Below the pieces are notes generated by a model. That model was not told the origin of the DNA, searched no databases, and was given only the letters and a program-made list of their open reading frames with translations. This document shows, in pieces, positions 1 through 64,000 of a DNA stretch of 64,000 nucleotides. The stretch comes from Closterium sp. NIES-65 (Eukaryota; Streptophyta; Zygnematophyceae; Desmidiales; Closteriaceae), in the NCBI GenBank assembly GCA_948144175.1, contig CANXME010002471.1, positions 62,001-126,000 on the forward strand, given 5' to 3'. A program made the position numbers and the translations under genes. How positions within the stretch are numbered: the stretch's first letter is position 1; the number at the start of each line of letters is the position of its first letter.

Positions 1-2284
1 CGTGGGTGCCATTGGAGAGGTGGCTTGGGAGGAAGCCGCCGGTGGACATGCTGAGGGTGTTCGGTGCATGGCAATCGCCCATGTCCCCAAGACCTACCGC
101 AGTAAGTTGGGGGCGAGTGCAATCTGGTGTGTGCATTTGGGGCTGGCTGCTGAGAGCAAGAGATGGCTGCTGTGGGAACCTTCCAAGGGTGTGTTGTTTG
201 ACAGCAGAGATGTGAAGTTTGTTGAGGGCATGATGTATGGGAGCTGGGAGAAACAGCCGGAGGCCAGGGTGTCCCAGCAAATGGAGCAGATCACCATGCA
301 GCTGGACCTGACTCCTAGTGTGTGGGAGGAGGGAGAGGAGGGAGCTGCAAAGGGTGGTGATGGAAAGAAGGTACAGGAGGCACCTGCTGGTGGAGAAAAT
401 GATATGGAGACTAGCACTAGTGGAGCTGCTGGATCTAAGGGGAGAGAGCAGCAGCAGGGGAAAACTAAGAAGCCGAAGGGTGTCGTTATGAAGGGATGGG
501 AGACACCCGTCTCCAGGCCAGGACGTACCCGTATGGCTACTAACAAGCTGACTGCAGGAGCTGATGTAGCGGAGCAGCAGCTTGGGACCGAGGAGGCATT
601 GCTGATTCTACCGCATGGCTATGATCTGGATGAGGAAGATGAATCTGCCTACTGTTTTCTTGCCCCTGCACCAGAGGAACCAGCTAGCATGGAGGAGGCA
701 TTAGCTGGACCAGATAGGGAGAAGTGGCTGGTTTCCATGGATGCTGAATACCAGAGCCTGCTAGAGAATGGGACATAGGAGCTGGTGGTGCTGCCTGAGG
801 GGAAGAAAGCCGTACAGTGCAAGTGGGTGCTAAGGATCAAGACCGATGACAAGAGACAGGTCACCATCTACAAGAGTAGGCTGGTGGCTAAGGGGTTTAT
901 GCAGAAGGAGAAGCGGGACTTCAATGAGATCTTTGCTCCCACTGCCAAACCCCCTACCCTCCGTGTCTTGTTGGCAGATGCAACCGTTCGTGGGAAATTC
1001 ATCATTCAGATGGATATATCAACGCCATTCCGCAGTGGGATTTTAGAGAAGGAGGTGTTCATGACGCAGCCACCTGGGTATGAGGATGGTACGGGCAGGG
1101 TGTGCAAGCTGAAAAAGTCCATCTACGGCTTGAAGCAGGCGCCACGCTGCTGGTACCAGAAGTTGGCAGCTGTTTTAGAGGAGATGGGATTCAGGACCAG
1201 CAGCTGTGATGAGAGCCTCTTTCTCAAGGGGGAGGGGGAGAAGCTGGTGCTGTTTCTGGTCTATGTGGACGACATTCTTCTCTTTAGCAGCAGCATGAAG
1301 AAGATCCAGAAGGTGCAGCAGCAGCTGATGGAGAACTTCAAGTGCAAGAACCTTGGGGAGGTAAAGTACTACCTCGGGATGCACGTGGAGAGGGATCTGG
1401 ATCACATGTCGTTGAAGCTGCACCAGGAGAAGTTCATCAAGGAGCTTGGGGAGAAGTACGGAATTGAGAATGAGCGCAAGGTTGCAACTCCCCTGCCAGC
1501 AGAATTCAAGCTTGTGAAAGCTGCAGAGGATGAAGGGGTTGAAGCCGAGGAGCAGCAGCAATTTCAGTCCTTGGTGGGCAGCCTCTTGTATGCAGCAGTT
1601 CACACGAGGCCCGACATCTCTTTCTCGGTTGGACAGCTGGCCAGGGTGGTGCAGAATCCATCAGAGGAGCAGGTGGATGCAGCTGAGCGTGTGGTGAAGT
1701 ATCTGAACTCTCACCCAAGCATTGGAGTTCAATACTCCGCATCTGCACAGGTGAAGCAGAAAGGGGTTGAGGTGCTGAAAGAGAAGGGGGAGAGCCTTGG
1801 AGAAGGCAAGCTCTTTCTCACTTGCTTTACCGATGCTACGTGGGCCTCTGAGAAGGAGGATTCCTCATCAGTGGGAGGATACATCTGCGTAGTTGGAGGA
1901 GGACCTGTTAGTTGGAGGTCAATGAAGCAGACTAAGACAGCACTCTCTTCTGTGGAATCAGAGTACATGGCGATGTTCCATCGGGTGAAGGAGGTGATTT
2001 GGCTGAGGAGGCTTTTAGAGGAGATTGGCCAGGAGCAAAAGGTTGCTACGCCGCTGTTTTGTGATAGCAAGGGAGCTCTTGGGATGGCCAGGAACGCTGT
2101 GCTTCATGGGCTGAACAAGCACATGCGTATCAAGTGGCACTGGTTGCGTAAGGAGGTGAAGAGGGGGACGGTGAATCCGATCTACATCAAGACTCACCAG
2201 CAGCCAGCAGACTTCCTCACCAAGAGGCTTGCAGATGAGCCTCATTGGCGTTGTGTGCGCATGAGTGGAATGAGCATGAACTAG
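1..2284 (+). pseudogene. E1 pol fragment (integrase C-terminus, RT, RNase H), broken
   Basis: This corresponds to about residues 765-1526 of the intact family A polyprotein at 22891-27471. The polymerase motif YVDD is at 1262-1273 and the RNase H region ends at 2284, the same terminal SGMSMN as the intact copies. Two lesions are visible. One base is missing near position 65 (TTCGGTGCATGG against TTCGGTTGCATGG in E3), which shifts the frame. An in-frame TAG at 776-778 replaces the tryptophan codon of the GTWEL motif just before the RT. Near the first catalytic aspartate the conserved STAFLNG reads STPFRSG. The protein would have copied retrotransposon RNA into cDNA, but this copy cannot make a whole product. 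Confidence 0.92.
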
Positions 2285-2313
2285 TATGGAATGATGGGGA
2301 TGCAGCCGGCAGG

Positions 2314-2326
2314 CTGAGGGGGAGTG
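2314..2326 (+). other. E1 polypurine tract
   Basis: CTGAGGGGGAGTG lies directly before the TGTTGG start of the 3' LTR. The same run precedes the 3' LTR of E3, E4 and E7. In copia elements this purine run primes plus-strand DNA synthesis. Confidence 0.85.
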
Positions 2327-3414
2327 TGTTGGGTGCAAATTCACATTGCACGACATCCTGCCGTCTGTTTGTACGAGTATGCGTGTGCGAATGCATTTGG
2401 GTATGAATGGAATGTTCGTGTCTTTGTTTGCGTTCGCAATTTTCGCTTGAGGCATTTGCAGGTACTCGCGCATTGTGCGCTTCGGCATAACATTGTACGC
2501 GCTATGAACAGTTCAAGCAGAAAGGACGAGCTTGCAAAGGAACCCAAGATGGAAGCTTTGCGGTTCGGCTTACTTGATTGCGCAGATTCAGTTCTATCCA
2601 ACTCGAAATTGTGCTGTTTTGTTTGGTTGACTATATTGTAGCAGGGCAGGCACTATAGGGGAGCAATTTAGGTGAAGGTTGGATGTTGTTTGTCTGTATC
2701 TGCATGCTACAGGGCCAGGGGAAACCAGCGGAACCAGCATTTGGCTGGTTGGGCAAAGACAAAAGAGGTTCTGTTTTTAGGACCTGAACCTGGTTGTTGT
2801 TTTCCCAGGTTGGAAAAACAGAACCAGAGGTTGTTTACCAACCTACCACCTGCTATTTTGTCCAGCCAGGTTGGTTCTGTTGCTTGGAATTATTTGGGAT
2901 CATCCCTGGTTGTTCCCAGGTTGATTCCTAAGGTCTTTGCTAGCTAGAGCTATTTATTCCTTCTCTGTTTGTACCCGAATATAGTGAAATTGATTCAAGC
3001 GAATTCCTTCCTTGCTGGAATTTCTACGCGGTGCGACAGCGGAATGCTACCCGAGTCAACGCTAGTACGCTAGCACTCCAACGCTAGGCTAACGCTGTCC
3101 GAGCCATAACTTCGTAATGGCAAAACTTTTCGCGAGGCAACTTGGCGTATTTTAGAGCTCTTAGAGTGTGCTTCGATATAGGAAATTCTCATCTTAATCC
3201 GATCGACGGTCTGCACGATACGCTGCGCGACGTTCAAGGTACTCTTGCTGTTTTGACTTAGTCCCTCTTGATCCCTCTCTCTACAAACTCAGACCAGAAG
3301 ATAGGGGCTGGTCTTGTACCAGGCACCCAAGGACCCTTGGAGGTGATCCCGAGGAGAGGTTTTAAGTTTGATAAAGTCTTAATAGCTTGAGTTTATTAGG
3401 CCCTTACACCAATA
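2327..3414 (+). repeat. E1 3' LTR (family A), 1,088 bp
   Basis: It starts TGTTGGGTGCAAATTC and ends CACCAATA, a one-base change from the family end CACCAACA. It is collinear with the LTRs of E2-E7. The short open frames in it recur in every LTR copy and follow from conserved DNA, not from genes. Confidence 0.95.
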
Positions 3415-3553
3415 GCTTCATCAGGTTATAGCTGCTTGGGAGCCCCTTTAGGACGTGCGTGATGAACGACGCCGTGGAGCACCGGCCATCCTCATGGTGG
3501 CGAGAAGTCACCGAGCCCAATTGCAATAGACCGTCACAGTTTCATGGTTGCCC
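3415..3553 (-). pseudogene. Family B gag, downstream piece
   Basis: Read on the minus strand, this continues the gag fragment at 4645-5109 on the other side of the solo LTR. With small frame corrections it reads conserved copia gag words such as NHETVTVYCNWA and then FITHVLKGLPSSYNLMK, typical of the UBN2-type gag domain. At least one frame change and stops are present. The left end is cut by E1. Assignment rests on continuity across the target duplication TGCCC and on the motif words. Confidence 0.7.
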
Positions 3554-4644
3554 TGTTGGGTGCAAATTCATATTGCTCGGCATCCTGCCGTCTGTTTGTA
3601 CGAGTATGCGTGTGCGAATGCATTTGGGTATAGGTAAAATGTTCGTGTGTTTGTTTTCTTTCGCAATTTGCTTGATGCATTTGCAGGTACTCGCGCAATG
3701 TGCGCTTCGGCACAACATTGTACGCGCTATGAACAGTACAAGCAGAAAGGACGAGCCCGCAAAGGAACCCAAGATGGAAGCTTTGAGGTTCGGTTGAATT
3801 GATTGCGCAGATTCAGTTCTATCCAACTCGAAATTGTACTGTTTTGTTTGGTTGGCTATAGTGTAGCAGGGCAGGCACTATAGAGGTACAATTTAGGTGA
3901 AGGTTGGATGTTGTTTGTCTGTATTTGCATACTACAGGGCCAGGGGAAACCAGCAGAACCAGCATTTGGCTGGTTGGGCAAAGACAAAATAGGTTCTGTT
4001 TTTAGGACCTGAACCTGGTTGTTGTTTTCCCAGGTTAGAAAAACAGAACCAGAAATTGTTTACCAACCTACTACCTACTGTTTTGTCCAAGCAGGTTGGT
4101 TCTGTTGCTTGAAATTATTTGGGATCATCCCTGGTTGTTCCCAGGATGATTCCCAAGGTCCTTGCTAGCTATATCTAATTATTCCTTCTCTGTTTGTACC
4201 TGAACATTGTCAATTTGATTCAAGCAAATTCCTCCCTTCTTGGGATTTCGTTTCTACGCGGTGCGACGGCGGAATGTTACCTGAGTCAACACTAGTACAC
4301 TAGCACTCCAACGCTAGGCAAATGCTGTACGAGCCATAACTCCGTAATGGCAGAACTTTTCGCGAGGCAACTTGAATTATTTTGAAGCTCTTGGAGCGAG
4401 CTTCGATATAGGAAATTCTCAGCTTAATCCGGTCGACGGTCTCCATGATACGCTGCGCGAAGTTCAAGGTGCTCTTGTTATTTGGACTAAGTCATTCTTG
4501 ACTCCTCTCTTTACAAACTCGGACCCAAGGATAGGGGCTGGTCTTGTACCAGGCACCCAAGGACCCTTGGAGGTGACCAAGAGAAGAGGTTTTAAGTTTG
4601 ATAAAGTCTTAATAGGTTGAGTTTGTTAGGCCCTTACACCAACA
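3554..4644 (+). repeat. Solo family A LTR, 1,091 bp, TSD TGCCC
   Basis: A complete TGTTGG...CCAACA LTR with no internal region. The five bases before it (3549-3553) and after it (4645-4649) are both TGCCC, a perfect target-site duplication. It is therefore a full insertion reduced by LTR-LTR recombination. It splits the minus-strand gag of family B. Confidence 0.96.
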
Positions 4645-5109
4645 TGCCCATCCGCAGATGTGTCACTGCTCCTTGAGAGGGCCGATGTACAGGTTGTCGG
4701 TGAACTGGTACGTCGACTCGATGAAGTGCCACGCCTGGTGGCCGGCGTCTAGGTAGTCCGTACTCAGCATCAGGGAAATCCGCACGCCCGGGGAGCGGCA
4801 CCGCGAGATGATTGTGAAGATCAGCAGCTGCACAACGCGAGACTCCACATGCAGCTCAGAGTTGCTCTCCGACGGCGTCGCTAGAGTGCCGTCGACGTAG
4901 CATTTCAGTCCGGCCATCTCGAGCTGGGGCTCGATCACCTCCTTCCACGTGAGTATGTCGGGACGACTGACCAGGATGGAAGTGACTGAGATTCTGTCTG
5001 GCGTAAACTTGAAATAGCCGTAGCTCGGCGCTATTCGACCACCCGCTGTCACGTGCGTCGCCAAAGACGGAGTCAATCCGCTTGGACTACCTCCGACGTC
5101 GCCTTTCAA
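4645..5109 (-). pseudogene. Family B copia gag, upstream piece
   Basis: A minus-strand open frame of 148 codons (5109 to 4663) has gag features: a stretch around WKEVIEPQLEMAGLKCYVDG, then a tryptophan-containing helix region (AWHFIESTYQFTDN) as in the UBN2/retrotran_gag families of plant copia elements. The frame stops at the join with the solo LTR, and gag similarity continues at 3553-3415. The start at 5109 is only the first ATG of the open frame; the true start may be upstream. The protein would form the virus-like particle. The copy is broken by insertion and has no pol following it. Confidence 0.72.
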
Positions 5110-5524
5110 AAATTCTGCAGCTGCCGATTACCGCATCTTTCGCGCCTGAACGTTGCCGACTTCATCGGCGTGGATAAGTCCTCTCTGCCTCGACGCATAT
5201 CCCGTACTGCTGCCGACCTGCTCACCATCGGCGTTGACGCCCACGTCGACGCCGCCTGCAATGTTCAACGGTCGAGGTGAAGCTGGTCGAGAAGGGTGCT
5301 CTGACGCCCAGACAGCGCGGATGTCAGCGCGGCTTTTCCGACAGTATGGTTACGGTGCTGTCCATGCTCACCGCACATGCGGAGATGGCTCAATCAACAG
5401 GAGCTAGACTACGGGCTAGGTACAAGTTGGGAGTGATCTCTGCGTTCGTTCCTTAGTCGCTTCATTGTGCTCTCGCTACTTGCTGGTTCACGGGGAAATT
5501 GGCAAGGGTTTCACTAAGGAAGGT
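5110..5524 (-). other. Family B leader between LTR and gag
   Basis: This lies between the LTR end and the gag frame on the minus strand. The part at about 5400-5524 is similar to 17809-17936 beside the second family B LTR (shared words GCTAGACTACGGGCTAG and TTGGCAAG), so it belongs to the element. The usual TGGTATCAGAGC primer site is not visible next to the LTR, so this family may use another tRNA. Confidence 0.55.
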
Positions 5525-6271
5525 TTTCAACAATGATTCAGAATGACAGCAACAAAGTTGGCAAGACCGACTTTATCAGAGCTAACATGCAAGTCGGTCG
5601 ACTACCAGCGCATCTCGGTTGACCGCGTTGCAGGACGACTTGGTCGACCGCGCTTCAGCAAAGCAGAGTCGCGGCCCGCCAACGCTGCAAGTCGACGGCG
5701 TGCCAACGCTGCACCCGCGGGACAGTAACGCACCTGCTTCGCAGGTGTTCGCAGATAATTAGCGTGCTCTGCCTCGTCACCTGCACAGCACACACACAAA
5801 ATCATCGTCGTGCTGACGACTGCATCTGATCAGCCACATCGACTTCGTGATACCACACCGATGTTGGCCTCGCGACGAACACCTGGGCGACCGTCGCATT
5901 TTTCTGTAGAACACCATCGCTCGGGAAACCCGGTCGACCGTTCAACCGCTGGTCGACGGCCACCTAAAGTCGACCCTATCCAGGTCGACCACGCTCCTGG
6001 TCGACCAACTCCAAGTCGACCAGCCCAGCTGCCAGCCAACCACGCCAAGTCGGCTGCCCCAAGTCGGCGTCCTCAAGTCGACGCCTCCGAGGTCGACCTC
6101 GCCTAGTTGACCATCCATACTCGGCTCCCTTGCAGTGACCCCCGTTCAGGTCGACCAGCCCCGTCCACCAGCTCGCCCACTGCTATAGGTCGGCTGCACC
6201 TCCCACACACCCGACCACGAGGTCGGCTCCGCCCGAGCTAGGACAGGGCCTAACACAACTCCCGTTGACAC
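5525..6271 (-). repeat. Family B LTR, copy 1, 747 bp
   Basis: On the minus strand it begins TGTCAACGGGAGTTG at 6271, directly after a purine run (GGCAGGGGAG, 6281-6272). The other end at 5525 (TTTCAAC on plus) aligns with TGACAAC at 17937 of copy 2 and is decayed from TGTCAAC. The body holds about a dozen GTCGAC palindromes and many AAGTCGGC words. RNase H lies on its upstream side and gag on its downstream side, so it is the shared LTR of a tandem or recombined pair. Confidence 0.75.
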
Positions 6272-6281
6272 TCCCCTGCCG
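6272..6281 (-). other. Family B polypurine tract, copy 1
   Basis: On the minus strand GGCAGGGGAG precedes the TGTCAACGGG LTR start. The same run precedes the LTR start at 18943 in the second copy. Confidence 0.65.
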
Positions 6282-6387
6282 CGTTCACGCTTGGGCCCCC
6301 CAGCCCCCACGGCAGCAACCCTCGTCGGCGCGCACACAATACACAGCACGCCGGTCACCGCACCAGCCATGCAAGAGAGAATGGCAC

Positions 6388-6757
6388 CTATTGCTGCACG
6401 TCGTTGTCGCCGTCACCCACGTCGGCTAGGAGCACTTGGCCGACTGCGACAGAGCACCGGTTCAAGGCCAGATAGTGCAGTGCCTTCGTCAGGAAGTCAG
6501 CCGGCTGTTCGGTGGATGGGATGTAATCCAGCATGAACTTCCCACGCTTCACCATGTGCTGCAGCCAGGCTTGTCGCCGCTTCATGTGCTTGAATTTACC
6601 CATCGACCCCATGCCTTTGTCGACTGTGATGGCCGACTTGTTGTCCACCCGAAGGACAGTCGGCGTCCTGGCTTCCAAGTGCCGAAACTCTGCAAGGAGG
6701 AAAAAAAGGCGGCATCCCTCCTTGCCGGCTTTGGTGGCTGCCACGTACTCTGCCACG
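6388..6757 (-). pseudogene. Family B copia RNase H C-terminal fragment
   Basis: The minus-strand frame starts at AEYVAATKAGKEG, the second catalytic block of copia RNase H. It continues through VDNKSAI (third acidic block), the helix KHMKRRQAWLQHMVKRG and the conserved end EQPADFLTKAL, then stops at 6388. The N-terminal RNase H and all upstream pol are missing because the fragment ends at the solo LTR at 6758, beyond which satellite begins. In an intact element it would degrade the RNA strand during reverse transcription. Confidence 0.88.
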
Positions 6758-7851
6758 TGTTGGTGTAAGGGCCTAATAAACTCAAGCTATTAAGACTTTA
6801 TCAAACTTAAAACCTCTCCTCAGGGTCACCTCCAAGGATCCTTGGGTGCCTGGTACAAGACCAGCCCCTATCCTCGGGTCCGAGTTTGTAGAGAGAGGGA
6901 TCAAGAGGGACTTAGTCAAAACAGCAAGAGTACCTTGAACGTCGCGCAGCGTATCGTGCAGACTGTAGATCGGATTAAGCTGAGAATTTCCTATATCGAA
7001 GCTCACTCTAAGAGCATTAAAATAAGCCAAGTTGCCTCGCGAAAAGTTTTGCCATTACGAAGTTATGGCTCGGACAGCGTTAGCCTAGCGGTGGAGTGCT
7101 AGCGTACTTGCGTTTGACTCGGGTAGCATTCCGCCGTCGCACCGCGTAGAAAGGAAATTCCAGCAAGGAAGGAATTCGCTTGAATCAATTTCACTATATT
7201 CAGGTACAAACAGAGAAGGAATAAATAGCTCTAGCTAGCAAGGACCTTGGGAATCAACCTGGGAACAACCAGGGATGATCCCAAATAATTCCAAGCAACA
7301 GAAACAACCTGGCTGGACAAAATAGCAGGTGGTAGGTTGGTGAACAACCTCTGGTTCTGTTTTTCCAACCTGGGAAAACAACAACCAGGTTCAGGTCCTA
7401 AAAACAGAACCTGTTTTGTCTTTGCCCAACCAGCCAGATGCTGGTTCCGCTGGTTTACCCTGGCCCTGTAGCATGCAGATACAGACAAACAACATCCAAC
7501 CTTCACCTAAATTGTACCCCTATAGTGCCTGCCCTGCTACACTATAGTCAACCAAACAAAACAGTACAATTTCGAGTTGGATAGAACTGAATCTGCGCAA
7601 TCAAGTAAGCCGAACCACAAAGCTTCCATCTTGGGTTCCTTTGCGAGCTCGTCCTTTCTGCTTGTACTGTTCATAGCGCGTACAATGTTATGCCGAAGCG
7701 CACATTGTGCGAGTACCTGCAAATGCTTCAAGCAAAAATTGCGAAAGCAAACAAACACACGAACATACCATTCACACGCAAATGCATTCCCACACGCAGA
7801 CTCGTACAAACAGACGGCAGGATGTCGTGCAATGTGAATTTGCACCCAACA
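6758..7851 (-). repeat. Solo family A LTR, 1,094 bp, TSD CCACG
   Basis: On the plus strand it runs TGTTGGTGTAAGGGCC to TTTGCACCCAACA, a complete LTR in minus orientation. CCACG at 6753-6757 is repeated at 7852-7856. The left flank is family B RNase H and the right flank is satellite, so it sits at their junction. Confidence 0.96.
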
Positions 7852-10800
7852 CCACGCACTTAGTTCTAGTACTACTCATATGGCCAAATGACGCATTTAA
7901 TCTTACTACCACTCGTATCGCTTAGTAACGCACTTTCATTTAGTACCACTCATATAGCTAAGTAAAACACATACTCTCAGTACCACTCATATGGCTAAGT
8001 AACGCACTTACTTTTCTTACCACTCATATAGCTAAGTAACGTACTTATTCGTACCAATCATACAGCTAAGTAACGCACATACTCTAAGTACCACTCATAT
8101 GGCTAAATAACGCCTTTACTCTTACTACCACTCGTATCGCTAAGTATCGCACTTACTTTTGGTACCACTCATAAAAGTAGCGCACTTCCTCGTACCAATC
8201 ATATGGCTAAGTAACGCACATACTCTTAGTACCACTCATATGGCTATATAACGTCTTTACTCTTAGTACCACTTATATGACTAAATAACGCATTTACTCT
8301 AAGTACCACTCAGACAGCTAAGTAACGTACTTACTCTTAGTACCGCTCATATGGCTGAGTAACGCACTTAGTTTTAGTACTATACATATGGCCAAATGAC
8401 ACATTTACTTTTACTATCACTCGTATCGCTAAGTAACGCACTTACTTTTAGTACCACTCATACAGCTAAGTAACGCACTTACCCCTAGTATCACTCATAT
8501 TGCTAAGTAACGCACATACTCTCAGTACCACTCATATGGCTTTGTAACGCCTTTACTCTTAGAACCACTCATTTGACTAAGTAACGGCATTAACTCTTAG
8601 AACCACTCATATGGCTAAGTAACGTATTTACTATGTACCACTCAATGAGCCAAATAACGTACAAACTATTATTACCAGTCATATGGCTAAGTAACGCACA
8701 TATTGTTAGTACCACTCATTCAGCTAGGTAACGCACTTACTCTTAGTACCACTTATCTGGCTATATAACGCATTTACTTTTAGTACCACTCATTTGTCCA
8801 AGTTCCGCACTTAGTGTTAGTACCACTCATGGAGCTAAGTAATGCACCTACTCTTAATACCACTCATATGGTTGAGTGATGCACTTACTCTTAGTACCAC
8901 TCATACAGCTGAGTAACGGAGTAACTCTTATAACCACTCATATGGCTAAATATCGCATTTACTCTTAGTACCACTTATACAGCTGAGTAGCACACCTACT
9001 CTTAAAACCACCTATATGACTGAGATACGCATTTACTCTTAGTACCACTCGCATTGCTAGGTAACGCACTTACTCTTAGTACCACTCATATGGTTACGTA
9101 ACGCTATTACTCATAGTACCACTCATACAGCTGAAATAACGTATATACTCTTAATACAACCCATGTGGCTAAGTAACGCACTTACTCTTAGTACCACCCA
9201 TTCAGCTAAGTAACGCACTTACTATTAGAACCACTCATATGGCTAAGTAACGCATTTACTCTTAGTACCACTCATATAGCTTAGTAGCTTTCCTACTCTT
9301 AGTACCACTCATATGGGTGAGTAACGCACTTACTGTTAGAACCAGTCATATGGCTAAGTATAGCACATACTCTTAGTACCAATCATACAGCTGAATAACG
9401 CACTTACTTTTATTACTATTAGTACCACTCGTATTGCTAGGTAACCTATTTACTTATAGCACCACTCGTATTGCTATAAAACGCCTTTACTTTAGTACCA
9501 TTCATATGACTAAATAACGCATTTACTTTTAGCACCACTCATGCAGCTGAGCAACGCACTTATTCTTAGTACCGCTCATATAGCTAAGTAACGCACCTAC
9601 TCTTAGTACCAATCACATGGCTAAGTAACGCACTCTCTCTTAGTACCACTCATACAGCTAAGTAACGCACATACTCTTAGAACCACTCATATAGCTAAGT
9701 ATCGCACTTACATTTAGTACCACGCATAGAGGTGAGTAACGCACTTAAACTTAGAACCACCCATATGGCTAATTAACGCACTTACTCTTAGTACCACTCA
9801 TATTGCTAGGTAACGCACTTACTCTTAGTACAATTCATATGGCCAAATAATGCATTACTTCTTACTACCATTCGTATCGCTAAGCAACGCAGTAACTCTT
9901 GGTACCACTCCTATATGCACTTACTCTTACTACCAATCATATAGAAAAGTAACGCATAAGCTCTTAGTATCACTCATATGGCTATATAACGCCTTTACTC
10001 TTAGTACCACTCACATGACTAAATAACGCATTTACTCTTAGTACCACTCATATGGCTAAGTAACGCACTTACATTTAGTACCACTCATACAGCTGAGTAA
10101 CAAACTTACTTTTAGAACCACTCATATGGCTAAGTAGCACACGTACTCTTATTACCTCTTATACAGCTGAGTAACGCACTTACTCTTACAACCACCTACA
10201 TGGCTAAGTAATGCACTTATTCTTAGTACCACCCGTATTGCTAGGTAACGCACTTACTCGTAGTACCACTCATATGGCCAAATAACGCATTTGTTCTTAC
10301 TACCACTCGTGTGGCTAAGTAATGCACTTGCTCTTGGTACCACTCATTTAAGTAACGCACTTACTCTTAGTACCAGTCATATAGATAACTAACGCACAAA
10401 CTCTTATTACCACTCATGTGGCAATGTAACACCTTTACTCTTATATCTACTCAAATGACTAAGTAATGCATTTACTCTTAGTACCACTCATATGGCTAAG
10501 TAACGCACTTACGCTTAGTACCACTCATACAGCTGAGTAAGAAACTTACTTTTAGAACCACTCATATGGCTAAGTAGCACACGTACTCTTATTACCACAT
10601 ATACAGCTGAGTAACGCACTTACTCTTACAACCACCTATATGGCTAAGTAATGCATTTACTCTTAGTACCACCCGTATTGCTAGGTAACGCACTTACTCG
10701 TAGTACAACTCATATGGCCAAATAACGCATTTGTTCTTAGTACAACTCGTATCGCTAAGTAACGCACTTGCTCTTGGTACCACTCATTTAAGTAACGCAC

Positions 10801-11753
10801 TTACTCTTAGTACCAGTCATATAGATAACTAACGCACAAACTCTTATTACCACTCATGTGGCTATGTAATATATTTGCTCTTAGTTCCACTCAAATGACA
10901 AAGTAACGCATTTACTCTTACTACCACTCGTATCGTTAAGTAATGCACTCACTTTTATTACCACCCATATAGGTAAGTAACGCACATACTCGTACCAATC
11001 ATGTAGCTAAGTAACGCACATACTCTCAGTACCACTCATATGGCTATATAACGCCTTTACTCTTAGTACTACTCATACGGCCAAATAACGCATCTACTCT
11101 TACTACCACTCGTATCGCTAAGTATCGCACTTACTCTTGGTACCACTCATAAAAGTAGCACACTTCCCCGTACCAATCATATAGCTAAGTAACGCACATA
11201 CTCTTAGTACCACTCATATAGCTATATAACGTATTTATTCTTAGTACCACTCATATGACTAAATAACGCATTTACTCTTAGTACCACTCAGACAGCTAAG
11301 TAACGTACTTACTCTTAATACCACTCATATAGCTAAGTAACGCACTTAGTTTTAGTACTACTCATATGGCCAAATGACGCATTTACTCTTACTACCACTC
11401 GTATCGCTAAGTAATGCACTTAGTTTTAGTACCATTCATATAACTAAGTAACGCACTTATTCGTACCAATCATATAGCCAAGTAACGCATATAGTTTCAG
11501 TACCACTCATATAGCTATATCACGCATTTACTCTTAGTACCACTCATATGGCCAAATAATGCATTTACTCTTACTACCACTCGTATCGCTAAGTATCGCA
11601 CTTACTTTTGGTACCACTCATAAAAGTAGCGCACTTCCTCGTACCAATCACATGGCTAAGTAACGCACATTCTCTTAGTACCACTCATATGGCTATATAA
11701 CGTCTTTACACTTAGTACCACTCATATGACTAAATAACGCATTTACCACGCCT
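7852..11753. repeat. 37-bp satellite array, left block (about 105 units)
   Basis: The stretch is built from diverged copies of one 37-bp unit with the cores AGTACCACTCATATGGCTAA and GTAACGCACTTACTCTT. Single-base changes, short indels and unit variants (for example CGTATCGCTAAG and CATACAGCTGAG) are frequent. Some variants recur in groups: a block near 10110 resembles one near 10552, about 12 units apart, and TTTTGGTACCACTCATAAAA recurs near 8155 and 11600. No coding sequence is seen. The last few bases before 11754 leave the repeat pattern. Confidence 0.95.
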
Positions 11754-12075
11754 TGTCAAGTGCACAGCGCAGACGCCAGGTCAAGAACACGCCAGCGACT
11801 GCGCCCAACAGCCACTGTGGGACTGGGCTGCCGAATTCGCCAAGTCGTCAGCCACCCAAGGTCAGCGCCCTGAAGTCGGTGCCCTGCCAGGTCTACCTCA
11901 CCAGGTCAACCACCCAAACTCGACGCCCAGAAGTCAACGCTCTTGCAATGGCCCCTGTGCAGATCGACCAGCCTCATCGACCAGCTCGCCCACTGCTGCA
12001 AGTCGGCTGCATCTCCGGTACACCCGACCAGCTCCGCCCAAGCAAGGACAAGGCCAAACACAACTCCCGTTGACA
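11754..12075 (-). repeat. Short family B LTR inside the satellite, 322 bp
   Basis: The plus-strand end CAACTCCCGTTGACA is the family B LTR start read from the minus strand, and the body matches family B LTR text (CCAGCTCGCCCACTGCTG, CAAGTCGGCTGCA). TGTCAA at 11754 mirrors TTGACA at 12075, so it may be a complete short variant. The five bases on each side (CGCCT and CTTGT) do not match, so a clean solo insertion is not shown. Confidence 0.75.
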
Positions 12076-13680
12076 CTTGTATCGCTAAGTTACACACTTA
12101 CTTAGTACTAGATATATGGCTAAGTATCGCATTTACACTTACTACCACTCGTATCGCTAACTAATGCACTTACTCTTAGTACTAGTCATATGGCTGAGTC
12201 GCGCCTTTACTCTTAGTACCACTCACACAGAAAAATGACGGACGTACTCGTCGTACCATTCATATGGCTAAGTAACGCACTTAATCTTAGTACCACCCAT
12301 ACAGCAACGTAATGCACCTTTCCTAGTATCACTCGTATGGCAAAGTAACGCATTTACTCTTAGTACCACTCATATCGTTAAGTAACACACTTACTCTTAG
12401 TACCACTCATGTGGCTAAGTGACGCAATTACTTTTAGTACCACTCATATCGTAAAGTAACGCGCTTACTCTTAATACCACACATAAGGTTAAATAACGCA
12501 TTTACTCTTAGTACCACTCATATAGTTAAGTAACGCACTTACTCTTAGTACCACGTATGTATATAAGTAACGAACGCACTTACTCTTAGTACCACGTATG
12601 TGGATAAGTAACGCACTTCCTCTTAGTACCACTCATATGGCTAAGTAACACACTTATTACTACTCGTATTGCTTACTGACGCACTTACTCTTAGTACTAG
12701 TCATATGGCTAAGTAACACACTTATTTTTAGTACCACTCATACACCTAAGTAAAGCATCTACTCTTAGTACCACTCATTTGACTAAATAATGCACTTACT
12801 CTTAGTACCACTCACATACGTAAGTAACGTACGTACTCTTTGTACCATTCATATGACTAAGTAACGCCCTTACTCTTAGTACCATCCATACAGCAAAGAA
12901 ACACACTTTTCCTAATTTCACAGATACAGCTTAGTAACGCTCTTATTCTTAGTACCACTAATATGCCTAAGTAACACACTTACTCTTATTATTGGTCATA
13001 TGGCTAAGTATCACACACACTCTTATTACCACTCATACACCTAAGTAACGCACTTACTCTCAGTACCTGTCATATGGCTAAGTAACGCACTTACTCATAG
13101 TACCATTCGTATCGCTAAGTAAAGCACATACTCTAAGAACCACTTATATGGCTAAATAATGCATTAACACGTACCACCTATACAGCTAAGTAACGATCTT
13201 ATTCTTTGTACAAGTTGTATCGCTAAGTAACGCACGTATTCTTAGTACCGCTGAAATGACCATGTAACGCCCTGATTCTTAGTACCACTCATATACCTAA
13301 GTAACGTACTTACTCTTAGAAGTCATATTGCTAAGAAACACACTCACTCTTAGTACTACTCATACACCTAAGTAACGCACTTACTCTCAGTACCAATCAT
13401 ACGGCTAAGTAACGCACTTACTCCTAGTACCACTCATACACCTAAGTAAAGCACTTACTCTTAGTACCACTCATACAGCTAAGTAACGCTCTTATTCTTT
13501 GAACGAGTTGTATCGCTAAGTAACGCACTTATTCTTAGTACCACTCAATATTCAGTACCATTCATATGGCTAAGTAATGCATTTACTAATACTACCACTA
13601 ATATCGCTAAGTAACGCACTTACTTTGAGTATCACTTATTCTTAGTACCACTCATATGGCTAAGTAACGTACTTACGCTT

Positions 13681-14610
13681 AGTACCACTCATACAGCCAA
13701 GTAACGCACATACTCTTAATACGACTCGTATTGCTAAGTAACGCACTTATTCTTAGTACCACTCATAAGACTGAGTAACGCTCTTACTCTTTGTACTACT
13801 TGTATGGCTAGGTAACGCAGTTCCTCTTAGTAACACTCGTATTGCTAAGTTACGCACTTACTTTTAGTAGTCTTGATATGGCTAAGTAACGCACTTACTC
13901 TTAGTACTACTCATACACCTAATTAACGCACTTACTCTCAGTACGAGTCATTTAGCTAAATAACAGAATTACTATCAACACCACTCATACAACAAAGTAA
14001 CGCACAGTTTCTAGTACCACACATATGGCAAAGTAACGCACTTATTCTTAGTACCACTCATATAGGTAAGTAACGCTCTTATTTTTAGTACCAGACATGT
14101 GGCTAAATAATACACTTATTCCTAGTATCACTGGTATGGCTAAGTAATGCACTTGCTCTTAGTTCCACTCGTATCGCTAAATTGCGCTCATATTCTCAAT
14201 ACCACTCATATAACTAAGTAATGCATATACTTTTAGTAAAACTCGTATCGCTATATAGCGCACTTACCATTAGTACCAATCATATTGCTAACTTGTGCAA
14301 ATACTTTTAGTACCAGTCCTTTGGCTATCTAACGCTACTACTCTTAGTTCAACTCTTAATAAAATTAACACTTTTTTCAAGTACCACTCATATGGCAAAG
14401 TAACGAACTTACATGTAGTACCACTTATATAGCTAAGTAATGCATCTACTCCTAGAACCACTCATCTGGCTAAGTAACGCACATAAATTTAGTACCACTC
14501 GTATCGTTAATGTACGCACCTACTCTTAGTACCATTCATACAGCTCAAAAACAGTTGCTTTTAGTACCACTATTCATATTGCTAAATAATGCATTCCTGG
14601 TATCACTCAT
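13681..14610 (+). repeat. Higher-order satellite segment, copy 1
   Basis: This multi-unit segment has the same order of unit variants as 15851-16770, offset by about 2,170 bp. Shared landmarks are a unit with CATACAGCCAAG, one with CATAAGACTGAG, and near the end an irregular unit with TTCAACTC followed by TTTTTCAAGTACCAC. Confidence 0.75.
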
Positions 14611-15850
14611 ATGGTTGAGTAACGTTCTTAATTTTAGTACCACTCCTATCGCAAAGTAACGCAATAATTCATGAAGCTAAGTAACGCACTCACTCTTAAA
14701 ACCTATCATATGGCTGCGTAACGCAGTTACTCTTACGACTAAGTAATACATGTACTTTTAGTACCACTCAAATGGCTAAGTAACGCACTTTTTCCTAGTA
14801 CCACTCATATGTCTAAGGTACGCATATGCTATTAGTACGACTTATACGGCTAAGTAACGCTCTTTTTCTTTGTACGAGTTGTATCGCTAAGTAATGTACA
14901 TATTCTCAGTACCGCTGAAATAACTATGTCAGGCATTTATTCTTAGTACCACATATACCTAAGTAGCGCACTTACTCTTAGTGGTCATATGGCTAAGAAA
15001 CACACATACTCTTTGTACCACTCATACACCTAAGTAACGCACTTGCTTCCAATACCAGTCATATGGCTAAATAACGCACTTTTTCCTAGTACCATTCATA
15101 TCACTAAGTAAAGCACTTACTCTTAGTACCACTCATATGGTTAAGTAACGCGTTAACTCTTAGTACCACTCATACAACAAAGTAACGCTCTTATTCTTTT
15201 TACGAGTTGTATCGCTAAGTACCGCACTTATTTTTAGTACCACTCATGACTAAGAAACGCACTTATTCCTAGTACCACTCATATACCTAAGTAACGTACT
15301 TACTCTTAGTAGTCATATGCCTAAGAAACATACTTACTCTTAGTACCACTCATACACCTAAGTAATGCACTTTCTCTCAGTACCAGTCATATAGCTAAGT
15401 AACGCACTTACTCTTAGTACCACTCATACAGCTGAGTAACGCACTTACAGTCAGTACCATTCATATGGCTGACTAACGCACTTACTCTTAGTATCTCTGA
15501 TACACCTAAGTAAAGCACTTACTTTTAGTCTCATACAGCTAAGTAACGCTCTTATTCTTTGTACGAGTTGTATCGCTAAGTAACACACTTATTCTTAGTA
15601 CCACTCATGACTAAGTAACGTACTGATTCTTAGTACCACCCATATACCTAAGGAACGTACTTACTCTTAGTAGTCATATGGCTAAGAAACACATTTACTC
15701 TTAGTACCAGTCATACACCTAAGTAACGTACTTACAGTCAGCATCATTCATATGGCTCAGTAATGCATCTACTATTACTACCACTAATATCGCTAAGTAA
15801 TGCACCTACTCTGAGTACCAATCATATGGCTAAGTAACGTACTTACGCTT

Positions 15851-16770
15851 AGTACCACTCATACAGCCAAGTAACGCACTTACTCTTAGTACTACTCGTA
15901 TTGCTAAGTAACGCACTTATTCTTAGTACCACTCATAAGACTGAGTAACGCTCTTACTCTTTGTACTAATTGTATGGCTAAGTAACGCATTTCTTCTTAG
16001 TACCACTCGTATTGCTAAGTTACGTACTTACTCTTAGTAGTAGTCATATGGCTAAGTAACGCACTTACTCTTAGTACTACTCATACACCTAAGTAATGCA
16101 CCTACTCTCAGTACCAGTCATATGGCTAAGTAAGAGAATTACTCTTAGTACTACTCATACAGCAAAGTAACACACATTTATCTAGTACCACACATATAGC
16201 AGAGTAACGCACTTATTCTTAGTACCACTCATATAGTTAAGTATCTCACTTATTCTTAGTACCACGCATGTGGCAAAGTAACACACTTACTCCTAGTATT
16301 ACTCGTATGGCTAAGTAACGCACTTCCTCTTAGTACCACTCGTATCGTTAAATCGCGCTCTTATTCTCAATACCACTCATAAAACTAAGTAATGCATTTA
16401 CTTTTCGTAAAACTCGTATCGCTATGTAGCGCTCTTACTATTAGTACCAATCAGAGTGCTAACTAGCGCAAATACTCTTAGTACCAGCGATTTGGCTATC
16501 TAACGCACTTACACTTAGTTCAACTCAAAAGAAGATTAACACACATTTTTCAAGTACCACGCATATGGCAAAATAACGCACTTACTCTTACTACCACTCG
16601 TATCGCTCAGTAACGTATTTACTCCTAGAACCTCTCATATGGCTAAGTAATGGACATAACTTTAGTACCACTCGTATCATTAATGTTCGCACCAACTCAT
16701 AGTACCATTCATACAGCTTAAAAACACCTACTCTTAGTACCACTATTCATATTGCTAAATAACGCACTCC
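15851..16770 (+). repeat. Higher-order satellite segment, copy 2
   Basis: The second copy of the segment at 13681-14610. Its right edge is where family C inserted, at a point equivalent to about 14600 in copy 1. Confidence 0.75.
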
Positions 16771-16774
16771 TAGT

Positions 16775-16899
16775 TGTCAAACATATATGCTGCTTACTGT
16801 TTAGGCTGTACTCGGGTAGCCCACATAGGGTACAACCCAAATTTGGGTTTGCTATTTGTACCCATCCTGCTGCCACCATTCCTGTTCGTTATTCTGACA
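16775..16899 (+). repeat. Family C 5' LTR, 125 bp
   Basis: It starts TGTCAAACATATATGC at the satellite edge and ends TTCTGACA directly before a primer site. TG...CA ends and the adjoining initiator-Met-type primer site support an LTR, although the partner 3' LTR is not in the window. It is very short for a copia element. Confidence 0.7.
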
Positions 16900-16912
16900 T
16901 GGTTTCAGAGCA
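16900..16912 (+). other. Family C primer-binding site
   Basis: TGGTTTCAGAGCA follows the LTR with no gap. It resembles the initiator-Met tRNA primer site TGGTATCAGAGC found in family A. Confidence 0.75.
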
Positions 16913-17497
16913 CGTCCTAGCCTAGGACCAATCTCTTAGGGCCCACCGAGTAGCGCTACCCCACCCGTTGCGCTAGTGCGATCACGTCGTACTGCCCTGC
17001 CCTGCCCTGCGCCGCTTGCAGCAGCGCGAACTGTTTTGCTAGCACGCCGCCTGCTGCAGCGCATCCTGCTGAGTCGCGCGCCACCTGCTGCAACGTGCCC
17101 TGCCCTGCCCGCGTGTCGCGCCGCCGCACACGCCCTGCCTGAGCGCCGAGCCACCGCGCGCCCTGCCCAGCCCGCGTGTCGCGTCGCCGTGCATCCTGCC
17201 CTGCTCGGGCGCCGCGCCGCCGCGCGCTCTGCCCTGCCCGCGCGACGCACCGCAACGCGCTCTGCCCTGCCCGCGCGCCACGCTGCTGCGTGCCCTGCCC
17301 TGCCCACGCACCGCGCCGCGCGCTCTGCCCTTACCTGCCCGCGCCCTACGCCGCGCGCCCTGGCCTGCCCGCGCACCGCGCGCCCTAACGTGAGTGCCGC
17401 GCCCTGCCCTGCCGTGCCCCCTGCCCTGCCGTGCTGCACTGCTGCTAGCGCGCTCCCTGCTGCATTACTGCTAGCGCGCCTGACTGCTCTCCCTGCT
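16913..17497 (+). other. Family C leader with GC-rich degenerate repeat
   Basis: Between primer site and gag start lies about 500 bp dominated by CCCTGCCC and GCGCGCC words in an irregular repeat. Several frames are open on both strands because the text is low in A and T. I see no domain in them and treat it as an untranslated leader. Confidence 0.6.
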
Positions 17498-17812
17498 ATG
17501 GCCGCTCTTAACGTTCTCACCTTTGATTCGGAGGGCCGCCCGATAGAGTTCAATGCATGGCTAGACGAGTTACAATTTTTCCTGCTGAGAGACTCTTCGG
17601 ACGGTATTTCGCTGTTTGACCTCACTTCTGGCGCCTCGCCCGCCCATGACGCCACAGCCGACAGTACGACTCGCTCACAGTGGCTTACCCGTCACGCTGC
17701 TGCTCGCCTAGCCGTTCGCAACCACCTGGCGTTAGCCAAACGCGCCCAGTTTGGCCAGCATAAGACAGCAAAAGCACCGTACTGCGAAGATAACTACTAC
17801 AACGGTAGCTAG
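17498..17812 (+). pseudogene. Family C copia gag, N-terminal fragment
   Basis: The ATG at 17498 begins MAALNVLTFDSEGRPIEF, followed by WLDELQFFLL and LTRHAAARLAVRNHL, recognisable as the N-terminus of a copia gag. The open frame extends upstream of 17498 through the GC-rich leader, but the family-like sequence begins at this ATG. Similarity appears to stop at about 17775, after HKTAKA; the last codons to the stop at 17812 lead into family B sequence from about 17809. Only about 90 residues of gag remain, so it cannot form capsids. The missing downstream part may be represented by the debris at 41118-42850. Confidence 0.75.
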
Positions 17813-17936
17813 ACTACGGGCTAGACTACGGGCTAGGCACTGATATCTGCGTTCGTTGGTCCTTAGTCGTTTTCCTAGTGCACACACTGCTTGCTAGTTA
17901 ATGGGGAAAGTTGGCAAGAGTTTCACTAGAGAAAGT
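17809..17936 (-). other. Family B leader, copy 2
   Basis: Similar to about 5400-5524: it shares GCTAGACTACGGGCTAG (partly doubled here), TCTGCGTTCGTT and TTGGCAAG. It adjoins the LTR end at 17937 and is cut on the left by the family C gag. Confidence 0.6.
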
Positions 17937-18943
17937 TGACAACAATGGTACAATGAAGTTGGCAAGACAAGACTACATCAGAGCTAGCATTCAGGTCGGT
18001 CGACTGCCAGCACAGCATGGTCGACCACGTTCCAGCACGACTTGGTCGACTGCGCTTCACCAGTGCAAAGTCGACAGCGTGCCAACGTTGCAGGTTGATG
18101 GCGTGCCAGCGTTGCTCCCACAGAACAGCATCGCACCAGCTTCGCAGGTGCTCGCAGATGATTGGCGTGCGGAGCCTTGTCACCTGCACAACGCACACAC
18201 CAAGTCAACCTGGCGCCGACGACTGCATCTGATCAGCCACCTCGACCTCGGGATACCACCACCGAGGTCGGACTCGTCAAATTTGCCTGGGCGACCGTCG
18301 CACTCCTCCGCAGAACCTCGTCACCCAGGTAACCTAGTCGACCGGGCAACCGCATCGACCAGGTGCTCCTGTATGTGCCTGTCGACCTCCCAAGTTGACG
18401 GCCACCTCCAGTCAACCTCTCCAGGTCGACCACACCCCTGGTCGACCAGCTCCAGGTCGACGTCACTCCTGGTCGACCAGCTCCACGTCGACCAGCACAG
18501 TCGTCAGCCGACCATCCAAGTCGGCTACCCGAATTCGGCGTCATCAAGTCGACGCCCCTTCTACGTTGGCGCCGACTTCCAGGCCGACCTCTTGAAGTCG
18601 GCGACCTCCCAAGTCGGCGCCCTTGCAAGTCGGCGACCTTGCAAGTCGGCGACCTTGCAAGTCGGTGACCTTGCAAGTCGGTGACCTTGCAAGTCGGTGA
18701 CCTTGCAAGTCGGCGCCGACTTCCAAGTCGACGTGCCACATCGCCGACCATCAGTTGAAGTCGGCCGCCGGCTTCCCAAGTCGGCGGCATTGCAGTGGCC
18801 CCGTGCAAGTCGACCAACCCTGTCGACCAGCTCGCCCAAGTTAGCGTCGCCCACTGCTGCAAGTCGTTGTACTTCACGTACACCCAACCACGAAGTTGGC
18901 TCTGCCCAAGCAAGGAAGGGGCCAACAACAACTCCCGTTGACA
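17937..18943 (-). repeat. Family B LTR, copy 2, 1,007 bp
   Basis: On the minus strand it begins TGTCAACGGGAGTTG at 18943 after the purine run GGCAGGGGAG and ends GTTGTCA at 17937. It contains about fifteen GTCGAC palindromes. It is 260 bp longer than copy 1, partly because of a 16-bp tandem repeat at 18625-18720. Confidence 0.78.
18625..18720 (+). repeat. 16-bp tandem repeat in the family B LTR, six units
   Basis: The unit GCAAGTCGGCGACCTT, with a GTGACC variant, is repeated about six times head to tail. It is absent from the copies at 5525 and 11754, so the LTR has expanded locally. Confidence 0.9.
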
Positions 18944-19038
18944 CTCCCCTGCCGCGTTCACGCTTGGGCCCCCATCCGACACGACATCACTGCTCGGAGA
19001 ATAGCTCGTCGAATTGCACCCAACACAAAGCACGTCGT

Positions 19039-19244
19039 TCACCGCACCAGCCATGCAAGAGGGCATGGCACATACTGCTGCATGTCGTCGCCTTTGTCGC
19101 CCACGTCGGCCAAGCGCACCTGGCTGATGGCGACGGAGCACCGGTTGAAAGCCGGATAGTGCAGCGCCTTCATCAGGAAGTCGGCCGGCTGCTTGGTGGT
19201 TGGGATGTACCTCAGCGAGAACTTCCCGTGCCTCACCATGTGCT
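19039..19244 (-). pseudogene. Family B RNase H C-terminal fragment, copy 2
   Basis: From 19244 the minus strand reads KHMVRHGKFSLRYIPTTKQ and PADFLMKALHYPAFNRC, the same C-terminal RNase H block as 6388-6757. It is cut on the upstream side by the E2 LTR at 19245. The frame runs past the copy 1 stop to 19039. Only the tail of the domain remains, without catalytic acidic residues. It lies just upstream of the polypurine tract and LTR at 18943. Confidence 0.85.
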
Positions 19245-20337
19245 TGTTGGGTGCAAATTCACATTGCACGACATCCTGCCGTCTGTTTGTACGAGTATGC
19301 GTGTGTGAATGCATTTGCGTGTGAATGGTATGCTTGTGTGTTTGTTTGCTTTCGCAATTTTCGCTTGAAGCATTTGCAGGTACTCGCAAAATGTGCGCTT
19401 CGGCATAACATTGTACGCGCTATGAACAGTACAAGCAGAAAGGACGAGCTCGCAAAGGAACCCAAGATGGAAGCTTTGCGGTTCAACTTACTTGATTGCG
19501 CAGATTCAGTTCTATCCAACTCGAAATTGTACTGTTTTGTTTGGTTGACTATAGTGTAGCAGGGCAGGCACTATAGGGGTACAATTTAGGTAAAGGTTGG
19601 ATGTTGTTTGTCTGTATCTGCATGCTACAGGGCCAGGGGAAACCAGCGGAACCAGCATTTGGCTGGTTGGGCAAAGACAAAACAGGTTCTGTTTTTAGGA
19701 CCTGAACCTGGTTGTTGTTTCCCCAGGTTGGAAAAACAGAACCAGAGGTTGTTCACCAACCTATCACCTGCTATTTTGTCCAGCCAGGTTGGTTCTGTTG
19801 CTTGGAATTATTTGGGATCATCCCTGGTTGTTCCCAGGTTGATTCCCAAGGTCCTTGCTAGCTAGAGCTATTTATTCCTTCTCTGTTTGTACCTGAATAT
19901 AGTGAAATCGATTCAAGCGAATTCCTTCCTTGCTGGAATTTCTTTTCTACGCGGTGCGACGGCGGAATGCTACCCGAGTCAACGCTAGTACGCTAGCACT
20001 CCAACGCTAGGCTAACGCTGTCCGAGCCATAACTTCGTAATGGCAGAACTTTTCGCGAGGCAACTTGGCTTATTTTAAAGCTCTTAGAGTGAGCTTCGAT
20101 ATACGAAATTCTCAGCTTAATCCGATCTACGGTCTGCACGATACGCTGCGCAACGTTCAAGGTACTCTTGCTGTTTTGACTAAGTCCCTCTTGATCCCTC
20201 TCTCTACAAACTCGGACCCGAGGATAGGGGCTGGTCTTGTACCAGGCACCCAAGGACCCTTGGAGGTGACCCCGAGGAGAGGTTTTAAGTGTGATAAAGT
20301 CTTAATAGCTTGAGTTTATTAGGCCCTTACACCAACA
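19245..20337 (+). repeat. E2 5' LTR (family A), 1,093 bp
   Basis: A complete TGTTGG...CCAACA LTR followed by the family primer site. It entered the minus-strand family B RNase H. The five bases to its left are GTGCT, but the matching 3' flank of E2 is lost, so the duplication cannot be tested. Confidence 0.95.
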
Positions 20338-20340
20338 AGC

Positions 20341-20352
20341 TGGTATCAGAGC
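20341..20352 (+). other. E2 primer-binding site
   Basis: TGGTATCAGAGC, complementary to the 3' end of initiator-Met tRNA and typical of copia elements, lies three bases after the LTR end. The same site is at 22848, 49435 and 51855 on plus and at 36842-36853 and 40012-40023 on minus. Confidence 0.9.
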
Positions 20353-20383
20353 TGCGTTATAGTGATCCTCGATATAGGTAGCT

Positions 20384-21750
20384 ATGGCGGGCAACACCTC
20401 GGCGGTAGCTGGTGAATCTTCAGCCCAAGATCGTAGCGGCAGCCATGATTCTGGTGTTTCTGCGCCAAGGGGAGCGCGAACAAGCCAGGGCTCGCTGATC
20501 AAGGAGGTGCTGAAAAACTTCACCGTCGAGAAGTTCAATGGTGAGGGCTATGATGATTGGGCCTGGAAAATGCAACTTTATTTCCGTCAAATCGGATTGC
20601 TGAAACTAATGATTGGGGAGGAGCCTAGACCGAGTGACCCCGCCCTTCAGGAAGATTGGGACGAGCGCGCCTCGGCTGGCTACTACTTGATGTCGCAGAG
20701 TTTGGAGCTGAACCAGCGTCACCACGTCATGCACCTGTTGCCGGAGGTTGAGTGCGGTCCGAAGGCGTGGACGGTGTTGAAGGAGCTGCACGCCCCGACC
20801 TCCGTTGTTGCAACATTGATGCTGGAGAGGGAGCTGTCCGCGTTGCGCCTGAGCGAGGGAGAGCCGGTACAACCTGTCCTGGACAAATTGCGCGACCTCT
20901 ACGCGAAGTTGGCGACCGCAGGAATCACCTACCCGGAGCAAACAAAGTGCTTGAAGATGCTCTCGCTGCTGCCGGAATCGTGGCTTCAATTTACGAGCGG
21001 ATTGAGCCTGCCGCAGAACCAGAGCTTGTGGACGCTCGAGTGGGTGCGGACGAAGATTCTGGAGGAGGACTTCCGTCGCCGCCAACTGAGGGGTGGAGAC
21101 GACGGCAGCAGCGGCTACGGGATGCAAGGGAGCCGACGTGGCAAAGGACGTGGCTTCGGTGGTGCTGGACGCGGTGCAAAGAAAGACGACGACTCCAACG
21201 ACCAACAAGGAGGTACCGGTTGGGGTCGCGGTGCGAAATCTGGACGTGGGGGCAAGTCGGGTGCTGGTGGCAAAATGAAAGGGAGTTGCTGGTATTGTGA
21301 GAAGGAAGGGCACCCCTGGTTTTTGTGCTATAAGAAACCCGATGGATGGACCCCCCAGAATCGTCACCAGGATGGCGGCGCGCGGAGGAACCAGAAAAAC
21401 GGCGCCAACATGGTCGCTGATTCGTCCGACAACAACCCGAAGGGCAACGGCGGTGCGGAGAAGAAGAAGGAGCGCACCGCGGGCCAATTCTTCCATATGG
21501 GAGACAAGGGGGAGCAAGGAGACGCATCTGTTAAGGCTAGAGCAGAGCTGCACCCCCTGGACTATTGGGTGTTGGACACAGGCGCTGCTTGGACAATGAC
21601 GCCGCGCAAGGACCTGCTGGACGACGTACGCGCTGCACCGATTAATGAGGTGTGCTCTGCCTCTGGACACATGTTGAAGGTGGCTGGTGCGGGACGAGCT
21701 GCATTTAAGGGAGCGGATGGCAAGCCGGTGGTGCTGCACGACGTTCTCCT
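20384..21750 (+). pseudogene. E2 gag-protease, 5' part of an interrupted gag-pol
   Basis: This holds residues 1-455 and part of codon 456 of the family A polyprotein: gag domain, zinc knuckle C-x2-C-x4-H-x4-C and protease motif DTGA. The frame is intact until E3 inserted at CTCCT within the leucine codon of the HDVLLVPDL segment. The interrupted frame then runs a short way into the E3 LTR to a stop at 22066. Coding continues in register at 28613. Before the insertion this part of E2 had no stop, so the disruption is due to E3. Confidence 0.93.
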
Positions 21751-22844
21751 TGTTGGGTGCAAATTCACATTGCACGACATCCTGCCGTCTGTTTGTACGA
21801 GTATGCGTGTGCGAATGCATTTGCGTGTGAATGGTATGTTTGTGTGTTTGTTTGCTTTCGCAATTTTTCGCTTGAAGCATTTGCAGGTACTCGCACAATG
21901 TGCGCTTCGGCATAACATTGTACGCGCTATGAACAGTACAAGCAGAAAGGACGAGCTCGCAAAGGAACCCAAGATGGAAGCTTTGCGGTTCAACTTACTT
22001 GATTGCGCAGATTCAGTTCTATCCAACTCGAAATTGTACTGTTTTGTTTGGTTGACTATAGTGTAGCAGGGCAGGCACTATAGGGGTACAATTTAGGTGA
22101 AGGTTGGATGTTGTTTGTCTGTATCTGCATGCTACAGGGCCAGGGGAAACCAGCGGAACCAGCATTTGGCTGGTTGGGCAAAGACAAAACAGGTTCTGTT
22201 TTTAGGACCTGAACCTGGTTGTTGTTTTCCCAGGTTGGAAAAACAGAACCAGAGGTTGTTCACCAACCTATCACCTGCTATTTTGTTCAGCCAGGTTGGT
22301 TCTGTTGCTTGGAATTATTTGGGATCATCCCTGGTTGTTCCCAGGTTGATTCCCAAGGTCCTTGCTAGCTAGAGCTATTTATTCCTTCTCTGTTTGTACC
22401 TGAATATAGTGAAATTGATTCAAGCGAATTCCTTCCTTGCTGGAATTTCTTTTCTACGCGGTGCGACGGCGGAATGCTACCCGAGTCAACGCTAGTACGC
22501 TAGCACTCCAACGCTAGGCTAACGCTGTCCGAGCCATAACTTCGTAATGGCAGAACTTTTCGCGAGGCAACTTGGCTTATTTTAAAGCTCTTAGAGTGAG
22601 CTTCGATATAGGAAATTCTCAGCTTAATCCGATCGACGGTCTGCTCGATACGCTGCGCGACGTTCAAGGTACTCTTGCTGTTTTGACTAAGTCCCTCTTG
22701 ATCCCTCTCTCTACAAACTTGGACCCGAGGATAGGGGCTGGTCTTGTACCAGGCACCCAAGGACCCTTGGAGGTGACCCCGAGGAGAGGTTTTAAGTGTG
22801 ATAAAGTCTTAATAGCTTGAGTTTATTAGGCCCTTACACCAACA
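21751..22844 (+). repeat. E3 5' LTR, 1,094 bp
   Basis: TGTTGG...CCAACA. It should carry the promoter and start of the element transcript. A cluster of CCAGGTT and AACCAG motifs lies at 22147-22347, and an AT-rich TATTTATT at 22376-22383 is a weak TATA-like candidate. Confidence 0.95.
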
Positions 22845-22847
22845 AGC

Positions 22848-22859
22848 TGGTATCAGAGC
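22848..22859 (+). other. E3 primer-binding site
   Basis: TGGTATCAGAGC three bases after the LTR, matching the initiator-Met tRNA type. It would prime minus-strand cDNA. Confidence 0.92.
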
Positions 22860-22890
22860 TGCGTTATAGTGATCCTCGATATAGGTAGCT

Positions 22891-25800
22891 ATGGCGGGCA
22901 ACACCTCGGCGGTAGCTGGTGAATCTTCAGCCCAAGATCGTAGCGGCAGCCAAGATTCTGGTGTTTCTGCGCCAAGGGGAGCGCGAACAAGCCAGGGCTC
23001 GCTGATCAAGGAGGTGCTGAAAAACTTCACCGTCGAGAAGTTCAATGGTGAGGGCTATGATGATTGGGCCTGGAAAATGCAACTTTATTTCCGTCAAATC
23101 GGATTGCTGAAACTAATGATTGGGGAGGAGCCTAGACCGAGTGACCCCGCCCTTCAGGAAGATTGGGACGAGCGCGCCTCGGCTGGCTACTACTTGATGT
23201 CGCAGAGTTTGGAGCTGAACCAGCGTCACCACGTCATGCACCTGCTGCCGGAGGTTGAGTGCGGTCCGAAGGCGTGGACCGTGTTGAAGGAGCTGCACGC
23301 CCCGACCTCCGTTGTTGCAACATTGATGCTGGAGAGGGAGCTGTCCGCGTTGCGCCTGAGCGAGGGAGAGCCGGTGCAACCTGTCCTGGACAAATTGCGC
23401 GACCTCTACGCGAAGTTGGCGACCGCAGGAATCACCTACCCGGAGCAAACAAAGTGCTTGAAGATGCTCTCGCTGCTGCCGGAATCGTGGCTTCAATTTA
23501 CGAGCGGATTGAGCCTGCCGCAGAACCAGAGCTTGTGGACGCTCGAGTGGGTGCGGACGAAGATTCTGGAGGAGGACTTCCGTCGCCGCCAACTGAGGGG
23601 TGGAGACGACGGCAGCAGCGGCTACGGGATGCAAGGGAGCCGACGTGGCAAAGGACGTGGCTTCGGTGGTGCTGGACGCGGTGCAAAGAAAGACGACGAC
23701 TCCAACGACCAACAAGGAGGTACCGGTTGGGGTCGCGGTGCGAAATCTGGACGTGGGGGCAAGTCGGGTGCTGGTGGCAAAATGAAAGGGAGTTGCTGGT
23801 ATTGTGAGAAGGAAGGGCACCCCTGGTTTTTGTGCTATAAGAAACCCGATGGATGGACCCCCCAGAATCGTCACCAGGATGGCGGCGCGCGGAGGAACCA
23901 GAAAAACGGCGCCAACATGGTCGCTGATTCGTCCGACAACAACCCGAAGGGCAACGGCGGTGCGGAGAAGAAGAAGGAGCGCACCGCGGGCCAATTCTTC
24001 CATATGGGAGACAAGGGGGAGCAAGGAGACGCATCTGCTAAGGCTGGAGCAGAGCTGCACCCCCTGGACTATTGGGTGTTGGACACAGGCGCTGCTTGGA
24101 CAATGACGCCGCGCAAGGACCTGCTGGACGACGTACGCGCTGCACCGATTAATGAGGTGTGCTCTGCCTCTGGACACATGTTGAAGGTGGCTGGTGCGGG
24201 ACGAGCTGCATTTAAGGGAGCGGATGGCAAGCCGGTGGTGCTGCACGACGTTCTCCTCGTCCCCGACCTGAAGGCCAACCTCATCTCCCTCCGTAAGCTT
24301 GGCAAGGCTGGGGTGAACACCAACACGGATGGGGCTCGCACTTATAAGGGGAAGCTGGGCAATCGGGTGCTTTGGGATCTGCACGAGAGCAAGGACGTGT
24401 ACAGATCTATGTGGCAGCTGCCGGCGCTGGCGTGGCACGGTGGGGGGCAGGCTAGAGAGGGGTCTGCATCCCAGGGGGAGTGCAACGCCGTTGGAGGGGT
24501 TGGTGTGAAAGTGTCGGCCAGATCTGGGGAGACAGATTGGGCAACTGCACACCGACGTTTGGGGCATGTGGCAATGCCTTTGCTGAAGCAGCTGGAGAAG
24601 GATGGAGCCGTTAAGGGCTTAAAGCTGAACGGACAACCACCCGATGATAACTGTGAAATTTGCCTCCTTTCAAAGTTCACCCGTTTCCCCTTCCATAGTG
24701 TGGCTGGCAGGAGCAAAAAGCCGTTGGAGCTGGTCCACATGGACTTGGTGGGGCCGCTGCCGGTGCAAGGGCACAAGGGGGAGCGGTACTTCCTAACCAT
24801 AGTGGATGACTGGAGCAGGCTAATGTGGGCGTATCCGCTGAAGCAGAAAGATCACGCCGCCTCCACGATTCGGGACGATTGGCTGCCGTTCGTGGAGAAG
24901 CAAGCGGAGTGTGTGGTGAAGCGGATTAGGACAGATCGGGGTGGTGAGTTCCTTGGAGCTGAGATGACAGCCTGGCTCAAGAAGCAGGGCATCCAGAGGG
25001 AGCTGACCACGGCTTACACCCCACAGTCTAACGGTGTAGCAGAACGGGCGAACCGGACAATTCTGGAGACAGCTAGGGCGCTGCTCATAGAATCTGGGCT
25101 GGGCAACTTGATGTGGCCCCATGCTGTTCGGCACGCTACCGTCGCTAGGAACAGGGTACTCACAAAGGTTGGGGATGACTCGTGGGTGCCGTTGGAGAGG
25201 TGGCTTGGGAGGAAGCCGCCGGTTGACATGCTGCGGGTGTTCGGTTGCATGGCAGTCGCCCACGTCCCCAAGACCTACCGCAGTAAGTTGGGGGCGAGTG
25301 CAATCTGGTGTGTGCATTTGGGGCTGGCTGCTGAGAGCAAGGGATGGCTGTTGTGGGAGCCTTCCAAGGGTGTGTTGTTTGACAGCAGGGATGTGAAGTT
25401 TGTTGAGGGCATGATGTATGGGAGCTGGGAGAAACAGCCGGAGGCCAGGGTGTCCCAGCAGATGAAGCAGATTACCATGCAGCTGGACCTGACTCCTAGT
25501 GTGTGGGAGGAGGGAGAGGAGGCAGCTGCAGAGGGTGGTGATAAAGAGAAGGTGCAGGAGGCACCTGCTGGTGGAGGTGATGGTGTGGAGATTAGCGGTA
25601 GCACTAGTGGAGCTGCTGGATCCGAGGGAGGAGAGCAGCAGCAGGGGAAAACTAAGAAGCCGAAGGGTGTTATTATGAAGGGATGGGAGACACCCGTCTC
25701 CAGGCCAGGACGTACCCGTATGGCTACTAAGAAGCTGACTGCAGGAGCTGATGTAGCGGAGCAGCAGCTTGGGACCGAGGAGGCATTGCTGATTCTACCG

Positions 25801-27471
25801 CATGGCTATGACCCGGATGAGGAGGATGAGCCTGCGTACTGTTTTCTTGCCCCTGCACCAGAGGAACCAGCTAGCATGGAGGAGGCATTAGCTGGACCAG
25901 ATAGGGACAAATGGCTAGCTTCCAGGGATGCTGAGTACCAGAGCCTGCTGGAGAATGGGACTTGGGAACTAGTGGTGCTGCCTGAGGGAAAGAAAGCGGT
26001 ACAATGCAAGTGGGTGCTAAGGATCAAGACTGACGACAAGGGGCAGGTCACCATCTACAAGAGTAGGTTGGTGGCTAAGGGGTTTATGCAGAAGGAGAAG
26101 CGGGACTTCAATGAGATCTTTGCTCCCACTGCCAAACCCCCTACCCTTCGTGTCTTGTTGGCAGATGCAGCCGTTAGTGGGAAGTTCATTATCCAGATGG
26201 ACATATCAACGGCATTTCTCAACGGGATTTTAGAGGAGGAGGTGTTCATGACGCAGCCACCTGGGTATGAGGATGGTACGGGCAGGGTGTGCAAGCTGAA
26301 AAAGTCCATCTACGGCTTGAAGCAGGCGCCACGCTGCTGGTACCAGAAGTTGGCAGCTGTTTTAGAGGAGATGGGATTCAGAACCAGCAGCTGTGATGAG
26401 AGCCTCTTTCTCAAGGGGGAGGGGGAGAAGCTGGTGCTGTTTCTGGTCTATGTGGACGACATTCTTCTCTTTAGCAGCAGCATGAAGGAGATCCAGAAGG
26501 TGCAGCAGCAGCTGATGGAGAACTTCAAGTGCAAGAACCTTGGGGAGGTAAAGTACTACCTCGGGATGCACGTGGAGAGGGATCTGGATCACAGGTGGTT
26601 GAAGCTGCACCAGGAGAAGTTCATCAAGGAGCTTGGGGAGAAGTACGGAATTGAGAATGAGCGCAAGGTTGCAACTCCCCTGCCAGCAGAATTCAGGCTT
26701 GTGAAAGCTGCAGAGGATGAAGGGGTTGAAGCCGAGGAGCAGCAGCAATTTCAGTCCTTGGTGGGCAGCCTCTTGTTTGCAGCAGTTCACACGAGACCCG
26801 ACATCTCTTTCTCGGTTGGGCAGCTGGCTAGGGTAGTGCAGAATCCATCAGAGGAGCAGGTGGATGCAGCTGAGCGTGTGGTGAAGTATCTGAACTCTCA
26901 CCCAAGCATTGGAGTTCAATACTCCGCATCTGCACAGGTGAAGCAGAAAGGGGTTGAGGTGCTGAAAGAGAAGGGGGAGAGGCTTGGAGAAGGCAAGCTT
27001 TTTCTCACTTGCTTTACTGATGCTACGTGGGCCTCTGAGAAGAAGGATTCCTCATCTGTGGGAGGATACATCTGCGTAGTTGGGGGAGGACCGGTTAGTT
27101 GGAGGTCAAAGAAGCAGACGGAGACAGCACTCTCTTCCGTGGAATCAGAGTACATGGCGATGTTCCATGGGGTGAAGGAGGTGATTTGGCTGAGGAGGCT
27201 GTTGGAGGAGATTGGCCAGGAGCAAAAGGTTGCTACGCCGCTGTTTTGTGATAGCAAGGGAGCTCTTGGGATGGCCAGGAACGCTGTGCTTCATGGGCTG
27301 AATAAGCACATGCGTATCAAGTGGCACTGGCTGCGTAAGGAGGTGAAGAGGGGGACGGTGAATCCGATCTACATCAAGACTCACCAGCAGCCAGCAGACT
27401 TCCTCACCAAGAGGCTTGCGGATGAGTCTCATTGGCGTTGTGTGCGCATGAGTGGAATGAGCATGAACTAG
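22891..27471 (+). CDS. E3 gag-pol polyprotein (Ty1/copia), intact, 1,526 aa
   Basis: One frame encodes the whole copia order. Gag spans about residues 45-235, followed by a Gly/Arg-rich RNA-binding stretch and a zinc knuckle (C302, C305, H310, C315). The aspartic protease motif DTGA starts at D398. Integrase has its zinc site at H554, H559, C588, C591 and a DD35E core at D618, D682 and E718. Reverse transcriptase spans about 1025-1268 with D1104 and YVDD at 1187-1190. RNase H has D1377, E1418, D1454 and ends near the QQPADFLTK motif. Integrase before RT marks copia, not gypsy. The ATG at 22891 is 31 bases after the primer site and is the first of the frame. No frameshift separates gag from pol, so the gag excess usually needed must come from another mechanism. 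All expected catalytic residues are present. Confidence 0.96.
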   Translation: MAGNTSAVAGESSAQDRSGSQDSGVSAPRGARTSQGSLIKEVLKNFTVEKFNGEGYDDWAWKMQLYFRQIGLLKLMIGEEPRPSDPALQEDWDERASAGYYLMSQSLELNQRHHVMHLLPEVECGPKAWTVLKELHAPTSVVATLMLERELSALRLSEGEPVQPVLDKLRDLYAKLATAGITYPEQTKCLKMLSLLPESWLQFTSGLSLPQNQSLWTLEWVRTKILEEDFRRRQLRGGDDGSSGYGMQGSRRGKGRGFGGAGRGAKKDDDSNDQQGGTGWGRGAKSGRGGKSGAGGKMKGSCWYCEKEGHPWFLCYKKPDGWTPQNRHQDGGARRNQKNGANMVADSSDNNPKGNGGAEKKKERTAGQFFHMGDKGEQGDASAKAGAELHPLDYWVLDTGAAWTMTPRKDLLDDVRAAPINEVCSASGHMLKVAGAGRAAFKGADGKPVVLHDVLLVPDLKANLISLRKLGKAGVNTNTDGARTYKGKLGNRVLWDLHESKDVYRSMWQLPALAWHGGGQAREGSASQGECNAVGGVGVKVSARSGETDWATAHRRLGHVAMPLLKQLEKDGAVKGLKLNGQPPDDNCEICLLSKFTRFPFHSVAGRSKKPLELVHMDLVGPLPVQGHKGERYFLTIVDDWSRLMWAYPLKQKDHAASTIRDDWLPFVEKQAECVVKRIRTDRGGEFLGAEMTAWLKKQGIQRELTTAYTPQSNGVAERANRTILETARALLIESGLGNLMWPHAVRHATVARNRVLTKVGDDSWVPLERWLGRKPPVDMLRVFGCMAVAHVPKTYRSKLGASAIWCVHLGLAAESKGWLLWEPSKGVLFDSRDVKFVEGMMYGSWEKQPEARVSQQMKQITMQLDLTPSVWEEGEEAAAEGGDKEKVQEAPAGGGDGVEISGSTSGAAGSEGGEQQQGKTKKPKGVIMKGWETPVSRPGRTRMATKKLTAGADVAEQQLGTEEALLILPHGYDPDEEDEPAYCFLAPAPEEPASMEEALAGPDRDKWLASRDAEYQSLLENGTWELVVLPEGKKAVQCKWVLRIKTDDKGQVTIYKSRLVAKGFMQKEKRDFNEIFAPTAKPPTLRVLLADAAVSGKFIIQMDISTAFLNGILEEEVFMTQPPGYEDGTGRVCKLKKSIYGLKQAPRCWYQKLAAVLEEMGFRTSSCDESLFLKGEGEKLVLFLVYVDDILLFSSSMKEIQKVQQQLMENFKCKNLGEVKYYLGMHVERDLDHRWLKLHQEKFIKELGEKYGIENERKVATPLPAEFRLVKAAEDEGVEAEEQQQFQSLVGSLLFAAVHTRPDISFSVGQLARVVQNPSEEQVDAAERVVKYLNSHPSIGVQYSASAQVKQKGVEVLKEKGERLGEGKLFLTCFTDATWASEKKDSSSVGGYICVVGGGPVSWRSKKQTETALSSVESEYMAMFHGVKEVIWLRRLLEEIGQEQKVATPLFCDSKGALGMARNAVLHGLNKHMRIKWHWLRKEVKRGTVNPIYIKTHQQPADFLTKRLADESHWRCVRMSGMSMN

Positions 27472-27500
27472 TATGGAATGATGGGGATGCAGCCGGCAGG

Positions 27501-27513
27501 CTGAGGGGGAGTG
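27501..27513 (+). other. E3 polypurine tract
   Basis: CTGAGGGGGAGTG immediately before the 3' LTR; primes plus-strand synthesis. Confidence 0.88.
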
Positions 27514-28607
27514 TGTTGGGTGCAAATTCACATTGCACGACATCCTGCCGTCTGTTTGTACGAGTATGCGTGTGCGAATGCATTTGCGTGTGAATGGTAT
27601 GTTTGTGTGTTTGTTTGCTTTCGCAATTTTTCGCTTGAAGCATTTGCAGGTACTCGCACAATGTGCGCTTCGGCATAACATTGTACGCGCTATGAACAGT
27701 ACAAGCAGAAAGGACGAGCTTGCAAAGGAACCCAAGATGGAAGCTTTGCGGTTCAACTTACTTGATTGCGCAGATTCAGTTCTATCCAACTCGAAATTGT
27801 ACTGTTTTGTTTGGTTGACTATAGTGTAGCAGGGCAGGCACTATAGGGGTACAATTTAGGTGAAGGTTGGATGTTGTTTGTCTGTATCTGCATGCTACAG
27901 GGCCAGGGGAAACCAGCGGAACCAGCATTTGGCTGGTTGGGCAAAGACAAAACAGGTTCTGTTTTTAGGACCTGAACCTGGTTGTTGTTTTCCCAGGTTG
28001 GAAAAACAGAACCAGAGGTTGTTCACCAACCTATCACCTGCTATTTTGTTCAGCCAGGTTGGTTCTGTTGCTTGGAATTATTTGGGATCATCCCTGGTTG
28101 TTCCCAGGTTGATTCCCAAGGTCCTTGCTAGCTAGAGCTATTTATTCCTTCTCTGTTTGTACCTGAATATAGTGAAATTGATTCAAGCGAATTCCTTCCT
28201 TGTTGGAATTTCTTTTCTACGCGGTGCGATGGCGGAATGCTACCCGAGTCAACGCTAGTACGCTAGCACTCCAACGCTAGGCTAACGCTGTCCGAGCCAT
28301 AACTTCGTAATGGCAGAACTTTTCGCGAGGCAACTTGGCTTATTTTAAAGCTCTTAGAGTGAGCTTCGATATAGGAAATTCTCAGCTTAATCCGATCGAC
28401 GGTCTGCTCGATACGCTGCGCGACGTTCAAGGTACTCTTGCTGTTTTGACTAAGTCCCTCTTGATCCCTCTCTCTACAAACTTGGACCCGAGGATAGGGG
28501 CTGGTCTTGTACCAGGCACCCAAGGACCCTTGGAGGTGACCCCGAGGAGAGGTTTTAAGTGTGATAAAGTCTTAATAGCTTGAGTTTATTAGGCCCTTAC
28601 ACCAACA
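27514..28607 (+). repeat. E3 3' LTR, 1,094 bp
   Basis: Same length as the 5' LTR. The three differences seen by eye are all C to T on the plus strand in this copy (near 27720, 28202 and 28230), two of them at CpG. Confidence 0.95.
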
Positions 28608-31094
28608 CTCCTCGTCCCCGACCTGAAGGCCAACCTCATCTCCCTCCGTAAGCTTGGCAAGGCTGGGGTGAACACCAACACGGATGGGGCTCGCACTTAT
28701 AAGGGGAAGCTGGGCAATCGGGTGCTTTGGGATCTGCACGAGAGCAAGGACGTGTACAGATCTATGTGGCAGCTGCCGGCGCTGGCGTGGCACGGTGGGG
28801 GGCAGGCTGGAGAGGGGTCTGCATCCCAGGGGGAGTGCAACGCCGTTGGAGGGGTTGGTGTGAAAGTGTCGGCCAGATCTGGGGAGACAGATTGGGCAAC
28901 TGCACACCGACGTTTGGGGCATGTGGCAATGCCTTTGCTGAAGCAGCTGGAGAAGGATGGAGCCGTTAAGGGCTTAAAGCTGAACGGACAACCACCCGAT
29001 GATAACTGTGAAATTTGCCTCCTTTCAAAGTTCACCCGTTTCCCCTTCCATAGTGTGGCTGGCAGGAGCAAAAAGCCGTTGGAGCTGGTCCACATGGACT
29101 TGGTGGGGCCGCTGCCGGTGCAAGGGCACAAGGGGGAGCGGTACTTCCTAACCATAGTGGATGACTGGAGCAGGCTAATGTGGGCGTATCCGCTGAAGCA
29201 GAAAGATCACGCCGCCTCCACGATTCGGGACGATTGGCTGCCGTTCGTGGAGAAGCAAGCGGAGTGTGTGGTGAAGCGGATTAGGACAGATCGGGGTGGT
29301 GAGTTCCTTGGAGCTGAGATGACGGCCTGGCTCAAGAAGCAGGGCATCCAGAGGGAGCTGACCACGGCTTACACCCCACAGTCCAACGGTGTAGCAGAAC
29401 GGGCGAACCGGACAATTCTGGAGACAGCTAGGGCGCTGCTCATAGAATCTGGGCTGGGCAACTTGATGTGGCCCCATGCTGTTCGGCACGCTACCGTCGC
29501 TAGGAACAGGGTACTCACAAAGGTTGGGGATGACTCGTGGGTGCCGTTGGAGAGGTGGCTTGGGAGGAAGCCGCCGGTGGACATGCTGAGGGTGTTCGGT
29601 TGCATGGCAGTCGCCCACGTTCCCAAGACCTATCGCAGTAAGTTGGGGGCGAGTGCAATCTGGTGTGTGCATTTGGGGCTGGCTGCTGAGAGCAAGGGAT
29701 GGCTGCTGTGGGAGCCTTCCAAGGGTGTGTTGTTTGACAGCAGGGATGTGAAGTTTGTTGAGGGCATGATGTATGGGAGCTGGGAGAAACAGCCGGAGGC
29801 CAGGGTGTCCCAGCAGATGGAGCAGATTACCATGCAGCTGGACCTGACTCCTAGTGTGTGGGAGGAGGGAGAGGAGGCAGCTGCAGAGGGTGGTGATAAA
29901 GAGAAGGTGCAGGAGGCACCTGCTGGTGGAGGTGATGGTGTGGAGATTAGCGGTAGCACTAGTGGAGCTGCTGGATCCGAGGGAGGAGAGCAGCAGCAGG
30001 GGAAAACTAAGAAGCCGAAGGGTGTTATTATGAAGGGATGGGAGACACCCGTCTCCAGGCCAGGACGTACCCGTATGGCTACTAAGAAGCTGACTGCAGG
30101 AGCTGATGTAGCGGAGCAGCAGCTTGGGACCGAGGAGGCATTGCTGATTCTACCGCATGGCTATGACCCGGATGAGGAGGATCAACCTGCGTACTGTTTT
30201 CTTGCCCCTGCACCAGAGGAACCAGCTAGCATGGAGGAGGCATTAGCTGGACCAGATAGGGACAAATGGCTAGCTTCCAGGGATGCTGAGTACCAGAGCC
30301 TGCTGGAGAATGGGACTTGGGAACTAGTGGTGCTGCCTGAGGGAAAGAAAGCGGTACAATGCAAGTGGGTGCTAAGGATCAAGACTGACGACAAGGGGCA
30401 GGTCACCATCTACAAGAGTAGGTTGGTGGCTAAGGGGTTTATGCAGAAGGAGAAGCGGGACTTCAATGAGATCTTTGCTCCCACTGCCAAACCCCCTACC
30501 CTTCGTGTCTTGTTGGCAGATGCAGCCGTTAGTGGGAAGTTCATTATCCAGATGGACATATCAACGGCATTTCTCAACGGGATTTTAGAGGAGGAGGTGT
30601 TCATGACGCAGCCACCTGGGTATGAGGATGGTACGGGCAGGGTGTGCAAGCTGAAAAAGTCCATCTACGGCTTGAAGCAGGCGCCACGCTGCTGGTACCA
30701 GAAGTTGGCAGCTGTTTTAGAGGAGATGGGATTCAGGACCAGCAGCTGTGATGAGAGCCTCTTTCTCAAGGGGGAGGGGGAGAAGCTGGTGCTGTTTCTG
30801 GTCTATGTGGACGACATTCTTCTCTTTAGCAGCAGCATGAAGGAGATCCAGAAGGTGCAGCAGCAGCTGATGGAGAACTTCAAGTGCAAGAACCTTGGGG
30901 AGGTAAAGTACTACCTCGGGATGCACGTGGAGAGGGATCTGGATCACAGGTGGTTGAAGCTGCACCAGGAGAAGTTCATCAAGGAGCTTGGGGAGAAGTA
31001 CGGAATTGAGAATGAGCGCAAGGTTGCAACTCCCCTGCCAGCAGAATTCAAGCTTGTGAAAGCTGCAGAGGATGAAGGGGTTGAAGCCGAGGAG
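28608..31094 (+). pseudogene. E2 pol, 3' part (integrase and RT), truncated
   Basis: After the duplicated CTCCT the E2 frame resumes and runs without a stop from residue 456 to residue 1283 (VEAEE). It covers the integrase zinc site and DD35E core and the reverse transcriptase with YVDD. It ends abruptly at the E4 LTR at 31095. The missing RNase H and 3' LTR of E2 are not found on the far side of E4. The frame appears to run on to 31130 only by reading into LTR sequence. With E3 removed, this would be an open but 3'-truncated gag-pol. Confidence 0.93.
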
Positions 31095-32187
31095 TGTTGG
31101 TGTAAGGGCCTAATAAACTCAAGCTATTAAGACTTTATCACACTTAAAACCTCTCCTCGGGGTCACCTCCAAGGGTCCTTGGGTGCCTGGTACAAGACCA
31201 GCCCCTATCCTCGGGTCCGAGTTTGTAGAGAGAGGAATCAAGAGGGACTTAGTCAAAACAGCAAGAGTACCTTGAACGTCGCGCAGCGTATCGTGCAGAC
31301 CGTCGATCGGATTAAGCTGAGAATTTCCTATATCGAAGCTCACTCTAAGAGCTTTAAAATAAGCCAAGTTGCCTCGCGAAAAGTTCTGCCATTACGAAGT
31401 TATGGCTCGGACAGCGTTAGCCTAGCGTTGGAGTGCTAGCGTACTAGCGTTGACTCGGGTAGCATTCCGCCGTCGCACCGCGTAGACAAGAAATTCCAGC
31501 AAGGAAGGAATTCGCTTGAATCAATTTCACTATATTCAGGTACAAACAGAGAAGGAATAAATAGCTCTAGCTAGCAAGGACCTTGGGAATCAACCTGGGA
31601 ACAACCAGGGATGATCCCAAATAATTCCAAGCAACAGAACCAACCTGGCTGAACAAAATAGCAGGTGATAGGTTGGTGAACAACCTCTGGTTCTGTTTTT
31701 CCAACCTGGGAAAACAACAACCAGGTTCAGGTCCTAAAAACAGAACCTGTTTTGTCTTTGCCCAACCAGCCAAATGCTGGTTCCGCTGGTTTCCCCTGGC
31801 CCTGTAGCATGCAGATACAGACAAACAACATCCAACCTTCACCTAAATTGTACCCCTATAGTGCCTGCCCTGCTACACTATAGTCAACCAAACAAAACAG
31901 TACAATTTCGAGTTGGATAGAACTGAATCTGCGCAATCAAGTAAGCCGAACCGCAAAGCTTCCATCTTGGGTTCCTTTGCGAGCTCGTCCTTTCTGCTTG
32001 TACTGTTCATAGCGCGTACAATGTTATGCCGAAGCGCACATTTTGCGAGTACCTGCAAATGCTTCAAGCGAAAATTGCGAAAGCAAACAAACACACAAAC
32101 ATACCATTCACACGCAAATGCATTCGCACACGCATACTCGTACAAACAGACGGCAGGATGTCGTGCAATGTGAATTTGCACCCAACA
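31095..32187 (-). repeat. E4 3' LTR, 1,093 bp
   Basis: Complete, in minus orientation. It carries CTGAACAAAA, the variant of both E3 LTRs, and GTAAGCCGAACC. Confidence 0.95.
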
Positions 32188-32200
32188 CACTCCCCCTCAG
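32188..32200 (-). other. E4 polypurine tract
   Basis: CACTCCCCCTCAG on plus, the reverse complement of the family tract, next to the 3' LTR. Confidence 0.88.
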
Positions 32201-32229
32201 CCTGCCGGCTGCATCCCCATCATTCCATA

Positions 32230-35200
32230 CTAGTTCATGCTCATTCCACTCATGCGCACACAACGCCAATGAGACTCATCCGCAAGCCTCTTGGTGAGGA
32301 AGTCCGCTGGCTGCTGGTGAGTCTTGATGTAGATCGGATTCACCGTCCCCCTCTTCACCTCCTTACGCAGCCAGTGCCACTTGATACGCATGTGCTTATT
32401 CAGCCCATGAAGCACAGCGTTCCTGGCCATCCCAAGAGCTCCCTTGCTATCACAAAACAGCGGCGTAGCAACCTTTTGCTCCTGGCCAATCTCCTCCAAC
32501 AGCCTCCTCAGCCAAATCACCTCCTTCACCCCATGGAACATCGCCATGTACTCTGATTCCACGGAAGAGAGTGCTGTCTCCGTCTGCTTCTTTGACCTCC
32601 AACTAACCGGTCCTCCCCCAACTACGCAGATGTATCCTCCCACAGATGAGGAATCCTCCTTCTCAGAGGCCCACGTAGCGTCAGTAAAGCAAGTGAGAAA
32701 AAGCTTGCCTTCTCCAAGCCTCTCCCCCTTCTCTTTCAGCACCTCAACCCCTTTCTGCTTCACCTGTGCAGATGCGGAGTATTGAACTCCAATGCTTGGG
32801 TGAGAGTTCAGATACTTCACCACACGCTCAGCTGCATCCACCTGCTCCTCTGATGGATTCTGCACTACCCTAGCCAGCTGCCCAACCGAGAAAGAGATGT
32901 CGGGTCTCGTGTGAACTGCTGCATACAAGAGGCTGCCCACCAAGGACTGAAATTGCTGCTGCTCCTCGGCTTCAACCCCTTCATCCTCTGCAGCTTTCAC
33001 AAGCTTGAATTCTGCTGGCAGGGGAGTTGCAACCTTGCGCTCATTCTCAATTCCGTACTTCTCCCCAAGCTCCTTGATGAACTTCTCCTGGTGCAGCTTC
33101 AACCACCTGTGATCCAGATCCCTCTCCACGTGCATCCCGAGGTAGTACTTTACCTCCCCAAGGTTCTTGCACTTGAAGTTCTCCATCAGCTGCTGCTGCA
33201 CCTTCTGGATCTCCTTCATGCTGCTGCTAAAGAAAAGAATGTCGTCCACATAGACCAGAAACAGCACCAGCTTCTCCCCCTCCCCCTTGAGAAAGAGGCT
33301 CTCATCACAGCTGCTGGTCCTGAATCCCATTTCCTCTAAAACAGCTGCCAACTTCTGGTACCAGCAGCGTGGCGCCTGCTTCAAGCCGTAGATGGACTTT
33401 TTCAGCTTGCACACCCTGCCCGTACCATCCTCATACCCAGGTGGCTGCGTCATGAACACCTCCTCCTCTAAAATCCCATTGAGGAATGCCGTTGATATAT
33501 CCATCTGGATAATGAACTTCCCACTAACGGCTGCATCTGCCAACAAGACACGAAGGGTAGGGGGTTTGGCAGTGGGAGCAAAGATCTCATTGAAGTCCCG
33601 CTTCTCCTTCTGCATAAACCCCTTAGCCACCAACCTACTCTTGTAGATGGTGACCTGCCCCTTGTCGTCAGTCTTGATCCTTAGCACCCACTTGCATTGT
33701 ACCGCTTTCTTTCCCTCAGGCAGCACCACTAGTTCCCAAGTCCCATTCTCCAGCAGGCTCTGGTATTCAGCATCCCTGGAAGCTAGCCATTTGTCCCTAT
33801 CTGGTCCAGCTAATGCCTCCTCCATGCTAGCTGGTTCCTCTGGTGCAGGGGCAAGAAAACAGTACGCAGGTTGATCCTCCTCATCCGGGTCATAGCCATG
33901 CGGTAGAATCAGCAATGCCTCCTCGGTCCCAAGCTGCTGCTCCGCTACATCAGCTCCTGCAGTCAGCTTCTTAGTAGCCATACGGGTACGTCCTGGCCTG
34001 GAGACGGGTGTCTCCCATCCCTTCATAACGACACCCTTCGGCTTCTTAGTTTTCCCCTGCTGCTGCTCTCCTCCCTCGGATCCAGCAGCTCCACTAGTGC
34101 TACCGCTAGTCTCCACACCATTGTTTTTACCGGCAGGTGCCTCCTGCACCTTCTCTTTATCACCACCCTCTGCAGCTGCCTCCTCTCCCTCCTCCCACAC
34201 ACTAGGAGTCAGGTCCAGCTGCATGGTAATCTGCTTCATCTGCTGGGACACCCTGGCCTCCGGCTGTTTCTCCCAGCTCCCATACATCATGCCCTCAACA
34301 AACTTCACATCCCTGCTGTCAAACAACACACCCTTGGAAGGCTCCCACAGCAGCCATCCCTTGCTTTCAGCAGCCAGCCCCAAATGTACACACCAGATTG
34401 CACTCGCCCCCAACTTACTGCGGTAGGTCTTGGGAACGTGGGCGACTGCCATGCAACCGAACACCCTCAGCATGTCCACCGGCGGCTTCCTCCCAAGCCA
34501 CCTCTCCAACGGCACCCACGAGTCATCCCCAACCTTTGTGAGTACCCTGTTCCTAGCGACGGTAGCGTGCCGAACAGCATGGGGCCACATCAAGTTGCCC
34601 AGCCCAGATTCTATGAGCAGCGCCCTAGCTGTCTCCAGAATTGTCCGGTTCGCCCGTTCTGCTACACCGTTGGACTGTGGGGTGTAAGCCGTGGTCAGCT
34701 CCCTCTGGATGCCCTGCTTCTTGAGCCAGGCCGTCATCTCAGCTCCAAGGAACTCACCACCCCGATCTGTCCTAATCCGCTTCACCACACACTCCGCTTG
34801 CTTCTCCACGAACGGCAGCCAATCGTCCCGAATCGTGGAGGCGGCGTGATCTTTCTGCTTCAGCGGATACGCCCACATTAGCCTGCTCCAGTCATCCACT
34901 ATGGTTAGGAAGTACCGCTCCCCCTTGTGCCCTTGCACCGGCAGCGGCCCCACCAAGTCCATGTGGACCAGCTCCAACGGCTTTTTGCTCCTGCCAGCCA
35001 CACTATGGAAGGGGAAACGGGTGAACTTTGAAAGGAGGCAAATTTCACAGTTATCATCGGGTGGTTGTCCGTTCAGCTTTAAGCCCTTAACGGCTCCATC
35101 CTTCTCCAGCTGCTTCAGCAAAGGCATTGCCACATGCCCCAAACGTCGGTGTGCAGTTGCCCAATCTGTCTCCCCAGATCTGGCCGACACTTTCACACCA

Positions 35201-36810
35201 ACCCCTCCAACGGCGTTGCACTCCCCCTGGGATGCAGACCCCTCTCCAGCCTGCCCCCCACCGTGCCACGCCAGCGCCGGCAGCTGCCACATAGATCTGT
35301 ACACGTCCTTGCTCTCGTGCAGATCCCAAAGCACCCGATTGCCCAGCTTCCCCTTATAAGTGCGAGCCCCATCCGTGTTGGTGTTCACCCCAGCCTTGCC
35401 AAGCTTACGGAGGGAGATGAGGTTGGCCTTCAGGTCGGGGACGAGGAGAACGTCGTGCAGCACCACCGGCTTGCCATCCGCTCCCTTAAATGCAGCTCGT
35501 CCCGCACCAGCCACCTTCAACATGTGTCCAGAGGCAGAGCACACCTCATTAATCGGTGCAGCGCGTACGTCGTCCAGCAGGTCCTTGCGCGGCGTCATTG
35601 TCCAAGCAGCGCCTGTGTCCAACACCCAATAGTCCAGGGGGTGCAGCTCTGCTCCAGCCTTAGCAGATGCGTCTCCTTGCTCCCCCTTGTCTCCCATATG
35701 GAAGAATTGGCCCGCGGTGCGCTCCTTCTTCTTCTCCGCACCGCCGTTGCCCTTCGGGTTGTTGTCGGACGAATCAGCGACCATGTTGGCGCCGTTTTTC
35801 TGGTTCCTCCGCGCGCCGCCATCCTGGTGACGATTCTGGGGGGTCCATCCATCGGGTTTCTTATAGCACAAAAACCAGGGATGCCCTTCCTTCTCACAAT
35901 ACCAGCAACTCCCTTTCATTTTGCCACCAGCACCCGACTTGCCCCCACGTCCAGATTTCGCACCGCGACCCCAACCGGTACCTCCTTGTTGGTCGTTGGA
36001 GTCGTCGTCTTTCTTTGCACCGCGTCCAGCACCACCGAAGCCACGTCCTTTGCCACGTCGGCTCCCTTGCATCCCGTAGCCGCTGCTGCCGTCGTCTCCA
36101 CCCCTCAGTTGGCGGCGACGGAAGTCCTCCTCCAGAATCTTCGTCCGCACCCACTCGAGCGTCCACAAGCTCTGGTTCTGCGGCAGGCTCAATCCGCTCG
36201 TAAATTGAAGCCACGATTCCGGCAGCAGCGAGAGCATCTTCAAGCACTTTGTTTGCTCCGGGTAGGTGATTCCTGCGGTCGCCAACTTCGCGTAGAGGTC
36301 GCGCAATTTGTCCAGGACAGGTTGCACCGGCTCTCCCTCGCTCAGGCGCAACGCGGACAGCTCCCTCTCCAGCATCAATGTTGCAACAACGGAGGTCGGG
36401 GCGTGCAGCTCCTTCAACACCGTCCACGCCTTCGGACCGCACTCAACCTCCGGCAGCAGGTGCATGACGTGGTGACGCTGGTTCAGCTCCAAACTCTGCG
36501 ACATCAAGTAGTAGCCAGCCGAGGCGCGCTCGTCCCAATCTTCCTGAAGGGCGGGGTCACTCGGTCTAGGCTCCTCCCCAATCATTAGTTTCAGCAATCC
36601 GATTTGACGGAAATAAAGTTGCATTTTCCAGGCCCAATCATCATAGCCCTCACCATTGAACTTCTCGACGGTGAAGTTTTTCAGCACCTCCTTGATCAGC
36701 GAGCCCTGGCTTGTTCGCGCTCCCCTTGGCGCAGAAACACCAGAATCATGGCTGCCGCTACGATCTTGGGCTGAAGATTCACCAGCTACCGCCGAGGTGT
36801 TGCCCGCCAT
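32230..36810 (-). CDS. E4 gag-pol polyprotein (Ty1/copia), intact, 1,526 aa
   Basis: Same length and domain order as the E3 polyprotein: gag, CCHC knuckle, DTGA protease, HHCC and DD35E integrase, YVDD reverse transcriptase and RNase H with the same end. Differences are few. In the acidic linker after integrase it reads KNNGVETSG where E3 has GGDGVEISG, and after YVDD it reads ILFFSSS instead of ILLFSSS. No stop or frameshift is present and the catalytic residues are kept. Start chosen as the ATG equivalent to E3, 31 bases from the primer site. Gag-pol of E3 and E4 face each other with E2 pol between them. Confidence 0.96.
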   Translation of the reverse strand: MAGNTSAVAGESSAQDRSGSHDSGVSAPRGARTSQGSLIKEVLKNFTVEKFNGEGYDDWAWKMQLYFRQIGLLKLMIGEEPRPSDPALQEDWDERASAGYYLMSQSLELNQRHHVMHLLPEVECGPKAWTVLKELHAPTSVVATLMLERELSALRLSEGEPVQPVLDKLRDLYAKLATAGITYPEQTKCLKMLSLLPESWLQFTSGLSLPQNQSLWTLEWVRTKILEEDFRRRQLRGGDDGSSGYGMQGSRRGKGRGFGGAGRGAKKDDDSNDQQGGTGWGRGAKSGRGGKSGAGGKMKGSCWYCEKEGHPWFLCYKKPDGWTPQNRHQDGGARRNQKNGANMVADSSDNNPKGNGGAEKKKERTAGQFFHMGDKGEQGDASAKAGAELHPLDYWVLDTGAAWTMTPRKDLLDDVRAAPINEVCSASGHMLKVAGAGRAAFKGADGKPVVLHDVLLVPDLKANLISLRKLGKAGVNTNTDGARTYKGKLGNRVLWDLHESKDVYRSMWQLPALAWHGGGQAGEGSASQGECNAVGGVGVKVSARSGETDWATAHRRLGHVAMPLLKQLEKDGAVKGLKLNGQPPDDNCEICLLSKFTRFPFHSVAGRSKKPLELVHMDLVGPLPVQGHKGERYFLTIVDDWSRLMWAYPLKQKDHAASTIRDDWLPFVEKQAECVVKRIRTDRGGEFLGAEMTAWLKKQGIQRELTTAYTPQSNGVAERANRTILETARALLIESGLGNLMWPHAVRHATVARNRVLTKVGDDSWVPLERWLGRKPPVDMLRVFGCMAVAHVPKTYRSKLGASAIWCVHLGLAAESKGWLLWEPSKGVLFDSRDVKFVEGMMYGSWEKQPEARVSQQMKQITMQLDLTPSVWEEGEEAAAEGGDKEKVQEAPAGKNNGVETSGSTSGAAGSEGGEQQQGKTKKPKGVVMKGWETPVSRPGRTRMATKKLTAGADVAEQQLGTEEALLILPHGYDPDEEDQPAYCFLAPAPEEPASMEEALAGPDRDKWLASRDAEYQSLLENGTWELVVLPEGKKAVQCKWVLRIKTDDKGQVTIYKSRLVAKGFMQKEKRDFNEIFAPTAKPPTLRVLLADAAVSGKFIIQMDISTAFLNGILEEEVFMTQPPGYEDGTGRVCKLKKSIYGLKQAPRCWYQKLAAVLEEMGFRTSSCDESLFLKGEGEKLVLFLVYVDDILFFSSSMKEIQKVQQQLMENFKCKNLGEVKYYLGMHVERDLDHRWLKLHQEKFIKELGEKYGIENERKVATPLPAEFKLVKAAEDEGVEAEEQQQFQSLVGSLLYAAVHTRPDISFSVGQLARVVQNPSEEQVDAAERVVKYLNSHPSIGVQYSASAQVKQKGVEVLKEKGERLGEGKLFLTCFTDATWASEKEDSSSVGGYICVVGGGPVSWRSKKQTETALSSVESEYMAMFHGVKEVIWLRRLLEEIGQEQKVATPLFCDSKGALGMARNAVLHGLNKHMRIKWHWLRKEVKRGTVNPIYIKTHQQPADFLTKRLADESHWRCVRMSGMSMN

Positions 36811-36841
36811 AGCTACCTATATCGAGGATCACTATAACGCA

Positions 36842-36853
36842 GCTCTGATACCA
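36842..36853 (-). other. E4 primer-binding site
   Basis: GCTCTGATACCA on plus is the reverse complement of TGGTATCAGAGC, three bases from the 5' LTR. Confidence 0.92.
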
Positions 36854-36856
36854 GCT

Positions 36857-37949
36857 TGTTGGTGTAAGGGCCTAATAAACTCAAGCTATTAAGACTTTAT
36901 CACACTTAAAACCTCTCCTCGGGGTCACCTCCAAGGGTCCTTGGGTGCCTGGTACAAGACCAGCCCCTATCCTCGGGTCCGAGTTTGTAGAGAGAGGGAT
37001 CAAGAGGGACTTAGTCAAAACAGCAAGAGTACCTTGAACGTCGCGCAGCGTATCGTGCAGACCGTCGATCGGATTAAGCTGAGAATTTCCTATATCGAAG
37101 CTCACTCTAAGAGCTTTAAAATAAGCCAAGTTGCCTCGCGAAAAGTTCTGCCATTACGAAGTTATGGCTCGGACAGCGTTAGCCTAGCGTTGGAGTGCTA
37201 GCGTACTAGCGTTGACTCGGGTAGCATTCCGCCGTCGCACCGCGTAGAAAAGAAATTCCAGCAAGGAAGGAATTCGCTTGAATCAATTTCACTATATTCA
37301 GGTACAAACAGAGAAGGAATAAATAGCTCTAGCTAGCAAGGACCTTGGGAATCAACCTGGGAACAACCAGGGATGATCCCAAATAATTCCAAGCAACAGA
37401 ACCAACCTGGCTGGACAAAATAGCAGGTGATAGGTTGGTGAACAACCTCTGGTTCTGTTTTTCCAACCTGGGAAAACAACAACCAGGTTCAGGTCCTAAA
37501 AACAGAACCTGTTTTGTCTTTGCCCAACCAGCCAAATGCTGGTTCCGCTGGTTTCCCCTGGCCCTGTAGCATGCAGATACAGACAAACAACATCCAACCT
37601 TCACCTAAATTGTACCCCTATAGTGCCTGCCCTGCTACACTATAGTCAACCAAACAAAACAGTACAATTTCGAGTTGGATAGAACTGAATCTGCGCAATC
37701 AAGTAAGTCGAACCGCAAAGCTTCCATCTTGGGTTCCTTTGCGAGCTCGTCCTTTCTGCTTGTACTGTTCATAGCGCGTACAATGTTATGCCGAAGCGCA
37801 CATTTTGCGAGTACCTGCAAATGCTTCAAGCGAAAATTGCGAAAGCAAACAAACACACAAACATACCATTCACACGCAAATGCATTCGCACACGCATACT
37901 CGTACAAACAGACGGCAGGATGTCGTGCAATGTCAATTTGCACCCAACA
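36857..37949 (-). repeat. E4 5' LTR, 1,093 bp
   Basis: Complete, minus orientation. It carries CTGGACAAAA and GTAAGTCGAACC, unlike the 3' LTR of the same element, so the two LTRs have different subfamily marks. Confidence 0.95.
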
Positions 37950-39980
37950 GATCTGTCCTAATCCGCTTCACCACACACTCCGCTTGCTTCTCCACAAACG
38001 GCAGCCAATCGTCCCGAATCGTGGAGGCGGCGTGATCTTTCTGCTTCACCGGATACGCCCACATTAGCCTGCTTCAGTCATCCACTATGGTTAGGAAGTA
38101 CCGTTCCCCCTTGTGCCCTTGCACCGGCAGCGGCCCCACCAAGTCCATGTGGACCAGCTCCAACCGCTTTTTGCTCCTGCCAGCCACACTATGGAAGGGG
38201 AAACGGGTGAACTTTGAAAGGAGGCAAATTTCACAGTTATCATCGGGTGGTTGTCCGTTCAGCTTCAAGCCCTTAACAGCTCCATCCTTCTCCAGCTGCT
38301 TCAGCAAAGGCATTGCCACATGCCCCAAACGTCGGTGTGCAGTTGCCCAATCCGTCTCCCCAGATCTGGCCGACACTTTCACACCAACACCTCCAACGAC
38401 GTTGCACCCCCCCTGGGATGCAGACCCTTCTCCAGCCTGCCCCCCACCGTGCCACGCCAGGGCCGGCAGCTGCCACAAAGATCTGTACACGTCCGTACTC
38501 TCGTGCAGATCCCAAAGCATCCGACTGCCCAGCTTCCTCTTATAAGTGCGTAGCCCCATCCGTACTAGTGCTTCACCCCAGACTTGCCAAGCTTACGGAG
38601 GGAGATGAGGTTGGCCTTGAGGTCAGGGAACGAGGAGAACGTCGTGCAGCACCACCGGCTTGCCATCCGCTCCCTTAAACGCAGCTCGTCCCGCACCAGC
38701 CACCTTCAGCATGTGTCCAGAGGCAGAGCACACCTCAGTTAATCGGTGCAGCGCGTACGTTCGTCCAGCAGGTCCTTGCGCGGCGTCATTGTCCCAAGCA
38801 GCGCCTGTGTCCAACACCCAATAGTCCAGGGGGTGCAGCTCTGCTCCAAGCCTTAGCAGATGCGTCTCCTTGCTCCCCCTTGTCTCCCACATGGAAGAAT
38901 TGGCCCGCGGTGCGCTCCTTCTTCTTCTCCGCACAGCAGTTGCCCTTCGGGTTGTTGTCGGACGAATCAGCGACCATGTTGGCGCCGTTTTTCTGGTTCC
39001 TCCGCGCGCCGCCATCCTGGTGACGATTCTTATAGCACAAAAACCAGGGGTGCCCTTCCTTCTCACAATACCAGCAACTCCCTTTCATTTTGCCACCAGC
39101 ACCCGACTTGCCCCCACGTCCAGATTTCGCACCGCGACCCCAACCGGTACCTCCTTGTTGGTCGTTGGAGTCGTCGTCTTTCTTTGCACCGCGTCCAGCA
39201 CCACCAAAGCCACGTCCTTTGCCACGTCGGCTCCCTTGCATCCCGTAGCCGCTGCTTGCCGTCGTCTCCACCCCTCAGTTGGCGGCGACGGAAGTCCTCC
39301 TCCAGAATCTTCGTCCGCACCCACTCGAGCGTCCACAAGCTCTGGTTCTGCGGCAGGCTCAATCCGCTCGTAAATTGAAGCCACGATTCCGGCAGCAGCG
39401 AGAGCATCTTCAAGCACTTTGTTTGCTCCGGGTAGGTGATTCCTGCGGTCGCCAACTTCGCGTAGAGGTCGCGCATCTTGTCAAGGATGGGTTGCACCGG
39501 CTCTCCCTCGCTTAGGCGCAACGCGGACAGCTCCCTCTCCACCATGAGCGTCGTAGCGACGGAGGTAGGGGCGTGCAGCTCCTTCAAAACGGTCCACGCC
39601 TTCGGACCGCACTCAACCTCCGGCAGCAGGTGCATGACGTGGTGACGCTGGTTCAGCTCCAAACTCTGCGACATCAAGTAGTAGCCAGCCGAGGCGCGCT
39701 CGTCCCAATCTTCCTGAAGGGCGAGGTCACTCGGTCTAGGCTCCTCCCCAATCATTAGTTTCAGCAAACCGATCTGACGGAAATAAAGTTGCATTTTCCA
39801 GGCCCAATCATCATAGCCCTCACCATTGAACTTCTCGACGGTGAAGTTTTTCAGCACCTCCTTGATCAGCGAGCCCTGGCTTGTTCGCGCTCCCCTTGGC
39901 GCAGAAACACCAGAATCATGGCTGCCGCTACGATCTTGGGCTGAAGATTCACCAGCTACCGCCGAGGTGTTGCCCGCCAT
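37950..39980 (-). pseudogene. E5 gag-protease-integrase, truncated and frameshifted
   Basis: On the minus strand gag starts at the family ATG (39980) and runs through the capsid domain, Gly/Arg-rich stretch, zinc knuckle, protease and the first half of integrase. It is cut at the RTDR motif by the E4 LTR, so the third integrase residue, RT and RNase H are gone. Between about 38540 and 39260 there are at least five or six single-base insertions relative to E4, for example CTGCTTGCC for CTGCTGCC near 39256 and CTCCAAGCC for CTCCAGCC near 38849. A 24-bp in-frame deletion removes the eight residues after the knuckle. The copy cannot make a functional polyprotein. Confidence 0.9.
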
Positions 39981-40011
39981 AGCTACCTATAACGAGGACC
40001 ACTATAATGCA

Positions 40012-40023
40012 GCTCTGATACCA
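40012..40023 (-). other. E5 primer-binding site
   Basis: GCTCTGATACCA on plus, the reverse complement of the family primer site. Confidence 0.9.
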
Positions 40024-40026
40024 GCT

Positions 40027-41117
40027 TGTTGGTGTAAGGGCCTAATAAACTCAAGCTATTAAGACTTTATCAAACTTCAAACCTCTCCTCGGGGTCACCT
40101 CCAAGGGTCCTTGTGTGCCTGGTACGAGACCAGCCCCTATCCTCGGGTCCGAGTTTGTAGAGAGAGGGATCAAGAGGGACTTAGTCAAAACAGCAAGAGT
40201 ACCTTGAACGTTGCGCAGCGTATCGTGCAGACCGTTGATCGGATTAAGCTGAGAATTTACTATATCGAAGCTCGCTCCAAGAGCTTTAAAACGAACCAAG
40301 TTGCCTCGCAAAAAGTTCTGCCATTACAAAGTTATGGCTCGGACAGCGTTTTGCCTAGCGTTGAAGTGCTAGCGTACCAGCGTTGACTCGGGTAGCATTC
40401 CGCCGTCGCACCACGTAGAAACGAAATTCCAGCAAGTAAGGAATTTGCTTGAATCAACTTCACTATCTTCAGGTACAACCAGAGAAGGAATAAATAGTTC
40501 TAGCTAGCAAGGACCTTGGGAATCAACCTGGGAACAACCAGGGATGATCCCAAATAATTCCAAGCAACAGAACCAACCTGGTTGGACAAAATAGCAGGTG
40601 GTAGGTTGGTAAACAACCTCTGGTTCTGTTTTTCCAACCTGGGAAAACAACAACCAGGTTCGGGTCCTGAAAACAGAATCTGTTTTGTCTTTGCCCAACC
40701 AGCCAAATGCTGGTTCCGCTGGTTTCCCCTGGCCATGTAGCATGCAGATACAGACAAACAACATCCAACCTTCACCTAAATTGTACCCCTATAGTGCCTG
40801 CCTTGCTACACTATAGTCAACCAAACAAAACAGTACAATTTCGAGTTGGATAGAACTGAATCTGCGCAATCAAGTAAGCCGAACCGCAAAGCTTCCATCT
40901 TGGGTTTTGCGAGCTCGTCCTTTCTGCTTGTACTGTTCGTAGCGCGTACAATGTTGTGCCGAAGCGCACATTGTGCGAGTACCTGCAAATGCTTCAAGCG
41001 AAAATTGCGAAAGCAAACAAACACACGAACATACCATTCACACGCAAATGCATTCGCACACGCATACTCGTACAAACAGACGGCAGGATGTCGTGCAATG
41101 TGAATTTGCACCCAACA
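40027..41117 (-). repeat. E5 5' LTR (family A), 1,091 bp
   Basis: Complete LTR in minus orientation. The right flank is GCTTA (41118-41122) in family C debris. The partner 3' LTR is missing. It is more diverged than the E3/E4 LTRs and has a small deletion near 40906. Confidence 0.94.
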
Positions 41118-42850
41118 GCTTAGACTACCGCGAGCACACCCCTCCCATTTCTAGCTCCTCCCATGGCCTGTACTAGGAGTTTACAGCAGTACAGCCAGCC
41201 GCAGCACTCTCGGCAGTGGGGACCTGCAGTTCCAAAGTGTGGCGCCGCAGGTAGTGGCTGAGCTAGTAGTGGACGAGTCGTCGGCCCCTGCGGGTACCGG
41301 GCCCTTACAGGCCTTGGTGCTATCACTCAAGCTGGAGTCCTTACCACTCTGTATCCAGCTGTTACTGTCAACTCGACAACCTCCACTGTGAGCGTTTTGA
41401 TCCTCACTCTATTACATTGCAGTGACCCTTGCGTCTTTGCCAGAGCACTACTGCACCAGTTGAGTCTCACCTACCTGGTCTAGGACCTCTCTCGGCTGCA
41501 CGAGTAGAGACCTGTGTTTCCAGTCTTGGTGCGTGTGTTGTTTCCAGTCCAGGCGCCTCTGACTGTCTTTGTGTAGAAGCTGCAGCTACCACTAGTCTAG
41601 CACCAGCCTTTGTCGCTGGCTCGGGTGCGACCTCACATGATGCACAGCTTTCCTTCACCCTAGACTCTGGAGCGTCCAGCTGTTTGTTTCACGTCTGTGC
41701 AGACCTCACACCACTGCGCACTCCAGTTACTGTCGCCTAGGCTAACACCTGTGTAAGACCTGTAGTTGCCCACAGCACCACCACTCTTCCGTGTCCAACA
41801 GCTTCCTCTGGGTTCCTCACACGATACTACACCCCTTCATTCTCTTGGAACCTCGTGGGTGTCAGTCAACTCCACGACCTACTACTTTCCCACTTGACGA
41901 GCCTGTTGCCTCCTGCACACTCGGTGCCACAAGGACGACTCTGGCCACTTTCCACAGAGAGCTAGGCTCTGCACTGTACTCACTACACACTTGGTCCCAC
42001 CACACTTAGTCAAGTTAGGTCAAGTCCGGTAAGGTAGCTGCTGTGTCGTGCGACTTTCCGTCTCTCACCAACCCGTCGGTCCTCCGTCTAGGTCACCCGT
42101 CCTTCCCATGTCTCCGTGGAATGGAACTTCACCGTCTGGTTTCAGGTCTCCCAGAGTCGCTTGCCCCGCTTCCTCACTCGGCTGCGCTACTGTGCACTCC
42201 TTACGTCGAGGGTTGGCAGCGCGCCCCCACACTCCTCGTCGTTCCCCCCCACCGCGGCTCCCTTCGAGACCCTGCATTTGGACGTCTGGGGCTCCTCCCC
42301 AGTCCTTGGCCCACGTCAAGAGCGATACTTCGTTATTTTGGTGGACGACTACTCCACGATTTTGCCCTTGCAACAGAAGGCCGACGTGTCTACCGTCCTC
42401 AGGTCGTGGCTACTAGCGTGGGCTGACGCCCAGGGCCTGTATGGGCTCCGCTTACACTCGAACCGTGGTGGTGAATTTTTTTCCACTCGCCAGGAGACGT
42501 TCTGTCAGGGTCGGGGGATCATCCAGTCTTACATGCTACCAGCCTCGCCGCAGCAGAACGGGGTAGCCGAGCGATGCATCGGCCCGGTCATGGAGGTTGC
42601 CCGAACCTCCATGTGCCATGCCGGTGCACCCCAGTTCTTGTGACTCTAGGCAGTCTGCTACGCTGCGCACCAGCTAAACATGTGGCCCAGTGACACACGG
42701 TCACGTGTGACGTCGGTCTCCCTTTGGACAGGTTCTCCGGGCATAGCATCTGACTTCCGCGTCTGGGGTTCTCTGGGTGACGTCCGCGAACAAGTAGTCT
42801 CCGTGCACTCGTGCATGCGTCTTTCTTGGCTCCCCTGAGATTCCAACAGC
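41118..42850 (+). pseudogene. Family C copia protease and integrase, heavily decayed
   Basis: The plus strand carries scattered copia domains in shifting frames. A protease motif DSGASSCLF lies near 41663. A piece ending YSLHTWSHH follows at 41930-42006, then the integrase zinc region with LGHPS and a CTPYVEG stretch. The integrase core at 42240-42640 has TLHLDVWG (first D), LRLHSNRGGEF and SPQQNGVAER (third E). The second catalytic residue is asparagine (AAC at 42461) where aspartate is expected. A TGA at 42641-42643 follows QFL, and similarity continues to about 42840 (AHQLNMWP, DFRVWGS). Both ends are ragged, RT and RNase H are absent. It is the downstream part of a family C-type element, possibly the one starting at 16775. 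Confidence 0.8.
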
Positions 42851-43329
42851 TGTCATGCTTTTGATCGTAGGATTCGAAGATGGAAGAAAAAATATAAAAG
42901 CAAGACAGAGTACAGTAGCACGTAGTGTTGTAGAGAAGTAGGCGGGAGTCGAAGATGCAGGCGGCGGGAAATTGTGCCGAAGTAGTAAAAAGTAGAGGAC
43001 CGTTGCTTAGCAACGGTAACCAGAAGTAGATACTTACGCAAGCACCAAGGTCAGAATTACTTACTTGCTTGTTTGTTTCCACTCTAAGCAAAGAATCGAT
43101 CCTAGAGAATTCCTAGAACCATGCCCGCGGAGGAGCCAACCATAGCAAGCCTCTGAAGTGTTAAGGGTTGTCGTGCCCGTTAGGCAACCGAGTTAGGCTT
43201 TACTAGTGTAGAAGTTCTGGCTAGGAACTGTCAACAAATAAGCAAGAAACGCGATACGCTACCACGTGCAATTAGTATGAACGATAGGTTCGGACTAACA
43301 TCCGGACAGCGATACCGTATAGAGGATAT
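42851..43329. other. Unassigned 480-bp stretch
   Basis: No gene or family match is recognised. It is less GC-rich than its neighbours, has no long open frame, and contains a perfect 7-bp palindrome at 43000-43016. It may be element UTR or LTR, or host low-copy DNA. Confidence 0.4.
43000..43016. other. Perfect palindrome with a 3-base loop
   Basis: CCGTTGC, TTA, GCAACGG. A short hairpin or dimeric protein site is possible; no function can be assigned. Confidence 0.4.
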
Positions 43330-44423
43330 TGTTGGTGTAAGGGCCTAATAAACTCAAGCTATTAGGACTTTATCAAACTTAAAACCTCTCCTCGGGGTCA
43401 CCTCCAAGGGTCCTTGGGTGCCTGGTACAAGACCAGCCCCTATCCTCGGGTCCGAGTTTGTAGAGAGAGGGATCAAGAGGGACTTAATCAAAACAGCAAG
43501 AGTACCTTGAACGTCGCGCAACGTATCGTGCAGACCGTCGATCGGATTAAGCTGAGAAATTACTATATCGAAGCTCGCTCCAAGAGCTTTAAAATGAACC
43601 AAGTTGCCTCGCAAAAAATTCTGCCATTACGAAGTTATGGCTCGGACAACGTTTGCCTAGCGTTGGAGTGCTAGCGTACTAGCGTTGACTCGGGTAGCAT
43701 TCCGCCGTCGCACCGTGTAGAAACGAAATTCCAAGAAGGGAGGAATTCGCTTGAATCAAATTGACTATATTCAGGTACAAACAGAGAATGAATAAATAGT
43801 TCTAGCTATCAAGGACCTTGGGAATGAACGTGGGAACAACCACGGATGGTCCCAAATAATTCCAAGCAACAGAACCAACCAGGCTGGACAAAACAGCAGG
43901 TGGTAGGTTGATAAACAACCTCTGGTTCTGTTTTTCCAACCTGGGAAAACAACAACCAGGTTCAGGTCCTAAAAACAGAACCTGTTTTGTCTTTGCCCAA
44001 CCAGCCAAAAGCTGGTTCCGCTGGTTTCCCCTGGCCCTGTAGCATGCAGATACAGAGAAACAACATCCAACCTTCACCTAAATTGTACCCCTATAGTGCA
44101 TGCCTTGCTACACTATAGTCAACCAAGCAAAACAGTACAATTTCGAGTTGGATAGAACTGAATCTGCACAATCAATTCAACCGAACCGCAAAGCTTCCAT
44201 CTTGGGTTCCTTTGCGAGCTCGTCCTTTCTGCTTGTACTGTTCATAGCGCGTACAATGTTGTGCCAAAGCGCATAATGCGCGAGTACCTGCAAATGCTTC
44301 AAGCGAAAATTGCGAAAGCAAACAAACACACCGAACATTCCATTCACACCCAAATGCATTCGCACACGCATACTCATACAAACAGACGGCAGGATATCGT
44401 GCAATGTGAATTTGCACCCAACA
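43330..44423 (-). repeat. Solo family A LTR, 1,094 bp, TSD GATAT
   Basis: Complete LTR in minus orientation without internal sequence. GATAT at 43325-43329 is repeated at 44424-44428. Confidence 0.96.
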
Positions 44424-44869
44424 GATATTTTAGCTGAACCAACCTGGCGCGCAGCCGCGACGACCAACTCTGACCAAACAGCGGCAGCGGAAGCATCGTG
44501 CGCTCCTGTCCCGAGGTCCGTGGCGTAACGAGCCCCGCATAAACGAGAGCGCGAACGGCGAGGAAAAATTGACCCTTCCCGTAACATCGCTTCGGATCTC
44601 GGAGAAACGCCACACGATCTGCGATGGGCCCAAGAAGCGAGGGCTCGGTGGGAAGAACGACGGACATATATTTCCCCAGGGAAGATGCCGGGGATAGAGG
44701 CGGACCGAGTGCCAGGACCCACAGCTTGGCTGCGCCGCCGAGCGGAAGGAGAACTGCGGACGCCGACTAACCGTGACATGGTCGAAAGCAAGACAGCGGG
44801 GCTACCGTCGGCCATTTCCATGCACGAACTGCCGAGCGAGAAGAAATGGGCTAGCGGGGCCCTCCCGAA
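44424..44869. other. Unassigned 446-bp stretch between two family A LTRs
   Basis: GC-rich text with open frames on both strands but no motif I recognise. It continues 42851-43329 across the solo LTR and is cut on the right by E6. It may be host low-copy DNA or an old element. Confidence 0.35.
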
Positions 44870-45692
44870 TGTTGGGTGCAAATTCACATTGCACGACATC
44901 CTGCCGTCTGTTTGTATGAGTATGCGTGTGCGAATGCATTTGGGTGTGAATGGAATGTTCGTGTGTTTGTTTGCTTTCGCAATTTTTGCTTGAAGCATTT
45001 GCAGGTTCTCGCGCATTATGCACTTCAGCACAACATTGTACGCGCTATGAACAGTACAAGCAGAAAGGACGAGCTTGCAAAGGAACCCAAGATGGAATCT
45101 TTGCGGTTCGGTTGAATTGATTATGCAGATTCTGTTTTATCCAACTCAAAATTGTATTCTTTTGTTTGGTTGACTTTAGTGTAGCAGGGCAGGCACTATA
45201 GGGGTACAATTTAGGTGAAGGTTGGATGTTGTTTGTCTATATCTACTTGCTACAGGACCAGGGGAAACCAATGGAACCAGCATTTGGCTGGTTGGGCAAA
45301 GACAAATCAGGTTCTGTTTTTTAGGACCTGAACCTGGTTGTTGTTTTCCCAAGTTGGAAAAACAGAACCAGAGGTTGTTTACCAACCTACCACCTGCTGT
45401 TTTGTCCAGCCAGGTTGGTTATGTTGCTTGGAATTATTTGGGATCATCCCTAGTTGTTCCCAGGTTTATTCCCAAGGTCCTTACTAGCTAGAACTATATA
45501 TTCCTTCTCTGTTTGTACCTGAATATAGTCAATTTGATTCAAGCGAATTCCTCCCTTCCTAGAATTTCGTTTCTACGCGGTGCGATGGCGGAATGCTACC
45601 CGAGTCAACGCTAGTACGCTAGCACTCCAACGCTAGGCAAACACTGTCTGCGCCAGAACTTTATAATGGCAGAACTTTTCGCGAGGCAACTT
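44870..45692 (+). repeat. E6 5' LTR (family A), first part
   Basis: Starts TGTTGGGTGC and is collinear with other family A LTRs until GAGGCAACTT, where the LARD is inserted. With 49161-49431 it adds up to 1,094 bp, the normal family length. Confidence 0.95.
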
Positions 45693-45920
45693 TATTCAAG
45701 TCTAGCTTGACTTAAGCTTAGGAGCCATAGTTAAGGAGGTTCTTAGTAGTTGAGGTTTGGGGTTGAGGAGAGGGTCGAGAAAGTTGAGAGAGGAGAAAGG
45801 GGGCTTCACTATAGGTTGGCAACAACATATAGCAAAGAAACAAAGAGGGTGCACCACCAAACAAAGTTCATAATAACTATACTAACTACAGCTACATGCA
45901 GTTACAGATATATTATGACA
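45693..45920 (-). repeat. LARD 3' LTR, 228 bp
   Basis: On plus it runs TATTCAAGTCTAGC to ATTATGACA. The first dinucleotide TA is changed from the TG seen at 48928. Confidence 0.88.
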
Positions 45921-45928
45921 CTCCCCCA
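45921..45928 (-). other. LARD polypurine tract
   Basis: CTCCCCCA on plus, a purine run on the minus strand, adjoins the LTR start TGTCATAA. Confidence 0.7.
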
Positions 45929-46450
45929 TAACTGCTTGCAGCAAAAGCTAATGCAGAGACACTCCCTGAAGGGGTACACCAAGTGCAGCAGAAGAAGAGG
46001 GCAAGTGAGGAGGAGGGACTATATGCGGAGAGGCTGCTGGCAGGTGAAGCTGCTGGCTCCAAGGTGGCTGCTTCCTAGAACCTTCCTCAGTCCTCCAACT
46101 CCCCCTTCCATACTCCTTGATAACCCTAGCACCTGTCCCTCAGCTCCCCCACACCCTCACACCCACCCCTCCCCAGCGGCAGCTACAGCAGTGGGAGAGA
46201 AAGGAGGAGGAGGGGAAGGGGATCACACACACCCATCACCCCCATACCCGCCACCCCCATAGCCTCCGTTCCACGGCTGCACGCGCAGCAGGGAGACAAA
46301 GAAGGGGGAGGGGGAAGAGCAGGGGCAGCATAGGCACGGGCAGGGCAGCCGCGCGTGCAGGGCAACAGCGCGGAGCAGTAGCAGAGCGCACAAGGGCGCA
46401 CGCAGACCAGAGCGCACAAGGGCGCGGGCAGCAGCAGGGCGCACGACGGG
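45929..46450 (-). other. LARD interior beside the 3' LTR, non-repetitive
   Basis: About 520 bp with no recognised gene. It becomes GC-rich and grades into the minisatellite. Polyproline-like and poly-purine text gives short open frames, but none with a known motif. Confidence 0.5.
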
Positions 46451-48390
46451 CAGCACAGGCACGGGCAGCAACGGGCGGCAACGGGCAGCACAGGCACGGG
46501 CAGCAACGGGCGGCAACGGGCAGCACAGGCACGGGCAGCAACGGGCGGCAACGGGCAGCACAGGCACGGGCAGCAACGGGCGGCAACGGGCAGCACAAGC
46601 ACGGGCAGCAACGGGCGGCAACGGGCAGCAAAGGCACGGGCAGCAGCACGCAGCAGCGGGCAGCACAGGCACAGGCAGCAACGGGCGGCAACAGGCAGCA
46701 CAGGCACGGGCAGCGACAGGCAGCACAGGCACGGGCAGCAACGGGCGGCAACAGGCAGCACAGGCACGAGCAGCAACAGGCAGCAACGTGCAGCACAGGC
46801 ACGGGAAGCAACGGGCGGCAACAGGCAGCACAGGCAGCAAAGGCACAGGCAGCAACAGGCAGCATAGGCACTAGCAGCAACGGGCGGCAACGGGCAGCAC
46901 AGGCACGGGCAGCAACAGGCAGCAACAGGCAGCACAGGCACGGGCAGCAACAGGCGGCAACGGGCAGCACAGGCACAGGCAGCAACGGGCGGCAACAGGC
47001 AGCACAGGCACAGGCAGCGACAGGCAGCACAGGCACGGGCAGCAACGGGCGGCAACAGGCAGCACAGGCACGGGCAGCAACAGACAGCAACGTGCAGCAC
47101 AGGCACGGGAAGCAACAGGCAGCAACGGGCAGCACAGGCACGGGCAGCAACGGGCGGCAACAGGCAGCACAGGCAGCAAAGGCACAGGCAGCAACAGGCA
47201 GCACAGGCACTGGCAGCAACGGGCGGCAACGGGCAGCACAGGCACGGGCAGCAACAGGCAGCAACAGGCAGCACAGGCACGGGCAGCAACAGGCGGCAAC
47301 GGGCAGCACAGGCACAGGCAGCAACGGGCGGCAACAGGCAGCACAGGCACGGGCAGCGACAGGCAGCACAGGCACGTGCAGCAACGGGCGGCAACGGGCA
47401 GCACAGGCACGGGCAGCGACAGGCAGCACAGGCACGGGCAGCAACGGGCGGCAACAGGCAGCACAGGCACAGGCAGCAACAGGCAGCAAAGTGCAGCACA
47501 GGCACGGGAAGCAACAGGCAGCAACGGGCAGCACAGGCACGGGCAGCAACGGGCGGCAACAGGCAGCACAGGCAGCAAAGGCACAGGGAGCAACAGGCAG
47601 CACAGGCACTGGCAGCAACGGGCGGCAACGGGCAGCACAGGCACGGGCAGCAACAGGCAGCAACAGGCAGCACAGGCACGGGCAGCAACAGGCGGCAACG
47701 GCCAGCACAGGCACAGGCAGCAACGGGCGGCAACAGGCAGCACAGGCACGGGCAGCGACAGGCAGCACAGGCACGTGCAGCAACGGGCGGCAACGGGCAG
47801 CACAGGCACGGGCAGCGACACGCAGCACAGGCACGGGCAGCAACGGGCGGCAACAGGCAGCACAGGCACATGCAGCAACAGGCAGCACAGGCACGGGCAG
47901 CAACGGGCGGCAACAGGGAGCACAGGCACGGGCAGCAACGGGCGGCAACGGGCAGCACAGGCACGGGCAGCGCAGCCACGGGCAGCAACGGGCGGCAACG
48001 AGCAGCGCAGGCACGGGCAGCAACAAGCGGCAGCGGGCAGCATAGGCACGGGCAGCAACAGGCGGCAACGGGCAGCACAGGCACGGGCAGCAACGGGCGG
48101 CAACAGGCAGCACAGGCACGGGCAGCAACAGGCGGCAACAGGCAGCACAGGCACGGGCAGCAACAGGCGGCAACGGGCAGCACAGGCACAGGCAGCAACG
48201 GGCGGTAACAGGCAGCACAGGCACGGGCAGCGACAGGCAGCACACGCACGGGCAGCAACGGGCGGCAACGGGTAGCACGGGCACGGGCAGCGACAGGCAG
48301 CACAGGCACGGGCAGCAACGGGCGGCGACAGGCAGCACAGGCACAGACAGCAAGAGGCAGCAACGCGCGGCAACAGGCAGCAAGGTAGGC
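46451..48390 (+). repeat. 35-bp GC-rich minisatellite inside the LARD
   Basis: About 55 units. The unit is CAGCACAGGCACGGG, CAGCAACGGG and CGGCAACGGG joined, so it is itself built from related decamers. First units start at 46451, 46486 and 46521. ACGGG often changes to ACAGG, and units lose or gain decamers. Longer blocks repeat at about 46860, 47200 and 47600. Because 35 is not a multiple of three and the unit has no stop in any phase on either strand, long frames are open in at least five of six readings. Confidence 0.93.
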
Positions 48391-48927
48391 CCGCGCACGG
48401 CTGCAACGCTGGTGCGGGCGCAGGTGAGGCAGAGGCGGTGGCCAGGGGGGAGGGCGCCGCGATGAGTAGGAGCGGCGCCCAAGGGGTGCCGCTATGAGTA
48501 AGGGCGACGCCCCATGGGCGCCGCGACGAGCAGGAGCGGCGTCCAGGGGGCGTCGCGATGAGCAGTGGCGACGCCCCGCGGATCCCGCAGTGGCGTCCCG
48601 ACGAGCAAGGCGACGCCGTGCGGGTCCTGTAGGGGCGTCGCGACGAGCAGGAGCAGCAACGCCCGGGTCCCGCAGGTGCGTCGCGACGAGCAGGAGCGGC
48701 GCCTCGCAGGGCGCCGCGAAGTGGAGGGTACGGGCGGGCAAAATAGGCCCGCGCGTGGACGTGAGGCAGGCGCGCAGGCGGCGTGAGGGCAGGCCACGTG
48801 CGGGGCAGGAAGACGCCGCGCGGCGGGCAGAAAATCGCCGTGCGCCCGCCGCGCGCCCGAGGCGCGCGGCAGGACGATAGGCAGCGGAAGCAGGAAGTCA
48901 GCAGGAAAGTACCTGCTCTGAATACCA
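48391..48927 (-). other. LARD interior beside the 5' LTR, GC-rich imperfect repeats
   Basis: Between about 48440 and 48720 words such as GGCGTCGCGACGAGCAGGAGC recur irregularly. Minus-strand frames through it join the minisatellite frames (up to 852 codons, 48741-46183). No domain is seen. The primer site is at 48914-48927. Confidence 0.5.
48914..48927 (-). other. LARD primer-binding site
   Basis: On the minus strand TGGTATTCAGAGCA follows the LTR end directly. It matches TGGTATCAGAGC of family A with one extra T. Confidence 0.8.
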
Positions 48928-49155
48928 TGTTCAAGTCTAGCTTGACTTAAGCTTAGGGGCCATAGTTAAGGAGGTTCTTAGTAGTTGAGGTTTAGGGTTG
49001 AGGAGAGTGTCGAGAAAGTTGAGAGAGTAGAAAGAGGGCTTCACTATAGGTTGGCAACAACATATAGCAAAGAAACAAAGAGGGTGCACCACCAAACAAA
49101 GTTTATAATAACTACACTAACTACATCTACAGGCAGTTACAGATATATTTGGACA
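48928..49155 (-). repeat. LARD 5' LTR, 228 bp
   Basis: On plus TGTTCAAGTCTAGC to ATTTGGACA, same length as the partner at 45693. Confidence 0.88.
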
Positions 49156-49160
49156 ACCTT

Positions 49161-49431
49161 GGCTTATTTTAAAGCTCTTGGAGTGAGCTTTGATATAGAA
49201 AATTCTCAGCTTAATCTGGTCGACGGTCTGCACGATACACTGTGCGACATTCAAGGTACTCTTGTTATTTTGACTAAGTTATTATTGATCCCTCTCTCTA
49301 CAAACTCGTACCCAAGGATAGGGGCTGGTCTTGTACCAGGCACCCAAGGACCCTTGAAGGTGACCCCGAGGAGAGGTTTTAAGTCTGATAAAGTCTTAAC
49401 AGCTAGAGTTTATTAGGCCCTTACACCAACA
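49161..49431 (+). repeat. E6 5' LTR, second part
   Basis: Continues the LTR after the LARD target duplication and ends CACCAACA, followed by the primer site at 49435-49446. Confidence 0.95.
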
Positions 49432-49434
49432 AGC

Positions 49435-49446
49435 TGGTATCAGAGC
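49435..49446 (+). other. E6 primer-binding site
   Basis: TGGTATCAGAGC three bases after the LTR end. Confidence 0.9.
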
Positions 49447-49477
49447 TGCGTTATAGTGATCCTCGATATAGGTAGCT

Positions 49478-50757
49478 ATGGCGGGCAACACCTCGACAGG
49501 AGCTGATGAATCTTCAGCCCAAGATCGTAGTGGCAGCCATAATTCTGGTGTTTCAGTGGCAAGGGGAGCGCAAACAAACCAGGGCTCGCTGGTCTAGAAA
49601 GTGCTGAAGAATTTCACCGTCGAGAATTTCAATGGTGAGGGCTATGATGATTGGGCCTGGAAAATGCAACTATATTTCCGTCAGACTGGATTGCTGAAAC
49701 TTATGATTGGGGAGGAGCCTAGACCGAGTAATCCCACGCTGCAGGAAGATTGGGACGAACGCTGCTCGGCTGGCTACTATTTGATGTCACAGAGTTTGGA
49801 GCTGAACCAGCGTCACCACGTTATGCACCTGCTGCTGAAGGTTGAGTGCGGTCCGAAGACGTGGACCGTGTTGAAGGAGCTGCACGCCCCGACCTCCGTT
49901 ATTGCAACGTTGATGCTAGAGAGGGAGCTGTCCGCATTGCGCCTGAGCAAGGGAGAGCCGGTGCAACCTGTCCTGGACAAATTGCGCGACCTCTACGCGA
50001 AGTTGGCGACCGCAGGAATCACCTACCCGGAGCAGACCAAGTGCCTGAAGATGCTCTCGCTGATGCCGGAATCGTGGCTTCAATTCACGAGCGGATTGAG
50101 CCTGCCGCAGAACCAGAGCTCGTGGACACTCGAGTGGGTGCGGACAAAGATTCTAGAGGAGGACTTCCGTCGCTGCCAACGTAAGGGTGGAGACGACGGC
50201 AGCAATGGCTATGGGATGCAAGGGAGCCGACGTGGCAGAGGACGTGGCTTCGGTGGTGCTGGACGCGGTGCAAAGAAGGACGACGAGTCCAATGACCAAC
50301 AAGGAGGTACCGGTTGGGGTCGCGTTGCGAAATCTGGACGTGGGGGCAAGTCGGGTGCTGGTGGCAAAATGAAAGGGAGTTGCTGGTATTGTGAGAAGGA
50401 GGGGCACCCCTGGTTTTTGTGCTATAAGAAACCCGATGGATGGACCCCCCAGAATCGTCACCAGGATGGCGGCGCGCGGAGGAACCAAAAAAACGGCGCG
50501 AGCATAGTTGCCGATTCGTCCGACAACAACCCGAAGAGCAACGGCGGTGCGGAGAAGAAGAAGGAGTGCCCCGCGGGCCAGTTCTTCCATATTGGAGAGC
50601 AGGGGGAGCAGAGGGAGCAAGGAGACGCCTCTGCCAAGGTTGGAGCAGAGCTGCACCCCCTGGATTATTGGGTGTTGGACACGGGCGCTGCTTGGATGAT
50701 GACCCCGCGCAAGGACCTGCTTGACCACGTATGCGCTGCACCGATCAACGAGGTGTG
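49478..50757 (+). pseudogene. E6 gag-protease, with stop, interrupted by E7
   Basis: It starts at the family ATG (MAGNTS) and aligns with residues 1 to about 424 of the E3 polyprotein. A TAG at 49595-49597 replaces codon 40. Beyond it the frame stays open through the gag domain, the Gly/Arg-rich stretch, the zinc knuckle and the protease motif DTGA. Three extra residues are present in the acidic run before the protease (GEQREQ). It is broken at GTGTG by E7 and resumes at 57620. It is more diverged from E3 than E2 is, so this is an older copy. Confidence 0.93.
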
Positions 50758-51851
50758 TGTTGGGTGCAAATTCACATTGCACGACATCCTGCCGTCTGTT
50801 TGTACGAGTATGCGTGTGCGAATGCATTTGCGTGTGAATGGTATGTTCGTGTGTTTGTTTGCTTTCGCAATTTTCGCTTCAAACATTTGCAGGTACTCGC
50901 ACAATGTGCGCTTCGGCTTAACATTGTACGCGCTATGAACAGTACAAGCAGAAAGGACGAGCTCGCAAAGGAACCCAAGATGGAAGCTTTGTGGTTCGAC
51001 TTACTTTATTGCGCAGATTCAGTTCTATCCAACTCGAAATTGTACTGTTTTGTTTGGTTGACTATAGTGTAGCAGGGCAGGCACTATAGGGGTACAATTT
51101 AGGTGAAGGTTGGATGTTGTTTGTCTGTATCTGCATGCTACAGGGCCAGGGGAAACCAGCGGAACCAGCATTTGGCTGGTTGGGCAAAGACAAAACAGGT
51201 TCTGCTTTTAGGACCTGAACCTGGTTGTTGTTTTTTCCAGGTTGGAAAAACAGAACCAGAGGTTGTTCACCAACCTACCACCTGCTATTGTGTCCAGCCA
51301 GGTTGGTTCTGTTGCTTGGAATTATTTGGGATGATCCCTGGTTGTTCCCAGGTTCATTCCCAAGGTCCTTGCTAGCTAGAACTATTTATTCCTACTCTGT
51401 TTGTACCTGGATATAGTGAAATTGATTCAGGCGAATTCCTTCCTTGCTGGAATTTCTTGTCTACGCGGTGCGACGGCGGAATGCTACCCGAGTCAACGCT
51501 AGTACGCTAGCACTCCAACGCTAGGCTAACGCTGTCCGAGCCATAACTTCGTAATGGCAGAACTTTTCGCGAGGCAACTTGGCTTATTTTAAAGCTCTTA
51601 GAGTGAGCTTCGTTATAGGAAATTCTCAGCTTAATCCGGTCGACGGTCTGCACGATACGCTGCGCGACGCTCAAGGTACTCTTGCTGTTTTGACTAAGTC
51701 CCTCTTGATCCCTCTCTCTACAAACTCGGACCCGAGGATAGGGGCTGGTCTTGTACCAGGCACCCAAGGACCCTTGGAGGTGACCCCGAGGAGAGGTTTT
51801 AAGTGTGATAAAGTCTTAATAGCTTGAGTTTATTAGGCCCTTACACCAACA
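50758..51851 (+). repeat. E7 5' LTR, 1,094 bp
   Basis: TGTTGG...CCAACA. It carries subfamily marks shared only with its partner here, such as GGTTCTGCTTTTAGG and GGATGATCCC. It has CTTTATTGCG near 51004 where the 3' LTR has CTTGATTGCG. Confidence 0.96.
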
Positions 51852-51854
51852 AGC

Positions 51855-51866
51855 TGGTATCAGAGC
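51855..51866 (+). other. E7 primer-binding site
   Basis: TGGTATCAGAGC three bases after the LTR. Confidence 0.92.
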
Positions 51867-51897
51867 TGCGTTATAGTGATCCTCGATATAGGTAGCT

Positions 51898-54800
51898 ATG
51901 GCGGGCAACACCTCGGCGGTAGCTGGTGAATCTTCAGCCCAAGATCGTAGCGGCAGCCATGATTCTGGTGTTTCTGCGCCAAGGGGAGCGCGAACAAGCC
52001 AGGGCTCGCTGATCAAGGAGGTGCTGAAAAACTTCACCGTCGAGAAGTTCAATGGTGAGGGCTATGATGATTGGGCCTGGAAAATGCAACTCTATTTCCG
52101 TCAGATCGGCTTGCTGAAACTAATGATTGGGGAGGAGCCTAGACCGAGTGACCCCGCCCTTCAGGAAGATTGGGACGAGCGCGCATCGGCTGGCTACTAC
52201 TTGATGTCGCAGAGTTTGGAGCTGAACCAGCGTCACCACGTCATGCACCTGCTGCCGGAGGTTGAGTGCGGTCCGAAGGCGTGGACCGTGTTGAAGGAGC
52301 TGCACGCCCCGACCTCCGTTGTTGCAACATTGATGCTGGAGAGGGAGCTGTCCGCGTTGCGCCTGAGCGAGGGAGAGCCGGTGCAACCTGTCCTGGACAA
52401 ATTGCGCGACCTCTACGCGAAGTTGGCGACCGCAGGAATCACCTACCCGGAGCAAACAAAGTGCTTGAAGATGCTCTCGCTGCTGCCGGAATCGTGGCTT
52501 CAATTTACGAGCGGATTGAGCCTGCCGCAGAACCAGAGCTTGTGGACGCTCGAGTGGGTGCGGACGAAGATTCTGGAGGAGGACTTCCGTCGCCGTCAAC
52601 TGAGGGGTGGAGACGACGGCAGCAGCGGCTATGGGATGCAAGGGAGCCGACGTGGCAAAGGACGTGGCTTCGGTGGTGCTGGACGCGGTGCAAAGAAGGA
52701 CGACGACTCCAACGACCAACAAGGAGGTACCGGTTGGGGTCGCGGTGCGAAATTTGGACGTGGGGGCAAGTCGGGTGCTGGTGGCAAAATGAAAGGGAGT
52801 TGCTGGTATTGTGAGAAGGAAGGGCACCCCTGGTTTTTGTGCTATAAGAAACCCGATGGATGGACCCCCCAGAATCGTCACCAGGATGGCGGCGCGCGGA
52901 GGAACCAGAAAAACGGCGCCAACATGGTCGCTGATTCGTCCGACAACAACCCGAAGGGCAACGGCGGTGCGGAGAAGAAGAAGGAGCGCACCGCGGGCCA
53001 ATTCTTCCATATGGGAGACAAGGGGGAGCAAGGAGACGCATCTGCTAAGGCTGGAGCAGAGCTGCACCCCCTGGACTATTGGGTGTTGGACACAGGCGCT
53101 GCTTGGACAATGACGCCGCGCAAGGACCTGCTGGACGACGTACGCGCTGCACCGATTAATGAGGTGTGCTCTGCCTCTGGACACATGTTGAAGGTGGCTG
53201 GTGCGGGACGAGCTGCATTTAAGGGAGCGGATGGCAAGCCGGTGGTGCTGCACGACGTTCTCCTCGTCCCCGACCTGAAGGCCAACCTCATCTCCCTCCG
53301 TAAGCTTGGCAAGGCTGGGGTGAACACCAACACGGATGGGGCTCGCACTTATAAAGGGAAGCTGGGCAATCGGGTGCTTTGGGATCTGCACGAGAGCAAG
53401 GACGTGTACAGATCTATGTGGCAGCTGCCGGCGCTGGCGTGGCACGGTGGGGGGCAGGCTGGAGAGGGGTCTGCATCCCAGGGGGAGTGCAACGCCGTTG
53501 GAGGGGTTGGTGTGAAAGTGTCGGCCAGATCTGGGGAGACAGATTGGGCAACTGCACACCGACGATTGGGGCATGTGGCAATGCCTTTGCTGAAGCAGCT
53601 GGAGAAGGATGGAGCCGTTAAGGGCTTGAAGCTGAACGGACAACCACCCGATGATAACTGTGAAATTTGCCTCCTTTCAAAGTTCACCCGTTTCCCCTTC
53701 CACAGTGTGGCTGGCAGGAGCAAAAAGCCGTTGGAGCTGGTCCACATGGACTTGGTGGGGCCGCTGCCGGTGCAAGGGCACAAGGGGGAGCGGTACTTCT
53801 TAACCATAGTGGATGACTGGAGCAGGCTAATGTGGGCGTATCCGCTGAAGCAGAAAGATCACGCCGCCTCAACGATTCGGGACGATTGGCTGCCGTTCGT
53901 GGAGAAGCAAGCGGAGTGTGTGGTGAAGCGGATTAGGACAGATCGGGGTGGTGAGTTCCTTGGAGCTGAGATGACGGCCTGGCTCAAGAAGCAGGGCATC
54001 TAGAGGGAGCTGACCACGGCTTACACCCCACAGTCTAACGGTGTAGCAGAACGGGCGAACCGGACAATTCTGGAGACAGCTAGGGCGCTGCTCATAGAAT
54101 CTGGGCTGGGCAACTTGATGTGGCCCCATGCTGTTCGGCACGCTACCGTCGCTAGGAACAGGGTACTCACAAAGGTTGGGGATGACTCGTGGGTGCCGTT
54201 GGAGAGGTGGCTTGGGAGGAAGCCGCCGGTGGACATGCTGAGGGTGTTCGGTTGCATGGCAGTCGCCCACGTCCCCAAGACCTACCGCAGTAAGTTGGGG
54301 GCGAGTGCAATCTGGTGTGTGCATTTGGGGCTGGCTGCTGAGAGCAAGGGATGGCTACTGTGGGAACCTTCCAAGGGTGTGTTGTTTGACAGCAGGGATG
54401 TGAAGTTTGTTGAGGGCATGATGTATGGGAGCTGGGAGAAACAGCCGGAGGCCAGGGTGTCCCAGCAGATGGAGCAGATTACCATGCAGCTGGACCTGAG
54501 TCCTAGTGTGTGGGAGGAGGGAGAGGAGGCAGCTGCAGAGGGTGGTGATAAAGAGAAGGTGCAGGAGGCACCTACTGGTGGAGGTGATGGTGTGGAGATT
54601 AGCGGTAGCACTAGTGGAGCTGCTGGATCCGAGGGAGGAGAGCAGCAGCAGGGGAAAACTAAGAAGCCGAAGGGTGTCGTTATGAAGGGATGGGAGACAC
54701 CCGTCTCCAGGCCAGGACGTACCCGTATGGCTACTAAGAAGCTGACTGCAGGAGCTGATGTAGCGGAGCAGCAGCTTGGGACAGAGGAGGCATTGCTGAT

Positions 54801-56478
54801 TCTACCGCATGGCTATGACCCGGATGAGGAGGATCAACCTGCGTACTGTTTTCTTGCCCCTGCACCAGAGGAACCAGCTAGCATGGAGGAGGCATTAGCT
54901 GGACCATATAGGGACAAATGGCTAGCTTCCAGGGATGCTGAGTACCAGAGCCTGCTGGAGAATGGGACTTGGGAACTAGTAGTGCTGCCTGAGGGAAAGA
55001 AAGTGGTACAATGCAAGTGGGTGCTAAGGATCAAGACTGACGACAAGGGGCAGGTCACCATCTACAAGAGTAGGTTGGTGGCTAAGGGGTTTATGCAGAA
55101 GGAGAAGCGGGACTTCAATGAGATCTTTGCTCCCACTGCCAAACCCCCTACCCTTCGTGTCTTGTTGGCAGATGCAGCCGTTAGTGGGAAGTTCATTATC
55201 CAGATGGACATATCAACGGCATTTCTCAACGGGATTTTAGAGGAGGAGGTGTTCATGACGCAGCCACCTGGGTATGAGGATGGTACGGGCAGGGTGTGCA
55301 AGCTGAAAAAGTCCATCTACGGCTTGAAGCAGGCGCCACGCTGCTGGTACCAGAAGTTGGCAGCTGTTTTAGAGGAGATGGGATTCAGGACCAGCAGCTG
55401 TGATGAGAGCCTCTTTCTCAAGGGGGAGGGGGAGAAGCTGGTGCTGTTTCTGGTCTATGTGGACGACATTCTTCTCTTTAGCAGCAGCATGAAGGAGATC
55501 CATAAGGTGCAGCAGCAGCTGATGGAGAACTTCAAGTGCAAGAACCTTGGGGAGGTAAAGTACTACCTCGGGATGCACGTGGAGAGGGATCTGGATCACA
55601 GGTGGTTGAAGCTGCACCAGGAGAAGTTCATCAAGGAGCTTGGGGAGAAGTACGGGATTGAGAATGAGCGCAAGGTTGCAACTCCCCTGCCAGCAGAATT
55701 CAAGCTTGTGAAAGCTGCAGAGGATGAAGGAGTTGAAGCCGAGGAGCAGCAGCAATTTCAGTCCTTGGTGGGCAGCCTCTTGTATGCAGCAGTTCACACG
55801 AGGCCCGACATCTCTTTCTCGGTTGGGCAGCTGGCTAGGGTAGTGCAGAATCCATCAGAGGAGCAGGTGGATGCAGCTGAGCGTGTGGTGAAGTATCTGA
55901 ACTCTCACCCAAGCATTGGAGTTCAATACTCCGCATCTGCACAGGTGAAGCAGAAAGGGGTTGAGGTGCTGAAAGAGAAGGGGGAGAGGCTTGGAGAAGG
56001 CAAGCTTTTTCTCACTTGCTTTACTGATGCTACGTGGGCCTCTGAGAAGGAGGATTCCTCATCTGTGGGAGGATACATCTGCGTAGTTGGGGGAGGACCG
56101 GTTAGTTGGAGGTCCAAGAAGCAGACGGAGACAGCACTCTGTTCTGTGGAGTCAGAGTACATGGCGATGTTCCATGGGGTGAAGGAGGTGATTTGGCTGA
56201 GGAGGCTGTTGGAGGAGATTGGCCAGGAGCAAAAGGTTGCTACGCCGCTGTTTTGTGATAGCAAGGGAGCTCTTGGGATGGCCAGAAACGCTGTGCTTCA
56301 TGGGCTGAACAAGCACATGCGTATCAAGTGGCACTGGCTGCGTAAGGAGGTGAAGAGGGGGACGGTGAATCCGATCTACATCAAGACTCACCAGCAGCCA
56401 GCAGACTTCCTCACCAAGAGGCTTGCGGATGAGCCTCATTGGCGTTGTGTGCGCATGAGTGGAATGAGCATGAACTAG
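51898..56478 (+). pseudogene. E7 gag-pol, full length with one stop in integrase
   Basis: The region is 4,581 bp, the same as the intact frames of E3 and E4, and has no frameshift. The only lesion seen is TAG at 54001-54003, where E3 has CAG for Q702. It falls between the second (D682) and third (E718) integrase catalytic residues. The upstream product of 701 residues would contain gag, knuckle, protease and part of integrase but no RT or RNase H. Downstream the RT with YVDD and the RNase H are intact and open from 54004 to 56478. A single C to T change explains the loss, consistent with a very recent death, a base-calling error or read-through. Confidence 0.94.
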
Positions 56479-56507
56479 TATGGAATGATGGGGATGCAGC
56501 CGGCAGG

Positions 56508-56520
56508 CTGAGGGGGAGTG
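56508..56520 (+). other. E7 polypurine tract
   Basis: CTGAGGGGGAGTG before the 3' LTR. Confidence 0.88.
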
Positions 56521-57614
56521 TGTTGGGTGCAAATTCACATTGCACGACATCCTGCCGTCTGTTTGTACGAGTATGCGTGTGCGAATGCATTTGCGTGTGA
56601 ATGGTATGTTCGTGTGTTTGTTTGCTTTCGCAATTTTCGCTTCAAACATTTGCAGGTACTCGCACAATGTGCGCTTCGGCTTAACATTGTACGCGCTATG
56701 AACAGTACAAGCAGAAAGGACGAGCTCGCAAAGGAACCCAAGATGGAAGCTTTGTGGTTCGACTTACTTGATTGCGCAGATTCAGTTCTATCCAACTCGA
56801 AATTGTACTGTTTTGTTTGGTTGACTATAGTGTAGCAGGGCAGGCACTATAGGGGTACAATTTAGGTGAAGGTTGGATGTTGTTTGTCTGTATCTGCATG
56901 CTACAGGGCCAGGGGAAACCAGCGGAACCAGCATTTGGCTGGTTGGGCAAAGACAAAACAGGTTCTGCTTTTAGGACCTGAACCTGGTTGTTGTTTTTTC
57001 CAGGTTGGAAAAACAGAACCAGAGGTTGTTCACCAACCTACCACCTGCTATTGTGTCCAGCCAGGTTGGTTCTGTTGCTTGGAATTATTTGGGATGATCC
57101 CTGGTTGTTCCCAGGTTCATTCCCAAGGTCCTTGCTAGCTAGAACTATTTATTCCTACTCTGTTTGTACCTGGATATAGTGAAATTGATTCAGGCGAATT
57201 CCTTCCTTGCTGGAATTTCTTGTCTACGCGGTGCGACGGCGGAATGCTACCCGAGTCAACGCTAGTACGCTAGCACTCCAACGCTAGGCTAACGCTGTCC
57301 GAGCCATAACTTCGTAATGGCAGAACTTTTCGCGAGGCAACTTGGCTTATTTTAAAGCTCTTAGAGTGAGCTTCGTTATAGGAAATTCTCAGCTTAATCC
57401 GGTCGACGGTCTGCACGATACGCTGCGCGACGCTCAAGGTACTCTTGCTGTTTTGACTAAGTCCCTCTTGATCCCTCTCTCTACAAACTCGGACCCGAGG
57501 ATAGGGGCTGGTCTTGTACCAGGCACCCAAGGACCCTTGGAGGTGACCCCGAGGAGAGGTTTTAAGTGTGATAAAGTCTTAATAGCTTGAGTTTATTAGG
57601 CCCTTACACCAACA
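56521..57614 (+). repeat. E7 3' LTR, 1,094 bp
   Basis: Identical to the 5' LTR by eye except one base near 56769. Confidence 0.96.
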
Positions 57615-58491
57615 GTGTGCTCTGCCTCTGGACATGCGCTGAAGGTGGCTGGTGCGGGATGAGCTACGTTTAAGGGAGCGGATGGCAACCCGGTGGTGCT
57701 GCACGACGTTCTTCTCGTTCCTGAACTCAAGGCCAACCTCATCTCCCTCCGTAAGCTTGGCAAGGCTGGGGTGAGCACTAGCATGGATGGGGAATGCAAT
57801 TACAAGGGGCAGCTGGGCAATCTGGTGCTTTGGGATCTGCACGAGAGCACGGACACATATAGATCCATATGGCAGCTGCCGACGTTGGCGTGGCATGGTG
57901 GGGGGCAGGCTGGAGAGGGATCTGCATCCCAAGGGGAGTGCAATGCCGTTGGAGGGGTTGGTGTGAAAGTGTCGGCCAGATTTGGGGAGACGGATTGGGC
58001 AACGACACACCGACGCTTGGGGCATATGGCAATGCCCTTGTTGAAGCAGTTGGAGAAAGATGGAGCCGTTAAGGGTCTGAAGCTGAACGGACAGCCACCT
58101 GATGAGAATTGTGAAATCTGTTTGCTCTCAAAGTTTACCCGTTTCCCCTTCCATTGTGTGGCTGGCAGGAGCAAGAAGCTGTTGGAGCTGGTCCACATGG
58201 ACTTGGTGGGGCCGCTGCCGGTTCAGGGACAAAAGGAGGATTGGTGCTTTCTGACCATAGTAGATGATTGGAGCAGGCTTATGTGGGCATATCCGCTGAA
58301 GCAAAAGGACCATGCCGCCTCTACGATATGGGAAGATTGGCTGCCATTTGTGCAGAAGCATGCGGAGTTTGTGGTGAAGTGGATTATGACAGATCGGGGT
58401 GGTGAGTTCCTTGGAGCTGAGATGACGGCCTGGCTCAAGAAGCAGGGCATCCAGAGGGAGCTGACCACGGCTTACACCCCACAGTCTAACG
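57615..58491 (+). pseudogene. E6 protease-integrase part, truncated
   Basis: After the duplicated GTGTG the E6 frame resumes (CSASGH) and aligns with residues 424 to about 714 of the family polyprotein. A TGA at 57660-57662 replaces the arginine of AGRAAF. Beyond it the frame is open through the integrase zinc site and the first two catalytic aspartates (MDLVGP, MTDRGGEF). It ends at PQSN, just before the third catalytic glutamate, where a minus-strand family A LTR begins at 58492. RT, RNase H and the 3' LTR of E6 are absent from the far side. Confidence 0.92.
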
Positions 58492-58951
58492 TGTTGGTGT
58501 AAGGGCCTAACAAACTCAAGCTTTTAAGACTTGATCAAACTTAAAACCTCTCCTCAGGGTCACCTCCAAGGGTCCTTGGGTGCCTGGTACAAGACCAGCT
58601 ACTATCCTCGGGTCCGAGTTTGTAGAGAGAGGGATCAAGAGGGACTTAGTCAAAACAGCAAGAGTACCTTGAACGTCGCGCAGCGTTTCGTGCAGACCAT
58701 CGATCGGATTAAGCTGAGAATTTTCTATATCGAAGCTCGATCCAAGAGCTATAAAATGAACCAAGTTGTCTCGCGAAAAGTTCTGCCATTACGAAGTTCT
58801 GGCTCGGACAGCGTTTGCCTAGTGTTGGAGTGCTAGCGTAATAGCGTTGACTCGGGTAGCATTCCGCGGTCGCACCGCGTAGAAACGAAATTCCAGGAAG
58901 GGAGGAATTTGCTTGAATCAAATTTAGTACATTCAGGTACAAACAGAGAAG
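58492..58951 (-). repeat. Truncated family A LTR, about 460 bp
   Basis: Starts TGTTGGTGTAAGGGCC on plus and follows the LTR until CAGGTACAAACAGAGAA, then breaks. The rest of the LTR is missing; a 26-bp filler leads into pol sequence. The left flank is TAACG in E6 integrase. Confidence 0.9.
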
Positions 58952-58977
58952 AAATTCGAGTGCAATATGGAATTCGC

Positions 58978-59479
58978 TTGCCACATGGATCTGTACACGT
59001 CCGTGCTCTCGTGCAGATCCCAAAGCACCCGATTGCCCAGCTGCCCCTTGTAACTGCGTGCCCCATTCGTACTAGTGCTCACCCCAGCCTTGCCAAGCTT
59101 ACGGAGGTAAATGAGGTTGGCCTTGAGTTCAGGAACAATGAGAACGTCGTGCAGCACCACCGGCTTGCCATCCGCTCCCTTAAACGCAGCTCGTCCCGCA
59201 CCAGCCACCTCAAGCGTGTGTCCAGAGGCGGAGCACACCTCGTTGATCGGTGCAGTGCCTACGTGGTCCAGCCAGTCCTTGCGCGGCGTCATCGTCCAAG
59301 CTGCGCCCGTGTCCAACACCCTATAATCCAGGGGGTGCAGCTCTGCTCCAACCTTGGCAGAGGCGTCTCCTTGCTCCCCAAGCTCCCCTTGCTCTCCAAT
59401 ATGGAAGAACTGGCCCGCAGTGCGCTCCTTCTACTTTTCCGCACCGCCATTGCTCTTTGGGTTGTTTTCGGACGAATCT
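58978..59479 (-). pseudogene. Family A gag end-protease-spacer fragment
   Basis: On the minus strand it reads from the acidic run after the zinc knuckle, through protease (LDTGAAWTMTPRKD) and the HDVLIVPELKANL spacer, to DVYRSMWQ. One stop lies in the acidic run near 59432, and the residue before VLDTG differs from E3 (R for W). Both ends are cut: the left joins an LTR piece through filler, the right joins an internal LTR piece at GGGTCCGAG. It is a 500-bp remnant with no product. Confidence 0.88.
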
Positions 59480-59609
59480 GGGTCCGAGTTTGTAGAGAGA
59501 GGGATCAAGAGGGACTTAGTCAAAACAGCAAGAGTACCTTGAACATCGCGCAGCGTATCGTGCAGACCGTCGATCGGATTAAGCTGAGAATTTCCTATAT
59601 CGAAGCTCG
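59480..59609 (-). repeat. Internal family A LTR fragment, 130 bp
   Basis: Matches only the middle of the LTR, from GGGTCCGAGTTTG to TATATCGAAGCTCG. It lacks both LTR ends and touches pol sequence directly, so it arose by rearrangement, not by insertion. Confidence 0.88.
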
Positions 59610-59616
59610 GCTAGTC

Positions 59617-60706
59617 TGTTGGTGAAAGGGCCTAATAAACTCAAGCTATTAAGACTTTATCAAACTTAAAACCTCTCCTCGGGGTTACCCTCAAGGGTCC
59701 TTGGGTGCCTGATACAAGACCAGCCCCTATCCTCGGGTCCGAGTTTGTAGAGAGAGGGATCAAGAGAAACTTAGTCAAAACAGCAAGAGTACCTTGAACG
59801 TTGCGCAGCGTATCGTGCAGACCGTCGATCGGATTAAGCTGAGAATTTCCTATATCAAAGCTCTGTCCAAGAGCTTTAAAATGAACCAAATTGCCTTGCC
59901 AAAAGTTCTGCCATTACGAAGTTATGGCTCGGACAGCGTTTGCCTAGCGTTGGACTGCTAGCATACTAGCGTTCACTCGGGTAGCATTCCGCCGTCGTAC
60001 CGCGTAGAAAGGAAATTCCAGGAAGAGAGGAATTCGCTTGAATCAAATTGACTATATCCAGGTACAAACAGAGAAGGAATAAATAGTTCTAGCTAGCAAG
60101 GATGTTGGGAATGAATCTGGGAACAACCAGGGATCATCCCAAATAATTCCAAGCAACAGAACCAACCCGGCTAGACAAAACAGCAGGTAGTAGGTTGGTA
60201 AACAACCTCTGGTTCTGTTTTTCCAACCTGGGAAAACAACAACCAGGTTCAGGTCCTAAAAACAGAACCTGTTTCGTCTTTGCCCAACAGCCAAAAGCTG
60301 GTTCCGCTGGTTTCCCCTGGCCCTGTAGCATGCAGATACAGACAAACAACATCCACTCTTCACCTAAATTGTACCCCTATAGTGCCTGCCCTGCTACACT
60401 ATAGTCAACCAAACAAAACAGTACAATTTCGAGTTGGATAGAACTGAATCTGCGCAATCAAGTAAGCCGAACCGCAAAGCTTCCATCTTGGGTTCCTTTG
60501 CGAGCTCGTCCTTTCTGCTTGAACTGTTCATAGTGCGTACAATGTTGTGCCGAAGCGCATAATGCGCGAGTACCTGCAAATGCTTCAAGCGAAAATTGCG
60601 AAAGCAAACAAACACACGAACATTCCATTCACACCCAAATGCATTCGCACACGCATACTCATACAAACAGACAGCAGGATGTCGCAATGTGAATTTGCAC
60701 CCAACA
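59617..60706 (-). repeat. Solo family A LTR, 1,090 bp, TSD TAGTC
   Basis: Complete LTR in minus orientation. TAGTC at 59612-59616 is repeated at 60707-60711. The left flank is LTR debris and the right flank leads into the gypsy remnant. Confidence 0.96.
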
Positions 60707-60868
60707 TAGTCAGCGATATCCTGGGCCCCAACCGCTTACCCGCGCGAGTCACCTCTCCCGACCATCCGTCGCAATAGCAGTGCAATGTGCCAGGGAAGCC
60801 AAGGCAGCCGCTGCTGACGCTCGTGGAAGCGGTGGTAGCAACCTACGGCAGAAGAAAGGGAGCTGGCC

Positions 60869-61606
60869 ATGGGACACAGACTGGGAGCCACGGCTCACCC
60901 ACATGTGACGGAGGTCCAAAGGCGGCCTGCGCTGGGTAGAGCCATGGATTTGAATGTCATGCCGTGGTTAGTAGAGACCATCCACATGCACCTGAAGAGG
61001 AAGGAACTCCAACGGGACATGGAGATTAGCGAGCTGTACCAGGAGGAGGAGGAAGCCGAGAGGAAGAAGCGCCTGCTGAAGGCGATAGAGGAACAGCAGA
61101 AGTCGAGAATCCTAGATTGGTGGGCCTACATGGCGGTGGAAGCAGGGGAAAGGGGAACGGAGCAAGGAGTCCGGCCACCAGAAGGGGAGGATTTACCAGC
61201 GGAGAAGTCTAACAAGGAGAGGGTCCCTGAAGATGACTGGCCCATCGGCGCAAGGATGGGGGCAGAGGCGGCACGCGCATTGCAAGAGGTCCTGAAGCAG
61301 CACAGGAGGACTTCTACATACACGCTGCAAGAGTTAGAGCAATGTAACTCCCACCAGATGCAGGTGAAGCTGACTACAGAAGTACCCATATACCAGAGAA
61401 GAAGGAGAATGAGTCCAGGCGACCTGGACATCTGCCGGAAAAAGTGCGCCGAGTTGCTGGAGGCGGGTCTCATCCAGATCTCAGACAGTGACTATGCAGC
61501 GGCAACTGTGGTAGCTGCGCGGAAAGATCTCACCGGGGAAGTGTCTGCGAGGAGGATGTGTGGGGATTACCAGGGACTTCGTAAAGTGACGGTAGCAGAC
61601 TGGTAA
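60869..61606 (+). pseudogene. Gypsy pre-RT region and RT N-terminus
   Basis: An open frame of 245 codons. Residues 40-90 are charged and helix-prone (QEEEEAERKKRLLKAIEEQQ), possibly a coiled coil. From about residue 150 it carries the gypsy RT entry: a stretch like IYQRRRRMSP, then ELLEAGLIQ and MCGDYQGLRKVT, where other gypsy elements have a CVDYR-type motif. The TAA at 61604-61606 follows DW, and RT similarity continues in the same frame. The start ATG is arbitrary because the upstream end is truncated. Confidence 0.8.
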
Positions 61607-62213
61607 CCTATGCAGTCGGCAGAAGAGATATTTGACCCTTTGCAAGGAGCAGTGGTGTTCAGCACACTGGATCTCAGGCAGGGCTTCAACCAGATACCAA
61701 TCAAGGAGGAGGACAAGAAGAAGACGGCTTTCCACGGCCCCGACGGCCTGTACTAGTGGAGATTCATGCCCTTCGGCATGCGGAACGCGCCGACCCTGTT
61801 TCAGCGACATCGACTCGGTGCTGAGGAATGTGCTGGCTGCAGCTTGCTACATTGACGATGTAGTGGTGTTCAGCGCTTTGGCCGAGCAGCAAGTGAAGGA
61901 TGTGGGCGACACTTTGGCAGCCATGCGAGACGCCGGGCTTACCTGCCATCCAAAGAAGTGCAGCTTTGGGAACAGCTCGGTGAAATACCTAGGGTTTGAG
62001 GTGCAAAAGGGGCAGCTGAGCATCTAGCAAGCGAAGGTAGAGGTGCTGGACCGAGTCCCCGCTTCCAAGGACCATAGCACACTGAGGGCCGTGCTGGGTT
62101 TCCCCAACTACAACCGAAAGTTTGTACCTAACTTCAGCCGCATTGTCGCGGTACTGAACAAGCTGCTGAGAGAGGAGCAAGTGTGGCAATAGGGAGAGGC
62201 TGAGCAGGGGGCA
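61607..62213 (+). pseudogene. Gypsy reverse transcriptase core
   Basis: Continues the RT: FSTLDLRQGFNQIPI (first catalytic D), then a TAG at 61754-61756 inside LYWRFMPFGM, then a frame change near 61805. The catalytic YIDD is at 61848-61859, followed by CHPKKCSF and VKYLGFEV. A TAG at 62025-62027 and another after the VWQ stretch (62191) interrupt the connection region. The fingers and palm order is that of Ty3/gypsy. Confidence 0.88.
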
Positions 62214-62765
62214 TTAAAAGCATTACTCAAAGCCGTGAAGACTGAAACGGTCCTCATCCTGCCCAGTAAGGAAGACCCCTTCATGCTCTACACTGACTGG
62301 AGCAGTGTGGGTATGGGGGGCATCCTATGCCAGGAGAGGGAGGGACAAGAGATGGTCGTGACATTCACAAGCCGCAGCTGCTACCCCGCCGAAGTGAATT
62401 ATAGCTCATACAAAGGAGAAGGGCTAGCAGCAATGTGGGCCATTACCCACTTCCGAGTGTACCTGCAGGGAAGGCCGTTTGTACTTGTAACCGACCATCA
62501 GCCTCTGACGTGGCTGATGACCAACCAGACTCTGACCGGTCGGAACGCTAGGTGGGCGATGAGGTTGCAGGAATACGAGTTTACGATACGGCACCGGCCT
62601 GGAAAGACGTTGCAGCATGTAGATTGGCTCTCACGTAACCCCCCCCCCCCCCCCCCCTTACGAGCCCCGAGGCCAGTTAGGTGGCGCTGGGTACAAGGAA
62701 AGACCTCAGAGGCGGAGCCAGTGAGTGAAAGAGCCAGGGCTAGGGGGCTGCATTACCGGTGGTAA
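62214..62765 (+). pseudogene. Gypsy RNase H
   Basis: The frame carries LYTDWSSVGMGGIL (first acidic block), the GEGLAAMWAITHFRVYL helix and the LVTDHQPLTWLM block. It ends in the tail RLQEYEFTIRHRPGK and LQHVDWLSRNP, typical of gypsy elements. A 19-C run at 62639-62657 follows the LSRNP motif and reads as proline. No stop lies inside the domain from 62235 to 62763, but without intact RT it cannot work in cis. Confidence 0.88.
62639..62657 (+). repeat. 19-base C homopolymer
   Basis: An uninterrupted run of 19 C at the RNase H-integrase linker. Confidence 0.95.
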
Positions 62766-63188
62766 CAGGAGCAGGTGCAGAAGAACACCAAGGAAGCGTG
62801 AAGCAATAATCGCCAAGCTGCATCGGCAGCTGGGGCACTACGGCAGCTTGCGGACAAGCCAGCTAATCGAGACAGGCTGGTGGTGGGCTGGAATGAGAGA
62901 AGGCATCAAAGAGTGGGTGAGCTCCTGTGAGTTGTGCAGTAGGAACCGGGCTGAACTGGAGAGGGGGAGAGAAGAGCCGCAATCCTTACCTGTCAGGGGG
63001 ATAGGGAGTTGGTCACTAGACCTGGCTGGAAAGATGCATCTCAGTCGAAGAGGCAAGACATTTATCCTGATCATGATTGAGCACGGCAGTAAATGGGTCA
63101 AGGTGAAGGCGCTGCCCAGCAAGAGCTCAGCGAAGATAGCAGAGGCATTCGAAGACCCTGCTGACTAGATTCGGGGCATGCCGAGAAT
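62766..63188 (+). pseudogene. Gypsy integrase N-terminal fragment
   Basis: Has the integrase zinc-binding pattern: LHRQLGHYG (two histidines) followed by CELC (two cysteines). The start of the core, WSLDLAGKM, gives the first catalytic aspartate, then FILIMIEHGSKWVKVKAL. A TAG at 63166-63168 interrupts a stretch that would lead to the second aspartate. The fragment is cut by the LTR at 63189. The frame opens within the region before 62766, overlapping the end of the RNase H frame. Confidence 0.86.
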
Positions 63189-64000
63189 TGTTGGTGTAAG
63201 GGCCTAATAAACTCAAGCTATTAAGACTTTATCAAACTTAAAACCTCTCCTCGGGGTCACCTCCAAGGGAACTTGGGTGCCTGGTACAAGACCAGCCCCT
63301 ATCATTGGGTCCGAGTTTGTAGAGAGAGGGATCAAGAAGGACTTAGTCAAAACAGCAAGAGTACCTTGAACGTCGCGCAGCGTATCGTGCAGACCGCTGA
63401 TCGGATTAAGCTGAAAATTTACTATATCGAAGCTCGCTCCAAGAGTTTTAAAATGAACCAAGTTGCCTCACGAAAAGTTCTGCCATTACGAAGTTATGGC
63501 TCGGACAGCGTTTGCCTAGCGTTGGAGTGCTAGCGTACTAGCGTTGACTCGGGTAGCATTCCGCCGTCGCACCGTGTAGAAAGGAAATTCCAGCAAGGAA
63601 GGAATTCGCATTATTCAAATTGACTATTCAGGTACAAACAGAGAAAGAATAAATAGTTCTAGCTAGCAAGGACCTTGGGAATGAACCTGGGAACAACCAG
63701 GGATCATCCCAAAAAATTCCAAGCAATAGAACCAACATGGCTGGACAAAACAGCATGTGGTAGGTTGGTAAACAACCTCTGGTTCTGTTTTTCCAACCTG
63801 GGAAAATAACAACCAGGTTCAGGTCCTAAAAACAGAACCTGTTCCGTCTTTGCCCAACCAGCCAAAAGCTGGTTCCGCTGGTTTCCCCTGGCCCTGTAGC
63901 ATGCAGATACAGACAAACAACATCCAACCTTCACCTAAATTGTACTCCTAAAGTGCCTGCCCTACTACACTATAGTCAACCAAGCAAAACAGTACAATTT
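63189..64000 (-). repeat. Family A LTR running off the window
   Basis: Starts TGTTGGTGTAAGGGCC on plus and matches 812 bp of the LTR to the window end. The left flank is AGAAT. Whether it is solo or the 3' LTR of a minus-strand element cannot be seen. Confidence 0.94.

Follow-up and report, generated by a model that had tools for sequence, protein, structure and literature searches.

A high-copy, non-coding and apparently Copia-type LTR retrotransposon family in Closterium with a body of ordered minisatellite arrays

Tandem arrays within LTR retrotransposons are known from several systems. The Tat/Ogre elements of the Ty3-gypsy type carry hypervariable tandem repeats in the 3′-UTR, located after pol in coding elements or in their deletion forms, and the repeats FabTR-54 and FabTR-57 were found in copies that have no pol; recombination between co-packaged copies was proposed as the source of array change (PMC7004042). 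In Gmr9/GmOgre of soybean, a coding gypsy element of more than 21 kb, five interleaved minisatellite families with polymorphic unit number lie in one LTR element, after the coding region (PMC3305785). About half of the Retand elements, which are coding gypsy elements with an interior of 7.4-12.9 kb, contain tandem arrays between pol and the 3′ LTR, and some of them are non-autonomous (PMC11963269). LARD elements consist of LTRs and a protein-less core domain, for which mobilization in trans is presumed and RNA structure has been noted (PMC7215508). TRIM elements encode no protein, have short LTRs and many copies with different target duplications, and do not exceed 1.5 kb (PMC4717578).

The family described here shares features with each of these systems. 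Its variable minisatellite arrays, in an LTR element and in non-autonomous copies, resemble those of Tat/Ogre; the presence of several distinct minisatellites with variable unit number in one element is like Gmr9/GmOgre, and the combination of tandem arrays with non-autonomous forms is like Retand. Unlike all three, which are coding gypsy elements or, in Tat/Ogre, also their deletion forms, the 14 copies of the family are non-coding. They also differ from Tat/Ogre in having the 5-bp target duplications and Met-type primer site of Copia, and arrays that extend from the leader to the 3′ part; with no pol and with arrays beginning in the leader, the family does not show the arrangement typical of Ogre/Tat, namely arrays between a gypsy pol and the 3′ LTR. 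The LARD-like features are the LTRs, the protein-less interior and a non-coding core that is conserved among copies (leader block and 3′ region), but the core is made up of minisatellites and varies in length; the LARD class fits the family in function, not in make-up. Absence of protein, short LTRs and many copies with different target duplications are as in TRIM elements, whereas the size of 1.8-3.9 kb lies above the 1.5-kb limit of PMC4717578, and the family is therefore not TRIM.

Among the papers listed in a literature search, mostly open without subscription and judged by title and opening of the abstract, none dealt with a non-coding LTR family composed of several minisatellites. The original prediction held that a non-autonomous LTR element with a large GC-rich tandem array as its main content was unusual, and was the best candidate for something undescribed. 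That expectation is not borne out for the kind of element, since LTR retrotransposons with hypervariable minisatellite blocks, non-autonomous members among them, have been published (PMC7004042, PMC3305785, PMC11963269). The kind is already known, as tandem arrays within LTR retrotransposons, and the present family is a non-coding, apparently Copia-type variant of it.

The window, that is, the whole stretch of DNA analysed, comprises 64,000 nucleotides of the genome of Closterium sp. NIES-65 (contig CANXME010002471.1, positions 62,001 to 126,000 of the forward strand). The element occupies positions 45693-49155 (3.46 kb), and its parts are listed in Table 1. Because TGGTATTCAGAGCA adjoins the right-hand LTR and TTATGGGGGAG adjoins the left-hand LTR, the sense strand is the minus strand; this reading direction was absent from the original prediction. 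The paired 228-bp LTRs, the primer site and the purine tract had been predicted correctly: the LTRs are 95% identical (11 mismatches in 226 positions), and the two priming sequences lie directly against them. The primer site is of the initiator-Met type. Tandem repeats (the 35-, 43-, 32- and 26-bp arrays) account for 69% of the element.

Table 1. Features of the element and of its insertion site, in positions of the window
Feature	Position	Strand	Basis
Host Copia fragment (LTR + gag), split by the element	44870..50757	+	halves contiguous in sibling copies
Target duplication, left copy, AACTT	45688..45692		empty site in sibling Copia LTRs
3′ LTR, 228 bp	45693..45920	-	LTR-LTR comparison
Purine tract TTATGGGGGAG, immediately 5′ of the 3′ LTR in sense	45921..45931	-	sequence and family junction
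3′ region, non-repetitive, stops in all three sense frames	45932..46367	-	stop scan
26/27-bp array, 2.9 units	46368..46444	-	tandem-repeat analysis
35-bp hypervariable array, 58 units	46421..48379	-	tandem-repeat analysis
Site of the CAG-rich array of 11/14 members, missing in this copy	48380..48451	-	copy comparison
Leader block, tandem inverted-repeat units, predicted to fold strongly as RNA	48446..48721	-	fold vs shuffles
32-bp array, 3.9 units	48452..48576	-	tandem-repeat analysis
43-bp array, 3.8 units	48547..48707	-	tandem-repeat analysis
Primer binding site TGGTATTCAGAGCA, abutting the 5′ LTR	48914..48927	-	sequence and genome counts
5′ LTR, 228 bp	48928..49155	-	LTR-LTR comparison
Target duplication, right copy, ACCTT, a one-base difference from AACTT	49156..49160		empty site in sibling Copia LTRs

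The element is inserted in the LTR of the host Copia fragment, and the empty site, CGCGAGGCAACTTGGCTTATT, is visible in sibling Copia LTRs within the window. Since the sibling Copia copies are uninterrupted, the target duplication and both ends of the element are fixed independently of the LTRs, and the near-perfect 5-bp duplication that had been claimed (AACTT/ACCTT, one mismatch) is confirmed. A second contig, C1399 (L033), contains the same insertion with a right-hand duplication that is one base shorter (GGACAACTTGG). The sequence of C1399 looks error-laden, and the mismatch between AACTT and ACCTT is not settled by it, because it is full of one-base insertions and deletions.

A search of the genome with the LTR gave matches at all 40 of the scored places (the best 40 of 2882 candidates). 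Twenty stretches were taken from the LTR matches, of which 13 contain a paired element and seven a single LTR; the latter comprise four solo LTRs with target duplications, the insertion shared by C1399 and the window, and two broken elements. Together with the window copy, the 13 paired elements form the set of 14 used throughout, with sizes of 1794-3894 bp. Perfect 5-bp target duplications flank ten of the 14, two have one mismatch, and the two that have none are a tandem copy and a truncated copy; three of the four solo LTRs have perfect duplications, and one has a single mismatch. The genome contains 120 occurrences of an exact 18-mer spanning the primer site and leader, 40 of a variant of this string, 80 of the junction of purine tract and LTR, GGGAGTGTCAGAATATATCTGTAA, and 704 of one exact 35-mer unit of the array; the reversed control gave 0 for each of them. 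The counts for the 18-mer and the 35-mer show that the element in the window is not a chance arrangement. The window copy is not among the 80 junctions, as its own LTR start differs.

When 100 of the 120 exact and all 40 of the variant primer-site matches (140 listed sites) were paired with the 80 junctions, 37 pairs resulted, three of which were dropped for megabase distances; 33 have interiors of 1162-3316 bp and one has an interior of 11,207 bp. Flank comparison, which covered these loci together with C1667, C1673 and C1772, identified three allele pairs or duplicate contigs among the 33. C1667/C1673 was rejected as a further allele pair, the interiors being equal in length and the flanks different. 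The primer site takes the form TGGTATTCAGAGC in seven of the 14 paired copies, TGGTATCAGAGC in L036, TGGTATTAGAGC in L041 and L046, and TGGTATTGAGAGC in L031, with a closely related form in L039; no primer site was seen in L037 or L049. L041 and L046 also have a second leader type, TGGTATTAGAGCC. The LTRs end in TG..CA, with GA or TA in place of the terminal CA in some copies. TG..CA ends, a 5-bp duplication and a Met-type primer site are features of the Copia superfamily, and all three are found in this family. A further Copia trait, the order IN-RT-RH in pol, falls away in an element that has no pol.

The 14 paired copies mostly share one order of five GC-rich arrays. In the sense direction, the body consists of a 43-bp array (present in 11/14 copies), a 32-bp array (12/14), a CAG-rich array with periods of 15, 20, 30, 75 and 105 bp (11/14), the 35-bp array (14/14) and a 26/27/53/80-bp array (13/14), followed by about 400 bp of non-repetitive sequence. 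Both leader arrays (43- and 32-bp) are missing from L037 and L050, and the 43-bp array is missing from L049, which has a nested element inside. The tandem-repeat share of a copy is 37-69%. The leader block has a mean column identity of 94% in the 12 copies that possess it, and the 3′ region of 13 copies is 91-97% alike to that of the C1778 copy, compared with 85.5% for L047. Where present, the leader arrays are nearly constant in unit number, and the 35-bp array is not: the coefficients of variation are 0.11 for the 43-bp and 0.04 for the 32-bp array (11 copies), and 0.44 for the 35-bp array (14 copies), which ranges from 13.6 to 58 units, the window copy being the largest. The 35-bp array matches itself at shifts of 10, 15, 25 and 35 bp. 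A locus on another contig (C481:1051400-1055129) has nine exact 35-bp units across 3.7 kb, and may be an expansion toward satellite size, unless it consists of two adjacent copies.

These comparisons bear on whether the array is a private expansion, in which a minisatellite grew by chance in a single truncated element and is no trait of a family. The window array is the largest of the 14 and includes a probably late duplication of 399 bp, and to this part of its length such an account does apply. It is refuted for the array itself by the occurrence of the 35-bp array at the same position in all 14 paired copies and by the 704 exact units in the genome, and as an explanation of the locus it is very improbable. 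The original prediction had named two contrary outcomes, that other copies with the same LTR would lack the repeat or encode gag-pol, or that no other copy would exist. As copies with the same LTR exist, share the array (14/14) and lack gag-pol in all 14, neither is the case.

Searches for coding capacity were negative, as expected for an interior predicted to lack gag and pol and to consist mainly of tandem repeat. Queries with three Copia and two gypsy proteins (tblastn) gave no match inside the 14 paired copies, and the two long open frames across the window element had no Pfam match at an E-value of 0.01; Rfam likewise gave no match at the gathering score. The 3′ region was considered as a coding sequence, and this was rejected by stops in every sense frame in 14/14 copies. 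The 35-bp array keeps no reading frame, given a 35-bp unit and match shifts of 10, 15, 25 and 35 bp. The assignment to non-autonomous LTR retrotransposons thus holds: LTRs, a primer site, a purine tract, target duplications, many copies and solo LTRs are all present, and gag-pol is absent from the 14 copies.

Among the listed pairs of primer sites and junctions, no autonomous partner carrying the family LTR was found, and the sole long candidate proved to be nested. This candidate, C1778:63048-74255, has the family LTR, primer site, leader and purine tract, its first 739 bp are 92.6% identical to L036, and it contains gag-like and RVT_2 pol frames, as would a master copy encoding gag-pol. Beyond sense position 743 of this copy (L060), an antisense LTR is followed by a 128-bp LTR with the primer site TGGTATAGAGC, and in at least 13 LTR-pol pairs, that of C1778 included, the latter LTR is found 4.7-5.1 kb upstream of the pol of a very abundant Copia element (from the best 40 of 8644 pol and the best 40 of 2512 LTR candidates, with pol identities of 98-99%). 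Since the family sequence stops where the antisense LTR and the 128-bp LTR start, and since this LTR recurs before the Copia pol, the coding region is a nested Copia insertion, and the candidate was rejected as a master copy, a reading to which we give almost no weight. The family LTR shows no significant similarity to the LTR of the nested element, Copia-A (31/500 mononucleotide shuffles were as good). It is significantly similar to the antisense LTR, termed LTR X (0/500), and LTR X is significantly similar to the Copia-A LTR (0/500). The nested element as enzyme donor is plausible, no more. It also has GC-rich arrays before gag. Mobilization of the family in trans is inferred from the negative outcome of the search for a partner.

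RNA folding distinguished the leader from the 35-bp array. In the window copy, to which all shuffle tests of folding apply, the leader block was predicted to fold with -159.7 kcal/mol, compared with -126.8 ± 4.3 kcal/mol for shuffled sequences (z = -7.7), and folds computed for 12 leader copies without shuffling lie between -149.5 and -161.8 kcal/mol. Each unit of the 43- and 32-bp leader arrays is an inverted repeat. The predicted leader structure finds no support in covariation: only one of 85 pairs shows a two-sided change among the 12 copies (covariation term +2.18), and many pairs are disrupted, for instance by C-to-T or G-to-A changes. In view of the lack of compensatory change, the inverted-repeat units may by themselves account for the fold. 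A unit-level covariation signal (equalled by 4, 1 and 145 of 2000 shuffles) was rejected as due to one out-of-register unit among 48, the values after its removal being 390, 460 and 1580 of 2000.

The sense RNA of the 35-bp array in the window copy folds no better than shuffled sequences (z = +1.36, with 94/100 shuffles folding at least as well); the antisense strand folds better than shuffles (z = -3.98). The original prediction had considered the 35-bp array as a possible packaging or structural RNA module; the sense fold does not support this, and the strongly folding part of the window copy is the 43/32-bp leader. That the array is itself under selection, either as such a module or as a protein-coding repeat, would agree with its retention in 14/14 paired copies despite its length. 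Together with the sense fold, the lack of a reading frame and of a Pfam match, and a unit number that varies more than fourfold, make such selection improbable.

The time at which array length changes was addressed using insertion dates from LTR divergence (over truncated LTRs in L037 and L042). The six youngest copies (LTR divergence 0.41-1.35%) have 19, 20, 24, 25, 32 and 36 units of the 35-bp array. Five of them have arrays whose most similar 150-bp stretches still differ by 3.3-8.7%, exceeding the LTR divergence; these arrays were therefore shaped before insertion. L031, also young (LTR divergence 0.88%), contains an identical 150-bp pair at a 35-bp shift. Two allele pairs, C2240/C1963 and C2188/C622, align through the arrays with no unit gained or lost, 0.46-0.65% mismatches, and gaps of five bases in a C-run and of a single base. 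Three more pairs have interior lengths of 1699/1699, 1809/1809 and 2129/2131 bp, with 301-bp flanks that are 99-100% identical, and two allele pairs with identical flanks may be duplicates of one haplotype. In a further candidate pair, C233/C405, judged by unit spacing and not by flanks, six exact 35-mers are spaced alike.

The older copies gave a different picture. In six of the eight (the window copy, L037, L039, L042, L047 and L048), the closest-matching 150-bp pair is less diverged than the LTRs, although this measure, as a minimum taken across many windows, tends to come out too low. Within the window array, 526 bp match a stretch displaced by 399 bp at 97.9% identity (11/526 differences), and this divergence of 2.1% compares with 4.87% (11/226) for the LTR pair (Fisher p = 0.056); a late duplication probably added about 11 units to this copy. 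The standard deviation of unit number is 15.3 in older and 6.7 in younger copies, and unit number and LTR divergence are uncorrelated (Spearman 0.08, p = 0.79).

If array length changed solely in the host chromosome after insertion, by unequal exchange or replication slippage, blocks younger than the LTRs, as found in 6/8 older and 1/6 young copies, and the wider spread of unit number among older copies would be expected. It is harder to reconcile with young copies that already range from 19 to 36 units, with internal block pairs that predate insertion in five of the six, and with five allele pairs that show no unit change, and we consider a purely chromosomal origin unlikely. The differences among young copies, together with the unchanged allele pairs, indicate that part of the change precedes integration, and the younger-than-LTR blocks and the wider spread in older copies indicate later change in the chromosome as well. 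Change both before integration and later is thus concluded, the former being the preferred source of the spread among young copies. The earlier suggestion that the minisatellite expands during reverse transcription stands in this part, and has to be complemented by later chromosomal change. The data fit either template switching or slippage of reverse transcriptase.

The window copy is probably one member of a high-copy, non-coding and apparently Copia-type LTR family that would move using enzymes from other elements. The leader arrays would be retained as sequences that the RNA requires in packaging or dimerization, and the 35-bp array would be tolerated filler. Its unit number would shift before integration, when reverse transcriptase changes template or slips along the RNA, and once more in ageing chromosomal copies, through duplication of blocks. 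A bolder version is possible, if doubtful: a non-coding lineage whose packaged RNA would be mostly minisatellite, in which leader hairpins of fixed number would act as the packaging or dimerization signal and the 35-bp block would be re-sized in nearly every replication cycle, seeding the genome with ever-different GC-rich arrays. In either form, a single element sets arrays of constant unit number against one that varies freely. Well over 100 primer-site matches, datable insertions and allele pairs make it possible to ask whether a minisatellite changes in the particle or in the chromosome, and the link between retroelements and new satellites is widened beyond the gypsy Tat/Ogre lineage.

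At L041, one of the paired copies of the non-coding family, both LTRs are followed by a primer site and the same leader, and the locus therefore looks like a tandem LTR-interior-LTR-interior copy. A 3.7-kb stretch of contig C481, in the genome searched (G000), holds nine exact 35-bp units spread across it and exceeds every array analysed; it is either an expanded 35-bp array or a group of neighbouring copies.

A tRNA-like repeat occurs dispersed in three stretches carrying matches to the family LTR; motifs resembling box A/B lie around TGGTATCAGAGC, and the repeat is perhaps a tRNA-derived SINE. Within the window, a gag-like open frame is immediately preceded by a GC-rich 33-bp array and followed by 16-bp arrays; across 95 aa it shares 63% identity with the gag protein of Copia-A, the abundant element. 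The window also holds a 37-bp satellite and several Copia copies, many of them mutually 98-99% identical.

LTR X, which stands beside the Copia-A insertion in L060, is related to the LTR of the minisatellite family and also to that of Copia-A. The nested element of L049, another paired copy, has LTR-like repeats that match each other perfectly for at least 160 bp and resemble the LTR of the minisatellite family at 73%; this element is a second, younger family.

Positions of the features described
Feature	Sequence	Position	Detail
Satellite	window	7854-16768	8.9 kb, ~243 units
Gag-like frame with arrays	window	16940-18730	
33-bp array	window	17097-17381	
Gag-like frame	window	17498-17812	
Copia copies	window	19245-57614	LTRs ~1094 bp
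Intact Copia frames	window	22885-27471; 32230-36816	1528 aa
tRNA-like repeat	L035	6093; 6590	
tRNA-like repeat	L041	9597	
tRNA-like repeat	L043	6798	
Primer site and leader after each LTR	L041	3655; 5928	minus
Nested element	L049	5394-6584	
LTR X	L060 (sense)	743-869	antisense, ~125 bp
35-bp units	C481	1051400-1055129
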